Shown here: positions 1 through 64,000 of the stretch, piece after piece
Numbering within the stretch: position 1 is the first letter of the stretch
How the letters are laid out: every line of letters begins with the position of its first letter
Assembly (NCBI GenBank): GCA_900316985.1
Contig: ONFE01000004.1
Location: forward strand, 1 to 64,000
Length of the DNA: 64,000 bases
From: an uncultured Prevotellaceae bacterium
GTDB lineage: Bacteria > Bacteroidota > Bacteroidia > Bacteroidales > Bacteroidaceae
Reading direction: 5' to 3'
Translations under genes and position numbers: made by a program
The notes under the pieces: generated by a model
Told to the model about the DNA's origin: nothing
Seen by the model: only the letters and a program-made list of their open reading frames with translations
The model's database searches: none

Positions 1-90
<90 letters not shown>

Positions 91-98
91 ATTTAACA

Positions 99-141
99 GA
101 GAGAGTCCTGGATTTCGAAAGATACCAGGACTCTCTTTTTT
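99..141 (+). terminator. rRNA operon terminator
   Basis: A 12-bp perfect stem (AGAGAGTCCTGG paired with CCAGGACTCTCT) with a short loop is followed by a run of eight T. It sits immediately after the 5S gene and is a strong intrinsic terminator. Confidence 0.9.
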
Positions 142-171
142 TTACCTTTTTAATACAAATCCATCAGAATG

Positions 172-203
172 TTTGTAAGTTAAAGATAAAAATACTATCT
201 TTG
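172..203 (+). promoter_or_regulatory. Bacteroidetes-type promoter for the 269 gene
   Basis: TTTG at 172-175, a 20-bp spacer and TATCTTTG at 196-203 fit the Bacteroidetes sigma-ABfr consensus. The start point would be near 210, giving a ~60-nt leader. Confidence 0.75.
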
Positions 204-268
204 CACTATCTTTTTATATTAAATAAATATCAGGTGATTTTTTTATTCTAACTTAAATAGGTAAAGAT

Positions 269-940
269 ATGAAAAAAGTATTAGTAGCCATCATGGCAAT
301 GTTTTGTTCGATGAGCAGTTTCGCTCAGTACAGCAGTGGCGGTTTTTCTCTTGACGAGGAGAATATCTACTGGGGTGTTCGTTTCGGTATGACTGCAGCC
401 TCTTTGAGTGGTGACCTTGATGCTAGCTCCAAAGTGGGTATGACACTTGCAGGTGTTGTTGGTCTTCGTCCTTCCGATAATACACCAGTGTTTATAGAAA
501 GTGGTCTTTATTATACGGAGCGTGGTGGTAAGAATGGCACTTATGATGTTGTAAAACGAGCTCCAGAGGGTTCTGTTACCCGTGTTGGTTATAATATTCT
601 TGAGATTCCTCTTACTATTAAGTATGGCTTAAAAGTTTCTGACCAAATTGCTGTCCTGCCATTCTTCGGACCTTATTTCTCGTATGCGATTTCTGGTAAG
701 ACTAAACAGACAGTGAAAGGTACAACTGAATCTGAATCGGTTGGAACCTTTGATGAAAAAAAAGCATGTCATGGTGGTTTGAATCGCGCAAGCATGGGCC
801 TCAAACTTGGTGTTGGTGCAGAGTACAATAAGATATATCTTGAATTAGGTTATCAGTTTGGCATTACAAACATAGCAAAAGAAGAGAACTTCTCTGGCCG
901 TAGTAATGCCTTCTTTGCAAACATTGGTGTTAACCTCTAA
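269..940 (+). CDS. Outer-membrane beta-barrel protein (porin family)
   Basis: The 223-residue product has a signal peptide (residues 1-20, ending SSFAQ) followed by alternating hydrophobic/polar strands, and a C-terminal strand ending in an aromatic-rich FFANIGVNL. This is the pattern of the PF13568-type small outer-membrane beta-barrel family common in Bacteroidota. It should sit in the outer membrane; its ligand cannot be read from the sequence. It is monocistronic, with its own promoter at 172-203 and a hairpin at 960-987 behind it. The ATG at 269 follows an A-rich leader typical for the phylum. Family assignment is by general features rather than a diagnostic motif. Confidence 0.75.
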   Translation: MKKVLVAIMAMFCSMSSFAQYSSGGFSLDEENIYWGVRFGMTAASLSGDLDASSKVGMTLAGVVGLRPSDNTPVFIESGLYYTERGGKNGTYDVVKRAPEGSVTRVGYNILEIPLTIKYGLKVSDQIAVLPFFGPYFSYAISGKTKQTVKGTTESESVGTFDEKKACHGGLNRASMGLKLGVGAEYNKIYLELGYQFGITNIAKEENFSGRSNAFFANIGVNL

Positions 941-959
941 CTTTTATCATAACACTTGG

Positions 960-987
960 AATCCCTTCCTGCTTGCAGGGAGGGATT
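960..987 (+). terminator. Hairpin after the barrel protein gene
   Basis: A 13-bp stem (AATCCCTTCCTGC with GCAGGGAGGGATT, one G-T pair) has only a 2-nt gap between arms. It lies 20 nt after the stop at 940. A TTG that would extend the next gene falls in the middle of this hairpin, which argues against that start. Confidence 0.65.
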
Positions 988-1041
988 TGTCGTTACAGAG
1001 AAGCAAGTGCAATATTCTTGCAAATCTTCCGTTCCTTAATT

Positions 1042-2199
1042 ATGCAATGGACTGACCAAATCCGCTCTGTTAAGATTATTCTCGTGGTGGCTGCTATAGT
1101 GATAGCGGTGGCAAGTCTTGTGGTCAGCCATTATCTGGTGAGTGATTTGGCCATAGAAGAGAGAAGTAAGATGAGTGTATGGGCAGAGGCCATGCGTACG
1201 CTGAATCTTGCAGATGAAAATACCGATCTCAATTTGGTATTGAAGGTCATTGATGAGAACAATACGATTCCCGTTGTGGTGACTGACAAACAAGGAAATG
1301 TGCAGACATTCCGAAATGTGGATTTGAAAGGGAAAACATACGAGGACAGCCTTCAGATGGCTGCTTCTATTGCTGAGAAGATGTTTGCATCCGGGCGTTA
1401 TATCCGCATTTTTATGGAGGACAAGAAAGACTATATCGATGTCTGCTACGATGAATCGGTAATGATCAAGCGTCTGAATGTCTATCCCATCGTGCAACTA
1501 GGTGTGGTAATGATCTTTGTGGTGGTGGCTATTTTTGCCTTGCTTACTTCCAAGCGGGCGGAGCAGAATAAAGTATGGGTGGGACTCTCCAAAGAAACGG
1601 CTCACCAATTAGGAACGCCCATTTCAAGTCTGATGGCATGGACGGAGATACTGAAAGAAACTTATCCTGACGATGATTTGATTCCTGAGATGGACAAAGA
1701 TGTGAAACGTTTGCAATTGATAGCGGAGCGTTTCTCAAAGATCGGTTCTTTGCCCGAGCCAGTACCTTCCAGTTTGATAGAAGTAATGAACCATGTGATA
1801 GACTACATGGATCGCCGTACCTCTCACAAGGTGAAGATGGAAAAAGTATTTCCGCCGCAGGATATCATCGTTAAAATCAACGCATCGCTTTTTGAATGGG
1901 TTATCGAGAACCTTTGCAAGAATGCCGTGGATGCCATGGAGGGCTCAGGGCGCATCACACTTTTCATGCAGGACGAAGGCGACAAGGTGGCCATAGAAGT
2001 CAGCGACACGGGTAAGGGCATCAAAAAAAAGGATGTCGGTAATGTGTTTAAGCCCGGTTTCACCACGAAGAAGCGCGGCTGGGGATTGGGACTTTCGCTT
2101 GCCAAGCGCATTGTTGAAGAATATCACAAAGGACATATCTACGTGAAAAGCAGCGAGGTGGGGAAGGGCACCACCTTCCGTATAGAACTTCCGAAATAA
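1042..2199 (+). CDS. Membrane sensor histidine kinase
   Basis: The 385-residue product has one transmembrane helix near residues 9-33, a ~115-residue extracytoplasmic domain, a second helix near 153-173, then a kinase core. The H box is KETAHQLGTP (His188), the N box ENLCKNAVDAM, the G1 box DTGKGI and the G2 box GWGLGLSLAKRI. It should autophosphorylate on His188 and pass phosphate to an unlinked response regulator; none is adjacent, and no HAMP domain is evident. The ATG at 1042 is chosen over an in-frame TTG at 973 because 973 lies inside the upstream hairpin. The stimulus is unknown. Confidence 0.88.
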   Translation: MQWTDQIRSVKIILVVAAIVIAVASLVVSHYLVSDLAIEERSKMSVWAEAMRTLNLADENTDLNLVLKVIDENNTIPVVVTDKQGNVQTFRNVDLKGKTYEDSLQMAASIAEKMFASGRYIRIFMEDKKDYIDVCYDESVMIKRLNVYPIVQLGVVMIFVVVAIFALLTSKRAEQNKVWVGLSKETAHQLGTPISSLMAWTEILKETYPDDDLIPEMDKDVKRLQLIAERFSKIGSLPEPVPSSLIEVMNHVIDYMDRRTSHKVKMEKVFPPQDIIVKINASLFEWVIENLCKNAVDAMEGSGRITLFMQDEGDKVAIEVSDTGKGIKKKDVGNVFKPGFTTKKRGWGLGLSLAKRIVEEYHKGHIYVKSSEVGKGTTFRIELPK

Positions 2200-2337
2200 A
2201 GAATTGCTTTATTTGTTTAAGACGTTGTTGAAATCGTAGCTAATTCAGATTATTGCACACGCTGGGGCACATTGTGCGAAAAAGCTGATTCTCAATGCGA
2301 AAAAAAGAAGTTGCGGGTTAATTTCTTTTGAAATTCC

Positions 2338-2368
2338 TTTGTTTTTTGCTCACTTCTTTGTACCTTTG
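2338..2368 (+). promoter_or_regulatory. Promoter for DUF177-rpmF-fabH
   Basis: TTTG (2338-2341), 19-bp spacer, TACCTTTG (2361-2368). The spacer contains TTGCTCACTT, a motif shared with the promoters at 8677, 52592 and 62636. Confidence 0.75.
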
Positions 2369-2411
2369 CACCCCAAAGTGTGGACTTGAAGCGTCTTCAC
2401 TCGGATAGATT

Positions 2412-2945
2412 ATGTGTAGTTTAGAGTCCTTAAAGATAGACTTGAAAGGTCTGAAGGAAGGCGCGACTGCCTTGGAATACGACCTTGATGATGCCTACTT
2501 CGGGGCGATAAACGGCTCTGAAGTAAGCAGGGGTAATGTGCATGTGTCGCTGTCTATACGCAAGACTAACGGCTTTTTTGAACTCCTGTTCCATACGGAA
2601 GGCACGGTAATCGTTCCTTGTGATCGCTGTCTCGACGATATGGAACAGCCCCTTGCGGCTGATAATCGCCTGACAGTTAAACTCGGAGCCGAGTATAACG
2701 AAGACGATGATTGGGTAATCATCGACGAGAATGAGGGAATCCTCGATCTCTCCTGGTTTATCTACGAATTCATAGCCCTGGCCATTCCCATCCAGCACGT
2801 TCACGAACCTGGCAAGTGTAACGCTGCTATGATAGAGGCTCTTGAAGAGCATTCCGCTGCCCGAAGCAGTGATGCGGATGACCAACAGAGCATTGACCCA
2901 CGCTGGGAAGCTCTTAGCAAGTTGAGAGCAAAGAGCGAAGAGTGA
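2412..2945 (+). CDS. DUF177 (YceD-like) protein
   Basis: The 177-residue acidic cytoplasmic protein belongs to the DUF177/YceD family. It has the family's central CDRC motif (residues ~75-78) and a later cysteine in GKCN. DUF177 genes sit just before rpmF in most bacteria, as here (52-nt gap), and YceD homologues are linked to 23S rRNA and large-subunit biogenesis. The precise role in this phylum is not established. It is first in a probable operon with rpmF and fabH. Confidence 0.85.
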   Translation: MCSLESLKIDLKGLKEGATALEYDLDDAYFGAINGSEVSRGNVHVSLSIRKTNGFFELLFHTEGTVIVPCDRCLDDMEQPLAADNRLTVKLGAEYNEDDDWVIIDENEGILDLSWFIYEFIALAIPIQHVHEPGKCNAAMIEALEEHSAARSSDADDQQSIDPRWEALSKLRAKSEE

Positions 2946-2997
2946 AAACTCTTCCGTACAGAAAAAGTAAATTATAAATTTAAAATAGTAAATTATT

Positions 2998-3186
2998 ATG
3001 GCACATCCTAAAAGAAGACAGTCAAAGACTCGTACACTGAAGCGTAGAACTCACGACAAGGCAGTGGCTCCCACACTGGCAGTTTGCCCTAACTGTGGTG
3101 CATACCACATCTATCACACTGTATGCCCCACTTGCGGTTACTACCGCGGCAAGATTGCTATCGTAATGGACGAAGCTGCTGAATAA
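2998..3186 (+). CDS. rpmF: 50S ribosomal protein L32
   Basis: The 62-residue basic protein starts with the L32 signature [16 protein letters not shown]. It then carries a zinc ribbon, CPNCGAYH...CPTCGYYRG, with both CxxC pairs intact. The first Met would be removed. The stop codon overlaps the fabH start by one base (TAATG), implying translational coupling. The C-terminal extension [10 protein letters not shown] is slightly longer than in E. coli but usual for Bacteroidota. Confidence 0.97.
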
Positions 3187-4187
3187 TGAGCAAGATTAAC
3201 GCAATAATCACAGGTGTTGGCGGATACGTGCCCGACTATGTTCTCAATAATGATGAACTGTCGCGTATGGTTGAGACCAATGACGAGTGGATTATGTCGC
3301 GTGTCGGCATTAAAGAGCGCCGAATTCTTAATGAGGAAGGTCTGGGCACGAGTTATATGGCCCGTAAGGCTGCCAAGCAATTGCTCCAGAAAACAGGAAC
3401 GGATCCTGACAGCATCGATGCCATTATCGTGGCTACCTCAACGGCAGACTACAAGTTTCCCAGTACAGCCTCTATCGTGTTGGGCAAAATTGGCTTGAAG
3501 AATGCCTTTGCCATGGATTTCTCAGCTGCTTGTTGCGGATTCCTCTATACACTTGATGTTGCCGCCGGCATGATTCAGAGCGGTCGATATAAGAAAATCA
3601 TCGTCATCGGTGCCGATAAGATGTCATCGATCGTTGATTATCAGGACCGCCAGACTTGTCCGCTATTCGGTGACGGTGCAGCTGCAGTGCTGCTTGAGGC
3701 TACAGAGGAAGAGAATATCGGTGTGATGGATAACTATTTCCGTACAGATGGCAAGGGCTTACCCTTCCTTCACCTGAAAGCAGGTGGTTCGGTCTGTCCT
3801 CCATCCCATTTCACGGTGGACCATCGTTTGCATTACCTCTATCAGGAGGGACGTACCGTGTTCCGTTATGCCGTAACATCGATGAGCGATGATTGTGTGC
3901 TGATTGCCGAGCGCAACGGTCTCAACAAAGACAACATCCGTTTCATCGTTCCTCATCAGGCCAATATCCGCATCATAGAAGCCGTGGCAAAGCGTCTGGA
4001 ATTGCCGATGGAGAAGGTGATGGTGAATATCGAACATTTCGGTAACACAAGTGCAGCCACTATCCCATTGGCTCTTTGGGAGAATGAACCTTTGCTCAAG
4101 AAAGGCGACAACCTGATTCTTACAGCTTTTGGCGCCGGATTTGTCCATGGCGCGAGCTATTTGAAGTGGGCTTACGACGGAAAGTAA
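3186..4187 (+). CDS. fabH: Beta-ketoacyl-ACP synthase III
   Basis: The 333-residue enzyme condenses acyl-CoA with malonyl-ACP to start type II fatty-acid synthesis in the cytoplasm. The catalytic triad is complete: Cys116 in AACCGF, His257 in PHQANIRI and Asn287 in GNTSAATIP. Length and motifs match FabH throughout. It is the third gene of the DUF177-rpmF-fabH operon, whose pairing with rpmF (and often plsX) is widely conserved; plsX is absent here. The start overlaps the rpmF stop. Confidence 0.95.
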
Positions 4188-4196
4188 AGAATAATC

Positions 4197-4265
4197 GCAG
4201 ATTACGCAGATTACACAGATTATTGGGTCTTTCTGATCAATCTGCGTAATCTGCGTAATTTGCGG
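4197..4265. repeat. Long inverted repeat between fabH and era
   Basis: Two ~26-bp arms (4197-4222 and 4240-4265) pair almost perfectly around a 17-nt loop. Each arm repeats CTGCGTAAT or its complement two or three times. A T-rich stretch follows, so it may end fabH transcription. The internally repeated arm is more elaborate than a simple terminator. Confidence 0.75.
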
Positions 4266-4284
4266 TTTTTAATTATTTGATAAT

Positions 4285-5208
4285 ATGCATAAGGCAGGAT
4301 TCGTTAATATAGTGGGAAACCCGAACGTAGGAAAGTCTACGCTTATGAACCAGTTGGTAGGTGAGCGTATTTCAATTGCCACGTTCAAGGCGCAGACTAC
4401 GCGCCACCGCATCATGGGCATCGTGAACACTGATGATATGCAGATAGTGTTTTCGGACACTCCCGGTGTGCTCAAACCTAACTATAAGCTACAGGAATCG
4501 ATGCTCGCATTCTCTGAGAGTGCGTTGGCCGATGCCGATGTATTGCTTTATGTAACCGACGTCGTAGAGAATCCAGAAAAGAATATGGATTTCTTGGCGA
4601 AGGTGCAGAAAATGACTATACCGGTCATTTTGCTTATCAATAAGATTGATGAGCTGCAGAGTTCTCCGAATATTCAGAGAAAACAGAAAGCGCAGAGTTC
4701 TCAGGAGAGTCTTACTGCAATTGTCGAGAAATGGCACACGCTGCTTCCCAATGCGGAGATTCTGCCCATTTCGGCAAAGAACAAGTTCGGCGTGGACATG
4801 CTGCTTAAGCGCATCAAGGAACTGCTACCCGAGAGTCCGGCATATTTCGATAAGGAGCAACTTACCGACAAACCCGCCCGCTTCTTTGTTTCGGAAATCA
4901 TCCGCGAGAAGATTCTGCTCTACTATGACAAGGAGATTCCTTATAGTGTGGAGGTTGTGGTAGAGAGCTTCAAGGAGACGGAAAAGAACATCCACATCCG
5001 CGCAATAATCTACGTGGAGCGTGACTCCCAGAAGGGAATCATCATCGGCCATCAGGGTGTGGCGTTGAAGAAAGTGGGTGCGGAGAGCCGCAAGGCCTTG
5101 GAGCGTTTCTTCGGCAAGAGTATCTATCTGGAAACCTATGTGAAGGTGGATAAAGACTGGCGCTCTTCGCAGAAGGAGCTCAACAACTTCGGATATAATC
5201 CCGAATAG
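4285..5208 (+). CDS. era: GTPase Era
   Basis: The 307-residue ribosome-assembly GTPase binds the 3' end of 16S rRNA. It shows G1 GNPNVGKST (residues ~10-18), G2 around TRHRI, G3 DTPG, G4 NKID and a C-terminal KH domain with the GIIIGHQGVALKKVG loop. The protein is longer than E. coli Era partly because of a Gln/Ser-rich insert after NKIDELQ (residues ~125-145). In the DNA this is bracketed by an 11-bp direct repeat 36 bp apart (4656-4666 and 4692-4702). It lies just upstream of der and may share transcription with it. Confidence 0.96.
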   Translation: MHKAGFVNIVGNPNVGKSTLMNQLVGERISIATFKAQTTRHRIMGIVNTDDMQIVFSDTPGVLKPNYKLQESMLAFSESALADADVLLYVTDVVENPEKNMDFLAKVQKMTIPVILLINKIDELQSSPNIQRKQKAQSSQESLTAIVEKWHTLLPNAEILPISAKNKFGVDMLLKRIKELLPESPAYFDKEQLTDKPARFFVSEIIREKILLYYDKEIPYSVEVVVESFKETEKNIHIRAIIYVERDSQKGIIIGHQGVALKKVGAESRKALERFFGKSIYLETYVKVDKDWRSSQKELNNFGYNPE

Positions 5209-5258
5209 TTGCTGTGCTGATGGATAAATAAATTAGAAAGAAAAAGGAGAAAAGATAT

Positions 5259-6572
5259 ATGGGAAACTTAGTAGCCATTGTAGGACGCCCCAATGTAGGC
5301 AAATCCACATTGTTCAACCGCTTGACCAAAACCCGTCAGGCTATTGTCAGCGATGAGGCTGGAACGACACGTGACCGTCAGTATGGACATTGCGACTGGA
5401 ACGGACGAGAGTTTTCTGTGGTGGATACCGGTGGATGGGTTGTTAATTCGGACGATATCTTCGAAGAGGAAATCCGCAAGCAGGTGATGGTGGCCACCGA
5501 AGAGGCCGACTTGCTGCTGTTCCTTGTCGATGGACAGAACGGCCTGACTGATTGGGACAGTGATGTGGCGAAGATTCTGCGCCGCACGAAGTTGCCAGTT
5601 ATCCTTGTTGTAAACAAGGTGGACAACAATGAAGACCTCTATGTTTCCGGCGAGTTTTATAAGTTGGGCCTAGGTGATCCCATATGTGTCAGTGCTGCTA
5701 CTGGTTCGGGAACGGGCGATTTGCTCGACCTTGTTTTGGAGAAATTGCCCGAGAAGAGCGGAGATCTGCTTGAAGAGGGTATTCCCCGCTTTGCCGTGGT
5801 GGGCCGTCCCAATGCGGGGAAAAGCAGTATCATCAACGCTTTTATCGGTGAAGAACGTCATATTGTGACCGAGATAGCCGGTACCACCCGTGACAGTATC
5901 TATACCCGTTACGATAAATTCGGCTTTGATTTCTACCTGGTGGATACCGCCGGTATCCGTCGAAAGAATAAAGTCAGTGAGGACTTGGAGTTCTATTCCG
6001 TGATGCGCAGTATCCGTGCCATTGAGAATTCCGACGTCTGCATCCTGATGCTCGATGCCACCCGTGGCATTGAGGCCCAGGACATGAATATCTTCCAGTT
6101 GATACAGAAGAACCAGAAGTCGCTGGTGGTTGTGGTTAACAAGTGGGATCTTGTGGAAGACAAGTCGCAGAAAGCCATCAAGTATTTCGAGGATGTAATT
6201 CGCGAGCATCTGTCGCCGTTCAAGGATTTCCCCATCATCTTTGCCTCGGCGCTTACAAAGCAGCGTATCTTCAAGGTGCTGGAGACGGCCAAGCAGGTCT
6301 ATCTCAACCGCAAGGTGAAGATTGGAACGTCGAAACTTAATGAAGTGCTGCTTCCCATCATCGAAGCTACGCCACCGCCAAGCATCAAAGGTAAGTATAT
6401 CAAGATCAAGTATATTTCGCAGGTTCCCGACACGCAGATTCCCACCTTTGTGTTCTATGCCAACCTGCCGCAGTATGTGAAGGAGCCTTACCGCCGGTTC
6501 TTGGAGAATCAGATTCGCGAGAATTGGACGCTGACAGGTTCGCCCATCAATGTGTTTATCCGTCAGAAATAA
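5259..6572 (+). CDS. der: Ribosome biogenesis GTPase Der (EngA)
   Basis: The 437-residue protein has two tandem G domains: [17 protein letters not shown] in the first half and [17 protein letters not shown] in the second. A C-terminal KH-like domain (from ~residue 350) follows. Der acts in 50S subunit maturation. A GGAGAAAAG stretch precedes the ATG at suitable spacing. It follows era by 50 nt with no clear terminator, so the two may be co-transcribed. Confidence 0.96.
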
Positions 6573-6619
6573 AATACTCGCCTGAACCTTCCCTTCATGG
6601 CATATCCTTCAGCTGTTAT

Positions 6620-7006
6620 ATGAGAAGAATCCTTTATTGCATTGTGGCTTTGCTACTCGTTGCCTGCGGTGACGGGAAGAAGCCCGACTTTGCCGCCGCC
6701 AATGCTGCCAAGGACTATTATAATTTGTTGCTGGAAGGGAAGGCTGATGCTTTTGTGGACAAGATGGATATGCAGGACAGCATTCCCGAAATGTACCGTG
6801 AACAGTTGGTTGCCAATATCAAGATGTATATGGCCCAACAGCAGTTGGAGCATCGTGGTATCAAGAAAGTGGAAGTGCAGAACTGTATTAACGATTCCCT
6901 TCAACCCACGGCACAGGCTTTTCTGATGATTTGCTATGGTGACAGTACCGTGGAGGAAATAGTCGTTCCGATGGTGAAGCGCGATGGCAAGTGGCTGATG
7001 AGGTAA
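6620..7006 (+). CDS. Small lipoprotein, DUF4878-like
   Basis: The 128-residue product begins MRRILYCIVALLLVAC, a lipoprotein signal with lipidation at Cys16. The remainder (FAAANAAKDYYNLLLEGKADAFVDKM...EIVVPMVKRDGKWLMR) resembles the DUF4878/NTF2-like secreted lipoproteins of Bacteroidota. Upstream in-frame codons would overlap der and place residues before the signal, so the ATG at 6620 is preferred. It follows der by 47 nt and converges on the mlaF stop with a 6-nt gap. Function unknown. Confidence 0.7.
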   Translation: MRRILYCIVALLLVACGDGKKPDFAAANAAKDYYNLLLEGKADAFVDKMDMQDSIPEMYREQLVANIKMYMAQQQLEHRGIKKVEVQNCINDSLQPTAQAFLMICYGDSTVEEIVVPMVKRDGKWLMR

Positions 7007-7012
7007 GGCCTT

Positions 7013-7789
7013 TTAAGGATTCCCTACTTTTTCTTTCATCTCTTCCTCTTTTACTTTCTTGAAGAGGTCAGAGGCGAAGATGAAGTCGTTGAGTTTCTTG
7101 TTCGTGGAAGTCATGATTTCATCTTTGGTGCCGTTCCATGCAGCCGTACCCTTATAAATAAAGATGATATTCTCACCAATGCCCATCACGGAGTTCATGT
7201 CGTGGGTGTTGATGATGGTCGTTGTGCTGTATTCTTGGGTGATGGAGTGTAGCAGGTCGTCAATCACCAAGGAAGTCTTGGGGTCGAGTCCGCTGTTCGG
7301 CTCGTCACAGAAGAGATACTTTGGATTCAGCGCGATGGCTCGGGCAATAGCCACGCGCTTCTGCATACCGCCGGAGAGTTCGCCCGGATACTTCTGCTGG
7401 GCTTCAATCAGATTCACACGGTCCAGGCATTCCTGGGCTCTCTTCACCCTTTCCCTGTAATTCATCGAAGAGAACATATCCAGCGGGAACATCACGTTTT
7501 CCAATACCGACATGGAGTCGAACAGGGCTGCACTCTGGAAAATCATTCCCATTTCACGCCGCAGCATCACTTTCTCGTTCTTTGTCATGGCCACGAAGTT
7601 GCGGTCGTCGTAGAGAATCTCTCCCTTTGTGGGGTCGAGCAGTCCCACGATATTCTTCATCAGCACGGTCTTTCCGCTTCCGCTCTGTCCGATGATGAGG
7701 TTGGTCTTTCCGTTCTCGAAGCATGCGTTGATGTCATGCAGTACTTCTTTGTCCTCGAACGATTTGTACAAATGGTTTATCTGGATCAT
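7013..7789 (-). CDS. ABC transporter ATPase, MlaF type
   Basis: The 258-residue ATPase has Walker A GQSGSGKT (residues ~34-41), Q loop, signature LSGGMQKRVAIARA and Walker B YLFCDEPNSGLDP. The closest family is MlaF/Ttg2A, the ATPase of MCE-type transporters that move phospholipid between inner and outer membranes. Its start overlaps the end of the permease gene by 4 bp, so the two are one operon. No mlaD (MCE-domain) gene follows, although the three usually sit together. Confidence 0.85.
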   Translation of the reverse strand: MIQINHLYKSFEDKEVLHDINACFENGKTNLIIGQSGSGKTVLMKNIVGLLDPTKGEILYDDRNFVAMTKNEKVMLRREMGMIFQSAALFDSMSVLENVMFPLDMFSSMNYRERVKRAQECLDRVNLIEAQQKYPGELSGGMQKRVAIARAIALNPKYLFCDEPNSGLDPKTSLVIDDLLHSITQEYSTTTIINTHDMNSVMGIGENIIFIYKGTAAWNGTKDEIMTSTNKKLNDFIFASDLFKKVKEEEMKEKVGNP

Positions 7790-8532
7790 GACAGTAACTG
7801 CGTTAGGAACACATCGGAACAGAGAATAAGCACAGAAGAATTGACCACAGCCGTAGTGGATGCCTTACCTACTTCCACGGAACCACCTTCCACCGTATAG
7901 CCGAAGAATGATGAAACGCTGGCGATGATGAAGGCAAAGAACAGGCTCTTGATGATAGACATCCAGACAAACCACTGGTTGAAGTCGTGCTGCAGGCCTA
8001 GGGTCAGGTCGTCGGGAGAGAGAACGTGGCCAATGTAGGCCGTTGCGTAAGCGCCAAGGATACCCATGCCCGAAGAGAAGATAACCAGGAACGGCATCAT
8101 GGTAATCAGTCCCATGATTTTGGGGAGTATAAGGTATGATGCCGAGTTCACTCCCATGATTTCCAGCGCGTCGATCTGCTGTGTCACGCGCATGGTTCCT
8201 AATTCGGAGGCAATGTTTGAACCTACTTTACCTGCCAGTATCAGACACATGATACTTGAAGAGAATTCCAGCAGCATAATCTCGCGGGTGGTATAGCCGC
8301 TCACCCATCGCGGCATCCAAGGGCTCTGGATGTTGAGCTTCATCTGGATGCAGATCACAGCTCCGATGAAGAACGAGATGAGCAGCACGATGCCGATGGA
8401 GTCAACGCCCAGCTGCGCCATCTCTTTCACGTATTGTTTCCAGAACATCCGGTAGCGTTCGGGACGCGAAAACGTGCGTCCCATCAATACGAGGTATCTG
8501 CCCAGTGCAGCAAGCCATTTATAGATGAACAT
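7786..8532 (-). CDS. ABC transporter permease, MlaE family
   Basis: The 248-residue inner-membrane protein has about five or six hydrophobic helices and the MlaE-family centre SSSIMCLILAGKVGSNIASELGTMRVTQQIDALEIMG. It should form the channel for the adjacent MlaF ATPase. It is transcribed first, from a canonical promoter at 8557-8587 on the - strand. Confidence 0.88.
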   Translation of the reverse strand: MFIYKWLAALGRYLVLMGRTFSRPERYRMFWKQYVKEMAQLGVDSIGIVLLISFFIGAVICIQMKLNIQSPWMPRWVSGYTTREIMLLEFSSSIMCLILAGKVGSNIASELGTMRVTQQIDALEIMGVNSASYLILPKIMGLITMMPFLVIFSSGMGILGAYATAYIGHVLSPDDLTLGLQHDFNQWFVWMSIIKSLFFAFIIASVSSFFGYTVEGGSVEVGKASTTAVVNSSVLILCSDVFLTQLLS

Positions 8533-8556
8533 AGGTCTCTGATGTCAATTTGTGTG

Positions 8557-8587
8557 CAAAGTTAGTGAAAACAGATGAAAAAGCAAA
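8557..8587 (-). promoter_or_regulatory. Promoter for mlaE-mlaF
   Basis: On the - strand, TTTG (8587-8584), 19-bp spacer and TAACTTTG (8564-8557). It lies ~25 nt before the mlaE ATG and is divergent from the lptB promoter. Confidence 0.75.
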
Positions 8588-8676
8588 GTTTTGTTTTGAT
8601 TTTTGCGAGAATTGCACTAACTTTTCATAAGTAAAGGCTGCATTCGGGAATCCCAAACAAAAAAGTTCTTTTTTCT

Positions 8677-8707
8677 TTTGTTATTCCGCTCATTTGCTGT
8701 AACTTTG
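8677..8707 (+). promoter_or_regulatory. Promoter for lptB
   Basis: TTTG (8677-8680), 19-bp spacer with TTCCGCTCATTTG, and TAACTTTG (8700-8707). The preceding ~35 bp (GCATTCGGGAA...) also resemble the region before the MATE gene at ~62610. Confidence 0.75.
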
Positions 8708-8726
8708 CAACCAAATTTGCAAGTAG

Positions 8727-9563
8727 ATGGAAGACGAGTTGTTGAACGACAGTGAAAAATTCACAAAGACGGAAGGGTCGATGACGCTTCGCACCGAAGG
8801 ACTGGTGAAGCGATACGGCAAGCGCACGGTGGTCAATGATGTCTCGATCAACGTGCGGCAGGGCGAAATCGTTGGACTGCTGGGTCCTAATGGTGCCGGA
8901 AAGACCACCTCTTTCTATATGACAACGGGTTTGATTATCCCTAATGCCGGCCACATTTATCTGGACGACAAGGAGATAACCAAATACCCCGTCTATAAGC
9001 GTGCTCGAGCCGGTGTGGGCTATCTGCCCCAGGAAGCTTCCGTTTTCCGTAAACTCAGCGTGGAGGACAATATCATGGCCGTATTGGAGATGACGGGCCG
9101 TCCCCGCGAATATCAGCTGAAGAAGTTGGAGTCGCTCATCAAGGAACTCCGCTTGGAAAAGGTCCGCAAGAACCTCGGTGATCGTCTTTCCGGTGGTGAA
9201 CGCCGCCGTACGGAGATTGCCCGCTGCCTGGCAATCGATCCTAAGTTCATTATGCTTGATGAACCGTTTGCCGGTGTGGACCCCATTGCCGTGGAGGATA
9301 TCCAGCATATCGTGTGGCAGTTGAAATATCGCAATATCGGTATTCTTATCACGGACCACAATGTACACGAGACGCTTTCCATCACAGACCGTGCTTACCT
9401 GCTTTTCGAAGGCCGCATCCTCTTCAAGGGTTCTCCCGAAGAACTTGCTGCCAACCCCATTGTGAAAGAAAAGTATTTGGGACGCGATTTCGAACTCCGT
9501 CAGAAGGACTTCCAGTTGATTGACGAAGAAAAACGCCGCAAAGAAGCCGAAGAAGCCGGGTAG
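8727..9563 (+). CDS. lptB: LPS export ABC transporter ATPase
   Basis: The 278-residue protein matches LptB: Walker [28 protein letters not shown] after the Q loop, signature [16 protein letters not shown], Walker [16 protein letters not shown] and switch His in [10 protein letters not shown]. It powers LPS extraction from the inner membrane in the Lpt pathway. The N-terminal ~18 residues before MTLRTEGL and the charged tail RRKEAEEAG are extensions over E. coli LptB; an alternative ATG is at 8781. The promoter places transcription start just before 8727. Lpt partners are not adjacent, but an OstA-like gene lies at 20047. Confidence 0.93.
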
Positions 9564-9576
9564 CTTTTCCATGCTT

Positions 9577-9686
9577 TGTTTCCAAAGTCTGGAGGCGATA
9601 GTTCCAATGTTTGGAACCGGCAGTTTTAAAGTCTGGAACTGTTAGTTCTAAAGCCTGGAACCAGTAGTTCCAATGGGTGGAACTGT
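9577..9686. repeat. Five 22-nt tandem repeats
   Basis: Five contiguous 22-nt units start at 9577, 9599, 9621, 9643 and 9665. The loose consensus is TAGTTCCAAAGTCTGGAACNG, and each unit is a partial palindrome (GTTCCA/TGGAAC) around a 5- to 6-nt centre. They differ from one another at several positions but keep exact spacing. They fill most of the lptB-tig gap and have no spacers, so they are not CRISPR. Confidence 0.85.
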
Positions 9687-9804
9687 AGTTGATGCAGAGT
9701 GGCAAGGAAGTGTGTACGTTTTATTTTGGCCCTTTCATGTCTTCGGAAGAGGTTAAAAAAACAAATTTTTCCACATTATTTAATGTAATTAGCGAATTTC
9801 TTGC

Positions 9805-9812
9805 TACCTTTG
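9805..9812 (+). promoter_or_regulatory. -7 element for tig
   Basis: TACCTTTG lies 44 nt upstream of the tig ATG. No clean TTTG is seen at the expected -33 distance, so only the -7 half is well supported. Confidence 0.5.
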
Positions 9813-9855
9813 CATCCCAAAATGCAAATTAACAATTAATTAGATACAAAACAAG

Positions 9856-11214
9856 ATGAAAGTAACATTCGAGAATGCCGACAAAGTGAATGGCTTGATG
9901 ACCATCACGGTAGAGGAGGCAGACTTCAAGGAAAATGTCGAGAAGACACTGAAGAATTATCGTAAGAAGGCCAATGTGCCAGGTTTCCGTGCAGGTCAGG
10001 TACCAATGAGCCTGATTAAGCGTCAGGTGGGAACCAGCGTGAAAGTGGATGAGATTAACAAGCTCGTAGGCCAGGAGATCTACAAGTATGTTCAGGAGAA
10101 TAAGATTCAGATGCTGGGCGATCCCCTGCCTTCTGAGAAGCAGCAGCCGGTGGATGTGGAGAAGGACGCTCCCTATACGTTCGTCTTCGACATTGCCGTG
10201 GCTCCTGAATTTGAGATTAAGTTGAGCGGCCACGATAAGGTTGACTACTATACCATCAAGGTGGACGACAAACTGATAGACCAGCAAGTGGATATGTATG
10301 CCAGCCGCGGCGGTCACTACGACAAGGTGGATAGCTATCAGGAGAACGATATGCTGAAGGGTGATCTGCGCGAACTGGATGCCGAGGGCAACACCAAGGA
10401 AGACGGCATCACCGTGGAAGAGGCCATTATGCTGCCTAATTATATTAAGGTGGACGACCAGAAGAAACTGTTTGACGGTTGCAAACTGGGCGACATTATT
10501 ACCTTCAATCCCAAGAAAGCCTATCCTGAGAACCTTGGCGAGATCAGTTCGTTGCTGAAGGTGAGCCGTGAGGAGGCTGAGAAGATTGACGCTGATTTCT
10601 CTTATCAGATAACCGAAATCAGCCGCTACGTGAAGGCAGAGGTGAACCAGGACCTCTTCGATCAGGTGTTTGGCAAGGATGCCGTGAAGGACGAGAAGGA
10701 GTTCCGTGAGCGTATCGCCGAGACACTGAAGGCCCAGTTCGTGGTGGACAGTGATTTCAAGTTCATTCAGGACTTGCGCGCCCATTGCGAGAAGAAGGTG
10801 GGCACGCTGACATTCCCCGATGCCTTGTTGAAGCGCATTATGCTTAACAACAATAAGGACAAGGGTGCCGACTTCGTGGAGAAGAACTACGAGATGAGCA
10901 TCAAGGAACTGACTTGGCACCTCATCAAGGAGCAACTCGTGGCTGCTAACAATATCAAAGTGGAGGATGCCGATGTGAAAGAGGCAGCTAAGGAAGCCGC
11001 CCGCGCACAGTTTGCCCAATATGGAATGAACAACGTGCCTGATGAGTATCTCGAGAACTATGCTGAGGATATGCTCAAGAAGAAGGAATATGTTGACAAT
11101 CTGGTGGATCGCTCCATTGATCGCAAACTCACCGAGGTCCTCAAGAATGTGGTGAAACTGAACCCGAAAGAGGCTACTCTCGAAGAGTTTAACAAGATGA
11201 TGGAATCGAAATAA
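9856..11214 (+). CDS. tig: Trigger factor
   Basis: The 452-residue ribosome-associated chaperone has the N-terminal ribosome-binding domain with the signature VPGFRAGQVPMSLIKRQVG (residues ~41-60). A central PPIase-like domain (~150-250) and a helical C-terminal substrate-binding domain follow. The central domain diverges from E. coli, as is usual for Bacteroidota. It lies upstream of clpP and clpX, a conserved folding/degradation cluster, and has its own -7 element. Confidence 0.93.
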   Translation: MKVTFENADKVNGLMTITVEEADFKENVEKTLKNYRKKANVPGFRAGQVPMSLIKRQVGTSVKVDEINKLVGQEIYKYVQENKIQMLGDPLPSEKQQPVDVEKDAPYTFVFDIAVAPEFEIKLSGHDKVDYYTIKVDDKLIDQQVDMYASRGGHYDKVDSYQENDMLKGDLRELDAEGNTKEDGITVEEAIMLPNYIKVDDQKKLFDGCKLGDIITFNPKKAYPENLGEISSLLKVSREEAEKIDADFSYQITEISRYVKAEVNQDLFDQVFGKDAVKDEKEFRERIAETLKAQFVVDSDFKFIQDLRAHCEKKVGTLTFPDALLKRIMLNNNKDKGADFVEKNYEMSIKELTWHLIKEQLVAANNIKVEDADVKEAAKEAARAQFAQYGMNNVPDEYLENYAEDMLKKKEYVDNLVDRSIDRKLTEVLKNVVKLNPKEATLEEFNKMMESK

Positions 11215-11245
11215 CATTTTTTAGGAAATATTTTTTCCTCCAAAC

Positions 11246-11303
11246 AAAGGGTTATCCGTTTTTTTTCTTATCTTTGTATTAAGAAAAAGGCGGATAACCT
11301 TTT
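11246..11303. repeat. Inverted repeat around the clpP -7 element
   Basis: Arms near 11246-11258 (GGTTATCCG) and 11291-11302 (CGGATAACC) flank a promoter-like TATCTTTG at 11269-11276. The downstream arm is followed by TTTTTT, so the structure could also act as a tig terminator. Whether it is terminator, operator or leader hairpin cannot be settled from sequence. Confidence 0.55.
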
Positions 11304-11362
11304 TTGCGCTTCTTTGAGCGAAGCAAATGATAAATGATAATAGAAAAACGAGAAAGAAAAAA

Positions 11363-12028
11363 ATGAATGATTTTAGAAAATATGCTACGCAGCATATGGG
11401 AATGAGCAGCATGGTGCTCGATGATGTTATGAAAGTTCAGTCACAGTATCTGAATCCCTATATATTGGAGGAACGCCAGTTGAATGTGACGCAGATGGAC
11501 GTGTTCTCACGACTGATGATGGACCGTATCATCTTCCTTGGCACACAGATTGACGACTATACAGCCAATACGTTGCAGGCCCAGTTGCTTTATCTGGACA
11601 GCGTGGACCCCGGTAAGGACATTTCCATCTACATCAATTCTCCTGGTGGAAGCGTGACGGCCGGTCTCGGCATCTATGACACGATGCAGTTTATCAGCAG
11701 TGACGTGGCCACCATCTGTACGGGCATGGCTGCCTCGATGGCTGCCGTGCTGCTCGTAGCTGGGCAGGAAGGCAAGCGTTCGGCACTGACTCATAGCCGT
11801 GTGATGATACATCAGCCGCTTGGAGGCGTGCAGGGTCAGGCCAGCGACATGGAGATTGAGGTGAAGGAGATACAGAAGTTCAAGAAAGAACTCTATACCA
11901 TCATCAGCAATCATTCGCACACTCCGTTTGAGAAAGTCTGGCAGGACAGCGACCGCAACTATTGGATGACTGCCGAGGAGGCTAAGGAGTATGGTATGAT
12001 TGATACCGTGTTGGTGAAGAAACAATAA
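11363..12028 (+). CDS. clpP: ATP-dependent Clp protease, proteolytic subunit
   Basis: The 222-residue serine protease has catalytic Ser125 (MAASMAAV), His150 (RVMIHQP) and Asp197 (DSDRNYW). It forms the barrel chamber that degrades substrates unfolded by ClpX, encoded 29 nt downstream. The ATG at 11363 (MNDFRKYATQHMGMSS) follows a purine-rich stretch and matches the family's N terminus. An in-frame ATG 36 nt earlier would add a Lys/Arg-rich leader and is less likely. Confidence 0.95.
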   Translation: MNDFRKYATQHMGMSSMVLDDVMKVQSQYLNPYILEERQLNVTQMDVFSRLMMDRIIFLGTQIDDYTANTLQAQLLYLDSVDPGKDISIYINSPGGSVTAGLGIYDTMQFISSDVATICTGMAASMAAVLLVAGQEGKRSALTHSRVMIHQPLGGVQGQASDMEIEVKEIQKFKKELYTIISNHSHTPFEKVWQDSDRNYWMTAEEAKEYGMIDTVLVKKQ

Positions 12029-12057
12029 GGATTGAAGAAGTAAAGGACTAGGAATTT

Positions 12058-13296
12058 GTGGTAAAGAAAGTCTGTAATTTCTGCGGGAGAAGTGAGAGCG
12101 AAGTAAAGTTGCTCATAACGGGACTGAACGGCTATATCTGTGAAAACTGTGCCGAGCAGGCCCATGATATTGTTGTGTCAACAGGACTTCTGAATAATGA
12201 CAGGGAATCGCGGGGCGATAAGCCTTTCAAGATGAAGAAAGTGCCCAAGCCTCGCGAGATTAAGAAATATCTCGACGACTACGTTATCGGTCAGGATGAG
12301 GCTAAGCGGTTTCTTTCTGTGGCTGTCTATAATCATTATAAGCGCCTTCAGCAACCTTTGTCTGACAAGGGCGTGGATATAGAGAAGAGCAATATCATTA
12401 TGGTGGGCTCTACGGGAACTGGCAAGACATTGCTTGCACGTACCATTGCCAAGTTCATCGATGTGCCCTTCACCATCGTGGATGCCACGGTTTTCACCGA
12501 GGCTGGCTATGTAGGTGAGGATGTGGAGAGTATTCTCAGTCGCCTTCTTCAGGTGGCTGATTACGACCAGGCTGCCGCTGAGCGCGGGATCGTCTTCATT
12601 GACGAGATTGACAAGATAGCCCGCAAAAGTGACAACCCCAGCATTACCCGCGACGTATCTGGAGAGGGTGTGCAGCAGAGCCTGCTTAAGTTGCTGGAAG
12701 GCTCTATTGTGAATGTTCCCCCAAAGGGTGGGCGCAAGCATCCTGATCAGGACTATGTGCATCTGGATACCCGCAATATTCTCTTCATCTGCGGTGGCGC
12801 TTTTGACGGCATAGAGCGTAAGATTGCCCAGCGTCTGAATACCCATGTGGTGGGTTATAGTTCCGTGCAGAATATCCGCAAAATTGATAAGGGAGACTTG
12901 ATGAAGTACATCCTTCCGCAGGACTTGAAGTCGTTTGGCCTGATTCCGGAACTGATTGGTCGTCTGCCGGTATTGACTTATCTGAATCCGCTTGATCGGG
13001 CGGCGTTGCGGAGCATTCTCGTGGATCCCAAGAACTCCATTGTCAAGCAGTATGAGAAACTGTTTGAGATGGATGGCGTGAAACTCACGTTCACGGAAGA
13101 AACGTTGGAGTATATCGTGGATCAGGCTGTGGAATACAAGTTGGGTGCCCGAGGACTCCGTTCCATCGTGGAGGCCGTGATGATGGATGCAATGTTTGAA
13201 ATACCGTCAAAACGTGTAAAAACATTTGATGTTACTCTTGAGTATGCAAAAGAGCAGTTGGACAAAGCGCATTTGCAGAAATTGGAAAGCGCTTAG
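12058..13296 (+). CDS. clpX: Clp protease ATP-binding subunit ClpX
   Basis: The 412-residue AAA+ unfoldase starts with a C4 zinc-binding domain (CNFC...CENC, residues 5-31). Walker A is GSTGTGKT, Walker [10 protein letters not shown], with sensor and C-terminal domains to ~residue 400. It delivers substrates to ClpP. The start is GTG at 12058, immediately before VKKVCNFC; no better ATG is in frame. It is the second gene of the clpP-clpX operon. Confidence 0.95.
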
Positions 13297-13343
13297 CTGG
13301 CTATTGGATGAATTCTAATGATTAAACGATAATAATATAATTG

Positions 13344-15530
13344 ATGCCTAACGAAATTGACCTGACCAAAAAATTGAAGCAATACTTCGGTTTCGATACC
13401 TTCAAAGGAGACCAGGAAGCGATTATCCGGAATGTCCTTGCAGGTAACGATACCTTCGTTCTTATGCCTACTGGTGGAGGAAAGAGTCTGTGCTATCAGT
13501 TGCCCTCCTTGATCATGGAGGGGACAGCCATCGTCATTTCGCCACTGATTGCCCTGATGAAGAATCAGGTGGATGTCATCAACGGCATGAGTGAGGAGGA
13601 GGGATTGGCGCACTATCTGAATTCTTCTCTCAACAAGGCCGCTATCGACTTGGTGAAAGAGGATATACTTTCGGGTAAGACCAAACTGCTCTATGTAGCT
13701 CCCGAATCCCTGACGAAGGATGAGTATGTGGATTTCCTGAAATCGGTCAAGATCAGTTTCTATGCCATTGACGAGGCCCACTGTATTTCGGAATGGGGAC
13801 ACGACTTCCGTCCAGAGTACCGACGTATACGTCCTATCGTGAACGAGATAGGAAAGGCACCAATTATTGCACTTACTGCTACGGCTACCGACAAGGTACG
13901 AACGGATATAAAGAAAAGCCTCGGCATATTGGATGCTCAGGAGTTCAAGAGCTCGTTTAACCGCCCGAATCTGTATTATGAAGTAAGGCAGAAACCAGGC
14001 AACGACGATGCCACCAATGCACAGATTGTGAAGTTTATCCGCCAGAATCCTGGTAAGAGTGGTATCATCTATTGCCTCTCGCGTAAAAAGGTGGAGGAAC
14101 TGGCCGCCGTGCTCTGTACCAATGATATCAAGGCTGCGCCCTATCATGCTGGCTTGGATTCGGCTACCCGTAATAAGACTCAGGATGATTTCCTACAGGA
14201 GGATATTGATGTCATCGTGGCCACTATAGCCTTTGGTATGGGTATCGACAAACCCGATGTGCGTTTCGTGATTCATTATGATATCCCCAAGAGTCTGGAA
14301 GGCTATTATCAGGAGACGGGACGTGCCGGACGTGATGGCGGAGAAGGCAAGTGTGTTGCTTTCTATCGCTATAAAGACCTCAAGAAACTCGAGAAGTTTA
14401 TGGAAGGCAAACCCGTTGCCGAACAGGATATCGGACGCCAGTTGCTGGCAGAGACGGCTGCCTATGCCGAATCTTCGGTATGTCGTCGTAAGATGCTGCT
14501 CCATTATTTCGGCGAGGAATATCCGCAAGATAACTGCGGCAATTGTGATAACTGCCTGCATCCTAAGACGAAACAGGAGGCGAAGGACGCACTTGCCGTC
14601 GTGCTCCTTGCTGTTCAGAAGTTGAAGGAAGATTTTCGTTCCGACTATGTGATAGACTTTGTCACAGGTCATGCCACGGATGATATTGTCGCGCACAAGC
14701 ATGATCAGTTGGAAGAATTTGGTTCCGGTGAGGATATGGACGACAAAATATGGAATCCTGTTATCCGTCAGGCCCTCATTGCAGGTTATCTGAAAAAGGA
14801 TGTTGAGAATTACGGCTTGCTGAAACTGACTTCTTCCGGAAAGAAGTTCCTGAAGTCTCCTGAGTCGTTCATGATTGTACTCGATAATGAGTTCAGCGAT
14901 GACGACGATGATGAGACGGTAGAGGGACAGGGCGGTGCACTTGACCCCACACTCTTTGCCATGCTGAAAGACCTGCGCAAAAAGGTGGCCAAGCAGAAAG
15001 GCGTTCCTGCCTATGCGGTGTTCCAAGAAGGTTCATTGGAGCAGATGGCCACGGTCTATCCTGTCTCGCTCGAAGAGTTGCAGCAGGTTCAGGGCGTGGG
15101 TGCCGGCAAGGCCCGCAAGTTTGGTAAGGAGTTTGTGGAATTGATCAAACGCCATTGTGAGGAGAACGATATTGAACGTCCTGAGGATTTGCGTGTCCGT
15201 ACGGTGGCCAAGAAGTCGGCCGTGAAGGTGAAGATTATCCAGAGTATCGACCGTCAGGTAGCACTCGACGACATCGCCAATGCCCAAGGTCTGGAGTTCG
15301 AGGAATTGCTCGATGAAGTGGAGGCTATCGTTTATAGCGGAACAAAACTCAATATCGACTATTTCCTGGAGGAAGTGATGGATGATGACCATGTGGATGA
15401 CATCTACGATTATTTCTCAGAGAGCGATACCGATGACCTTGCCACAGCTATGGAAGAACTCGGTGACGACTATTCGGAAGACGAAGTGCGTCTCGTTCGT
15501 ATCAAGTTCCTTTCGGAAGTGGCCAACTGA
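13344..15530 (+). CDS. recQ: ATP-dependent DNA helicase RecQ
   Basis: The 728-residue 3'-5' helicase carries Walker A PTGGGKS (Lys47), a DEAH box (Asp143), helicase motifs including GMGIDKPDVRFVIHYD and the QETGRAGRDG arginine-finger region. The RecQ zinc-binding cysteines are in CRR...CGNCDNC, then a winged helix and an HRDC domain (~residues 535-615). A ~100-residue acidic C-terminal domain is longer than in E. coli RecQ but typical for this phylum. ATG at 13344 is preferred to the TTG directly before it. It follows clpX by 47 nt. Confidence 0.95.
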   Translation: MPNEIDLTKKLKQYFGFDTFKGDQEAIIRNVLAGNDTFVLMPTGGGKSLCYQLPSLIMEGTAIVISPLIALMKNQVDVINGMSEEEGLAHYLNSSLNKAAIDLVKEDILSGKTKLLYVAPESLTKDEYVDFLKSVKISFYAIDEAHCISEWGHDFRPEYRRIRPIVNEIGKAPIIALTATATDKVRTDIKKSLGILDAQEFKSSFNRPNLYYEVRQKPGNDDATNAQIVKFIRQNPGKSGIIYCLSRKKVEELAAVLCTNDIKAAPYHAGLDSATRNKTQDDFLQEDIDVIVATIAFGMGIDKPDVRFVIHYDIPKSLEGYYQETGRAGRDGGEGKCVAFYRYKDLKKLEKFMEGKPVAEQDIGRQLLAETAAYAESSVCRRKMLLHYFGEEYPQDNCGNCDNCLHPKTKQEAKDALAVVLLAVQKLKEDFRSDYVIDFVTGHATDDIVAHKHDQLEEFGSGEDMDDKIWNPVIRQALIAGYLKKDVENYGLLKLTSSGKKFLKSPESFMIVLDNEFSDDDDDETVEGQGGALDPTLFAMLKDLRKKVAKQKGVPAYAVFQEGSLEQMATVYPVSLEELQQVQGVGAGKARKFGKEFVELIKRHCEENDIERPEDLRVRTVAKKSAVKVKIIQSIDRQVALDDIANAQGLEFEELLDEVEAIVYSGTKLNIDYFLEEVMDDDHVDDIYDYFSESDTDDLATAMEELGDDYSEDEVRLVRIKFLSEVAN

Positions 15531-15586
15531 TATTGTTTGTAATCCACGTTAAATAGAATTAATCGTAACGATAAAAATGTGAAAGG

Positions 15587-15618
15587 TTTGCTCATATGAC
15601 GGAAAATGTGTATCTTTG
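15587..15618 (+). promoter_or_regulatory. Promoter for the guaB operon
   Basis: TTTG (15587-15590), 20-bp spacer, TATCTTTG (15611-15618), 25 nt before the guaB ATG. Confidence 0.75.
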
Positions 15619-15628
15619 CACGCAATAA

Positions 15629-17125
<1,497 letters not shown>

Positions 17126-17154
17126 GTACTAAGAGAAATCTATATATTAGGAAA

Positions 17155-18588
17155 ATGAAAGTTTTTCAGAAAAAAGCAATAGCAATGATGACCATGCTCC
17201 TTTGCGGGGGCATGGCTTTTGCACAGTCAGGCGATCCTGTGATTATGACGATTGCAGGTCAGCCGGTTCATCGCTCTGAGTTCGAGTACTCTTATAATAA
17301 GAACAATGCAGAAGGCGTGATTGATAAGAAGACCGTTGATGAATATGTGGACCTTTTTATCAATTATAAATTGAAGGTTCAGGCTGCACTGGACGCCAAA
17401 CTTGATACGATGAAGTCGTACCAGCAGGAGTTTCGTACTTATCGTGACCAGCAGATAACCCCTTCGTTTGTGACCGATGAGGCTGTAGAGAAGGAAGCTC
17501 GTCAGGTGTATCAGAGTACGAAAGATGCAATAGGGCCACGTGGCCTGATCATGCCGGCGCATATATTGGTGCTTCTTAACCAGAAAGCCACGGATGCAGA
17601 GCAGAAGGCAGCCAAGGTGCGCATCGATTCTATCTATCAGGCTTTGAAGCAAGGTGCAGATTTCGCCGAATTGGCTAAGAAGGTATCGCAAGATCCTGGA
17701 TCGGCTAAAAATGGAGGTGTGTTGCCTTGGATAGGTCCGAACCAAACCTTAAAGGAGTTTGAAGATGCGGCCTATGCTTTGAAGGTTGGCGAGATGTCAC
17801 AGCCTGTGCTGAGTCCTGCCGGATGGCATATCATCATGATGAAGGACCGTAAACAGTTGGAACCGTACGATTCTCTGCGTTCTGACATTCTAAAGTTTTT
17901 GGAATCCAGAAACGTACGTGAGCGTTTGGCTGAACAGGCCGTAGATTCTGTGGCCAAACAGCGTAGTATTTCCCGTGAGGAACTGCTCGATGAGCGTTCT
18001 GCTGAACTTCAGGCCAAGGATGTGGAACTGGATAATCTGGTTCGCGAGTATCACGATGGCTTGCTGCTATATGAAATTTCAAACCGTGAAGTTTGGGAAA
18101 AGGCTGCCAAAGACGAGATTGGACTGGCTAACTATTTTAGTAAGAATAAGAAAAAGTATAAATGGGATGAGCCCCGTTACAAGGGCATGGTTTATCACGT
18201 GAAGGATCAGGCCGACGTGAAGGCTGTGAAGAATAGCGTGAAAGGACTTGATTTCAGCAAGTGGGCTGATAAGCTCCGCAAGACCTTTAATAACGATTCC
18301 ATTATCCGTATCCGCGTGGAGAAAGGAATCTTCAAGAAAGGCGATAATGCTTTCATCGACAAGATGGTGTTTAAGGTAGATAAACCGGTGACAGCCGTAA
18401 AGGATTATCCCATTGATGCCGTCTATGGAAAGTTGCTGAAGAAGGGGCCTGAGGAATATGAGGATGTGAAGGGACTCGTCACTGCCGATTATCAGGAAGA
18501 ACTGGAGAAAGCCTGGGTGGCCACATTGCGCAAGAAATATCCGGTGCAAGTCAATCAAGAGGTAGTGAAAACCGTTAATAAGCATTAG
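17155..18588 (+). CDS. Periplasmic peptidyl-prolyl isomerase, PpiC/parvulin type
   Basis: The 477-residue exported protein has a signal peptide (residues 1-24, GGMAFAQ). A parvulin domain lies near residues 135-235 with MPAHILVLL...DFAELAKKVSQDPGSAKNGGVLPWIG and GWHIIMMKDR. The rest is a helical and C-terminal chaperone-like region with a divergent second parvulin-like part. It is likely an outer-membrane-protein folding factor. It is the second gene of the guaB operon and precedes another PPIase by 19 nt. Confidence 0.87.
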   Translation: MKVFQKKAIAMMTMLLCGGMAFAQSGDPVIMTIAGQPVHRSEFEYSYNKNNAEGVIDKKTVDEYVDLFINYKLKVQAALDAKLDTMKSYQQEFRTYRDQQITPSFVTDEAVEKEARQVYQSTKDAIGPRGLIMPAHILVLLNQKATDAEQKAAKVRIDSIYQALKQGADFAELAKKVSQDPGSAKNGGVLPWIGPNQTLKEFEDAAYALKVGEMSQPVLSPAGWHIIMMKDRKQLEPYDSLRSDILKFLESRNVRERLAEQAVDSVAKQRSISREELLDERSAELQAKDVELDNLVREYHDGLLLYEISNREVWEKAAKDEIGLANYFSKNKKKYKWDEPRYKGMVYHVKDQADVKAVKNSVKGLDFSKWADKLRKTFNNDSIIRIRVEKGIFKKGDNAFIDKMVFKVDKPVTAVKDYPIDAVYGKLLKKGPEEYEDVKGLVTADYQEELEKAWVATLRKKYPVQVNQEVVKTVNKH

Positions 18589-18607
18589 GCGGATTACGTT
18601 TTTTAGT

Positions 18608-20050
18608 ATGAGAAGAAAGACTATATTGACTGTTGCATTAGCGTTGGCACTGGCCATGGGTATTAATGCCCGTGGACCGATGCTGCGTATGATGCAGCAG
18701 TACGACTCACAGGCTAATGACTCAGTGCCCAAGGTGCAGGAAGAAGTTCTCAATGAGGCCAGTATCGTGGACGAAGTCATTTGGGTGGTGGGTGATGAAC
18801 CTATCCTTAAGAGTGATGTGGAGGCGATGCGTCTGCAGGCTGAGGTGGAAGGTGTCCATTTCCAAGGAAATCCCGACTGTACGATTCCTGAGCAGATAGC
18901 CGTACAGAAACTCTATCTCCATCAAGCTGCCATCGACTCTATCGAGGTGACAGAGGCTGAAATCAACCAGAATGTAGAACAGCAGATCAACTATTGGCTG
19001 CAGATGGTGGGTGGAAGTAAGGAGAAACTTGAAGAGTATCGTAAGCAGACTATAGCCCAGATGCGCAGTTCTATGCACGACGATTTCCGTGATCGTCAAC
19101 TCATCCAGAAGATGCAGGAGAAACTCGTAGAAGATATTAAGGTGAGCCCTGCGGACGTACGTATGTATTTCAAGGATCTGCCCGAAGACAGTATCCCCTT
19201 CGTTCCTACTGCAGTTGAAGTACAGATAGTGACGCTTACCCCTCGCATCGAACAGGAAGAGATTAACCGTGTGAAGAATGATCTTCGCGACTATACCGAT
19301 CGTGTGAATCGTGGCGAGACCACTTTTGCTACGCTGGCACGTCTTTATTCAGAAGATCCGGGATCAGCCCGTCAGGGTGGTGAACTGGATTATACCGGTA
19401 GAGGTATGCTCGATCCGGCTTTCGCTAATGTGGCTTTCAACCTGACTGATCCTAAGAAAATCTCTAAGATTGTGGAGACGGAGTTTGGATACCATATCAT
19501 CCAGCTTATCGACAAGCGCGGTGATAAAATCAAATGCCGTCATATCCTGTTGAAACCTCGGGTTTCATCGGAAGCATTGGAAAAGGCCCAGCACCGTTTG
19601 GATTCTATTGCAACGGATATCCGTGCGGGAAAATTCTCTTTTGATGAGGCTGCTTCCTATATCTCTGACGATAAAGATACCCGCAGTAGCAAAGGCTTGA
19701 TGGCCAATACGTCGGAAGCTGGACGCACCAGTAAGTTCCGTATGCAGGATCTTCCTACCGAAGTTGCACGTGTAGTGGATACGATGAAGGTGGGTCAGGT
19801 CTCAGATGCTTTCCAGATGATCAATTCCAAGGGAAAGACCGTTTCGGCCATTGTGAAACTGAAGAGCAGGATTGATGGCCATCGTGCTACCATTACGGAA
19901 GACTTCCAGGAGATGAAGAATGTGGTCCTTCTCAAGCGTCGTCAGGCTTTTCTTAAGGAGTGGGTGAAGAATAAACTGAAGAATATCTATGTGCGGATGA
20001 ATGACCGCTATAAGGATTGTCAGTTTGAATATGAAGGTTGGATTAAATGA
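18608..20050 (+). CDS. SurA-like peptidyl-prolyl isomerase
   Basis: The 480-residue exported protein has a signal peptide (ending ~GINARG) and an N-terminal SurA-type chaperone domain (VDEVIWVVGDEPILKSDVEAMR). Two parvulin domains follow: the first with FATLARLYSEDPGSARQGGELDYTGRG, the second with CRHILLKPR and SFDEAASYISDDKDTRSSKG. It should assist outer-membrane protein folding. It overlaps the OstA-like gene by 4 bp. The presence of two such genes in tandem matches other Bacteroidota. Confidence 0.9.
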   Translation: MRRKTILTVALALALAMGINARGPMLRMMQQYDSQANDSVPKVQEEVLNEASIVDEVIWVVGDEPILKSDVEAMRLQAEVEGVHFQGNPDCTIPEQIAVQKLYLHQAAIDSIEVTEAEINQNVEQQINYWLQMVGGSKEKLEEYRKQTIAQMRSSMHDDFRDRQLIQKMQEKLVEDIKVSPADVRMYFKDLPEDSIPFVPTAVEVQIVTLTPRIEQEEINRVKNDLRDYTDRVNRGETTFATLARLYSEDPGSARQGGELDYTGRGMLDPAFANVAFNLTDPKKISKIVETEFGYHIIQLIDKRGDKIKCRHILLKPRVSSEALEKAQHRLDSIATDIRAGKFSFDEAASYISDDKDTRSSKGLMANTSEAGRTSKFRMQDLPTEVARVVDTMKVGQVSDAFQMINSKGKTVSAIVKLKSRIDGHRATITEDFQEMKNVVLLKRRQAFLKEWVKNKLKNIYVRMNDRYKDCQFEYEGWIK

Positions 20051-21753
20051 CCGATCAGAAAAGAACATACCGGCATACAAGCGGGCATAGAATGGCATTA
20101 GGGCTGATTCTATGCCTGTTTGGACTATGCCTGGTTGTTGGTTCTCAGGCAGCACGCAAGAGAAAGGCACCCAGAAAAAAGGTTGATGAACGCGTCTATC
20201 TCAATCATGCAGACCGTCTTTCTTACGACCGTTACGGTCGGAAGCCTGATGCCCAGATTTTGAACGGCCATGTCAGCTTTCGCCATAAAGGAGCTACGTT
20301 GACCTGTGATAGTGCCTATTTCTTTGAAGCCAGTAATTCGTTTGAGGCTTTCGGACATGTGAAACTGCGCCAAGGTGATACATTGACCTTGTTGAGTGAC
20401 TATGCTTATTATGACGGCAACGAACAGATGGCACGTGCACGCCGTAATGTGATTCTTACACACCGTGGAACCAAACTCTATACCGATTCTCTCGATTATG
20501 ACCGTCTTTACAATCTTGGCTATTTCTTTGAAGGCGGTAAGATGGTGGATAACAAGAATGTACTGACCAGTGACTGGGGAGAATATGATACAGAGAGCCG
20601 TGAGGCAGTGTTCAACTACGACGTGAAACTGAAGAATCCCAAGTTCTATCTGGAGACAGATACCTTGTATTATGATGTGCGTACTCGGGAGGCTCATGTC
20701 GTGGGTCCTTCCACAGTGACGTCAGGAAAAAGTGTGGTGAAAACGAAGGAGGGCTATTATGATACCAATAATGATAAGGCCCGCTTGTTTGGCCGCAGTT
20801 TATTGGTGGATGACCAGAAGGAAATGATAGGCGATAGTCTGTTTCGTGATGAAAAGAAAGGTACTGCCGAAGGCTTTGGCAATGTCATCTATAAGGATAA
20901 GAAGAATAAGAATGAACTGTATAGCAACTATTTCTGGTACGACGAGAAAGAAGGCTATGCCTATGCTACTGATAAAGCAATGCTTGTGGATTATTCTCAG
21001 AAGGATACGCTTTATCTTCATGGTGACACATTGAAGATGGTCTCCTATGATATGAATACGGATTCCGTATGGCGGAAGTTGCATTGTTATAATAAGGTGA
21101 GGATGTATCGAAAGGATATACAGGCTGTATGTGATTCGCTGGTCTATAATTCCAAAGATTCTGTCATGACTATGTATAAGGACCCTATCGCATGGAATGT
21201 GAACCGCCAGTTGCTCGGTGAGGTCATTGAGGTGTTTATGAAGGATTCTACCGTGGAACATGCTCATATTAATGGCCAGGCACTCTCTATAGAGAAGATT
21301 GATGAAAAAGATCACTATAACCAGGTCTCCTCAAAGGATATGTTTGCCTATTTCATCCAGGGGGATATCTATGAGAGCGATGCCATTGGTAATGTCCAGA
21401 CAATTTATTATCCCATCGACGAGAAGGACAGTACGTATCAGGGCTTGAACTATCTCGAGACTGACACGATGAGAATGTATCTGCAGCAACGAAAGTTACA
21501 GCGGATTAAGACAAATAAAGCTTCGGGAACCACCTATCCTATGACCCAGATACCGCCTGACAAATACCATCTGTCTCAGTTCGCTTGGTTCGATTATGTC
21601 CGTCCACTTGACAAGGATGACATCTTCGTGTGGCGTGGAAAGAAGGGCGGTACGGAACTGAAGGTAATCAAGAGAAAGGAAGCACCGTTGCAGTCTTTGA
21701 AGCCGAGAGAGCAGGAAGAACCAAAGCAGGAGGATACAGAGAATAATGAGTGA
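20047..21753 (+). CDS. OstA-like (LptA/LptD N-terminal type) envelope protein
   Basis: The 568-residue protein has a hydrophobic export segment (residues ~16-36) then long stretches of OstA-type beta repeats ([29 protein letters not shown]; ...[14 protein letters not shown]). This is the OstA family that binds LPS in LptA and LptD. No C-terminal LptD barrel is present; the tail is Glu/Lys-rich ([15 protein letters not shown]). It probably takes part in LPS transport with LptB. ATGA overlap with the PPIase upstream and an 8-bp overlap with mutL show tight coupling. Confidence 0.83.
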
Positions 21754-23575
21754 TATCATACAGGTATTGCCTGATAGCGTTGCCAACCAGATAGCAGCTG
21801 GTGAGGTGATTCAGCGCCCGGCCAGTGTCATCAAGGAACTGGTTGAGAATGCTGTGGATGCCGACGCCGATACTATCAACGTCATTGTGGTTGATGCCGG
21901 ACGAACCTCTATTCAGGTCATAGACAATGGAAAGGGAATGTCGGAAACAGATGCACGTCTTTCCTTTGAGCGTCACGCTACATCCAAGATACGCAAGGCA
22001 GACGACCTTTTCGCTCTTCACACAATGGGATTCCGTGGTGAGGCACTTGCCTCTATTGCCGCTGTGGCTCAGGTTATACTGAAGACGAGGATGGCAACCG
22101 ATGAAATAGGTTCGCAGATTACTATTTCTGGTGGCAAGGTCTCTTCTCAAACTCCAGTTTCCTGTCCGGTAGGAAGTAATTTCTCTGTGGAGAATCTGTT
22201 TTATAATGTACCGGCGCGGCGGAAGTTCCTGAAGTCGAATGCCACGGAACTCAACAATATCCTTCAGGCTTTTGAACGTATCGTCCTCGTGAATCCGCAG
22301 ATACATTTCACCCTGCATAGCAATGGGGTAGAGGTGTTCAATCTCCGTGCGGGCAATCTCCGCCAGCGTATCATTGATGTTTTTGGCAAACGCTTTAATC
22401 AGGATATCCTTCCTGTTGAGGTGGAGACTACCATTTGTAAGATTACAGGATTTGTGGGGAAACCGGAATCTTCCAAGAAAAAGGGTGCCCATCAGTTCTT
22501 CTTTGCGAATGGCCGTTATATGAAGCATCCGTATTTCCACAAGGCGGTGCAAGGTGCTTTTGAACGTCTGGTTCCTGTAGGTGAGCAAGTGCCCTATTTC
22601 ATCTATCTGGAAGTGGAGCCCGAGAATATAGACGTTAACATCCATCCCACCAAAACGGAAATCAAATTTGAGGATGAACAGACTATCTGGCAGATACTGA
22701 GAGCGGCCGTGAAGGAAGCAATCGGTAAGTTCAATGATGTTCCTTCCATTGAGTTCGATACGCAGGGGAAACCCGATATTCCCGTTTTCAATCCGGGGGC
22801 ACCGGATGTGTCGGCACCGAAGATAGATTATAGCCCGGAATATAATCCTTTTAAGGCGAATCCTCGTTCTTCTTCCCACAACAAACCGGTTCCTGCAGAC
22901 TGGATGGAGTTGTATGCCGGTGTTCAACATACTCAACAAGAACAGAATCTGTTTGACTGTCCCGATCCTTCTGATGAAGACATCACAACCTCTGCTTCTA
23001 TCATAGAAGACAAGTCGCCGGTTCATTATCAATATAAAGGACAGTATATCATGACGGCTGTCAAGTCGGGTCTTATGATTATTGACCAGCATCGCGCGCA
23101 CGTACGTATATTATATGAGGAGTATCTGCGGCAAATGGAGCATAAAGAAGGGTGTGCCCAAAAACTCTTGTTCCCGGAAGTCGTGCAGTTGTCTATGTCC
23201 GATGCTGTGACGTTGGAAAATCTTTTACCTGAGATGACGCGTTTAGGCTTTGATCTGTCGAATCTGGGAAATGGCAGTTTTGCAGTTAATGGTATCCCCT
23301 CCGAACTGGAAGGAGTCAATATGGATGTCCTTTTGCATCAGGTGGTGGCTTCTGCAGAGGAGACTTCCTCGGTGGTAGGGGCGGATGTCTATCATTCTTT
23401 GGCCCTCTGTCTAGCACAGCATGCTGCAATACCTTATGGGCAGGTTATGGGAAATGAAGAGATGGATAATCTCGTTAATACACTTTTTGGGTGTTCCAAC
23501 GTCAATTATACACCTGATGGGAAAATCATTATTTGTATCCTCAAACAACAGGAAATAGACCAGTTAATGGGGTAA
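21746..23575 (+). CDS. mutL: DNA mismatch repair protein MutL
   Basis: The 609-residue protein has the GHKL ATPase motifs: [32 protein letters not shown] and [13 protein letters not shown]. The transducer region [10 protein letters not shown] and HPTKTEIKF follow, and a C-terminal dimerisation domain covers ~residues 420-609. MutL couples MutS mismatch recognition to downstream nicking and excision. Its start overlaps the OstA-like gene by 8 bp, putting it last in the guaB operon. Confidence 0.95.
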
Positions 23576-23665
23576 AAAACTGCATTTTTATGATATATGT
23601 TAAGAAATTTTAGTTTTTTTGTGTATTTTCTTATGAAAAATTAGGTGGGATTCAAAAAAATATAT

Positions 23666-23673
23666 TATCTTTG
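23666..23673 (+). promoter_or_regulatory. -7 element for the 23741 OmpA gene
   Basis: TATCTTTG lies 67 nt before the ATG in an AT-rich gap. No clear TTTG is seen at -33. Confidence 0.5.
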
Positions 23674-23740
23674 TGCCGAAATTTCGAAGTTTGTAGAATA
23701 AAATAGATAATTAATTATTGATTGTTAAATTATAAAAGTT

Positions 23741-24886
23741 ATGAAAAAATTTTTAATCGTTTTGGCTTTGGCCAGCGTTTCACTGACAGGTATGGCTCAG
23801 GACGAGCCCTCTCTGAAGTACAGTGTAGCCACTAATTCTTTCTGGAGCAACTGGTTCGTCCAGGGTAACTTTGCTTACACTGCATTCTATTCTAATGAAG
23901 AGAAGCACGAAGGTTATGCTAAGAGTCCTTTGAAGGATTTCCGTCGTGGCCTTGGTTTCTCTGTTGCTATTGGTAAGTGGTTTACCCCTGGTATCGGTCT
24001 GCGCACGAAGTTCAATGCTATGGACGGTAAGAGTGTTATTTCGACCAATGCTGACGTTAACAAAATTAAGTATTGGAATCTGCAGGAGCAGGCTTTGCTT
24101 AACTTGAGCAACCTCCTTTGCGGTTACAATGAGAACCGTGTTTGGAACTTCATTCCTTACTTCGGTGTAGGTGTTGCCCGTAACTGCTCTTACAACACTT
24201 ATGAGTTGGTAGGTAGCGCTGGTATCCTGAACACCTTCCGTGTGTCTAAGCGCGTGGCTATCAACCTCGACCTTGGTTACAACCTCTGTGGAGACGATTT
24301 CGAAGGTATGGAGTACGCTTGGGGCCGTAACTTGGACGCTGCTCACGATCGTTGGTTCACTGCTGAAGTTGGTCTGACCCTCAACCTGGGTAAGGCTACT
24401 TGGAACAAGGTTCCCGATGTTGACGCTATCAAGGCCCTCTCTCAGAGCCAGATCGACGCTCTTAAGGCTCAGCTCGCTGACGCTAACGCAGAGAACGATC
24501 GTCTGAAGAACCTCCTGGCTAACCAGCCCAAGCAGGTTGAAGTTCCTCAGTCTGTTAAGGAATTCATCACAACTCCTGTATCTGTATTCTTCAACCTCGA
24601 CAAGACCGAGATTGCTGAGCTGAAGGACCTCGTAAACGTTCAGGCTCTTGCTAAGTATGCAATTGAAAACGACAACAACCTCCTCGTAACAGGTTATGCT
24701 GACAGCGCAACCGGTAGTGCTCCTCACAACCAGGTTCTGTCTGAGAAGCGTGCAAAGCGCGTTGCTGACGAGCTCGTTAAGATGGGTGTTGCTGAGAGCA
24801 AGATTTCTCAGGAGGCTAAGGGTGGTGTTGACATTCTGTCACCTATCTCTTACAACCGTCGTGCAACTGTTCAGATTGTTGACTAA
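23741..24886 (+). CDS. OmpA-family outer-membrane protein
   Basis: The 381-residue protein has a signal peptide (residues 1-19), an N-terminal beta barrel (~20-225) and a short coiled-coil linker (ALKAQLADANAENDRLKNLL). The C-terminal OmpA peptidoglycan-binding domain (~270-381) contains GYADSATG and NQVLSEKRAKRVADEL. It should tie the outer membrane to peptidoglycan. Codon use is strongly restricted (GCT, CTC, AAG), as in highly expressed genes. It is a distant relative of the OmpA pair at 32218 and 48257, not a copy. Confidence 0.92.
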   Translation: MKKFLIVLALASVSLTGMAQDEPSLKYSVATNSFWSNWFVQGNFAYTAFYSNEEKHEGYAKSPLKDFRRGLGFSVAIGKWFTPGIGLRTKFNAMDGKSVISTNADVNKIKYWNLQEQALLNLSNLLCGYNENRVWNFIPYFGVGVARNCSYNTYELVGSAGILNTFRVSKRVAINLDLGYNLCGDDFEGMEYAWGRNLDAAHDRWFTAEVGLTLNLGKATWNKVPDVDAIKALSQSQIDALKAQLADANAENDRLKNLLANQPKQVEVPQSVKEFITTPVSVFFNLDKTEIAELKDLVNVQALAKYAIENDNNLLVTGYADSATGSAPHNQVLSEKRAKRVADELVKMGVAESKISQEAKGGVDILSPISYNRRATVQIVD

Positions 24887-24924
24887 TATTTGCATATTCT
24901 TCGCAATAAGAAGATTTTATAATA

Positions 24925-24960
24925 AAAAATCCGCATTTCGTTACGAGATGCGGATTTTTT
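24925..24960 (+). terminator. Terminator after the OmpA gene
   Basis: A stem of AAAAAATCCGCAT with ATGCGGATTTTTT around a short loop, ending in T6. Its symmetry would allow it to work in both directions. Confidence 0.85.
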
Positions 24961-24964
24961 ATTG

Positions 24965-24972
24965 TACCTTTG
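24965..24972 (+). promoter_or_regulatory. -7 element for the paaK-like gene
   Basis: TACCTTTG starts 5 nt after the terminator and 41 nt before the ATG at 25006. No TTTG at -33; that position is occupied by the terminator stem. Confidence 0.5.
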
Positions 24973-25005
24973 TCTGCAGATCAAACCTCTAATTTGATTT
25001 ACTGT

Positions 25006-26307
25006 ATGATTTGGAACCAGAACATCGAGTGTATGGATCGCGAGCAACTTCGCGAGATTCAAAGTATCCGCCTTCGCAAGATGGCTGATTATGTGTATCA
25101 CAACTCACCCTTCTATCGCCGTAAGTTTCAGGAGATGGGACTCGAGCCGGGAGACATCAAGGACATTGATGACATCGTGAAACTACCGTTTACCAACAAG
25201 TTGGACCTTCGTGACAACTATCCTTTCGGACTGGCTGCAGTGCCGATGAGCCAGATTGTCCGCATACATGCTTCTTCCGGAACGACGGGCAAGCCAGTTG
25301 TCGTACTTCACACGCGCAAGGACTTGGCTATGTGGACGGAGAGCATCTCACGTGCCTTTACATCCTATGGGGCAACGAAGGATGACATCTTCCAGATATC
25401 TTATGGCTATGGTTTGTTTACCGGTGGCTTGGGTGCCCACGACGGTGCCACGAATATTGGTGCGAGCGTGATTCCCATGTCTTCAGGTAATACACAGAAG
25501 CAGATAACTCTGATGCATGATTTCGGTGCTTCTGTGCTTTGTTGTACGCCTTCCTATGCGATGTTTTTAGGTGAAGCCTTGCAGGAGTCTGAGTGGCCCC
25601 GAGATGAGTTTAAGTTGAAGATCGGCGCCTTTGGCGCAGAACCCTGGACGGAGGAGATGCGTGGTAAGCTTGAGTCGACACTGGGTATCAAGGCCTATGA
25701 CATCTATGGACTCAGCGAGATTGCCGGTCCTGGTGTGGGCTATGAATGTGAATGCCAGTGTGGTACGCACCTGAGCGAAGACTATTTCTATCCGGAGATT
25801 CTGGATCCCAATACGGGCGAGCAATTGCCAGAAGGCACCTTGGGTGAACTGACGTTTACGCATCTCACGAAAGAAGGTATGCCGTTGCTCCGCTATCGTA
25901 CCCACGACCTTACCGCCTTGCATTATGAAAAGTGCTCCTGTGGACGTACATTGGTCCGTATGGATCGTATTCTGGGCCGTTGCGACGATATGCTGATCAT
26001 CCGCGGCGTCAATGTATTCCCCTCTCAGATTGAGGCTGTCATTCTGTCTCTGCCTGAGTATGAACCTCACTTCCTGCTGACCGTTGACCGTGTCAACAAC
26101 ACCGATACCTCTGAGTTGCAGGTTGAGGTGAAGGAGGAATACTACAGCGATGAAATGTCCGTCTTGGTGGGCCTTCAGAAGAAACTGGAAGCTGAGCTCC
26201 GTAGTGTTATCGGACTTGGCTTCAAGGTACGTCTCAGTGAGCCCAAGAGTATTGAGCGTAGCACGGGTAAGGCCCGCCGCGTAATAGATAAACGACAGTT
26301 TAAATAG
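25006..26307 (+). CDS. paaK: Phenylacetate-CoA ligase family enzyme
   Basis: The 433-residue adenylate-forming enzyme has HASSGTTGKPVV (AMP loop), YGLSEIAGPG, and the hinge/C-terminal motifs RTHDLTALHYEKCSCGRTLVRMDRILGRCDDMLIIRG. The family activates phenylacetate or other aryl acids with CoA. In gut Bacteroidota it is often found with indolepyruvate oxidoreductase genes, which are not seen here. An ACT-domain gene follows at 18 nt, the usual partner. The TTG at 24970 is rejected as a start because it lies inside the -7 element. Confidence 0.9.
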   Translation: MIWNQNIECMDREQLREIQSIRLRKMADYVYHNSPFYRRKFQEMGLEPGDIKDIDDIVKLPFTNKLDLRDNYPFGLAAVPMSQIVRIHASSGTTGKPVVVLHTRKDLAMWTESISRAFTSYGATKDDIFQISYGYGLFTGGLGAHDGATNIGASVIPMSSGNTQKQITLMHDFGASVLCCTPSYAMFLGEALQESEWPRDEFKLKIGAFGAEPWTEEMRGKLESTLGIKAYDIYGLSEIAGPGVGYECECQCGTHLSEDYFYPEILDPNTGEQLPEGTLGELTFTHLTKEGMPLLRYRTHDLTALHYEKCSCGRTLVRMDRILGRCDDMLIIRGVNVFPSQIEAVILSLPEYEPHFLLTVDRVNNTDTSELQVEVKEEYYSDEMSVLVGLQKKLEAELRSVIGLGFKVRLSEPKSIERSTGKARRVIDKRQFK

Positions 26308-26325
26308 TTCCTAAAATTCTAAAAT

Positions 26326-26751
26326 ATGAAAGCAAAACAATTATCCGTATTCCTTGAGAACAAGGGTGGACGCCTGATGGAAGTAACCGCCGAGCTGGGA
26401 AAGGCTGGTATTAACCTGTCGGCAATGAGTATTGCAGACAATAGCGACTTCGGTATTCTCCGCTGTATCGTCTCTGAGCCTGAAAGGGCTTACGATGTGT
26501 TGAAGGCTGCCGGATTCGCCGTGAAACTGACAGATGTCATCGCCCTGAATTGTCCCAATACCAGTGGCGCCTTGGCAGTGGTGCTCCAGTATTTGTCCGA
26601 GGCAGGCGTGTTCATCGAGTATCTGTATTCTTTTGCTGCTGGGAATGTGGCACACATCGTCATCCGTCCTACAGATCTGGATGCCTGCGAAAAGATTCTG
26701 GAGGCAAAGAAAGTTGACCTCATTGCCGCCAACGATCTCTATAAGCTCTGA
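26326..26751 (+). CDS. ACT-domain protein
   Basis: The 141-residue cytoplasmic protein has two ACT-like halves: QLSVFLENKGGRLMEVTAELGKAGINLSAM and GALAVVLQYLSEAGVFIEYLYSF. ACT domains bind small ligands, usually amino acids. Its place directly after paaK suggests it senses an aromatic amino acid or product, but the ligand is not determined. It shares the paaK transcript. Confidence 0.85.
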   Translation: MKAKQLSVFLENKGGRLMEVTAELGKAGINLSAMSIADNSDFGILRCIVSEPERAYDVLKAAGFAVKLTDVIALNCPNTSGALAVVLQYLSEAGVFIEYLYSFAAGNVAHIVIRPTDLDACEKILEAKKVDLIAANDLYKL

Positions 26752-26831
26752 TATCAATCGCCTTTGAGGACATAAGTATCGGGTGTTCGCACTGCCCGAT
26801 TCTTCAAAAAACAAAAAAAGTGATGCAAAAG

Positions 26832-26863
26832 TTTGGCAGTTTCAAAAAAACTCCGTACCTTTG
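26832..26863 (+). promoter_or_regulatory. Promoter for tRNA-Val
   Basis: TTTG (26832-26835), 20-bp spacer, TACCTTTG (26856-26863), 19 nt before the mature tRNA 5' end. Confidence 0.78.
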
Positions 26864-26882
26864 CATCGCTTTTCAAAACAAC

Positions 26883-26960
26883 GGGCGTTTAGCTCAGCTG
26901 GTTTAGAGCATCTGCCTTACAAGCAGAGGGTCGGCGGTTCGAATCCGTCAACGCCCACCA
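26883..26960 (+). tRNA. tRNA-Val (anticodon UAC)
   Basis: The acceptor stem pairs GGGCGTT with AACGCCC. The D arm is AGCTCAGCTGGTTTAGAGC, the anticodon arm TCTGC-CTTACAA-GCAGA, and the T arm contains GGTTCGAATCC. The anticodon TAC reads valine codons. The 3' ACCA is encoded, unlike tRNA-Leu at 53737. Confidence 0.95.
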
Positions 26961-26963
26961 GCA

Positions 26964-26998
26964 TTCCCCGCACCTTAAAGAGTTGTGGGGATTTTTGT
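26964..26998 (+). terminator. Terminator after tRNA-Val
   Basis: TCCCCGCA pairs with TGTGGGGA (one G-T) around an 11-nt loop, followed by TTTTTG. Confidence 0.7.
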
Positions 26999-27103
26999 TT
27001 TATTAAGGGAATTATTTATGAAGTCTCAAAAAAAACATGTAATTTTGCAGGACATTAAAGACAATAGAGACAAGTAATACGTATTAGTTGATATTTCAGT
27101 GAT

Positions 27104-28480
27104 ATGAATTTAGATTTGCTGACCGCCATCTCACCTGTCGATGGCCGATACAGAGGCAAGACTGAGAAGTTGGCCGATTATTTTTCCGAATTTGCACTCA
27201 TCCGCTATCGTGTCCGGGTAGAGATAGAGTATTTCATAACGCTTTGTGAACTCCCCCTGCCGCAGCTCCAGTCGTTCGACCAGAGTCTGTTTGACCGTTT
27301 GCGCGATATCTATCGTAAGTTCTCGGAGCAGGATGCCCAGCGGGTGAAGGATATTGAGAAGGTGACTAACCACGACGTGAAAGCCGTGGAGTATTTCATC
27401 AAGGAGCAGTTCGCTAAGATTGACGAAGAATTGGCTAATACCCAGCATCCAACACCCATCACCCAATACCAGGAATTCATTCATTTCGGACTTACTTCCC
27501 AGGATATCAATAATACCAGTGTACCTCTTTCTATCAAAGAGGCCCTGTCGGATGTCCTTATCCCGCAGGTGGAAGAACTGATTCAGCAACTCTCAGCTTA
27601 CGCCGAAGAATGGAAGGATGTGCCGATGTTGGCCAAGACGCACGGGCAGCCGGCTTCTCCTACCCGTCTGGGAAAGGAGATTATGGTGTTTGTGTATCGT
27701 CTGCAGCAGCAGTTGGAGTCTTTGGAAAAAGTTCCTATGACGGCTAAGTTCGGCGGAGCTACCGGTAACTTCAATGCCCATCGCGTGGCTTATCCGGCTT
27801 ACGACTGGAAAACTTTTGGTAATCGGTTTGTCAGCGAGAAGCTGGGACTGCAGCGTGAGCAATATACGACTCAGATCAGTAACTACGATCAGATGGGTGC
27901 TGTCTTCGATGCCATCCGTCGTATCAATACCATTATCATCGACCTCGACCGCGATTTCTGGATGTACATCTCTATGGAGTACTTCAAGCAGAAGATCAAG
28001 GCTGGCGAGGTGGGCTCCAGTGCAATGCCTCATAAGGTCAATCCCATTGACTATGAGAATTCCGAGGGTAATCTCGGCATTGCCAATGCCATCTTGCAGT
28101 TCTTGGCGCAGAAATTGCCTATCAGCCGTTTACAGCGCGACCTGACTGATTCCACCGTGCTCCGCAATATCGGTGTGCCCCTCGGTCATACCGTTATCGC
28201 CATTCAGAGTACATTGAAGGGATTGCGCAAGTTGATTCTCAATGAAGAGAAGTTGCAGGAGGACCTTGATAATACCTGGGCTGTGGTTGCCGAGGCTATT
28301 CAGACGATTCTTCGCCGTGAGGCCTATCCGCATCCATACGAGGCTTTGAAAGCACTCACCCGAACCAACAAGCACATGACCGAGGAGACCATCCACGAGT
28401 TCATCCAGCAGTTGGAAGTCAGTGACAGTGTGAAGGCCGAACTGATGGCCATTACCCCCAGCAATTACACCGGCGTATAA
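27104..28480 (+). CDS. purB: Adenylosuccinate lyase
   Basis: The 458-residue enzyme splits SAICAR and adenylosuccinate in purine synthesis. It is of the longer E. coli-like type. Catalytic regions visible are THGQPASPTRLGKE (residues ~183-196) and the signature loop GSSAMPHKVNPIDYENSEGN (~303-322). A TAATTTTG -7-like element lies at 27040-27047. The purB, pseudouridine synthase, asnS order is a conserved run in relatives. Confidence 0.96.
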   Translation: MNLDLLTAISPVDGRYRGKTEKLADYFSEFALIRYRVRVEIEYFITLCELPLPQLQSFDQSLFDRLRDIYRKFSEQDAQRVKDIEKVTNHDVKAVEYFIKEQFAKIDEELANTQHPTPITQYQEFIHFGLTSQDINNTSVPLSIKEALSDVLIPQVEELIQQLSAYAEEWKDVPMLAKTHGQPASPTRLGKEIMVFVYRLQQQLESLEKVPMTAKFGGATGNFNAHRVAYPAYDWKTFGNRFVSEKLGLQREQYTTQISNYDQMGAVFDAIRRINTIIIDLDRDFWMYISMEYFKQKIKAGEVGSSAMPHKVNPIDYENSEGNLGIANAILQFLAQKLPISRLQRDLTDSTVLRNIGVPLGHTVIAIQSTLKGLRKLILNEEKLQEDLDNTWAVVAEAIQTILRREAYPHPYEALKALTRTNKHMTEETIHEFIQQLEVSDSVKAELMAITPSNYTGV

Positions 28481-28594
28481 TGAAAGTGCCGTCAGGTGTT
28501 TCGCAAAAAAGTATCGATAAAAATCCTTGACCTAAGGGATTAGGTCCATGTAGAGTTATATATTATAGTATCAATTATTTAAAAGTTAAGAAAA

Positions 28595-30022
28595 ATGTCA
28601 GAAGATTTAGAGAAAAAGACCGATGGAATGTCTGCTGAGCAGGACAACGAGAATGGCCGTGAAGGTTACCGCTCGTCTTATTCCAACTATCGACCCCAGC
28701 AGGGACGCTCTCCACGTCCTCGTATTCACACACAGCGTGCTTACACGCCAAGACCCAACAACAATGAAAGTGAAGGCGGTTTCCGTCCGGAAGGCTTTGG
28801 TGCCAATCTCCAGTCGGAGGCTCCCCAGCAGCGCAGTTATCAGCCTCGCGGTGGCTATCAGCCTCGTCAGCAAGGTGGCTATCAGCCTCGCCAGCAGGGT
28901 GGCTATCAGCCCCGTCAGCAGGGTGGTTATCGTCCTAACTATAATAATAACGATGAGGGTGGCTATCAGCCTCGTCAGCAGGGTGGCTATCGTCCCCGTT
29001 ATAATAATGATGGTGAGCAGCAGGGTGGCTACCAGCCTCGCGGCGGTTATCAGCAGCGTGGCGGCTACGGCCAGCAGCAGCGTGGTGGTTATCAGCAGCG
29101 CGGTGGCGGCTATGGCCAGCAGCAGCGCGGCGGTTATCAGCAGCGTGGTGGTTACCAGCAGCGCGGCGGCGGTTATAACAACCGTGGCGGCTACGGCCAG
29201 CAGCAACGCGGCGGTTATGGTCAGCAGCGCGGCGGCTATGATCCCAATGCCAAGTATTCATTGAAGAAACGTATCGAATATAAGGAGGAGAACTTCGATC
29301 CCAACGAGCCCGTTCGTTTGAATAAGTTCCTCGCCAATGCCGGCGTTTGCAGCCGTCGTGAGGCTGATGAGTTTATCCAGGCTGGCGTGGTGAAGGTCAA
29401 TGGTGAGGTGGTTACCGAACTCGGCACCAAGGTGCTCCGTACGGATGAGGTGATGTTCCATGATCAGCCCGTCACGTTGGAGAAGAAGGTGTACGTACTC
29501 CTCAATAAACCCAAGGACTATGTCACCACCAGCGATGATCCGCAGCAGCGTAAGACCGTGATGGATCTCGTGAAGAATGTCTGCCCCGAACGTATCTATC
29601 CCGTAGGTCGTCTCGACCGTAACACCACGGGTGTGCTTCTGCTTACCAACGACGGTGACCTGGCTTCCAAGCTCACGCATCCAAAGTTCCTTAAGAAGAA
29701 GGTCTATCACGTATATCTCGACAAGAATGTATCCGCTGCTGATATGCAGCAGATTGCCGAGGGTATCGAGCTGGAGGATGGCGAGGTGCATGCAGATGCT
29801 ATCGAATATGCCAAGGAAGACGACAAGTCTCAGGTAGGTATTGAGATTCATTCCGGCAAGAACCGTATTGTTCGCCGCATCTTCGAGAGCCTTGGCTATC
29901 GTGTCATCAAACTCGACCGCGTGCAGTTTGCCGGTCTTACCAAGAAGAACCTTCGTCGTGGCGACTGGCGCTTCCTCACCGAGAAGGAAGTTGACATGCT
30001 GCGCATGGGTGCTTTCGAATAA
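28595..30022 (+). CDS. RluB-type pseudouridine synthase with Arg/Gly/Gln/Tyr-rich N terminus
   Basis: The 475-residue protein has two parts. Residues ~1-225 are low complexity, with repeated GGYQPRQQ and GGYGQQQR units. Residues ~240-475 are a complete RluB/RsuA-family synthase: an S4 domain (LNKFLANAGVCSRREADEFI) and catalytic Asp341 in GRLDRNTTG. It should modify 23S (or 16S) rRNA. The extension resembles RGG-type RNA-binding, phase-separating tails; that role is inferred. Many codons alternate CAGCAG/CGTGGC, so the DNA is itself repetitive. asnS follows after 12 nt. Confidence 0.88.
   Translation: MSEDLEKKTDGMSAEQDNENGREGYRSSYSNYRPQQGRSPRPRIHTQRAYTPRPNNNESEGGFRPEGFGANLQSEAPQQRSYQPRGGYQPRQQGGYQPRQQGGYQPRQQGGYRPNYNNNDEGGYQPRQQGGYRPRYNNDGEQQGGYQPRGGYQQRGGYGQQQRGGYQQRGGGYGQQQRGGYQQRGGYQQRGGGYNNRGGYGQQQRGGYGQQRGGYDPNAKYSLKKRIEYKEENFDPNEPVRLNKFLANAGVCSRREADEFIQAGVVKVNGEVVTELGTKVLRTDEVMFHDQPVTLEKKVYVLLNKPKDYVTTSDDPQQRKTVMDLVKNVCPERIYPVGRLDRNTTGVLLLTNDGDLASKLTHPKFLKKKVYHVYLDKNVSAADMQQIAEGIELEDGEVHADAIEYAKEDDKSQVGIEIHSGKNRIVRRIFESLGYRVIKLDRVQFAGLTKKNLRRGDWRFLTEKEVDMLRMGAFE
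28836..29239 (+). repeat. In-gene repeats encoding GGYQPRQQ/GGYGQQQR units
   Basis: About 400 bp of imperfect 24-nt and shorter in-frame units, such as CAGCAGGGTGGCTATCAGCC. The first three QPRQQGGY units are near identical, so copy number may vary between strains by slippage without breaking the frame. Confidence 0.85.
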
Positions 30023-30034
30023 ACAGTAATAGAA

Positions 30035-31471
30035 ATGAAAAGAACAAAAGTCATTGATGTCCTTCAGGACACCGAATATGGCAAGAAAGTCTGCGTGAAG
30101 GGCTGGGTGCGTACGCACCGCAGCTCAAAGGCTGTGGACTTCATTGCCCTCAACGATGGTTCCACCATCAAGAACGTGCAGGTGGTCGTTGACCCTGCTG
30201 TTGTTGAAGAAGAAAAACTCAAACTCATTACGACCGGCTCCTGCATCTGTGCTGTCGGCACCTTGGTAGAGAGCCCCGCTCAGGGACAGGCCAGCGAAAT
30301 CCAGTGCGAGAGCATTGAGATTTATGGCACTTGCGGTGCGGATTATCCGATGCAGAAGAAGGGACAGAGCTTTGAGTATATGCGACAGTATGCTCATTTG
30401 CGCCTGCGCACCAACACCTTTGGTGCCGTGATGCGCATCCGTCACAATATGGCGATGGCTATCCACACCTATTTCCATGAGCACGGATTCTTCTATTTCC
30501 ACACACCGCTCATTACTGCCAGCGACTGTGAGGGAGCAGGCAATATGTTCCAGGTGACCACCAAGAACCTCTACGACCTGAAGAAAGACGAGGATGGGAA
30601 GATTATCTACGACGATGATTTCTTCGGTGAGCAGACTTCGCTGACCGTTTCCGGACAGCTTGAAGGCGAGCTTGGTGCAACGGCATTGGGTGCTATTTAC
30701 ACCTTTGGACCAACTTTCCGTGCCGAGAACTCCAACACCCCTCGCCATCTGGCAGAGTTCTGGATGATTGAGCCCGAGGTGGCCTTCCTCAACCAGGAGG
30801 AACTGATGGACCTCGAGGAAGACTTCATTAAGTATTGCGTTCGCTGGGCTTTGGAGAACTGCAAGGACGACCTTGAGTTCCTGAACAAGATGATCGACAA
30901 GGGCCTTATCGCCCGTCTGGAAGGCGTGCTGAAGGAGACCTTCGTCCGTCTGCCCTATACCGAGGGTATCAATATCCTGCAGGAAGCCATCAAGAACGGC
31001 AAGAAGTTTGAGTTCCCCTGCAACTGGGGCGACGACCTCGCTTCAGAGCATGAGCGCTATCTCGTGGAAGAACATTTCAAGAAGCCAGTCATCATGACCG
31101 ACTATCCTGCCAGCATCAAGGCCTTCTATATGAAGCAGAACGAGGCTCAGGGCGAAGGCTCTGTGGGTTATCAGGGCTGCGCTGCTCCCGGACGTACCAT
31201 GCAGGGCACCGACGTGCTCTTCCCCCAGATCGGTGAGATCATCGGCGGTAGCGTGCGTGAAGAGAGCTATGAGAAGCTGATGGCCGAGATCAACAGTCGT
31301 CAGATGGATACCAAGACCCTCTGGTGGTATCTCGATACCCGCAAGTACGGTTCATGTCCTCATGCCGGCTTCGGCCTTGGCTTTGAGCGTCTGATCCTCT
31401 TCGTCACCGGTATGCAGAACATCCGCGACGTGATTCCCTTCCCCCGTACCCCCAAGAACGCAGAATTCTAA
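30035..31471 (+). CDS. asnS: Asparaginyl-tRNA synthetase
   Basis: The 478-residue class IIb synthetase has an N-terminal OB-fold anticodon domain ([25 protein letters not shown]). Motif 2 is around [21 protein letters not shown] and motif 3 is [15 protein letters not shown]. The AsnRS rather than AspRS assignment rests on overall length and motif 2. It lies 12 nt after the pseudouridine synthase gene and is probably co-transcribed. Confidence 0.95.
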
Positions 31472-31500
31472 CTATATCCTTAAAGAATTCGCACAACAAC

Positions 31501-31557
31501 AAACCCTTCACTGTAATCGGAACGCCCTGTTCCTTAACGCGTTACAGTGAAGGGTTT
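31501..31557. repeat. Inverted repeat after asnS
   Basis: 16-bp arms AAACCCTTCACTGTAA and TTACAGTGAAGGGTTT enclose a smaller GGAAC/GTTCC hairpin. No T run follows directly, so a terminator role is only possible. A related AAACCCTTCACCGTAA occurs at ~31957. Confidence 0.75.
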
Positions 31558-31560
31558 ATA

Positions 31561-31591
31561 GACCCACCCCCAGCCCTCCCTTTTTGGGAGG
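31561..31591 (+). repeat. GACCCACCCC-type repeat, copy 1
   Basis: This 31-bp GC-rich element begins GACCCACCCCCAGCCCTCCC and ends in a small CTCCC/GGGAG hairpin. An inverted, near-identical copy is at 31891-31921. Elements of this form recur between genes in Bacteroidota. Confidence 0.8.
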
Positions 31592-31656
31592 AATCCGTTT
31601 CTAAAAGTTTGGTTTGTTTTCATTCATTAAGTGTTTGCTTACACTCTTTGTAAGCA

Positions 31657-31854
31657 AAACATCATCTACTGTTTATAAATCTATTATCTATTGCTCCTAA
31701 ATCTATCATTTATTGCTCCTAAATCTATCATTTATCACTCTTCGATCTATCATCCATTGCCCATCAGTCTATCATCGAACGGAAGTCAAAGTATCATCCA
31801 TTGCACTTCATCTGATGATACATTGAAGACCATTCTATCATCAAGTGAAAGAAA
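31657..31854. repeat. Nine degenerate 22-nt tandem repeats
   Basis: Units start every 22 nt from 31657 (31679, 31701, 31723, 31745, 31767, 31789, 31811, 31833). The core is ATCTATCATTTATTGCTCCTAA; TATCAT is the best-kept part. The first and last units are the most diverged. No spacers and no coding signal. The array sits between inverted GACCCACCCC elements. The unit length equals that of the unrelated-looking array at 9577-9686. Confidence 0.75.
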
Positions 31855-31890
31855 TACTCTAGAGAATCCAAGACAACCAATAATGCTCTC

Positions 31891-31921
31891 CCTCCCTAAA
31901 CAGGGAGGGCAGGGGTGGGTC
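31891..31921 (-). repeat. GACCCACCCC-type repeat, copy 2 (inverted)
   Basis: Read on the - strand it starts GACCCACCCCTGCCCTCCC, matching copy 1 at 31561 with a one-base gap and a few changes. The two copies face each other across the 22-nt array. Confidence 0.8.
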
Positions 31922-32050
31922 TTCAGTCTGGGTCTCCAGTTGGGTGGGTCTCTCCTCAAACCCTTCACCGTAAAGTTCTGTGTATGAACTCGTTTCTTTC
32001 ATTGTTGAATAGTTTGATAGTTCGTCAAACTTTCTATGTAAGCATCACAC

Positions 32051-32138
32051 AGAGTGAATGGAGTACGCAGAGGGATTAATATAAAGGGAGTAAAGACTGC
32101 GGAAAAGAAAAAAATAACTCTGCGCACTCCGTACACTC
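32051..32138. repeat. Inverted repeat near the end of the ompA-like gene
   Basis: Arms at 32051-32072 and 32117-32138 (AGTGAATGGAGTACGCAGAG type) pair with a few mismatches around a 44-nt AT-rich centre. No gene is seen. Together with the elements at 31501-31921 it accounts for most of the 745-bp gap between asnS and the ompA-like gene. Confidence 0.65.
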
Positions 32139-32155
32139 CGCATGAGGAAAAAATT

Positions 32156-32191
32156 AACGGCTGCAATTCCTTGGGAGGAACTGCAGCCGTT
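32156..32191 (-). terminator. Terminator of the left ompA-like gene
   Basis: A 15-bp stem AACGGCTGCAATTCC with GGAACTGCAGCCGTT. It is nearly the same as the terminator behind the right copy (49438-49478), so it belongs to the duplicated block. Confidence 0.8.
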
Positions 32192-32217
32192 GCTATTTGC
32201 GGAATATTTGTTCTGTA

Positions 32218-33363
32218 TTACTCAGCAATACAGATAGACACGCGGTTCAGGTCGTTCTCCTCGAACGGCTGTACCTTGTCGCCGTAAGAATCGTAGGTGA
32301 TACGGTTCTCGGCAATGCCGTAGTCCTTCTTCAGGGTGTTCACCACCACGTCAGCACGCTGGGCAGCCAGACGGGCGTTGATGCGCTCGTTACCCGTACC
32401 CTTGTCAGCATAGCCGCTTACTACGACCTTAGCCTCGGGATACTTGTTCAGGTACTCAGCAATCTCCTTCACCTTCTGCATCTCAGCATCGGTGATCACG
32501 GTAGAGTTGATGGTGAAGAACACATCGCGACGGATCTGCTCCTTCTTCACAACAACAGGCTCCTGCACATACTTGTAGATGGTGTCATACACTACCACGT
32601 CGCGATACACGTCCTTGGTCTCAGTAGCACGGGTCTTGCCCAGGTTGATGCGCAGACCGGCCAGTGCGTTGAAGTACCAGTCGGGGTTGTCAGCCTTCTT
32701 AGAGTTGTACTTGTCGCCGAGGATGTTGGCGTTACCTTCGAGCAGCAGGCTCACGGCGTCGCTCAGGCGGAAGCCGAGCTGCAGACCGCCACGGCCGAAC
32801 GGCCGAACCTTTGTACCGTCCCAGAGATATTCAAGTTTGTAATCATCAAGTTGCTGAACATTGGCAGCAATGGCATTGGCCTCGTCATTCTTCCAAGCAA
32901 TGTTGGCACCACCACCTACAAACAGCACAACAGAAAGGAAGCGGTTGGGGTTCCAACCACCAATCAGATTGGTCATGTCGAACATCAGGTCAAGGCCTGG
33001 AGCCACGTAGTTCCACTTGTAAGTGTAAGTGAAGGGATGCTGGGCATAACTGTTCCAGCCACCCTTACTCTGCCAGCCATTAGCCTGGATGCGGGCAGCA
33101 AACCAAGGATTGAACTGGTAACCGATGCCGAGCTGTACGTTCGGAGAAATCAGATCCTTGAACTTGGCCTCACCAAGGGTGTACTGAGCACCACCCTGCA
33201 GCGTGATGAATGCATGGCTCTTAAACTTTGTGGTCACGTCCTGGTGATCCAACTCTTGCACAGTGCGCTGGTCAACACGGTCAACCACCTTCTTGGTCTG
33301 TGCAGTGGCGCTCAGACTCGCGAATGCCAGAGCAGCCACTAAATACGTCTTTAAACTTCTCAT
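32218..33363 (-). CDS. OmpA-family protein, left copy
   Basis: The 381-residue protein has a signal peptide (residues 1-21, SATAQ) and a beta barrel to ~residue 225. The C-terminal OmpA domain has FFTINSTVITDAEMQKV, SGYADKGTGNERINARLAAQRA and a conserved end. It should span the outer membrane and bind peptidoglycan. It differs from the 48257 product at roughly 30 positions by eye, mostly in one barrel loop (residues ~104-112). It is last in the leftward operon, 27 nt after the 643-residue gene. Confidence 0.92.
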   Translation of the reverse strand: MRSLKTYLVAALAFASLSATAQTKKVVDRVDQRTVQELDHQDVTTKFKSHAFITLQGGAQYTLGEAKFKDLISPNVQLGIGYQFNPWFAARIQANGWQSKGGWNSYAQHPFTYTYKWNYVAPGLDLMFDMTNLIGGWNPNRFLSVVLFVGGGANIAWKNDEANAIAANVQQLDDYKLEYLWDGTKVRPFGRGGLQLGFRLSDAVSLLLEGNANILGDKYNSKKADNPDWYFNALAGLRINLGKTRATETKDVYRDVVVYDTIYKYVQEPVVVKKEQIRRDVFFTINSTVITDAEMQKVKEIAEYLNKYPEAKVVVSGYADKGTGNERINARLAAQRADVVVNTLKKDYGIAENRITYDSYGDKVQPFEENDLNRVSICIAE

Positions 33364-33390
33364 AATTTTAAATATTTAAAATGAATATAT

Positions 33391-35322
33391 TTATTTAATG
33401 ATAATTTTACGCCCGTTCTTGATGTAAATGCCAGGCCTTGATATTTGATTAATATGCTGTCCGGCCATATTGTAGGTTGCGCCTGTTACTTCGGCGGTCT
33501 GGATGTTACTTATGCCTGTAGTTTTTTCAAACTTGAAGGTGTAGCTTAGGTCATACTTGAAGACCGCAGCATTCAGTTTCAGATACCCTCCAGGAATCAC
33601 TACCTTGTAGGTACCGGTAGTGGTTATCGCCGTTTCGGAATCCACTTGTACATAGATTTCCTTTTTCTGACCGCCTAGATAGAGCTTTCCTTGGCCCACT
33701 TCATTGCCGAGACTATCGTAAATCTTCACAATCTGCGTGCCTGGTGTTTGAGTCAGGTTCGTAAACTCGTAGTCGTTAAACCAGAGTGTGATGCGATCCA
33801 GTCGTCCGTCTTTCTCTATTGCCGTCACCGTGACGTTTGTAGTTTCTTGCTGTCCACCTTCTACGGTGTATTCGAAATACATCTCGTCATTGTGATTGTT
33901 GCCTGCACTGCCCAGAATGAAAGCCTGTTCGGGGATGATGAGCCTGTAGTAACCTGTCTGGGTGACTTCTTCGTCCAGCGTGATGACGCATTGGTTTAAC
34001 CTCGTCCTGTTACTGTCGGTAGAGCCGCGTCCACTCGTCACGGTATTACCGTTTTCATCAACGACTTTTACCACACTCTTGGTGCGGTTGTGGGCAGCAG
34101 CATCCCAGTTATTGAAAGTAATGGTAAACTTATCCAGTTTTTTCACGGTTTTTCCGTCTGTAGGGCTGATTGTCACACCGTAGGTAGCCATTCTGTCGGC
34201 CACGGTGTATGCCACCCACATTTCCTGGTTGTCAAGCATACGTTCGCCCAGTCCGAAGACACCTGCAGGAATGTGCAGATAGTATGTGCCTTGTTGGCGG
34301 ATGGCTGATGTGAGAGTGAACGATGCCACCAGTGGTTCTTCCTGAGCCACGCCCAACTCGGAGGCTTTGATGCTTTCTATCACTGTTTTCTTGTCGCTCT
34401 TGTAGAGCGTGAGTTCTGCTTCGCTGTTATTGATCACCATTCCTTGATCGTAGGTAATGTTGATGCTTTCCAGTTCTGTTATGCTGCCTTGGGCCGGATA
34501 GAGTGCCAGCGAAGGATATCCGATGTTGCAGATATAGGTGAATTCAAAGTGTGAGTCGTTTTCCATACTCGTATTTCCTTTCACCACGTTACCGTTGGCA
34601 TCCACGGCATATACCATGATTTTGATTTCGCCAGTGGCGGTCTTCATAACGTTGGTAGGAATAATCAACTGATATTGTTTGGCATTCTGCTTGTAATCGA
34701 CTATCTGTGTGAACTTCTGCCGACTGCCGTCTGATGCTACTACGCAGGAGCGTTCGGCATCAATTTTCACTGCATCGCTGAAGAACATGAATATGTTGTT
34801 GTTGAGTTCCGTTAACAGTTCACTCCCGTCAGTGGGCGACAGGGTTGACAGTATTACGTCGCTGTAATTATATTCCACGCCGTCGCCTTCGTAAGTTACC
34901 CATGCTGTGCCCGTCACGTCGCTCTTCTCGCTTTGTTCTGAATGACCTTCCACCGTCAGTTGGTAGAGGTGTCCTTTCATGAATTCGATATTGCTGTAGA
35001 ACTTCACCATCCAGCGTCCTTCCTCGTCTTTCTCGGTGGTGTATTCCTTATCCACGATGTAGTCTGTCGTCAGACCGAGTTCCTTCTTTTTTAGGTCAAT
35101 GATACTGATGCTCATGCCTTGGCTCTTTTCGTCGAAAGTTGTGGTGAAGGTCAGCGTGCTTCCTTTCACGAATCCGGCCAGTTTGCTGCCTGCTTCAGGA
35201 TCTATGGTCAGTATGCGGTCTTCTTGGGGCTCGGTGACGGTGCCTTCCTCGTTGCTGGCTTGAAGGTTAGTGGCAGCACAGAGCATCACGGTGAGCAGGA
35301 TGATGGAGTAGAGTTTCTTCAT
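33391..35322 (-). CDS. Secreted multi-domain surface protein
   Basis: The 643-residue product has a signal peptide (MKKLYSIILLTVMLCAATNLQAS). Several ~100-residue beta-sandwich-like repeats follow, each with a phrase such as LSPTDGSELLTEL, LYPAQGSITELESI or ISPTDGKTVKKLDKF. The C-terminal segment GISNIQTAEVTGATYNMAGQ...GIYIKNGRKIIIK resembles the short sorting-type tail common on secreted Prevotella proteins. The repeats look Ig-like; no enzyme motif is seen. It follows the 170-residue lipoprotein by 25 nt in the leftward operon. Adhesion or coat function is inferred from context only. Confidence 0.7.
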   Translation of the reverse strand: MKKLYSIILLTVMLCAATNLQASNEEGTVTEPQEDRILTIDPEAGSKLAGFVKGSTLTFTTTFDEKSQGMSISIIDLKKKELGLTTDYIVDKEYTTEKDEEGRWMVKFYSNIEFMKGHLYQLTVEGHSEQSEKSDVTGTAWVTYEGDGVEYNYSDVILSTLSPTDGSELLTELNNNIFMFFSDAVKIDAERSCVVASDGSRQKFTQIVDYKQNAKQYQLIIPTNVMKTATGEIKIMVYAVDANGNVVKGNTSMENDSHFEFTYICNIGYPSLALYPAQGSITELESINITYDQGMVINNSEAELTLYKSDKKTVIESIKASELGVAQEEPLVASFTLTSAIRQQGTYYLHIPAGVFGLGERMLDNQEMWVAYTVADRMATYGVTISPTDGKTVKKLDKFTITFNNWDAAAHNRTKSVVKVVDENGNTVTSGRGSTDSNRTRLNQCVITLDEEVTQTGYYRLIIPEQAFILGSAGNNHNDEMYFEYTVEGGQQETTNVTVTAIEKDGRLDRITLWFNDYEFTNLTQTPGTQIVKIYDSLGNEVGQGKLYLGGQKKEIYVQVDSETAITTTGTYKVVIPGGYLKLNAAVFKYDLSYTFKFEKTTGISNIQTAEVTGATYNMAGQHINQISRPGIYIKNGRKIIIK

Positions 35323-35347
35323 ATCGCGTTTAGTATATATAGGGGTG

Positions 35348-35860
35348 TCAGTTGTTTCTATAATTAGTCTCTACCGTTCTGGTGCCCACGGTGAGATACC
35401 ATACGGAGTCGATGCGCACGGGATTGAGCGTTGCCTCCACGGTGTTTGGGCGGTTGTCGCCTTGAGGCTTCTCAAACAATGTGATAGTGTAGCGCACCTG
35501 TGTTTCGCTGTCGTTATAGAGTAGCATACTCTTGATGGTGTAGTCGTTTACGGGGAAAGCCATGACTGATTTCCTGATTTCGTTCTTGCGGGCTTCCGAA
35601 AGTGGTTGTGCCTCATGGTTCTTCACCTCGTAGAGCAAGTCGAGGGCACCTTCCACGTTGCCGTTCTTCAGTTCATCGAGATATTGTTTTGCCAACTTCA
35701 ACAGCGTGGTCGAATCAGCTGCCGTCCGGCTCATTTCGAAGTCAGTACGCGGATCAGATGGTACGATGACCTTGTCACTGGCCTTTTCTTTCTTGCCACC
35801 GCACGAAACGGCTCCCATGATGAGGGCGAGCAGCAAAAGTGCTTGAAATGATCTTTTCAT
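35348..35860 (-). CDS. Small lipoprotein (paralogue of the 44643 product)
   Basis: The 170-residue product has a lipoprotein signal, LALIMGAVSC, with lipidation at about Cys20. The body aligns with the 44643 product: DYTIKSMLLYNDSETQVRYT matches CKMKSFILHSDKNNEVAFY, and ATLNPVRIDSVWYLTV matches LTLNPVVKDGKWYLTI. It may be NTF2-like. It is the second gene of the leftward operon, after a hairpin at 35894-35928. Function unknown. Confidence 0.75.
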   Translation of the reverse strand: MKRSFQALLLLALIMGAVSCGGKKEKASDKVIVPSDPRTDFEMSRTAADSTTLLKLAKQYLDELKNGNVEGALDLLYEVKNHEAQPLSEARKNEIRKSVMAFPVNDYTIKSMLLYNDSETQVRYTITLFEKPQGDNRPNTVEATLNPVRIDSVWYLTVGTRTVETNYRNN

Positions 35861-35893
35861 CTTTTTGTTTTGATGTGTCTTTTGTAGTGAAAG

Positions 35894-35928
35894 AGGGGGG
35901 TGCCCTCCATTTGTATGGGCACCCCCCT
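35894..35928 (-). terminator. Intercistronic hairpin after the 1075-residue gene
   Basis: A perfect 12-bp GC-rich stem (AGGGGGGTGCCC with GGGCACCCCCCT) lies 32 nt after the stop at 35961 and before the next gene. It would reduce expression of the downstream genes or stabilise the upstream mRNA. The + operon has a hairpin at the same place (44596-44628). Confidence 0.7.
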
Positions 35929-35960
35929 GAAGGTTATCTTTACATACAGTTTAATTTGGC

Positions 35961-38900
35961 TTATTTGTGTCCGTGAGGAACAATCAGCACCTTGAATGTC
36001 TGAGTCAGTTCGCCGAAGCCATACTTCACCTTGACGGGGATGTAAGCCCAAACGTCAGCCTCGATGTTTGAACCGCCGTTGTTCTTGAATACCAAGTTCG
36101 GGGCTGTGTAGGTCATTGAGAGCACGATGTTACCATTGGTCTCATCTGAAATCTGCTGTGCAGTCATACTCTGGCTGTAAGACAGGCTCTTATCTGGCTT
36201 CACGCTGCCATTGGCACGCTTGAAGGTGTACTTGATGTTTGCTTCATCAACTTCGAAGCCCTGTACCTCATAGTAATCCCACAGAGACTTGGTGTATTTG
36301 CGCTGCTCTTCGGGATAAGTATTGTCGGCCTCTTCTGATACGAGGTATCCGCGGAAGTCGGTCAGTGTCCAAAGACCTGTGCAGTCGAGGATGTCACCTG
36401 ATACCACACCATCCTGCAGTTTGTCATCAATCTCGCCACCGTTGATGCGCAGAGGCTCTACGAGGTAGATCTTATATTTCAATACAGGGATGTAGTTCCA
36501 GTTGTTCAGCGTAGCCCAAACGGTCATGTTGATAGGCTTTGTGTGGGTGCGCTCAGGTGTGACAGTACCGTCAGAACCAGTGATGTCGTTCTGAGACAAT
36601 GGGTTCAGCAGGCCTTGGTTTGCAGGATTGTTGTGATCAGCAAAGAGGCGAGCCTCCTTGTGAGCGGGATTGCCGCACCAAGACACATGATCTTGATCCC
36701 AGTTCAGTTGCAGTGCCTGGTCTGTACCCTTCATCAGTTTATAAGCTACGAAAGTAGCGTAGGGATCTCTGGTTGTGTTGCACCATACACCGCCACTCTG
36801 CCAAGCACCGCCATTGATGTTGACGGAAGATGTGGTATAGTTGGGAGCATAGCCAGTCATAGACTGGGGCAGGTTGAACTGCAGATCCCATGTGCCGCAC
36901 TCTGGAATATCCTTTACGATGAACTGGCGTACACCATTCACCAATTCGTAAGTGAAGGCGTTCATCAGGTTATTGTCATACACGCAGTAAGCCAATGTCT
37001 GTGCAGGAGTGTTGAACTGTACGGGCAGAACGTCATGCTCTTCACCCACCTTGTTGCTAAGCCAGTACTGGTCGTAGTAGCCATTGATTGAAGGCAACTT
37101 AGGCAGTTTGATGGTGAAGTTCCAGTTGAACCACAGGTCAGGATACTCTGTAGGCAGACTTGACTTGAATGTTACCTTGGCGGTGAAGGTCTTCGTGTCG
37201 CTGGCAGAGCTGTTATACACGGTCTCAATGTCACCAGCGTTCAGAATCCACTGGGCAATCAGGGCATCACCATGTACGTTGGTAGTCTGTCCGATAGTGG
37301 GCAGGGCATTGAAGGTTGTGCCTGAGGCAGGAGCGCTTGTCTTCTTTGGTGTACCCCAGTTTGTGGTCCAACCGATAGCCTCCTCAATGTCGGTAGTGTA
37401 TATGGCCTTGAAGTCAGCCTGTGACATACCCTGTGTGCGAACCTTGGCATAAACCTCGTTCACAAACTCTTCCCAGAGGAATTCAGCGGTTACGTCATCA
37501 CAGCCAAGCACGGCCTCAGAGTTCTTGTCAGCCAACTGGACGGCTTCCTTCTCGTCCATAGTCCACTTGATCTTCAGATAGCGCTGGTCAACGAGCTTGT
37601 TATTGTTAACATCCCAGAGTTCTACACGAACGATAGGCTCTTTGCCCACCACGGCTTGGTTGTCGGTAACACCAGCAGGGGTCTTTGAAGAAATTATACC
37701 CTCAGGAGTAACCACGGCAAACTTCTGCTGATCGGTATTGTTGTCGGCAGCATTCTTATAAGTAGTCGTGGGGATGGCGAAGCGGAACTCCAGACCATAA
37801 CTCTTCAATTGTTCCTTGGTAATCTGGGTGTCAGAGATGTTGCGGCTATAGCAGCCAGTCACAATCTCGGTCAGGTCGAAGGTCTCGTTGTAATTGATCT
37901 TCTTGCATACCAGTTCATCCTGGTCCACGCGTGAACCCCAGATAGTTGTTGAATCGCTGTAGTGGTGCATTGCGGCGTTTCTTACATCCCAAGGCAGTGC
38001 TGCAATACGTGGGGTGATCGTCGTCTCGACCAGACGAGAGTTCTCTGAGTAGATGTCGGCTGCCTCAATGCCCTTTTCAGCGTCAGCCTTGCGCGGAGTC
38101 TTTAGGGCAACAATGTAGATATTGTTGTTCGAAAGGTTCAGTGAAGATGTAACGTTCTTCTTTAGTTTTACGGTCAACAGGCCGTTCTCGTAAGACTTGA
38201 TACCATTGAACATTACAGGAGAGGTCTGCAAGACATTGGCAGCTGCACGGGTTTCAGCGATAGCAGCCACGAACTCCATGTTTGCTTCATCGATGCTCTC
38301 ACGCTTTACTGTTGCGGGGTTCAGGCGATAGGTCGCCTCTGTTTCACCGTTGTCAATGCGAACCACCTGAGCACCGCTCTGAGATACCAGTCCGCTCGTT
38401 CCAGGCTTCACTGGAGTATACTGCAATGACAAGAACTCGATAGCCTCAATACCATCCACATAGAGGGCAGGAACCAGTGCGATGCTGTTCAGCTGACGCA
38501 GCACGAGCACGGTCATAGCGTCCAGATTGCTGTTGAAGCCGGCGATGTCCTCTTGCAGTTTCTTTACTTTATCCTGCAGTTCTTTGATGGTGCCGTCGGT
38601 TGCGAAGTTCTTCACCTTCTCTTTCAGTTCGTCAATCTGCTTCTGGTAGTCGGCATCCTTGATGCTCTGATACTGGCCTTTCAGCGTGTTGATCTGTCCT
38701 TGATAGTCGGCATCTTGCAACTTCTTAATTTCTTCGCCATACTTCTCGAAGGCGGCCAACTGAACTTTGAGGTTGGCTTCCAGAGCCTCACGGGCTTTCA
38801 CTTCATCGTCCAAGTCGCCGCGGAGTGTCTTGTAGTCACCTGTCAGCGTCGCAATGTCTTTCAGGGCACCGTTAACGTCAGTGCGGAGTTTGCTGATGGC

Positions 38901-39188
38901 ATCGTTAGCTGTTCCCAACTGGGTCTCCAACGTTGCCACCTTACCGGCAAGGTCAGTCACCGTCTTGGCATCAGCCTTCGCTGCGATGGCCGTCTGCAAT
39001 TCTGACTTAGCAGAATTCAACTGGTTGGTCAAATCTGTCTGCAGGGCAGTCAGTTTCGGCGTCAGCGCATCAATCTGTGTCTGTAAGTTATTGATGTCGT
39101 CATCATAGTCCTTACAAGACGTCACTGTGCTCGTAACAGCAAATCCAAATGCTGCTAAAAGCAATGCACTTAAAATTTTCTTTTTCAT
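35961..39188 (-). CDS. Large coiled-coil surface lipoprotein, left alternative
   Basis: The 1075-residue product starts MKKKILSALLLAAF and has a lipobox TSC (Cys25) followed by KDYDDD. An acidic stretch after the lipid cysteine matches the surface-export signal of Bacteroidota lipoproteins. Residues ~28-235 form a long coiled coil (repeated LQTQIDAL, LKVQLAAFEKYG heptads). The rest is beta-rich with no recognised enzyme motif. It shares the N terminus, plan and C-terminal style of the 40977 product but the middle is diverged. It heads the leftward operon and has no canonical promoter upstream in this orientation. Confidence 0.75.
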   Translation of the reverse strand: MKKKILSALLLAAFGFAVTSTVTSCKDYDDDINNLQTQIDALTPKLTALQTDLTNQLNSAKSELQTAIAAKADAKTVTDLAGKVATLETQLGTANDAISKLRTDVNGALKDIATLTGDYKTLRGDLDDEVKAREALEANLKVQLAAFEKYGEEIKKLQDADYQGQINTLKGQYQSIKDADYQKQIDELKEKVKNFATDGTIKELQDKVKKLQEDIAGFNSNLDAMTVLVLRQLNSIALVPALYVDGIEAIEFLSLQYTPVKPGTSGLVSQSGAQVVRIDNGETEATYRLNPATVKRESIDEANMEFVAAIAETRAAANVLQTSPVMFNGIKSYENGLLTVKLKKNVTSSLNLSNNNIYIVALKTPRKADAEKGIEAADIYSENSRLVETTITPRIAALPWDVRNAAMHHYSDSTTIWGSRVDQDELVCKKINYNETFDLTEIVTGCYSRNISDTQITKEQLKSYGLEFRFAIPTTTYKNAADNNTDQQKFAVVTPEGIISSKTPAGVTDNQAVVGKEPIVRVELWDVNNNKLVDQRYLKIKWTMDEKEAVQLADKNSEAVLGCDDVTAEFLWEEFVNEVYAKVRTQGMSQADFKAIYTTDIEEAIGWTTNWGTPKKTSAPASGTTFNALPTIGQTTNVHGDALIAQWILNAGDIETVYNSSASDTKTFTAKVTFKSSLPTEYPDLWFNWNFTIKLPKLPSINGYYDQYWLSNKVGEEHDVLPVQFNTPAQTLAYCVYDNNLMNAFTYELVNGVRQFIVKDIPECGTWDLQFNLPQSMTGYAPNYTTSSVNINGGAWQSGGVWCNTTRDPYATFVAYKLMKGTDQALQLNWDQDHVSWCGNPAHKEARLFADHNNPANQGLLNPLSQNDITGSDGTVTPERTHTKPINMTVWATLNNWNYIPVLKYKIYLVEPLRINGGEIDDKLQDGVVSGDILDCTGLWTLTDFRGYLVSEEADNTYPEEQRKYTKSLWDYYEVQGFEVDEANIKYTFKRANGSVKPDKSLSYSQSMTAQQISDETNGNIVLSMTYTAPNLVFKNNGGSNIEADVWAYIPVKVKYGFGELTQTFKVLIVPHGHK

Positions 39189-39240
39189 TAGACTAAAAAT
39201 TAAATTAAACTATAAAAATATATTGTACTTAAATTCAATC

Positions 39241-39267
39241 ACAATTATGCGCTCTCCCGTGGGGAGA
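39241..39267 (-). repeat. Left inverted repeat of the putative invertible segment
   Basis: Read on the - strand this is TCTCCCCACGGGAGA, GC, then GCATAATTGT. It matches 40900-40926 on the + strand at 25 of 27 positions. The TCTCCC-CAC-GGGAGA core is itself a palindrome, as expected for a tyrosine-recombinase site. Similarity stops on the inner side and continues loosely on the outer side to the start codon. Confidence 0.85.
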
Positions 39268-39343
39268 TTGCACTTGAAATAAAGTCGTATTTAAGATGTT
39301 TTTGTAAGGCTTCGTTTCTAAATAAGTGCAATTCGTCTATCTT

Positions 39344-40357
39344 TCACTTTTTGTGCTTTGACTCCAGAAAGTTGATAATTGAAGCGTTGGTTTCATCTAT
39401 GATGTCTGCGTCTATCTGTGCTAGATATATTTGTGTGGTGCGTTCCGAGGTGTGCCCCATGCTGTCGCTGATTATCTGTAGCGGTACATTCATCCGTTTG
39501 GCAGTGGAAGCCCATGAATGGCGGGCAACGTACATCGTGAGCGGATCGGGCAGTTTTAGCTTCTTGCCGATGGCCTTCAGCCGGTTGTTAAGCGTGTGTT
39601 GGCTGCGCTTGTATTGCTGATACTCATTGCCTGAGCTTTTTCTGACCAATGGCAGCAGGTAACCATCGCATTCTTTGGCATATCGGTTCACAATTTCCTC
39701 CAGCTGCGGCTCCCATCGGATACGTATCAGTTGGCCTGTCTTTTTGCGTTGATAGGTCAGAACGCCGTTTCGGATGTCGCTCCTGCGCAGGTAGCACATA
39801 TCTACAAACGACATCCCCCTCGTGAAAAGACTGAAACGGAACATGTCCAGGGCGAAAGTCGTGTGGCGGTTGCTGCTCTGAATATTGAGCAGCATTTTCA
39901 AGGCATCGGCTGGCAAGGCTCGCTTCTTCGTACGTTCCATGCCGGTAAAAACTTGTTCAAACAGAAGCTGGCTCTCGCACATTCCCTGCAGTGCTGCCAG
40001 CCGATACACGGCACGCAGTCTTCTCATATAGAACGAACAGGTATTGCGCGACAATCCCTTTTCTTGCATCCACCGTTCGTAGCCCTTGATGATTTCTGCG
40101 TTGAGTTCCCCTGGAGTTATCGCTTGAGGATAATACTTCATGAAACTGCTCAGCGTGCTTTCGTATGTCTGCGCCGTGCGCACACGGCCTTCACGCCTTA
40201 GTATGGCAGCCTGATTCTTGAGCATTTCCTGCAACGTGATGCCCTTGCGGGCTTCATGGCCGCCTCCGTTGGTCACCATTCCTCCTAACCGGATCACAAT
40301 GTCACTCGGTTGGCATTCCAGCCAAGCCTTTGAGATTTCAATTTTGATAGAATTCAT
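39344..40357 (-). CDS. Tyrosine recombinase (putative local DNA invertase)
   Basis: The 337-residue protein has an N-terminal SAM-like DNA-binding domain (residues ~45-135) and a catalytic domain with Arg180 (FTRGMSF), Lys206 (KKTGQ), Arg279 (YVARHSW), His302 (MGHTSERT) and nucleophile Tyr311 (TQIYL). The usual His of HxxR is Tyr276, a change often seen in Bacteroidota members. The gene lies inside a segment bounded by a 27-bp inverted repeat and between two paralogous operons. No mobilisation, excisionase or phage genes are near, so an invertase role fits better than integration. It points toward the leftward operon here. Confidence 0.9.
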   Translation of the reverse strand: MNSIKIEISKAWLECQPSDIVIRLGGMVTNGGGHEARKGITLQEMLKNQAAILRREGRVRTAQTYESTLSSFMKYYPQAITPGELNAEIIKGYERWMQEKGLSRNTCSFYMRRLRAVYRLAALQGMCESQLLFEQVFTGMERTKKRALPADALKMLLNIQSSNRHTTFALDMFRFSLFTRGMSFVDMCYLRRSDIRNGVLTYQRKKTGQLIRIRWEPQLEEIVNRYAKECDGYLLPLVRKSSGNEYQQYKRSQHTLNNRLKAIGKKLKLPDPLTMYVARHSWASTAKRMNVPLQIISDSMGHTSERTTQIYLAQIDADIIDETNASIINFLESKHKK

Positions 40358-40514
40358 AAATCATAGTTTTGAAGTTAAACAGAAGTATAATTGTCGATAT
40401 TGAGTAGAATATGCTGTTGTTTAGACTCACACTGGGGGCGAATGTGCAATGCCGGAATCCTTTGAGAATAGGCATTTCAGCTCCCTTTGTAAGCTTTTGT
40501 GCGAATAATCTGGG

Positions 40515-40522
40515 CAAAATTA
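40515..40522 (-). promoter_or_regulatory. Possible -7 element for the recombinase gene
   Basis: TAATTTTG on the - strand, ~158 nt before the recombinase ATG. No good -33 TTTG at the right distance. The leader between them has no clear structure. Confidence 0.35.
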
Positions 40523-40572
40523 CCCTTATTTATCAAGAATAAGCGACTCTGCGCGAAAAAGTTTGATAAAAA

Positions 40573-40604
40573 TTTGGAAAATAAATGGGAAAACACTAAT
40601 TTTG
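40573..40604 (+). promoter_or_regulatory. Second promoter inside the invertible segment
   Basis: TTTG (40573-40576), 20-bp spacer, TAATTTTG (40597-40604). It reads toward the + operon but is ~370 nt from it and precedes an 18-codon ORF. Confidence 0.6.
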
Positions 40605-40629
40605 CATTGATTTTAAAAAAACTACGTAT

Positions 40630-40686
40630 ATGATTATGAGAAGAATTTCATTAACCCTTAAACCCAGTGATGCCTATGAGAGATGA
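40630..40686 (+). CDS. Short ORF of 18 codons, leader or remnant
   Basis: The ORF ATG ATT ATG AGA AGA... encodes MIMRRISLTLKPSDAYER and ends in TGA. It lies 25 nt after a canonical promoter inside the invertible segment. The Lys/Arg-rich start resembles a truncated export signal, but there is no hydrophobic core. It could be a leader peptide, the remnant of a gene cut by past rearrangement, or not translated. No ribosome-binding evidence is decisive. The rest of the gap 40358-40976 holds two promoters, a CG palindrome and a 10-bp inverted repeat, but no other gene. Confidence 0.25.
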   Translation: MIMRRISLTLKPSDAYER

Positions 40687-40698
40687 CCCATTTATGCT

Positions 40699-40712
40699 TA
40701 CGCGCGCGCGTA
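40699..40712. repeat. Alternating CG palindrome
   Basis: TACGCGCGCGCGTA, a perfect 14-bp palindrome of alternating purine-pyrimidine, followed by TATATATTA. It is very unusual in this AT-rich stretch and prone to Z-form or cruciform structure. Confidence 0.7.
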
Positions 40713-40718
40713 TATATT

Positions 40719-40789
40719 AATAAGGTGTATATAGCGCAAGTGCAAATCTCTGGTATGCTCTGGTTATAAAACGCCCGCAACACCTTATT
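40719..40789. repeat. 10-bp inverted repeat in the invertible segment
   Basis: AATAAGGTGT (40719-40728) and ACACCTTATT (40780-40789) are exact complements 51 nt apart. It may be a terminator-like structure for the upstream transcript or a protein-binding site. Confidence 0.5.
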
Positions 40790-40851
40790 TTAAACGAGAA
40801 GTGGCTTAAATGTTAAAATTTGTGCTTTTTGTGAAAAAATATTGGAGATTG

Positions 40852-40883
40852 TTTGCGCAATATAATAATTAAGCGTATATTTG
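40852..40883 (+). promoter_or_regulatory. Putative invertible promoter, driving the + operon
   Basis: TTTG (40852-40855), 20-bp spacer, TATATTTG (40876-40883). It lies just inside the right inverted repeat and 94 nt from the ATG at 40977. If the segment flipped, it would lie at about 39315-39284 on the - strand, 96 nt from the ATG at 39188. Confidence 0.75.
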
Positions 40884-40899
40884 CACAAAATTACTGTAT

Positions 40900-40926
40900 T
40901 CTCCCCACGGGAGATTGCATAATTGT
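40900..40926 (+). repeat. Right inverted repeat of the putative invertible segment
   Basis: TCTCCCCACGGGAGA, TT, then GCATAATTGT; partner of 39241-39267. It lies in the 5' leader of the + operon, so its palindromic core would also form an mRNA hairpin. Confidence 0.85.
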
Positions 40927-40976
40927 GAGAGAATTTAAGAATATATATATATTAATTTAATTTAATTTTTAGTCTA

Positions 40977-43900
40977 ATGAAAAAGAAAATTTTAACTTCT
41001 TTGCTCATGGGTGCATTCCTTTTTGCGTCCACGAGTATGATTACGTCTTGTAAGGACTATGATGATGACATCAATGACCTGAAGGCGTTAGTTAATGCTG
41101 ACAAGGCTGCCCTCGAGCAGGCTAAGTCTGATCTGCAAGGTCAGATTACTTCGATGCAAGGCCAACTTTCTACCCTGGATGGTAAGTTGACTACGCTTGA
41201 GAACGAGGCCAAGAATCATGCAACCAAGACAGAGTTGAAGGACGCTATCGACGACGTGAAGGGTCAGATTTCTGGTCTTGAGGCTCGTCTGGGAACTGCC
41301 GAGACAACTCTGAAGAACCTTAACACTCTTATCGGCGGTGAGCTCACCGGTGATTTGAAAGGCATGTCCTACAAAGATGCTGTGATGAAGGTTTATGGTG
41401 ATCTGGAGTCTGTTAAGACCAATTTGGGTAGTGCTCTTACTGACATCGATGGTTTGAAGAAAGCCCTCAATGATCCTAAGACTGGTTGGAAGGCTGTTGA
41501 TGCCGACTTGCAGCAGCAGATCGATGCCATCAATAAGTATCTCGGCAAGTATGGTTCTACTGATCCTACGGTTACTAAGCAGCTGGAAGATCTCCGTGCT
41601 CAGCTTAAGCAGATTTCTGAGAATGGTTACGACGATACCGCTATTAAGAATGACATCGACGGCTTGAAGAAGCAGATGAAGGACCTGAATACTGCCATCA
41701 ACGAAATCAAGGCTAGCATCAACGTGCTGAACGTACTCGTACAGCAGCGTCTGCGCAGCCTCGTGTTCATTCCCGATGCATATTATTGGGGAATTGAGGC
41801 TACCAGCTTCAACTATCTCGATGCTTTCCAGTACACTCTGGCTGCTACCGATTACGAAACGAGGGAAGTTCGTGGTTATGAGTATGGTAACAAGAAGTAT
41901 GATGACCGTGTTTCTGACGACGCTCTGATGCAGGCAGGTTCACGCCTCGACCACAGCGCTGCTAATAAGGAAGGTGGCCGTTATGACAGCATTCAGTACA
42001 CCAGCGTGATGGACCTCTGGGCTAACTATCACCTGAACCCCTCTGATGTTATCATTGACGATATCACTGACGTACAGGTTATCGACGCTGATAAGGACTA
42101 CGTGCTGACTCGTGCTTCTGAGGCTAAGATCACTACCAAGAAGGATAAGGACGGCAAGAGCATCTATAAGATTAAGGACGGTGTGATGAGCGTTCAGCTC
42201 GACGTCAAGAATCCTGACAAGATCAAGAGCGTGCTCAAGGGTCTCCAAGGCTTGATTTATGGCGAGCAGATCAGCCCGAACATGCCTGCTGGTACTACTG
42301 CTGCTACTCAGGAGAAGCCAATGGTTACCATCTTCGCTACTCAGGCTTATCTGCAGGGTGAAGGTGCTAAGGAAGATACCATCATCACTTCTGACTATGC
42401 TACGCTGTATGCTGATATCTACAGCAACATTCGTCTGTCTCACAAATATTCTACCACCGCTAACCCAGTTCCTTTCACTGGTGTTCAGAATGCACACTGT
42501 GGTTATTGCGCTCTCTATGCTAATGACAAGATTGCTGATAACGATAGCCTCCACCTGATGGCTACCGTACACGAGGCTACTGTCTTCGCTCCTCAGGATA
42601 CCTGTAACTGGAATGAGACCCTCGACCTCCGCAAGCTCGTGGAGACTCACTGGGACAATATCTCTGGCATGCACGAAGTGGTTCCTGCTGACAAGATGGA
42701 AGAATATGGTCTGACCTACAAGTTCGAACTCACTGGTTTCTATAAGGGTAGCAATACTACTTCTGAGTCTGCTCACGCTGCTATCAACCCCGAAGATGGT
42801 TACACCTTCCGTCCTCAGATGGTTGAGCAGGGTACTGGTAAGCAGCAGGCTTATGGTGCTGAGCAAGGTATGCAGACCGTTGGTCGTACTCCTGTTGTTC
42901 GCGTATCTCTTGTTGACAAGTATGGTAAGATTCTGGACTACGGTTACATCCGTATCCTGATTACCCGTAAGGGCCCAGATTATTCATATCTTGAAGTGAA
43001 GTATGATGGTAAGGGTCAGTCTTATCTTGATGAGTGCGAATTCGAGGCTGAAGGCTATCAGGTTTACAAGACCACTTGGTATCAGACCGAGTATGACCTG
43101 TACAAGCTCGTTGGTATGGCTCGTGAGGACTTCGAGAATGTCTATGAGGAAGAGCCTGTTAAGGCCGGTGATGATTACCAGCAGTACATCAAGAAGGATG
43201 GTAAGTGGGTAGAGTGCGATGAGGATGAAATCCTTGGTACACTGACCAATACTCCTGACCTTACTGATCCTGAGACTCACACTCAGTCTAGTACTTTGAT
43301 CTACGAGCTCACTTCTGAGGATATCGATGCTCTCTATGCTCAGTGGACTAACAAGAAGGCTGAGAAGACCTTTACCGTGGAGCGCGCTTACAAGTATGCA
43401 CCTAACACTACTGGTTATAGCGACATCTATGTAGTATTCACAACGAAGGTGACCTTCAAGCCAATGCCACAGTACAGCGCTACTATCGACTGGTCTAACC
43501 ACAAGACTGAGAAGTACTGGTATGTGAAGAACTCTGCTGAAAAGGCTGACGTTACAAAGGATGACGTAACATACGAACTCCACACCAACGTTCCTGCTGT
43601 TGAGGATGAGCTCCGCGCTGATGCTGACTCTCTGACCAACCTGTTCTCTACCGAGTTCCGTGGTAACGACGTAATCATCGCTTCTATGGTGAAGAGCACT
43701 CAGGAAGGCTTCGATGCTTCTGACTGGATCTATACACTCGTATTTGATAAGTCTAACAATGGTAAGCAGTTCAAGGGTAACGACGGTAAGACCTATGTCC
43801 TGAGTGTATCTGCTGACGGTAAGAAGTTGCTGGCTAAGACTGGTACACGTCTGCCTGAGGTTATCGCTGAGCTCGTTCTGACTGATGAGTCTTATGCTGG

Positions 43901-44570
43901 CACGGCTGCCGAGGCTGACTATACCATGGTTGTTTACAAGCACGGTACTGCTGCTGAAGCTCTGCTGAACTACGCTTCTCACAGTGAGTTCAACGACAAG
44001 AACGATGCCGTTCTGAACAACACGCTGACCGCTATCATCGGTGTTCTCGCTAAGAACGAGTGCCAGGAACTGACCCTGAGCAACAAGACCTTCAACGTAC
44101 GCTTCCTCCGTCCGATCGACGTTCTGAACAAGGATGCTGAAATTGAGGATGCTTCTACTGACGGCATGCAGATCATCAACCTGCTTGAGCTGGTTGACTT
44201 CAAGGATTGGCGTGATGCTTGGAAGGGTGCTAATCCTGGTGGATCTTACTACACCTATTATGGAATCACGGGCGTTTACGTAGGTGATGCTGAGGTTAAG
44301 CTCGCTGACGGTGAGGCTCTGAGCTCTATCGATGCTGTGAAGGCTAACCTTGACCATAAGGGTATGGAGCAGCTCAACAACATCACCAACCAGCTCGACT
44401 TCATCTACAGCTCTGACAACGGTGGTCAGTTGATCTACAAGAACGTAAGTTCTACTGTACAGACCTTCGAGCTTGAGATTCCTATCCGTGTTGAGTACAT
44501 CTGGGGTAATCTGTACACTGTTGCTACTGTAACGGTGAACAGAACTCACCACAATGCCAAGGCTAACTAA
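40977..44570 (+). CDS. Large coiled-coil surface lipoprotein, right alternative
   Basis: The 1197-residue product starts MKKKILTSLLMGAF with lipobox TSC (Cys25) and acidic CKDYDDD, as in the 39188 product. Residues ~30-265 are predicted coiled coil (LKALVNADKAALEQAKSDL; LRAQLKQISENG). A long beta-rich region follows and a C-terminal beta segment ends NRTHHNAKAN. Codon choice is very restricted (GCT, AAG, GAC, CTC), like the OmpA genes, suggesting high expression. No enzyme motif is seen. It is first in the + operon, downstream of the 40852 promoter, and probably forms a major surface coat or fibre. Confidence 0.75.
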   Translation: MKKKILTSLLMGAFLFASTSMITSCKDYDDDINDLKALVNADKAALEQAKSDLQGQITSMQGQLSTLDGKLTTLENEAKNHATKTELKDAIDDVKGQISGLEARLGTAETTLKNLNTLIGGELTGDLKGMSYKDAVMKVYGDLESVKTNLGSALTDIDGLKKALNDPKTGWKAVDADLQQQIDAINKYLGKYGSTDPTVTKQLEDLRAQLKQISENGYDDTAIKNDIDGLKKQMKDLNTAINEIKASINVLNVLVQQRLRSLVFIPDAYYWGIEATSFNYLDAFQYTLAATDYETREVRGYEYGNKKYDDRVSDDALMQAGSRLDHSAANKEGGRYDSIQYTSVMDLWANYHLNPSDVIIDDITDVQVIDADKDYVLTRASEAKITTKKDKDGKSIYKIKDGVMSVQLDVKNPDKIKSVLKGLQGLIYGEQISPNMPAGTTAATQEKPMVTIFATQAYLQGEGAKEDTIITSDYATLYADIYSNIRLSHKYSTTANPVPFTGVQNAHCGYCALYANDKIADNDSLHLMATVHEATVFAPQDTCNWNETLDLRKLVETHWDNISGMHEVVPADKMEEYGLTYKFELTGFYKGSNTTSESAHAAINPEDGYTFRPQMVEQGTGKQQAYGAEQGMQTVGRTPVVRVSLVDKYGKILDYGYIRILITRKGPDYSYLEVKYDGKGQSYLDECEFEAEGYQVYKTTWYQTEYDLYKLVGMAREDFENVYEEEPVKAGDDYQQYIKKDGKWVECDEDEILGTLTNTPDLTDPETHTQSSTLIYELTSEDIDALYAQWTNKKAEKTFTVERAYKYAPNTTGYSDIYVVFTTKVTFKPMPQYSATIDWSNHKTEKYWYVKNSAEKADVTKDDVTYELHTNVPAVEDELRADADSLTNLFSTEFRGNDVIIASMVKSTQEGFDASDWIYTLVFDKSNNGKQFKGNDGKTYVLSVSADGKKLLAKTGTRLPEVIAELVLTDESYAGTAAEADYTMVVYKHGTAAEALLNYASHSEFNDKNDAVLNNTLTAIIGVLAKNECQELTLSNKTFNVRFLRPIDVLNKDAEIEDASTDGMQIINLLELVDFKDWRDAWKGANPGGSYYTYYGITGVYVGDAEVKLADGEALSSIDAVKANLDHKGMEQLNNITNQLDFIYSSDNGGQLIYKNVSSTVQTFELEIPIRVEYIWGNLYTVATVTVNRTHHNAKAN

Positions 44571-44595
44571 TTCGAACAGAATTTATAATCTATAC

Positions 44596-44628
44596 AAAAG
44601 GGGAGGGGTGAGAACTCCTCCCCTTTTT
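44596..44628 (+). terminator. Intercistronic hairpin after the 1197-residue gene
   Basis: AAAAGGGGAGG pairs with CCTCCCCTTTT and is followed by TTCT. It would lower expression of the five genes behind it relative to the surface protein. It mirrors the hairpin at 35894-35928. Confidence 0.75.
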
Positions 44629-44642
44629 CTCAACTAACGAAA

Positions 44643-45155
44643 ATGTACAATAAGATTAACGTCATTATAGCCATCCTTGCTCTCTGCCTGGTGGCCTCGT
44701 GTAAGAATAAGAAGGTGGATGATAGCCAGCGTCAAAGCGAGTTTATCAAGCCTGCTTCCATGAACTACTCCCATGAGGATACCATGCGCATCAACCAGTT
44801 GATGGAAGACTATGTCGCAGGATTTGCTGCCAAGGACTATGACCGAACGGCTAATATGCTCTATAAAGTGGTCAATGATACTGTCTATCCTTTTTCTGAG
44901 AAAGAGAAGGAAAACTATAAGAAGGCTATGGCACAGCTACCGAATTACGGTTGCAAAATGAAGAGTTTCATCCTTCATAGTGACAAGAACAACGAAGTGG
45001 CCTTCTATGTGCAGATGGTTCCAAACGGTGATCTCGAAAAGGAAATCGGCGTTACCACGCTGACTTTGAATCCTGTTGTCAAGGATGGCAAATGGTATCT
45101 CACCATCCGCGATAAGCATGCCGAGGGCGTGAAAGATGTTTATAAGGATGAATAA
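44643..45155 (+). CDS. Small lipoprotein (paralogue of the 35348 product)
   Basis: The 170-residue product begins MYNKINVIIAILALCLVASC, a lipoprotein signal with Cys20. It has the same length and a similar C-terminal half (MKSFILHSDKNNEVAFYVQM...LTLNPVVKDGKWYLTI) as the second gene of the leftward operon. It may be an NTF2-like accessory lipoprotein. It follows the large lipoprotein by 72 nt with a hairpin between. Confidence 0.75.
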   Translation: MYNKINVIIAILALCLVASCKNKKVDDSQRQSEFIKPASMNYSHEDTMRINQLMEDYVAGFAAKDYDRTANMLYKVVNDTVYPFSEKEKENYKKAMAQLPNYGCKMKSFILHSDKNNEVAFYVQMVPNGDLEKEIGVTTLTLNPVVKDGKWYLTIRDKHAEGVKDVYKDE

Positions 45156-45156
45156 C

Positions 45157-45549
45157 ATGATAAGAGCATGGTTCCTGGTCGTGATGGCGTCTGCCTGTCT
45201 GCTTTGCGGATGTAAGCAAGATCCAGCCATGCTGAAGGTGAGTACCAACGAAGTTGACTTCGGAACAATCCGCCTGCAGGATGGAATGGTCCAGCATGTT
45301 GACATCGATTGTGAGAATACTGGCGACAAGACGCTGCGATTCAAACCGGTATTTACCGACTGTTCCTGTACAACGGTGACCCTTCCTGCTGATACACTGA
45401 AAGGTGGCGAGAAGATGACGGTCAGCATAGACGTGAACTATTTTGGGTTTAGGCCAGGAGACCATCATTCTACTGTCAAGCTCTTGACCAACTCCAAGGG
45501 AGGTACCGAAGAGATTGTACTGAAAAGTAAAATTGTACCAAATCAATAA
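45157..45549 (+). CDS. DUF1573-domain lipoprotein
   Basis: The 130-residue product has a lipoprotein signal (MASACLLCGC). It has a DUF1573 domain with the family pattern EVDFGTIRLQDG...F.NTGDKTL...DCSCTTVTLP...V.FGFRPGDHHSTVKL. The domain is a small immunoglobulin-like fold of unknown role, frequent in Bacteroidota. ATG at 45157, one base after the upstream stop, has a plausible AAGGA upstream. In-frame ATGs at 45136 and 45148 would overlap the previous gene. No counterpart is in the leftward operon. Confidence 0.8.
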   Translation: MIRAWFLVVMASACLLCGCKQDPAMLKVSTNEVDFGTIRLQDGMVQHVDIDCENTGDKTLRFKPVFTDCSCTTVTLPADTLKGGEKMTVSIDVNYFGFRPGDHHSTVKLLTNSKGGTEEIVLKSKIVPNQ

Positions 45550-45558
45550 ATATTCTAC

Positions 45559-46047
45559 ATGAATTCTCGAACGAGTCTTTTATGTTTATTACTGTTGAGC
45601 ATTCTGCTGGTTGCCTCGCCTGTTCAGGCTGACAATCAGGAGAGTGTTTTGATGATTGTACAGAAGGGTGGTAAGATAACCTACGTGGATCTCAATGAGA
45701 ATCCCGAGATAACCTTCTCTTCTGATTATATTTCTATTTCTACCAAAGAACTACAGTTCAGTTACGACGATGTGGAGGAGTTTACCTTCCAGATGGAGTT
45801 GCCTACGGCTATCTCCCAGGTGGAGTCACCTTCTTCGCTCGTATTTTCCTTTACGGATGCCAATACCATCCGTGTTGCGGGATTGGCTTCTGCCGCCGGC
45901 GTCTTTGTGAGTTCGCTGGACGGGAAGCATTTTTCTGTTCCTATGGAACAAACCGGAAACGAAATTTCTCTTCATCTGGCATCATTGCCACATGGAGCCT
46001 ATATAGTAGTAACACCTAAACAGTCATATAAGTTTATTAAGAAATGA
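45559..46047 (+). CDS. Secreted protein with sorting-type C terminus
   Basis: The 162-residue product has a signal peptide (ending PVQA). Its C-terminal half, IRVAGLASAAGVFVSSLDGK...LPHGAYIVVTPKQSYKFIKK, resembles the beta-sandwich tail of Bacteroidota type A sorting domains. The N-terminal half contains GGKITYVDLNENPEITFSSDYISI, similar to a segment at the start of the next protein (ITIHLTDGST...KITFGT). It overlaps the next gene by 4 bp. Function unknown. Confidence 0.65.
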   Translation: MNSRTSLLCLLLLSILLVASPVQADNQESVLMIVQKGGKITYVDLNENPEITFSSDYISISTKELQFSYDDVEEFTFQMELPTAISQVESPSSLVFSFTDANTIRVAGLASAAGVFVSSLDGKHFSVPMEQTGNEISLHLASLPHGAYIVVTPKQSYKFIKK

Positions 46048-48212
46048 AGAAACTCTATCTCATACTTATGTTTGTAGGCGTAGTGCTCTCTGGCTATGCC
46101 CAGCGCAAAGCACCCGCTGCAGACATCCGTACGATTACTATACATCTTACCGATGGTTCTACTATAGAACGCCCGGTGTGGGAAGTGGAGAAGATAACCT
46201 TCGGAACTTCCGAGAACACGCTCGAATCTACTGCACCCGACGCCGCCGTTGACCTTGGTCTCAGTGTGCAGTGGGCTCCTTTCAACTTAGGTGCTGCTAA
46301 TGCTTCAGAACCCGGTTTCCTGGTTGGATGGGGTGATGTTACAGGACGTAACCATTCTACCGATTTGAAATATTATCCCACGCTGACTCCCGACGGACAT
46401 ATAGTCAACACCAGTTACGACTTGGCCAAGGTGATGTGGGAGGACAAATGGCGTATGCCTACCGATGGGGAAATCAATGAACTGATTACTCAGTGTGACT
46501 GGGAGTGGACGGAACAGGATGGCGTGAATGGATATCTGGTGAAGTCACGTACGAACGAAAACAGTATCTTCCTTCCTGTAACGGGTGTTCGTACAGGAGA
46601 TGTAACTGGTGAGGCCGATATGGGCTATTATTGGTCAGGAATGCTTTCTGAGAATAAGACCAATGCCCAGATGTTAGGACTGACCGAAAATACCTTTACT
46701 ATGACCGAGATGGAGCGTTATCTCGGTATGGCCATTCGTCCTGTCTATGGCGACTATAAGCAGAAAGTAGAGGTAGCCATTAATGAGAATGGGGTTACGA
46801 AAGTGGCAGAAACAGTTTCCGTACCACTGATATTCACAGGAACGCTGAGTTATGTTTCTGATTATGGTGTGGCTTATGCTACTTCGGAGAGTACGCTGAA
46901 CGTACAAGGCAATAGCCGTGTGAACAAGTCTGGTGTCCCCAATGAGACGACCACAATCACCGTGGGTGGGCTGGAGTCTAATACTACCTATTATTTCAAG
47001 GCTTACGCCGTGACGGAGGGTAACTATGTGGAAAGTAACGTGATTTCTGTCACTACCGACGCCAAGTTCCCCATTCCTGATGCTGTAGATTTGGGCTTGA
47101 GCGTGAAATGGGCTAAATGGAATATGGGCGCCAGTTCCGAATACGAGGTTGGTGGCTATTATGGTTGGGGCGATCCTACCGGAGACATGATGTCGTGGAC
47201 CAGTTCTGACTATGCCAATGGCTATACGAAAACCACTATCTGTGGTGATGCAAATTATGATATAGCCACCGCCAACTGGGGTAAAGGATGGCGTCTGCCG
47301 AAAAAAGAGGAGGTGGAAGAACTGATGGAGAAGTCCACGATTACAGCAACAACGCAAAATGGCGTGGCTGGTTATATGCTCACTTGTAACGGACAGTCTA
47401 TCTTCCTTCCCAAAGGCGGATACGAGTATAGTAACAAGTTCTATTATGACAACTACTCTATGTATTGGACTGGCGAGACAGATAGCCAATTGCACCCTTA
47501 CGAACTGGCTATCTATAGCAAGACGCAATATGCTATTGTTGCCAATAACAACAAGGCAACCCACATGCTGATCCGTCCGGTATATGATGGTGGCGGTTCG
47601 TCTGGTGGCGGCACCTCTTCCAATGCATACGATAAGTATGCGGTGGATCTGGGTTTGAGTTCTTTGTGGTCATCGGTGAATTTGGGTGCTACGAAGAATA
47701 CGGCTGCTGGCAAGTTCTATGCATGGGGTGAGACCAAAGCCAATACCAGTTTCAAGAAAGAAGAATATGATTATTACGATGCCAGTTCAGATGCCTTCGT
47801 GAGCATAGGCAATGATATCAGTAATACGGAATATGATGCCGTAAAGGCAGCATGGGGTGGTAAATGGCACATGCCTACCTATTTTGATTTCCAGGAACTC
47901 AACGAAAGATGTACCTGGGAGAAAACCACGGTAAGCGGCGTGAATTGTTACAAAGTGACTGGCCCTTCAGGAAAGTTTATCTATTTGCCGATGACAGGTT
48001 ATTATTCATCAACGAGCACCGAACCGGCATATTCAACAACCAAAGCCCGCTATTGGGCTGGGACGCTTTATACGCTTCCTACGGCTGATCCCACACCTAA
48101 TGCGTATGCCTATGCTTATAATCTAGATATCAACACGAATCCTCAGGATTCCCAGCCCAATAAATACTATAGGTACTATGGTGCTGTGATTCGCCCGGTA
48201 AGAACGAAATAA
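46044..48212 (+). CDS. Secreted protein with three FISUMP-like domains
   Basis: The 722-residue product has a signal peptide (ending GYAQ). Three copies follow (residues ~68-236, ~345-513, ~532-720) of a ~170-residue domain with the pattern AVDLGLS-W-N-GA...GWGD...W...RMPT...IFLP.TG...YW.G...IRPV. This is the Fibrobacter-type major paralogous/DUF1566-like lectin-like fold. A fibronectin III-like segment (TTITVGGLESNTTYYFKAYAVTEG) lies between copies one and two. A Gly/Ser linker precedes the third. It is fifth in the + operon, 44 nt before the OmpA gene; a binding role is inferred. Confidence 0.72.
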   Translation: MKKLYLILMFVGVVLSGYAQRKAPAADIRTITIHLTDGSTIERPVWEVEKITFGTSENTLESTAPDAAVDLGLSVQWAPFNLGAANASEPGFLVGWGDVTGRNHSTDLKYYPTLTPDGHIVNTSYDLAKVMWEDKWRMPTDGEINELITQCDWEWTEQDGVNGYLVKSRTNENSIFLPVTGVRTGDVTGEADMGYYWSGMLSENKTNAQMLGLTENTFTMTEMERYLGMAIRPVYGDYKQKVEVAINENGVTKVAETVSVPLIFTGTLSYVSDYGVAYATSESTLNVQGNSRVNKSGVPNETTTITVGGLESNTTYYFKAYAVTEGNYVESNVISVTTDAKFPIPDAVDLGLSVKWAKWNMGASSEYEVGGYYGWGDPTGDMMSWTSSDYANGYTKTTICGDANYDIATANWGKGWRLPKKEEVEELMEKSTITATTQNGVAGYMLTCNGQSIFLPKGGYEYSNKFYYDNYSMYWTGETDSQLHPYELAIYSKTQYAIVANNNKATHMLIRPVYDGGGSSGGGTSSNAYDKYAVDLGLSSLWSSVNLGATKNTAAGKFYAWGETKANTSFKKEEYDYYDASSDAFVSIGNDISNTEYDAVKAAWGGKWHMPTYFDFQELNERCTWEKTTVSGVNCYKVTGPSGKFIYLPMTGYYSSTSTEPAYSTTKARYWAGTLYTLPTADPTPNAYAYAYNLDINTNPQDSQPNKYYRYYGAVIRPVRTK

Positions 48213-48256
48213 TGTTGAACCAAAATATATTATATTCATTTTAAATATTTAAAATT

Positions 48257-49414
48257 ATGAGAAGTTTAAAGACGTATTTAGTGGCTGCTTTGGCATTCGC
48301 GAGCCTGAGCGCCACAGCACAGACAAAGAAGGTGATTGACCGCGTCGATCAGCGCACTGTGCAAGAGTTGGATCACCAGGACGTGACCACGAAGTTTAAG
48401 AGCCATGCGTTCATTACACTGCAGGGTGGTGCTCAGTACACACTCGGTGAGGCCAAGTTCAAGGACCTGATTTCTCCGAACGTACAGCTCGGCATTGGCT
48501 ACCAGTTCAATCCTTGGTTCGCTGCCCGCATCCAGGGTAATGGATGGCAGAGTAAAGGTGGTTGGAACGGATTCTGCGCTACTCAAGGCTCTGCTCCTTA
48601 CACCAACACTTACAAGTGGAACTATGTGGCTCCCGGCCTCGACCTGATGTTCGACCTGACCAATGCTTTCGGCGGATGGAATCCCGACCGTTTCCTCTCT
48701 GTCGTATTGTTCGTAGGTGGTGGTGCCAACATCGCCTGGAAGAACGACGAGGCTAATGCTATTGCAGCTAACGTGAAGCAGCTCGACAACTACAACCTCC
48801 AGTACATCTGGGACGGTACAAAGGTTCGTCCGTTCGGCCGTGGCGGTTTGCAGCTCGGTTTCCGTCTGAGCGATGCCGTGAGCCTGCTGCTCGAAGGTAA
48901 CGCCAACATCCTCGGTGACAAGTACAACTCTAAGTATGGTGACAACCCCGACTGGTACTTCAACGCTCTGGCAGGTCTGCGCATCAACCTGGGCAAGACC
49001 AAGACCACTGAGACCAAGGACGTCTATCGTGACGTGGTTGTCTATGACACCATCTACAAGTACATCCAGGAGCCTGTTATCCCGAAGAAGGAGCAGATCC
49101 GTCGTGATGTGTTCTTCACCATCAACTCTACCGTCATCACTGACGCTGAGATGCAGAAGGTGAAGGAGATTGCCGAGTACCTGAACAAGTATCCCGAGGC
49201 AAAGGTCGTAGTTAGCGGCTATGCTGACAAGGGTACTGGTAACGAGCGTATCAACGCCCGTCTGGCTGCCCAGCGTGCCGACGTGGTGGTGAACACCCTG
49301 AAGAAGGACTATGGCATTGACGAGGGCCGTATCACCTACGATTCTTACGGCGACAAGGTACAGCCGTTCGAGGAGAACGACCTGAACCGTGTGTCAATCT
49401 GTATTGCTGAGTAA
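48257..49414 (+). CDS. OmpA-family protein, right copy
   Basis: The 385-residue protein has the same plan as the 32218 product: signal peptide, barrel, and C-terminal OmpA peptidoglycan-binding domain with SGYADKGTGNERINARL. The main difference is a barrel loop of 13 residues (GFCATQGSAPYTN in place of SYAQHPFTY). Identity extends ~25 bp upstream of the ATG and through the terminator. It ends the + operon. It likely anchors the operon's surface proteins at the outer membrane, an inference from repeated linkage. Confidence 0.92.
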   Translation: MRSLKTYLVAALAFASLSATAQTKKVIDRVDQRTVQELDHQDVTTKFKSHAFITLQGGAQYTLGEAKFKDLISPNVQLGIGYQFNPWFAARIQGNGWQSKGGWNGFCATQGSAPYTNTYKWNYVAPGLDLMFDLTNAFGGWNPDRFLSVVLFVGGGANIAWKNDEANAIAANVKQLDNYNLQYIWDGTKVRPFGRGGLQLGFRLSDAVSLLLEGNANILGDKYNSKYGDNPDWYFNALAGLRINLGKTKTTETKDVYRDVVVYDTIYKYIQEPVIPKKEQIRRDVFFTINSTVITDAEMQKVKEIAEYLNKYPEAKVVVSGYADKGTGNERINARLAAQRADVVVNTLKKDYGIDEGRITYDSYGDKVQPFEENDLNRVSICIAE

Positions 49415-49437
49415 TCAGTAAACATTACGCAAATAGC

Positions 49438-49478
49438 AACGGCTGCAGTTCCTCATGGAATTGCAGCCGTTATTCTTT
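49438..49478 (+). terminator. Terminator of the right ompA-like gene
   Basis: AACGGCTGCAGTTCC pairs with GGAATTGCAGCCGTT, followed by ATTCTTTT. Near-copy of the structure at 32156-32191. Confidence 0.85.
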
Positions 49479-49554
49479 TGCAGATATATCAATGATCAAT
49501 TCGGGTACAAAGTAAATTACTTTGTTGTTCATTTAACCATTGGGAGGCGTTCGA

Positions 49555-50295
49555 TTACCCATCACTTGCGGCACAAACTATATTACTTTGTTCCCCCTGC
49601 GGTGATTCTTCGTTTTCTTCCTTGACTTCCTCTGTTTCTTCCGGGGTAATAACCTGACCGTCTTTCAGATGGATGGTGCGGTCCGTAATGGCAGCCAGTT
49701 CCTCGTCGTGGGTGACGATGACGAAGGTCTGTCCGAATTTGTCGCGGAGGTCGAAGAACAGCTGATGAAGTTCGCTCTTGTTCTTGGAGTCGAGACTGCC
49801 GGAAGGTTCATCGGCCAGGATGACTGCGGGATTGTTCACCAATGCGCGAGCCACGGCTACACGCTGCTTTTCACCACCGGAAAGTTCGGCGGGTTTATGA
49901 TGTGCGCGGTCTGAAAGTCCCATGAATGACAGCAGTTCTTCCGCGCGCCGCTTGGCTTCGCTGTGGCCCTTTCCTGCAATATAGGCGGGAATCATCACGT
50001 TTTCAAGGGCAGTAAACTCGGGAAGGAGCTGGTGGAACTGAAAGACGAATCCGATGTGCTGGTTGCGGAAATCGGAAAGTGCCTTTTGTGATAGGGTGGT
50101 GGTGTCGATGCCATCTACACTTACGGAACCGCTATCGGGCTTATCGAGGGTTCCGATGATTTGCAGCAGGGTGGTCTTGCCGGCTCCCGATGGGCCGACG
50201 ATGCTGACGACTTCGCCTTTCTCAATATCGAGTGAGATACCTTTCAGTACCTGCAGCGAGCCGAAACTCTTTGTTATATCTTTTATATGTATCAT
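49555..50295 (-). CDS. lolD: ABC transporter ATPase, LolD type
   Basis: The 246-residue ATPase has Walker [28 protein letters not shown] after the Q loop, signature [15 protein letters not shown] and Walker [13 protein letters not shown]. These are characteristic of LolD/MacB-type ATPases, and LolD drives lipoprotein release from the inner membrane. A ~25-residue Glu-rich tail ([18 protein letters not shown]) is unusual. LolC/E permeases are not adjacent. It follows the antiporter gene by 19 nt and likely shares its transcript. Confidence 0.82.
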
Positions 50296-50314
50296 ATTTC
50301 TCTGTCTATTCTAT

Positions 50315-52462
50315 TCACTCTGTGTGATGCCTTTTCTTCCACCATTCGCGGAGCAGGGCATAGGCACTGGTTTCCTCACGCTTCTGCGGAGCCGTGAAAC
50401 TCATCACGTTCAAAGGCTCGCCATACTGGTCGGGGAAAATGATCATCAGATTCTGCCGCTGATAGAAACGCTGCAGTTCTGCAGGCAGTTTCTCGAAGGC
50501 AGTCTTGTAACTCACCGTTCCCTTACGGGCCGTGATGACCACAAAGAGATGATCGTCGTTGATGGTCTGTGCCAATTGCGGCAGTTGGTTCCAGTGAGGC
50601 ATGGCCTGGTAATCAACCCGGATATCGGAATGCTGGTTCTGGATATGCTGGTTGATGAGGGCCAGCGTGTCCTGACGGCCATGGAACTGAATGCGGCATT
50701 CCAGATTACCGGCCAGTCGGGCCAAACGGTCTATCCATCTGTGGAATCCCGGTTCAAACTCCGCCCTTGAAGGAACGGCCACCTGTATACGGCGGATGGT
50801 ATTGAGGGGTTGCATCACCTTGACGATGATAATCTGACGGTTGAGTTCCGTGAAGAGATTCTCGGTGAAGATGCCCCAGAAGGAATCCTTCTCATTTTTG
50901 GGCTCGTGGAGTCCGATGATGATTTCACTGGCCTGGTATTCCTTGAAGGCATGCACGATGCCGTTGGCGATATTCGTAGCAATGCGGCTCTGCGTCTGCA
51001 TCCTGACATTGGCAGCGGAAGCCGCTTTCGTGGCTTGTTCGAGCAGCTGGCGACCCAAAGCCTGGTTTTTCTTTACCTCAGCGTCATCGAGCACCACATT
51101 CAGACCGATGATACCGCGGTTCAGACGCTCATTTCGCATCAGGATGGCCAGCGTGACCAGTGTGTTGCTGTTGCCGTGGTATTTCAGCGGCAGCAGTATC
51201 TTCTCGTCGTCGCCCGTTTTGTCATCTTCGTTGATGATGTTGTCCTCAAGCACGATTTTCTGCGCGGCAAACTCCGTCATCAGGGAAGAAATGACGCAGG
51301 TGAAGAGTATCATCATCACCACACCGTTGAGCATATCGGCATCCACCAGGTAGCTGCCGTCGCCGATGCTGAGCTTCATACCCACCATCACGATGGCAAT
51401 GGAGCCTGCTGCGTGGGCGGAGGTCAGACCGAACATCATGTGCCCATACGATACAGGCATGCGGAATCCGATGCCCGCCAGGTAGCCGGCCACCATCTTT
51501 CCGACCGTTCCCATCACCACCATGATAACAACCACATAGGCGGTGTGCCAACTCTCAAAGAGCACGCCGATATTGATGAGCATTCCCACACCAATTAGGA
51601 AATAGGGAATGAAGATGGCATTGCCGATAAACTCCAGACGTCCCATCAGCGGGGAGACACGCGGAATGTAGCGGTTGAGCGTGAGACCGGCAAAGAAGGC
51701 GCCAAGTACACCTTCGAGTCCGATAAACGACGTGATGGAAGCACTGAGGAAAAGGATGGAAAGGATGAAGATAAACTGCGTGACGGCATCACTGTATCGC
51801 TGCAGGAACCAGCGCGTCACCCTTGGCACGATGTATACCATACCCGTCAGATAGACAGCCAGTTTCAGCAACGGTAGGAAAAATGTGTAGAAAACCGACG
51901 GTGAACCGTTGGGAGTCTGCATGGCATGTACAGCCCCAACAATAAACGAAAGACTGATGAGCGCCATCGTCAGGGCAATCATCGAGGCACCCACGGAGAG
52001 CGTGACGGCCCGATGGCGTTGCAAACCGTATTTCGTGACAATAGGATAGGCTATCAGCGTGTTGGACGACAGGATACAGCAGAGCAGTAAGGTGGCCTCC
52101 TTGCTGTAGTCGAGCAGGCGGATACCTGCCACATAAACCATGATAAAGGGTACGAGGAAGGTGAGCAGTCCGAAGACAATCATCTTGCGCAGGTGTTTCC
52201 GCGTGCCGTCCATATCCATCTCCAGACCGGCAAGGAACATGATGAAATAGAGACCCACCTGTCCGAAAATCTCAAAGGAAGCATCCCGCTGCAGAATGTT
52301 CAATCCGTATTGTCCCACGACGATACCCGCGAGCACCATTCCGATGATGTGCGGAATGCGCAACTTGCTCATGATCATCGGCGCTAACAGGATGATGCAT
52401 AGCACGATGAAGAAAATCCATGTAGGGTCGGTAATGGGAAAGTATGCACCGAGATTGAACAT
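50315..52462 (-). CDS. CPA2-family cation:proton antiporter
   Basis: The 715-residue membrane protein has ~12 hydrophobic segments in residues 1-410, including [24 protein letters not shown] and [15 protein letters not shown], typical of KefB/NapA-type antiporters. The ~300-residue cytoplasmic C-terminal part ([22 protein letters not shown]...) resembles two universal-stress-like nucleotide-binding domains rather than a TrkA-N domain. It probably exchanges Na+ or K+ for H+. A TAATTTTG -7 element is at 52491-52484 on the - strand. Confidence 0.87.
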
Positions 52463-52591
52463 GATTTATCACCTTTTGACTGCAAAATTACAACTTTTTC
52501 TGTCAATCTTGCAATAAATACGCTGAAAAGTTGTACTTTTGCTCGGTTTTACCAAGCGAAGGTACTCTTGTTGGGAAAAACTCAAAATTCT

Positions 52592-52623
52592 TTTGGCTTT
52601 TCGCTCACTTATTCGTACCTTTG
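52592..52623 (+). promoter_or_regulatory. Promoter for asd
   Basis: TTTG (52592-52595), 20-bp spacer with TTTTCGCTCACTT, TACCTTTG (52616-52623). A TAAGGAG stretch follows before the ATG. Confidence 0.8.
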
Positions 52624-52657
52624 CATCCGAATTAAAAAAATAAGGAGACAAAAGACA

Positions 52658-53680
52658 ATGAAAGTAGCAATTGTTGGCGTAAGTGGTGCCGTGGGACAGG
52701 AGTTCCTGCGTATCCTCGATGAGAGAAACTTCCCTATGGATGAGTTGGTATTGTTCGGCAGCGAGCGTTCCGCCGGGCGAAAGTATACCTTCAGGGGAAA
52801 GGAAATTGAAGTGAAACTGCTTCAGCACAACGACGACTTCAAGGGTGTGGACATTGCGTTCACTTCCGCCGGTGCTGGTACGAGCAAGGAATTTGCTGCC
52901 GACATTACGAAATACGGAGCTGTGATGATTGACAACTCCAGTGCCTTCCGTATGGATGAGGATGTGCCCTTGGTGGTGCCTGAGTGCAACGCCGAGGATG
53001 CCTTGAACCGCCCACGCGGTATCATTGCCAATCCGAACTGTACAACTATTATGATGGTGGTCTGCCTGCAACCGCTGGAAAAACTGAGCCACATCAAGCG
53101 CATCCACGTGGCTTCCTATCAGAGTGCTTCGGGTGCCGGAGCCGCAGCCATGGCCGAACTGCAGCAGCAGTATAAGGAGATGGTAGAAGAGGGTGAGGTG
53201 AAGACCGTGAAGAAGTTCGCCCATCAGCTGGCTTACAACGTGATTCCTCAGATTGACGTATTCCAGCCCAACGGCTATACCAAGGAAGAGATGAAGATGT
53301 ACAACGAGACGCAGAAGATCATGCATACCGATGCCAAATGCTCGGCCATGTGTGTCCGTGTGTCTTCCCTTCGCAGCCATTCCGAGAGTGTGTGGATTGA
53401 GACGGAGCGTCCCATCAGCGTGGAAGAGGCCCAGCAGGCTTTGGCCGCTGCTCCCGGTGTGACGCTGAAGGATGATCCTTCAAACCTTGTCTATCCGATG
53501 CCTTTGGAGACTGCCGGTCACGATGATGTCTATGTGGGCCGCGTCCGTAAGGATATCAGCGATGAGAACGGTCTGACTTTCTGGCTCAGCGGTGACCAGA
53601 TCCGCAAGGGTGCTGCGCTGAATGCTGTTCAGATTGGAGAGTTCCTTGTAGAAAAGAAAGACTTACCATGCTTTAAATAA
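52658..53680 (+). CDS. asd: Aspartate-semialdehyde dehydrogenase
   Basis: The 340-residue NADPH enzyme makes aspartate semialdehyde for lysine, threonine, methionine and diaminopimelate. It has [12 protein letters not shown] (nucleotide binding), catalytic Cys128 in ANPNCTTI, and a later His in [13 protein letters not shown] at 52658 is preceded by AAGGAG; a TTG 90 nt earlier lies upstream of the promoter's -33 and is rejected. It is monocistronic with a terminator at 53705. Confidence 0.96.
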
Positions 53681-53704
53681 GCAAATCTCTTTATAGCAAG
53701 ATAA

Positions 53705-53733
53705 AAAAGGCTTCCCGCATGGGAAGCCTTTTA
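53705..53733. terminator. Bidirectional terminator between asd and tRNA-Leu
   Basis: AAAAAAGGCTTCCC pairs with GGGAAGCCTTTT around GCAT. Flanking A and T runs suit both the + asd and the - tRNA-Leu transcripts. Confidence 0.85.
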
Positions 53734-53736
53734 TTG

Positions 53737-53818
53737 TGCGCCTGACAGGACTCGAACCTGCACGTCGGAAGACACTAGATCCTAAGTCTAGCGCGTCTAC
53801 CAATTCCGCCACAGGCGC
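53737..53818 (-). tRNA. tRNA-Leu (anticodon UAG)
   Basis: On the - strand: acceptor GCGCCTG/CAGGCGC, D arm GGCGGAATTGGTAGACGC, anticodon arm CTAGA-CTTAGGA-TCTAG, a variable arm typical of class II tRNAs, and GGTTCGAGTCC in the T arm. The anticodon TAG reads CUN leucine codons. CCA is not encoded. Confidence 0.95.
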
Positions 53819-53829
53819 AAAACCGGGGA

Positions 53830-53861
53830 CAAAATTACATCTTTTTTATGAAACGGCCAAA
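53830..53861 (-). promoter_or_regulatory. Promoter for tRNA-Leu
   Basis: On the - strand TTTG (53861-53858), 20-bp spacer, TAATTTTG (53837-53830), 12 nt before the tRNA. It abuts the stop of the upstream FecE-like gene. Confidence 0.75.
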
Positions 53862-53862
53862 A

Positions 53863-54690
53863 TTATTCGCGATTTGTTACTCTGATGGCCAGAGTTTGCG
53901 GGTCAAAGTGGAGTCCGGGACGGTCGATGAAATGGCTGAGACTGCCGTTGGAGGCCAGTTCCCGGGGAGTGCCGATGATGAGGGTGGTCTCTTTCGGGTT
54001 TTGGCACAGCCCGTTATTCGACGGGTTTTCGGTGGTCATGAGCCAGAGTTCGTCTGCAATTTGGAGAGCCAGTTCCATGTCGTGGGTGGAAAGGAAGATG
54101 GTCTTTCCTGTTTCGCGGGCCAGATGACGGAGTAGCGTAAGCATCTCCACCTTCGAGGGATAGTCCAGGAAAGCGGTAGGTTCGTCGAGATAGATGACAG
54201 GCGTCTGCTGGGCTAAAGCCTTGGCTATCATCGTTTTCTGGCGTTCTCCGTCGGAGAGCGTCTGGATCAGTCGATCCTGCAGGGATTCGATGCCTACCAG
54301 ACGGAGGCTTTCCTTCACCACCTCTTTGTCATCCTCATTGAGTCGGCCCCAGAAACCCGTGTAGGGGCTGCGGCCAAGTCCTACCAGTTCGAAGACGGTC
54401 ATATTCTGGACGTCGGGCTTTTCGGTGAGTACTACGCCGATGAGGCGCGAGAGTTGCTTGTCGCTGAGGGTGGAGAGGGGAATGGGGGATTCGTTATCGA
54501 TAAAGATTTCACCGCTGAGCGGGGGCTGGAAAGCGGAAAGGGTACGCAGCAAAGTACTTTTTCCGATACCGTTGGCACCGATCAGACAGGTGAGACGGCC
54601 GCTGTGGAGGGTGGCGTTGATGCCTGAAGCCACAACCTTCGTGTTGTTCTTCTGCGCGTACCCTATGGTGAGTTCTTTCAGTTCTATCAT
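53863..54690 (-). CDS. ABC transporter ATPase, FecE/BtuD type
   Basis: The 276-residue ATPase has Walker A GANGIGKST, signature LSDGERQKTMIAKAL, Walker B VIYLDEPTAFLD and switch His in STHDMELAL. The family energises iron-siderophore, haem or cobalamin uptake. No permease or binding protein is adjacent. ATG at 54690 leaves a 10-nt gap after the S41 gene; an upstream GTG at 54720 would overlap that gene. It is last in the parC-DUF3316-S41 operon. Confidence 0.85.
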   Translation of the reverse strand: MIELKELTIGYAQKNNTKVVASGINATLHSGRLTCLIGANGIGKSTLLRTLSAFQPPLSGEIFIDNESPIPLSTLSDKQLSRLIGVVLTEKPDVQNMTVFELVGLGRSPYTGFWGRLNEDDKEVVKESLRLVGIESLQDRLIQTLSDGERQKTMIAKALAQQTPVIYLDEPTAFLDYPSKVEMLTLLRHLARETGKTIFLSTHDMELALQIADELWLMTTENPSNNGLCQNPKETTLIIGTPRELASNGSLSHFIDRPGLHFDPQTLAIRVTNRE

Positions 54691-54700
54691 GGGGAGATGG

Positions 54701-55738
54701 TTATTTGTTGAGCAAGTCACGGGCGTATTCTATGATGGTGTCCTTGCCGCGGAGGAAATCTTCCTGAGTCATATCGACGTGATGGTCGGGGGCAATGCCG
54801 AATTCCGTGCTTTGCTTGTCACGGTCGTACATCGGACAGGCGGAGAACCTGACGCCCCAGCCATTAGGCAGTTCGCTGGTAAAGGGAAGTCCTGCGCCGC
54901 CACCCGTCCGGTCACCGACGATAGTTACCTGTGGACAGCATTTCATATACTTCGTAAATTCATTGGCGGCGCTGTATACCTGACGGTTGGTGAGCAGGAT
55001 GACGCGCTTCTGCCATCTGACGCCGTTAGAGGGCTTGAGCCGCTGTTCCTCGAGTTTGGAGAAATCGTTGTGGCCGGTTCCCGTCTTGTGCTGCATGTAG
55101 CCCACCAGTATCTCCTCGTTGGTGAAACGGGCCGCGAAAGTCTCCGCATCGGTGAGCAGACCGCCGCCGTTGTCGCGAATGTCAATGATAAGTCCGTTGC
55201 AGGGGGCAAAATCGGACAGCACATGGTCGAGATTACCTGAACCGATGGCACTTTCGAAAGAGGCGCATCGCAGGTAGCCGATATTGTCGTCGAGCACACG
55301 GTAGCGGAGCGGGCCTGCTATCTTGTAGTCGGTGCCTATGTACTTATGATATATGGTGTCGCTGAAGTTTGACGGGTAGTTCTCATGCCAACTCCAGTTG
55401 CGGCCCACATCGAAGGAAGAATAGAGGTTGACGTGCCCGTCTTTCAGTTCTGAGAGCATCTTGGCGAGCACCTCGAAGAGTTGTGATGAGCTCATGCCTG
55501 CGTCCACTTGCGGGGAATATTTGGCGTGGATGGCATTCCAGTCGATATTCTTTTCCTTGAAGAAGCAGTAATGCTGGTCCATGATGTTCCAGAGAGCCTC
55601 GAAGTTGCCGCGGGCATTGTCGTCATATTCCTCTTCCTTGATGCAGGAGGAAAAGAGGAAGAGCGTGAGGAAGAGTCCGAGCGGTACAAGTGTCCTGCAC
55701 CAGATGGCAACGCGGAGAAATTCTTTTATATGAGTCAT
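54701..55738 (-). CDS. S41-family peptidase, lipoprotein
   Basis: The 345-residue product has a lipoprotein signal (LTLFLFSSC, Cys32). The tail-specific protease fold includes IIDIRDNGGG and the catalytic Ser in NRQVYSAANEF (~residue 255), and GDRTGGGAGLP. No PDZ domain is obvious, so it is a short S41 form. It is outer- or inner-membrane attached and periplasmic; substrate unknown. It overlaps the DUF3316 gene by 4 bp. Confidence 0.85.
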   Translation of the reverse strand: MTHIKEFLRVAIWCRTLVPLGLFLTLFLFSSCIKEEEYDDNARGNFEALWNIMDQHYCFFKEKNIDWNAIHAKYSPQVDAGMSSSQLFEVLAKMLSELKDGHVNLYSSFDVGRNWSWHENYPSNFSDTIYHKYIGTDYKIAGPLRYRVLDDNIGYLRCASFESAIGSGNLDHVLSDFAPCNGLIIDIRDNGGGLLTDAETFAARFTNEEILVGYMQHKTGTGHNDFSKLEEQRLKPSNGVRWQKRVILLTNRQVYSAANEFTKYMKCCPQVTIVGDRTGGGAGLPFTSELPNGWGVRFSACPMYDRDKQSTEFGIAPDHHVDMTQEDFLRGKDTIIEYARDLLNK

Positions 55739-56595
55739 GGGCGGATTTTCTGGATTTGGAAGCGGTGTACGTAGCCGAGGATGATGAGATGGCTGTAGGC
55801 GTGATACTTCAGACTGTTGACTTTTGCCTGTTGGAAATCGCCTAGATAGCCGATACGGAAGATGTGGTCTTTGACGGTAAAGTCAAAGGAAAGCATCTGC
55901 CGCAGGGTAGGGGCATTGAAGGGCGTGGTGAACACGATGTTGTGGTCGTAGTTGCCCTTGGAGAAAAGCTCGTAATAGCTCTGGCCGTAGTTGGGACTGA
56001 AGAGGACACCTAAAAGGGGCAAGGCCACCTCGTATTGTACGGCGGCACGCATTTTCCTGATGTTGAAGAGATAGCGGGCCGAGGCATTGGGTGCAATGTT
56101 CAGATAGGCACGTGCCTGTGCGGGATTGTTGCCGTTGCGGGTGTTATAGAGAAAACCGCCGCCGATTTCACCCTGAGCACCGGCCTTCAGTTCCAGGCGG
56201 TTGCCCATCAGGTGCCAATGACGTTGGCGGGCGAGGATAAAGCTGTAAAGGCCGTAGAGGTAGTTGGCATCTTCTGAGCGGGGCTTGCTGTAGGAGATTT
56301 GGGCCTGATGGGTGAGGGTCGTGGTCCAGTTGGAGGATTCAGGGCTGTAACACAGTCCCATACTCGACGGGGTGGAGGACGTTGTTATCTTGTGGCGCTC
56401 AGCCTGGTCGATGAAACGGAGTTCAAATCCGTTGTAATGCTCTGGAGAGAGGTAGGTGTCGAGGATGTTGGAAGGGCCTATGCCAATCATCTTGACATTG
56501 GTGACTTCCCTCGCGACAGGCTGCTGGGCGCACAAAGGGAGTGCCTGCATCAGGGATGCAAGCACTATGGGTAGGATATGGTGGAGTCTTTTCAT
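55735..56595 (-). CDS. DUF3316-like secreted protein
   Basis: The 286-residue product has a signal peptide (ending PLCAQ) and a beta-rich body (YGLYSFILARQRHWHLM, NTRNGNNPAQARAYLNIAPNAS, FRIGYLGDF) ending HLIILGYVHRFQIQKIRP. The closest family from memory is DUF3316, outer-membrane-associated proteins of Bacteroidota. It overlaps both neighbours by 4 bp (ATGA) and is therefore in one operon with parC and the S41 protease. Role unknown. Confidence 0.65.
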   Translation of the reverse strand: MKRLHHILPIVLASLMQALPLCAQQPVAREVTNVKMIGIGPSNILDTYLSPEHYNGFELRFIDQAERHKITTSSTPSSMGLCYSPESSNWTTTLTHQAQISYSKPRSEDANYLYGLYSFILARQRHWHLMGNRLELKAGAQGEIGGGFLYNTRNGNNPAQARAYLNIAPNASARYLFNIRKMRAAVQYEVALPLLGVLFSPNYGQSYYELFSKGNYDHNIVFTTPFNAPTLRQMLSFDFTVKDHIFRIGYLGDFQQAKVNSLKYHAYSHLIILGYVHRFQIQKIRP

Positions 56596-59516
56596 TCTTC
56601 TTCGAAGGAGTCAAAGAGGTCGAGTTGGCCGGAGTCCTTCTTGCGGGAAGGCTTCTTGGCGGGCTTGGGGGGAGCTGGAGGCAGGGAGTCTTGGGATTCC
56701 TGGGAATTTTGGGGATTCTGGGAATCTTGGGAATTCTGGGATTCCTGGGAGTTATCGGAGGGCTCGGAGTTTTCGGAAGAATCGGAGTTATCTGAATACT
56801 CAGAGTTTTCAGAGCTTTCAGAGTTCTCAGAGGAATCCGGGCTCTCAGGGCTTTCAGGCTGTTCCGGTTGTTCCTCTTCAGGCTCTTCGGGCTTTTCCGG
56901 GAAGCGATTGGGCTCCAGCTCTTCGATTGAGGCGATGGCATAGGTGGTAAGGCGCTTGCCGCGGGCCTTGAATCCCTTGACGCCTACGAAGTCAGCAGCC
57001 TCTATCTCCTGGGGATCACGGAAACTGTCGTTCCCGCCGAAGGCCACCTTGATGCGGGGATAAGCCTGGTCGGTGAGCAGGATAAGACGGGAGTTGATGT
57101 TCTCCGAGAGCCAGTTCTGCTTGCGCTTCGAGGCTTCCATCAGGAAACGCTTCAAGTAGGGATAGCCCTGTTGGTCGGCATCGTAGAGAATGGCCGTCCA
57201 TACCTTGTCTGACTGATACTTCTCCAGGCGTAGGATGTTGTCCTCGTAATGGTTGTTCAGGTCAAAGTTGGAGAGGTAGAAGTCGCCATTGTCGAGCACC
57301 ACGAGAATCTGGTCTTCATCGTTGAACTCTCCGAGGAAGCGTCCGTGTTCATCGTAGTTGAGGCGGTTGACATCGGGATCATACCATACCTTGCGTCCGC
57401 CAAGCGTGGAATGGCCGTGGCTTTTCAGCGAGATGCGGTTCACGGGGTGCTTCGTGAGCAGGTTACCCTTAGAGGCACGGCCCTTGATAATCACTTCCGA
57501 GAAGTCCTTTTCAAGGAAGAACTTCTTCACCTTGGCCGTGGGGTCGAGGGTAATCTTGATGATTTCGGCCTCGCCGTTGGGGTTGGAAGTGAAGTAGATG
57601 ACGCGCGAACCGGGTGTACCCTGCGTGAGGTCATACTCCTTGTCGCGGGTCATGGAGGTCACGTTGAAACGCTTGATGAAATACTGTCCTTGGCGGCCGT
57701 CGCGGTAAACCACGTTGTAGATGGTGCGACTGTCGTTCTTCTTGAACACCGCCACGTGGAGGATGTTCTTGCCTACGAAAATCTTTTCGGCCACACGGAT
57801 GACCTTGTACTTACCGTCCTTGTAGAAAATGATGATGTCGTCGAGGTCGGAGCAGTTGCAGACGAACTCATCCTTCTTCATACCCGTTCCGATGAATCCC
57901 TCCTGACGGTTGATGTAGAGCTTCTCATTGGCCTCCACCACCTTGGCAGCCTCGATGGTGTCAAAGTTCTTGATCTCCGTGAGGCGCGGGTGTTCGGTGC
58001 CGTATTTGTCCTTCAGGTATTGGAACCAGTCGGCCGTCACTTCGGTCATGTTGGCCAACTTTTGGTCAATCTCCTCTATCTCCGCCTGGATGCGGGCGAT
58101 GAGTTCATCGGCCTTGTCCTTGGAGAACTTGGCAATGCGCTGCATCTTGATTTCGAGCAGGCGCAGGATATCGTCCTTGGTTACCTCGCGGATCATCTGC
58201 GGATAGAAGGGCGTGAGCCTCTCGTCGATGTATTCGCAGAGTTCGTCGGTGCTGTTGGCGTTCTCAAACGGCCGTCCTTTATAAATGCGCTCTTCGATGA
58301 AAATCTTTTCCAATGAGGCGAAATGCATCTGCTCCATCAGTTCGTGCCTGCGGATTTCGAGTTCCTGGCGCAAGAGGGCCAGTGTGCGGTCCACGGAATG
58401 GCGGAGTACGTCGGATACCGTGAGGAACTGCGGTTTGTTGTCCTCGATGACACAGCAGTTGGGTGAGAGGTTGATCTCGCAATCGGAGAAGGCATAGAGC
58501 GCATCGATGGTCTTGTCGGAAGAAACGCCCGGCGAGAGATGCACCTGCACCTCCACGTTGGCCGATGTGAGGTCGGTCACGTTCTTGGCCTTGATCTTTC
58601 CCTTTTCGATGGCTTTGGTGATGCTTTCGCAAAGGGTGCTGACCGTCTTGGTGAAAGGCAGGTCGCGGATGACGAGCGTCTTGTTGTCGAGTTTCTCGAT
58701 CTTGGCTCTCACTTTCAATACACCGCCTCGCTGACCGTCGTTGTATTTGGAAACATCGATGCTGCCACCCGTGGGGAAGTCGGGATAGAGCCTGAACTCC
58801 TGCCCATGCAAGTATTTGATGGCTGCATCGCAGATGTCGTTGAAGTTGTGGGGAAGGATTTTTGACGAGAGTCCCACGGCAATGCCCTCCGCCCCCTGTG
58901 CCAGCAGCAGCGGGAATTTGGCAGGCAGCGTGATGGGTTCCTTGTTGCGGCCGTCGTACGACAGCTGCCATTCGGTGGTCTTCGGATTGAATACCACGTC
59001 GAGCGCAAACTTCGAAAGGCGCGCCTCGATGTAACGGGGAGCGGCAGCACGGTCGCCCGTGAGGATGTTTCCCCAGTTTCCCTGCGTGTCGATGAGCAGG
59101 TCTTTTTGTCCCATCTGCACCAATGCGTCGCCGATGGAAGCATCGCCGTGAGGGTGGAACTGCATCGTGTGACCCACGATATTGGCCACCTTGTTGTAGC
59201 GTCCGTCATCCATGCGCTTCATGGAGTGCAGGATGCGGCGTTGCACGGGCTTCAGTCCGTCCTCGATATGCGGTACGGCGCGTTCCAATATTACGTAGGA
59301 GGCGTAGTCGAGAAACCAGTTCTGATACATACCGCTGAGATGATGCACGGCAGCGGCATCAAAACGGTTTACGGGTTTGTAGTCGGAATGGGCCTCGCCA
59401 TCGGCTCCTGTAGCCGACGAAGAACCGTCGGGAACGCCGGCGTTCTCATTGGCTGTGGTGTTTTCGGAGTTTTGTGCTTCTTCGTTCGTGGTAATATCTT
59501 TTGTCTCGTCGTCCAT
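56592..59516 (-). CDS. parC: DNA topoisomerase IV subunit A
   Basis: The 974-residue protein is a type IIA topoisomerase A subunit. The catalytic Tyr162 is in AAPRYIEARL, upstream of it HPHGDASIGDALV. A coiled-coil arm is followed by a C-terminal domain with degenerate beta-pinwheel blades (~500-860). ParC is favoured over GyrA because no clear GyrA box (QRRGGKG) is seen. An acidic Ser/Glu/Asn repeat tail (~865-950) ends in KKDSGQLDLFDSFEEE. QLDLF is the consensus sliding-clamp-binding motif. parE is not in the window. Confidence 0.9.
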   Translation of the reverse strand: MDDETKDITTNEEAQNSENTTANENAGVPDGSSSATGADGEAHSDYKPVNRFDAAAVHHLSGMYQNWFLDYASYVILERAVPHIEDGLKPVQRRILHSMKRMDDGRYNKVANIVGHTMQFHPHGDASIGDALVQMGQKDLLIDTQGNWGNILTGDRAAAPRYIEARLSKFALDVVFNPKTTEWQLSYDGRNKEPITLPAKFPLLLAQGAEGIAVGLSSKILPHNFNDICDAAIKYLHGQEFRLYPDFPTGGSIDVSKYNDGQRGGVLKVRAKIEKLDNKTLVIRDLPFTKTVSTLCESITKAIEKGKIKAKNVTDLTSANVEVQVHLSPGVSSDKTIDALYAFSDCEINLSPNCCVIEDNKPQFLTVSDVLRHSVDRTLALLRQELEIRRHELMEQMHFASLEKIFIEERIYKGRPFENANSTDELCEYIDERLTPFYPQMIREVTKDDILRLLEIKMQRIAKFSKDKADELIARIQAEIEEIDQKLANMTEVTADWFQYLKDKYGTEHPRLTEIKNFDTIEAAKVVEANEKLYINRQEGFIGTGMKKDEFVCNCSDLDDIIIFYKDGKYKVIRVAEKIFVGKNILHVAVFKKNDSRTIYNVVYRDGRQGQYFIKRFNVTSMTRDKEYDLTQGTPGSRVIYFTSNPNGEAEIIKITLDPTAKVKKFFLEKDFSEVIIKGRASKGNLLTKHPVNRISLKSHGHSTLGGRKVWYDPDVNRLNYDEHGRFLGEFNDEDQILVVLDNGDFYLSNFDLNNHYEDNILRLEKYQSDKVWTAILYDADQQGYPYLKRFLMEASKRKQNWLSENINSRLILLTDQAYPRIKVAFGGNDSFRDPQEIEAADFVGVKGFKARGKRLTTYAIASIEELEPNRFPEKPEEPEEEQPEQPESPESPDSSENSESSENSEYSDNSDSSENSEPSDNSQESQNSQDSQNPQNSQESQDSLPPAPPKPAKKPSRKKDSGQLDLFDSFEEE
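56640..56890 (-). repeat. Repetitive Ser/Glu/Asn tail of parC
   Basis: Degenerate in-frame 9-nt units (TCTGAGAAC type on the - strand, encoding SEN, SES, SQN) over ~250 bp. The unit length would permit copy-number change without frameshift. Confidence 0.8.
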
Positions 59517-59535
59517 GATTGTTGAATTATGAGTG

Positions 59536-59566
59536 CAAAGTTACGAAAAGTCGAGAGCAAAACAAA
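59536..59566 (-). promoter_or_regulatory. Promoter for the parC operon
   Basis: On the - strand TTTG (59566-59563), 19-bp spacer, TAACTTTG (59543-59536), 20 nt before the parC ATG. Confidence 0.72.
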
Positions 59567-59763
59567 GAAAAGCCTTTCTTTTTTTGCCGAGACAGAGTAA
59601 CTTCGCGGTATTGACCGCAAAGATAATAAAATTTCGCGAAATGTCCAAATTCTATTTGATGCGGGTGCGCGTTTTTTCAAATATTACCATCATTAAGTCC
59701 GCTCTGAAAATGCTTTTACCCTAATTTAACGTTCGCATGTGCGCGAAATAGGAAAAAAAGCAG

Positions 59764-59771
59764 TACCTTTG
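59764..59771 (+). promoter_or_regulatory. -7 element for glyS
   Basis: TACCTTTG, 33 nt before the glyS ATG. The -33 position reads TGCG rather than TTTG. Confidence 0.5.
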
Positions 59772-59803
59772 CCAGCAAATTTCGAAATTTATCATTTAAG
59801 ACA

Positions 59804-61345
59804 ATGGCACAAGAAGACGTTTTCAAGAAGATTGTGAGCCACTGCAAAGAGTATGGCTTCGTTTTTCCAAGTAGTGAAATCTATGACGGTCTCGGCGCTG
59901 TTTATGACTACGGTCAGAACGGCGTGGAGCTGAAAAACAATATCAAACAGTATTGGTGGAAGTCGATGGTGCTGCTCCACGACAACATCGTGGGCATCGA
60001 CAGCGCTATCTTCATGCACCCCACCATCTGGAAGGCATCAGGACACGTGGATGCTTTCAACGACCCCCTCATCGACAACCGCGACTCGAAGAAGCGCTAT
60101 CGCGCCGATGTGCTCATCGAGGACCAGATTGCGAAGTACGACGAGAAGATTCAGAAGGAGGTGGAGAAGGCCCGCAAGCGTTTCGGTGAGGCTTTCGACG
60201 AGGCTAAGTACATGGAGACCTCGGAGCACGTGAAGGAGCACATCGCCAAGCGCGACGCCCTCCACGCCCGCTATGCTGCCGCCATGCAGGGACCGGACCT
60301 CGACGAGCTGAAGCAGATTATCCTCGATGAGGAAATCGTAGACCCCATCAGCGGCACGAAAAACTGGACCGACGTGCGCCAGTTCAACCTGATGTTCTCC
60401 ACGGAGATGGGTGCCTCTGCCGATGCTTCGATGAAGATCTACCTGCGTCCGGAGACGGCTCAGGGCATCTTCGTGAACTACCTGAACGTGCAGAAGACTG
60501 GCCGCATGAAGATTCCTTTCGGTATCGCACAGATTGGTAAGGCCTTCCGCAACGAGATTGTGGCCCGTCAGTTCATCTTCCGTATGCGCGAGTTTGAGCA
60601 GATGGAGATGCAGTTCTTCGTAAAGCCCGGCACCGAGCTCGACTGGTTCCCCAAGTGGAAGCAGACGCGTATGGCCTGGCACCAGGCCCTCGGCTTCGGC
60701 GCAGAGAACTACCGTTTCCACGACCACGACAAGCTGGCCCACTATGCCAACGCCGCCACCGACATCGAGTTCAAGATGCCGTTCGGATTCAAGGAGGTGG
60801 AGGGTATTCACAGCCGCACCAACTTCGACCTGTCGCAGCATCAGAAATATTCCGGCAAGAAGATTGAATACTTCGACCCGCAGACCAACGAGCGCTATAC
60901 GCCGTTTGTCATCGAGACTTCGATTGGTGTTGACCGTATGTTCCTTTCCATCATGTGCCACGCCTACACCGAGGAGCAGCTGGAGAACGGCGAGAGCCGC
61001 GTGGTGCTGAAGTTGCCCGCAGCTCTGGCTCCCACGAAGCTGGCCGTGCTGCCGCTCGTGAAGAAAGGCGGACTGCCCGAGAAGGCTCGCGAGATTATCG
61101 ACCAGCTGAAGTTCCACTTCAACTGCACCTACGACGAGAAGGACACCATCGGCAAGCGCTATCGCCGCCAGGATGCCGTGGGTACTCCTTACTGCGTTAC
61201 CGTGGACTACGACACGCTGGAGGACAATTGCGTGACCCTGCGCAACCGCGACACCATGGAGCAGGAGCGCGTGAAGATCAGCGACCTGCTTGGTCTGATT
61301 GAGGACAAGGTGAGCATTGCCTCGCTGTTGAAAAAGATTCAGTAA
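59804..61345 (+). CDS. glyS: Glycyl-tRNA synthetase (dimeric type)
   Basis: The 513-residue class II enzyme of the eukaryote-like alpha2 type has SSEIYDGLGAVYDYGQNGVELKNN (motif 1 region). The motif 2 block is FRNEIVARQFIFRMREFEQMEMQFF, followed by GVDRMFLSIM (motif 3). A C-terminal anticodon-binding domain starts at ~residue 400 (APTKLAVLPLV). Its GC content and use of GGC/GCC are higher than in neighbours. A small FKBP gene follows at 9 nt. Confidence 0.95.
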   Translation: MAQEDVFKKIVSHCKEYGFVFPSSEIYDGLGAVYDYGQNGVELKNNIKQYWWKSMVLLHDNIVGIDSAIFMHPTIWKASGHVDAFNDPLIDNRDSKKRYRADVLIEDQIAKYDEKIQKEVEKARKRFGEAFDEAKYMETSEHVKEHIAKRDALHARYAAAMQGPDLDELKQIILDEEIVDPISGTKNWTDVRQFNLMFSTEMGASADASMKIYLRPETAQGIFVNYLNVQKTGRMKIPFGIAQIGKAFRNEIVARQFIFRMREFEQMEMQFFVKPGTELDWFPKWKQTRMAWHQALGFGAENYRFHDHDKLAHYANAATDIEFKMPFGFKEVEGIHSRTNFDLSQHQKYSGKKIEYFDPQTNERYTPFVIETSIGVDRMFLSIMCHAYTEEQLENGESRVVLKLPAALAPTKLAVLPLVKKGGLPEKAREIIDQLKFHFNCTYDEKDTIGKRYRRQDAVGTPYCVTVDYDTLEDNCVTLRNRDTMEQERVKISDLLGLIEDKVSIASLLKKIQ

Positions 61346-61354
61346 ACAGAGCAA

Positions 61355-62014
61355 ATGAAAAGAAACCAATTCCTGATTGCCATCTTCATGCTGGTGGCTA
61401 CCTTCACTTCCGTGACCCTCTTCTCATCGTGTAGCGAGAGCAAGGGCGACGAGGTGGACGAGTATGCTGACTGGCAGAAGAAGAATGACACCTATTTTAA
61501 TAAGGTATATACGGAGGCAGAGCAGGCCATAAAGTCCGGAAAGAAAGACTGGAAGATCCTGACCGCATGGTCTATCAACGAGGCTTCCGCCCAGACCACC
61601 GACCACATCGTGGTGAAGGTCCTGCAGGAAGGTACGGGCTCCGGCTGTCCCATCTTTACCGACAACGCCTACGTGCACTACATCGGCCATCTCATTCCCT
61701 CGGTAAGCTATCCTAAGGGCTATCTTTTCGACAAGTCAACACAGACCGAAGAGTTGTCCCTGGCTTCCGACAAACCGTCTCTGCTTGCCCTCAATGGATT
61801 GGTGGATGGTTTCTCCACGGCCTTGCAGTACATGCATATCGGCGACTACTGGCGCGTCTATGTACCTTACCAGTTAGGCTATAAAGGCGTAGCAAAGACC
61901 GGCATCCCTGCCTACAGTACCTTGATCTTCGACATCTACCTCTGCCAATACTTCCGTGATGACGACTATGTAATCATCTGGAAGGCCAAGGAAGGCACTT
62001 GGATTGAAGAGTAA
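61355..62014 (+). CDS. FKBP-type peptidyl-prolyl isomerase lipoprotein
   Basis: The 219-residue product has a lipoprotein signal (VTLFSSC, Cys26). A C-terminal FKBP-like domain has VHYIGHLI, LVDGFSTALQYMHIGDYWRVYVPYQLGYKG and IPAYSTLIFDIYL. Several FKBP active-site residues appear to be replaced, so isomerase activity is uncertain. It follows glyS by 9 nt. A structured terminator lies at 62024. Confidence 0.83.
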   Translation: MKRNQFLIAIFMLVATFTSVTLFSSCSESKGDEVDEYADWQKKNDTYFNKVYTEAEQAIKSGKKDWKILTAWSINEASAQTTDHIVVKVLQEGTGSGCPIFTDNAYVHYIGHLIPSVSYPKGYLFDKSTQTEELSLASDKPSLLALNGLVDGFSTALQYMHIGDYWRVYVPYQLGYKGVAKTGIPAYSTLIFDIYLCQYFRDDDYVIIWKAKEGTWIEE

Positions 62015-62023
62015 AACCCATCA

Positions 62024-62101
62024 TAAAACACCAAAATAGCACTGTGTACGCACACAGTTTCTTGATTTCCGTCAAGAATAATGCTGTTTTTGGTGTTTTT
62101 T
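62024..62101 (+). terminator. Three-stem structure after the FKBP gene
   Basis: Outer arms AACACCAAAATAGCA and TGCTGTTTTTGGTGTT enclose two small hairpins: CTGTGT/ACACAG and TTCTTGA/TCAAGAA. It ends in T6. More elaborate than a plain terminator. Confidence 0.7.
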
Positions 62102-62113
62102 GTGTCCAAATCC

Positions 62114-62144
62114 ATTGCCGTTATTGAATTTCGCCGTACCTTTG
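62114..62144 (+). promoter_or_regulatory. Promoter for the 62421 small ORF
   Basis: ATTG (62114-62117, near consensus TTTG), 19-bp spacer, TACCTTTG (62137-62144). It implies a leader of ~270 nt. Confidence 0.65.
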
Positions 62145-62149
62145 CATCG

Positions 62150-62420
62150 TCAAAAGGAAACAAGACACATAGGTTTTTAGTTAGGTATTTAAGATTGTTT
62201 TGATATTAGTTATTAGATTAAAAAGTTTTTAGGACAATAGGTTTAGTTAAAGGTAACAAGTGATTGTTAAAGGACGACCATAGGTAAGTTGATTTAAGGT
62301 AAAGCAAAAGAGGTTGCATTTCAGTGATAACACGATGCCCGGGAGGGTGGCGGAATCATAAAAGTTTTTAGGGAATTAATAAAAAGATTGTTTAATTTAA
62401 AGTAAAGAAAGGGTAACATT
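62150..62420 (+). other. Long AT-rich leader or possible non-coding RNA
   Basis: Between the promoter and the 25-codon ORF are ~270 nt without a gene. They contain AAAAGTTTTTAGG twice (62221-62233 and 62360-62372), GTTTTTAG three times, and several TTAAAGG/TTTAAGG motifs. The only GC-rich part is near 62333-62356. It could be an untranslated regulatory leader or an RNA gene; no known riboswitch class was recognised. Confidence 0.4.
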
Positions 62421-62498
62421 ATGACATTTACAGTAGCATTAGTTCTGTTAGCAACAACAGTGTTCTTAATGGACTTGACAATGGAGCATCGCTTTTAA
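62421..62498 (+). CDS. Small membrane protein, 25 residues
   Basis: The ORF runs from ATG at 62421 to TAA at 62498 and encodes MTFTVALVLLATTVFLMDLT followed by MEHRF. It has a hydrophobic segment (residues 1-17) long enough to enter a membrane, then a short charged end. An AAAGAAAGGG stretch precedes it. It sits alone between a near-canonical promoter and a strong terminator, which is the main evidence that it is a real gene. No homology is claimed and the function is unknown. Confidence 0.55.
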   Translation: MTFTVALVLLATTVFLMDLTMEHRF

Positions 62499-62548
62499 TG
62501 GCACTCCTAAATTAAAAAGAAAAAGATTATTCAGTAAATAACTCAAGC

Positions 62549-62583
62549 GCGGCTGCTCATCATGAGCGGCCGTCTTTTTTTTA
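62549..62583 (+). terminator. Terminator after the small ORF
   Basis: GGCTGCTC pairs with GAGCGGCC (one G-T) around ATCAT, followed by T8. Confidence 0.85.
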
Positions 62584-62635
62584 CATCCTTTCAGGCTATG
62601 AAGCTAGACTGCATTCGGGAAAATTCAAAATTTAT

Positions 62636-62666
62636 TTTGATTTTCCGCTCATTTGTACTACCTTTG
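62636..62666 (+). promoter_or_regulatory. Promoter for the MATE gene
   Basis: TTTG (62636-62639), 19-bp spacer with TTTTCCGCTCATTTG, TACCTTTG (62659-62666). The upstream GCATTCGGGAAAATTCAAAA block is close to that before lptB. Confidence 0.78.
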
Positions 62667-62738
62667 TCTCCGTGTTATCCAAGAGACAGAGCGATCGCCT
62701 GCTGAAGATGATTCGCGACAAGCAGGAAATGACGGGCA

Positions 62739-62770
62739 ATCAGAAGATGAATCTATCAGAAGATGAATCT
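62739..62770 (+). repeat. 16-bp tandem duplication at the MATE start
   Basis: ATCAGAAGATGAATCT occurs twice in direct succession (62739-62754 and 62755-62770). The extra 16 bp shift the frame of the upstream codons by one. Confidence 0.92.
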
Positions 62771-64000
62771 GATTGTGCAGCTTTCCATTCCCTCTATTTT
62801 GGCGCAGGTCACCACCATCCTGATGTTCTATATCGATGCGGCCATGGTGGGCTCTCTGGGTGCTGAGGCTTCGGCGGCTATCGGTCTGGTGGAGAGCACG
62901 ATGTGGCTTTTCGGTGCCTTGACGGGAGCGGTATCGATGGGCTTTTCCGTTCAGGTGGCCCATTTCATCGGAGCCAACGATTTCCGTCAGGCCCGCGAGG
63001 TGTTCCGTCAGAGCATCATGGCCTCGGCCATCTTTGCGGTCGTGCTTGGTCTTGTGGCCTTTGCCATCTCCGGCCCGTTGCCCATCTGGCTTGGCGGCTC
63101 TGAGGAGATACATCACGATTCGTCAATATATTTCGGAATCTTTGCGCTCTGTATGCCCTTTATGATGATGCGCAGCATCGCGTCGGGTATGCTTAAGTGT
63201 GCCGGAAACATGCGCATCCCCAGCATCCTGAGTGTACTGATGTGTGTGCTGGATGTCATTTTCAACTATATCGGCATTTTCGTGCTCCATCTCGGCGTGG
63301 TGGGAGCCGCCCTGGGAACGGCCTTGTCGTTCATCATCATCGGCGTGTGGATGATGTGGTTCTCCGTTTACCGTTCCTCCGAACTGTCGTTAAACAAGGA
63401 GCCTGGTTCCTGGAGATTCCGTGGGGAATACATCCGCAATGCCATCAAGATAGGCTCGCCCATGGCAGCCCAGAATGTGCTGATGAGTGGGGCTCAGATC
63501 GTCAGTACGATGATTGTTGCACCTTTGGGAATGATGTCCATAGCTGCCAACTCCTTTGCCATTACGGCGGAAAGTCTTTGTTATATGCCCGGCTATGGTA
63601 TCGGCGAGGCCGCCACGACACTCGTCGGACAGAGTATCGGTGCCCGTCAGGGCCAACTGGCGAAGAGTTTTGCCCGTATGACCATCTTCCTCGGCATGGC
63701 CGTCATGGCCCTGATGGGAGTGGTGATGTGGATCTTTGCCCCTGAGATGATCGGCTTCCTGTCGCCTGTAGCGGAAATCCGCAGTCTCGGTACCGAGGCT
63801 TTGCGCATAGAGGCCTGGGCCGAACCCTTCTTTGCGGCCTCCATCGTGGGCTACAGCATCTGCATCGGTGCCGGCGATACCTTTAAGCCCGCCATGATGA
63901 ATCTGGGCAGCATGTGGTTCGTACGTCTTACTTTGGCTGCACTCCTGGCTCCCACCTACGGGCTCGCCGGTGTATGGACGGCCATGGCCATCGAACTCAC
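62763..64000 (+). CDS. MATE-family efflux transporter, 3' incomplete
   Basis: From ATG at 62763 the frame stays open to the window end (412 codons). It encodes a multi-helix protein starting MNLIVQLSIPSILAQVTTIL. Repeated MATE features are MFYIDAAMVGSLGAEASAAIGL, GAGDTFKPAMMNLGSMW and a second-half copy beginning GSPMAAQNVLMSG. It should export cationic drugs using Na+ or H+. Upstream codons MIRDKQEMTGNQK (from 62708) look like the natural N terminus but are in another frame because of the 16-bp duplication. With one copy removed they would join in frame. Initiation at 62763 still leaves all helices. Confidence 0.85.
   Translation, partial: MNLIVQLSIPSILAQVTTILMFYIDAAMVGSLGAEASAAIGLVESTMWLFGALTGAVSMGFSVQVAHFIGANDFRQAREVFRQSIMASAIFAVVLGLVAFAISGPLPIWLGGSEEIHHDSSIYFGIFALCMPFMMMRSIASGMLKCAGNMRIPSILSVLMCVLDVIFNYIGIFVLHLGVVGAALGTALSFIIIGVWMMWFSVYRSSELSLNKEPGSWRFRGEYIRNAIKIGSPMAAQNVLMSGAQIVSTMIVAPLGMMSIAANSFAITAESLCYMPGYGIGEAATTLVGQSIGARQGQLAKSFARMTIFLGMAVMALMGVVMWIFAPEMIGFLSPVAEIRSLGTEALRIEAWAEPFFAASIVGYSICIGAGDTFKPAMMNLGSMWFVRLTLAALLAPTYGLAGVWTAMAIEL

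Follow-up and report, generated by a model that had tools for sequence, protein, structure and literature searches.

The window, that is, the whole stretch of 64,000 nucleotides analysed here, likely contains a self-contained two-way (ON/ON) S-layer switch, set so that the right (+) operon is on in the present orientation. The initial annotation had already suggested such a switch with the right operon on, and this suggestion is now supported by the recurrence of the same layout in four other genomes, by the counterparts of the promoter and of the sites found there, by the segment that is inverted between two of these genomes (G299 and G101) and by homology with an S-layer locus. In the mechanism that we propose, the 1,632-nt segment would be an invertible element whose own tyrosine recombinase moves it by acting on two inverted 15-bp sites in which TCTC arms surround an identical 7-bp spacer. 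Outward promoters on the 5' side of the recombinase gene would now transcribe the right operon (lipoprotein, accessory proteins and OmpA anchor), and after inversion they would stand equally distant from the left operon, which encodes a different coat lipoprotein and a near-identical OmpA anchor; one coat would be on in either orientation. We infer that inversion occurs in the source strain through this recombinase, with transcription of the operon that is faced, and that the S-layer-like coat is relevant to phage or host contact.

Table 1. Features of the putative coat switch (positions are those of the window)
Feature	Positions	Strand	Remarks
Left OmpA-family protein, 381 aa	32218..33363	-	
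Left operon 643-aa protein	33391..35322	-	CopC and Big_5 matches above Pfam cut-offs
Left operon 170-aa protein	35348..35860	-	27% identity to right 170-aa protein
Left coat lipoprotein, 1075 aa, predicted silent in present orientation	35961..39188	-	TSCKDYDDDI lipoprotein-type start; homologs
Left leader (5' UTR and first ~33 codons)	39087..39252	-	right-side mirror at 81%
Left recombination site core, TCTC-CCGTGGG-GAGA	39253..39267	+	
Predicted invertible segment, 1,632 nt	39268..40899		bounded by sites; like-layout segment inverted between G299 and G101
Tyrosine recombinase, 337 aa, within segment	39344..40357	-	Pfam PF13102 and PF00589; alignment
Inner outward promoter match, missed by the initial annotation	40573..40604	+	sequence match
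Outer promoter, TTTG-N20-TAnnTTTG, outward through right site	40852..40883	+	counterpart in all four same-layout relatives
Right recombination site core, same 7-bp spacer, inverted orientation	40900..40914	-	
Right leader, mirror of left leader	40915..41078	+	
Right coat lipoprotein, 1197 aa, predicted ON in present orientation	40977..44570	+	
Right operon 170-aa protein	44643..45155	+	
Right operon 137-aa protein	45136..45549	+	
Right operon 162-aa protein	45559..46047	+	
Right operon 722-aa protein	46044..48212	+	
Right OmpA-family protein, 385 aa	48257..49414	+	92% identity to left OmpA

The locus is organised as a 17-kb mirror (32148-49479), with the OmpA genes outermost and the leaders and sites innermost. 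Identity between the two OmpA genes is 89% at the DNA level and 92% at the protein level; the two lipoproteins, whose frames are open throughout (1075 and 1197 aa), share 25-32% identity when aligned in two parts, and, beyond these and the 170-aa proteins, the remaining genes of the left and right operons have no mutual match. Since OmpA and the leaders are alike and the genes between them are different, it appears that the anchor and leader have been conserved and that the coat bodies have diverged. When the right lipoprotein was compared with solved structures, two matches were obtained at E <=0.01, both in its N-terminal coiled-coil-like part. One may also observe that the OmpA genes form a 1.26-kb inverted repeat of their own (32148-33396 and 48223-49479; 1,262 columns, 89%), which could itself allow gene conversion, or inversion of the 17-kb locus by homologous recombination.

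A 27-bp inverted repeat had been described around the segment. The 25/27 match between 39241-39267 and the reverse complement of 40900-40926 holds, but the true repeat is longer than 27 bp: around the sites it extends over 45 nt at 87% (39228-39272 / 40895-40939), and it is embedded in a longer mirrored leader (39087-39267 / 40900-41078) which is 81% identical over 182 columns. This inverted repeat is far above chance: within the 5-kb region, the highest-scoring inverted match of 40 nt is perfect (40/40) and lies inside the leader, the site arm reaches 36/40, and no inverted 40-nt match in 100 Markov sequences was above 25/40. The palindromic core that was said to bound the segment, TCTC-CCGTGGG-GAGA, is indeed present in the window as two inverted 15-bp copies, both exact; with up to two mismatches allowed, the mean in shuffled sequences is 0.15, and at least two copies were obtained in 2/100 shuffles. 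The extended site pattern (<=1 mismatch) occurs at only two places in the whole 3.7-Mb genome and, among the 398 genomes of the genus, has matches in G415 and G299 besides the source genome, the match in G415 being located on a 4-kb contig whose single long frame (918 aa) encodes no coat protein and no recombinase. The spacers of the two window sites are identical (7/7) in inverted orientation, each site is foldable on one strand (z -2.8 and -2.9), and the outer arms of both are imperfect.

The distance between the cores, 1,632 nt, agrees with the size of about 1.63 kb given previously, and the gene inside them does code for a tyrosine recombinase, with Phage_int_SAM_5 and Phage_integrase domains (Pfam). 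This protein is full length, retains the columns that are invariant across five aligned recombinases, and matched two Xer-type recombinases in a search of solved structures. Its gene is oriented toward the left operon, with 156 nt between its end and the left ATG, so that weak read-through is possible and the predicted "off" state of this operon may be incomplete. Of the promoter claims, that of a single canonical promoter in the segment needs correction: the one at 40852-40883 (+) is present and points right, but there is a second one, at 40573-40604, which likewise points right. At least two such matches in the segment have a probability of 0.001 (1000 Markov sequences). The motif, TTTG-N19-21-TAnnTTTG, is what we take to be the Bacteroidetes-type promoter, and the window matches are matches of sequence. 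Together with the relatives of the locus, this promoter type suggests a source in the Bacteroidales, perhaps one resembling Prevotella. As had been reported, no left-pointing copy is present in the interval from the left ATG to the right one, and the promoter distances are well balanced, with 94 nt at present (40883 to 40977) and 96 nt after a flip (from the flipped promoter end, 39284, to the left ATG, 39188). By eye, a 10-bp hairpin (arms at about 40719-40728 and 40780-40789) and a short reading frame can be seen between the two promoters (40604-40789), possibly a leader or an attenuator.

The same layout, with a recombinase gene between two divergent lipoprotein genes, is found in four genomes of the same genus (G145, G132, G299 and G101), the left lipoprotein being fragmentary in G101 and the right one devoid of a lipobox motif in G132. 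In all five loci, window included, an outward TTTG-N20-TAnnTTTG promoter is located on the 5' side of the recombinase gene; it faces right in the window and in G101, and left in G145, G132 and G299. The inner outward match is present in G299 and G101 as well, and has no equivalent in G145 and G132. In each case (5/5) the recombinase gene itself is directed at the operon opposite to the one faced by the promoter, and its transcript may therefore extend into the silent operon. Promoter-to-ATG distances, mirrored about the spacer centres, are similar in the present and flipped states (94/96 in the window, 144/144 in G145, 92/117 in G299). The window, G299, G101 and G145 have two sites per locus with an identical spacer, which is CCGTGGG here, CGCCGGG in both G299 and G101, and CTGCACG in the third lineage; spacers identical within a locus and different between lineages are as strand exchange would predict. 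G132 has one site only. At this locus (L061 5979-7693), where the other site is absent, the leaders are identical (92/92) and the right gene has no lipobox motif, so that it looks like a locked or decaying switch.

The comparison between G101 and G299 deserves particular attention. Their right operons and downstream genes are collinear (blocks of 87.7%, 86.1%, 89.0%, 90.3% and 92.3% identity), and the block with the recombinase and promoter is inverted (G101 6945-8420 versus G299 6893-5446, 84.0%). The simplest reading of this arrangement is an inversion between the two sites, that is, a natural flip. Their left operons have no DNA match past the leader, which indicates that more than one change separates the two loci. 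Both orientations of such a segment are seen between these two related genomes, and the assembly of the source genome contains one orientation only. The right lipoproteins of G299, G101 and G145 group together (36-88% identity), and the promoter faces away from this shared type in G299 and G145 and toward it in G101; the right lipoprotein of the window is nearest to those of G154 and G075 and to the left lipoprotein of G145.

In G299, a 399-aa protein with no Pfam match over the cut-off is encoded between the recombinase and the far site (L063 7789-8988) and is presumed to be extra cargo within the inverting segment. A similar frame exists in G330 (L093), where only the interior of the element is present, on a 3-kb contig from which the orientation is not readable. 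Repeats were also seen by eye just inside the site on the 3' side of the recombinase, GGTAA/TTACC-like in G101 (L060 near 6640-6750) and GTTACA/TGTAAT-like in G145 (L055 near 14090-14290); no unit of either kind was seen by eye at the window locus.

The recombinase has relatives at five loci with 37-43% identity in the collection of genome contigs (genome_contigs) and none in that of viral contigs (viral_contigs), and the phage records gave no near match. Its best match among the 398 genomes of the genus, for matches listed at E <=1e-80, is 48% identical, and in 399 genomes of the family nothing above 444 bits was obtained besides the source genome. A profile search of the genus gave 95 matches in 72/398 genomes, of which 86, including the window, were taken with wide context (nine being left out); a motif filter retained 70 of these 86 as having an intact recombinase. 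Pairs of TCTC-N7-GAGA sites with matching inverted spacers accompany 26 of these 70 loci, window included, and none was found at the other 44, the search range being 900 nt, except at L063, where it was 3,000 nt on one side (longer element). The control with 30 random arms, drawn regardless of base composition, had a mean of 0.37 and a maximum of 2. We conclude from this difference that the sites of the window belong to the type found with this recombinase family. The pairs enclose the recombinase at 4/70 loci (the window, G145, G299 and G101) and lie beside it, 170-230 bp apart, at 22/70, the layout with the recombinase outside being therefore the commoner one in the genus. These 22 loci (between L098 and L189) make up a genus-wide family of small invertons beside recombinases of mostly about 400 aa.

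Other arrangements exist around related recombinases. Different inverted repeats, without the coat motif, flank the recombinase at L107, L161, L168 and L170; at L107 (5867-10650, G197), it is located between two convergent OmpA-like genes, which together form an inverted repeat several hundred bases long (455/489). In the relatives from B. fragilis (L016) and B. faecalis (L019), perfect repeats lie beside the recombinase, 530 and 622 nt apart, and in those from Alistipes and Rikenellaceae a pair with repeats of 93% and 96% lies beside it, 254 and 406 nt apart. The idea that the two-coat layout corresponds to one recombinase clade was considered and is unsupported, as it takes four changes on a 35-row tree and 234/500 shuffles were as low; the gap in scores of the profile search is thus probably largely due to the profile having been built from five of the six sequences concerned. 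The recombinases with this layout occupy four separate places in the tree, several forks being weakly supported, and this scattering suggests either an old layout with fast-changing or replaced recombinases, or a layout that has arisen more than once.

Several points weigh against a switch: one orientation was assembled, the nearest recombinase is at 48%, the left operons of G299 and G101 have no DNA match past the leader, G132 has one site and looks locked, the left lipoprotein of G101 is fragmentary, 44/70 loci are pairless, four other loci have different repeats and no coat motif, the recombinases of this layout form no single clade, and the "off" state may be leaky. We regard as unlikely a fossil, in which sites and layout persist and flipping has been lost in the source strain: the imperfect outer arms at each window site, the single site of G132 and the fragmentary left lipoprotein of G101 would fit this idea, but the recombinase of the window is full length with its invariant columns retained, the spacer is identical (7/7) between the sites, and the two lipoprotein frames run uninterrupted for 1075 and 1197 aa. 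An ordinary ON/OFF inverton serving the right operon only, with the left operon depending on a non-canonical promoter of its own or on read-through from the recombinase, is in our opinion rather improbable. The recombinase gene does run in the direction of the left operon, stopping 156 nt short of its ATG, the four others likewise read toward the operon not faced by the promoter, and the layout with the recombinase outside is commoner (22/70 versus 4/70); however, the left operon has the leader and the site of the right one and an equal promoter distance after a flip, no canonical left-pointing promoter lies between the two ATGs, and in G145, G132 and G299 it is the left operon that the promoter faces.

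Two further hypotheses bear on the agent of inversion and on the nature of the segment. Inversion of the RecA type, by homologous recombination between the mirrored leaders or the OmpA genes and without the tyrosine recombinase (compare sap in Campylobacter fetus), could make use of the long mirrored repeats (182 columns at 81% for the leader, 1,262 columns at 89% for OmpA). We nevertheless hold it for very unlikely, given that the cores match the site family of related recombinases and that the end of the repeat coincides with the inner edge of the palindromic core here, falls inside the core in G299, and lies no more than 5-8 nt away from it in G101 and G145. It is also true that many tyrosine recombinases are integrases, and the segment might then be a small integrated mobile element whose ends fell by chance between duplicated operons. 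This would be most surprising, as integrated elements have direct and not inverted attachment sites, the phage records contain no near match, and divergent recombinases occupy the same place in four other genomes.

The nature of the coat was approached through a locus of B. faecalis, reached via L019 and the OmpA profile, which has in order an integrase, GTTAC-N7-GTAAC repeats 285 nt apart, a lipoprotein and an OmpA protein. Homology with this locus is seen for OmpA (E 1.3e-105) and for the lipoprotein (E 6.2e-79 among 47 frames tested), whose protein start is similar. The OmpA profile has four matches in B. faecalis at 1e-20, only one of which shows the integrase-repeats-lipoprotein-OmpA layout, and none in the B. 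fragilis record at the same threshold. The 19-nt repeat of B. faecalis agrees in every position with the consensus that PMC12118408 gives for the S-layer loci of B. thetaiotaomicron, among them BT1927, which is near an integrase. A repeat printed for B. thetaiotaomicron is absent from six genomes of one other genus. Homologs of the S-layer lipoprotein and of OmpA lie in one operon of the window, as in a BT1927-type locus, and this homology to the S-layer-like locus of B. faecalis, through which (rather than through the BT1927 sequence) the comparison was made, suggests that the window lipoproteins are probably S-layer-type coats.

If the two-way switch is real, some lineages would never be bare-surfaced and would trade one coat for another, with different phage and immune dynamics. 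In the phase variation of Bacteroides S-layers, as described in PMC12548429 and PMC12118408, single loci go ON or OFF, affecting phage and complement resistance. The segment described here is compact and self-contained, and the natural flip apparent between G299 and G101 offers ready comparison alleles. More speculatively, and with less than even confidence, one could imagine a coat selector without a coatless state, in which the recombinase rides inside and the coat bodies diverge freely, with leaders and anchors kept alike; the recombinase transcript may enter the silent operon, coupling switching to the choice of coat, and the layout may have arisen repeatedly, or be old with replacement of recombinases.

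How does this locus relate to known switches? PMC12548429 describes a Bacteroides surface lipoprotein whose promoter lies between inverted repeats. BT1927-type S-layer loci combine lipoprotein and OmpA genes with an integrase and an invertible promoter, and the window lipoprotein and OmpA have homologs in the B. faecalis locus of this layout. In these loci, however, the recombinase lies outside a small inverton (repeats 285 bp apart in B. faecalis) which serves one operon, whereas in the window it is inside a 1.6-kb segment with two operons and TCTC/GAGA site arms. In B. fragilis, a tyrosine recombinase (Tsr19/BF2766 and similar) inverts promoters of surface genes (PMC4747536); BF2766 acts in this way on a local promoter and on a distant one, and each of these is scored as ON or OFF. 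The B. fragilis and B. faecalis relatives of our recombinase differ from it in having repeats beside the gene and not around it. Hin of Salmonella is a serine recombinase that needs an enhancer and Fis, and the second antigen is silenced via a co-transcribed repressor; as in the window, the recombinase gene is inside the inverting segment, with a promoter at its edge. The window differs from this system by its tyrosine recombinase domains and by the predicted sharing of a promoter in place of a repressor. The sap locus of C. fetus, which depends on RecA and homologous recombination, has one promoter on an invertible segment that separates S-layer gene homologs alike at their 5' ends, an arrangement which the window would share, but its segment carries S-layer export genes and, unlike ours, no tyrosine recombinase. 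None of the titles and abstracts of the open-licence papers that we searched describes an S-layer switch with two operons and an internal recombinase. The full-length recombinase, the paired sites and the outward promoter sequence match found here are those of a Bacteroidales tyrosine-recombinase promoter inverton, and the best reading of the sequence data is that the two-operon layout with the recombinase inside would be a variant of the known S-layer phase variation of Bacteroides.
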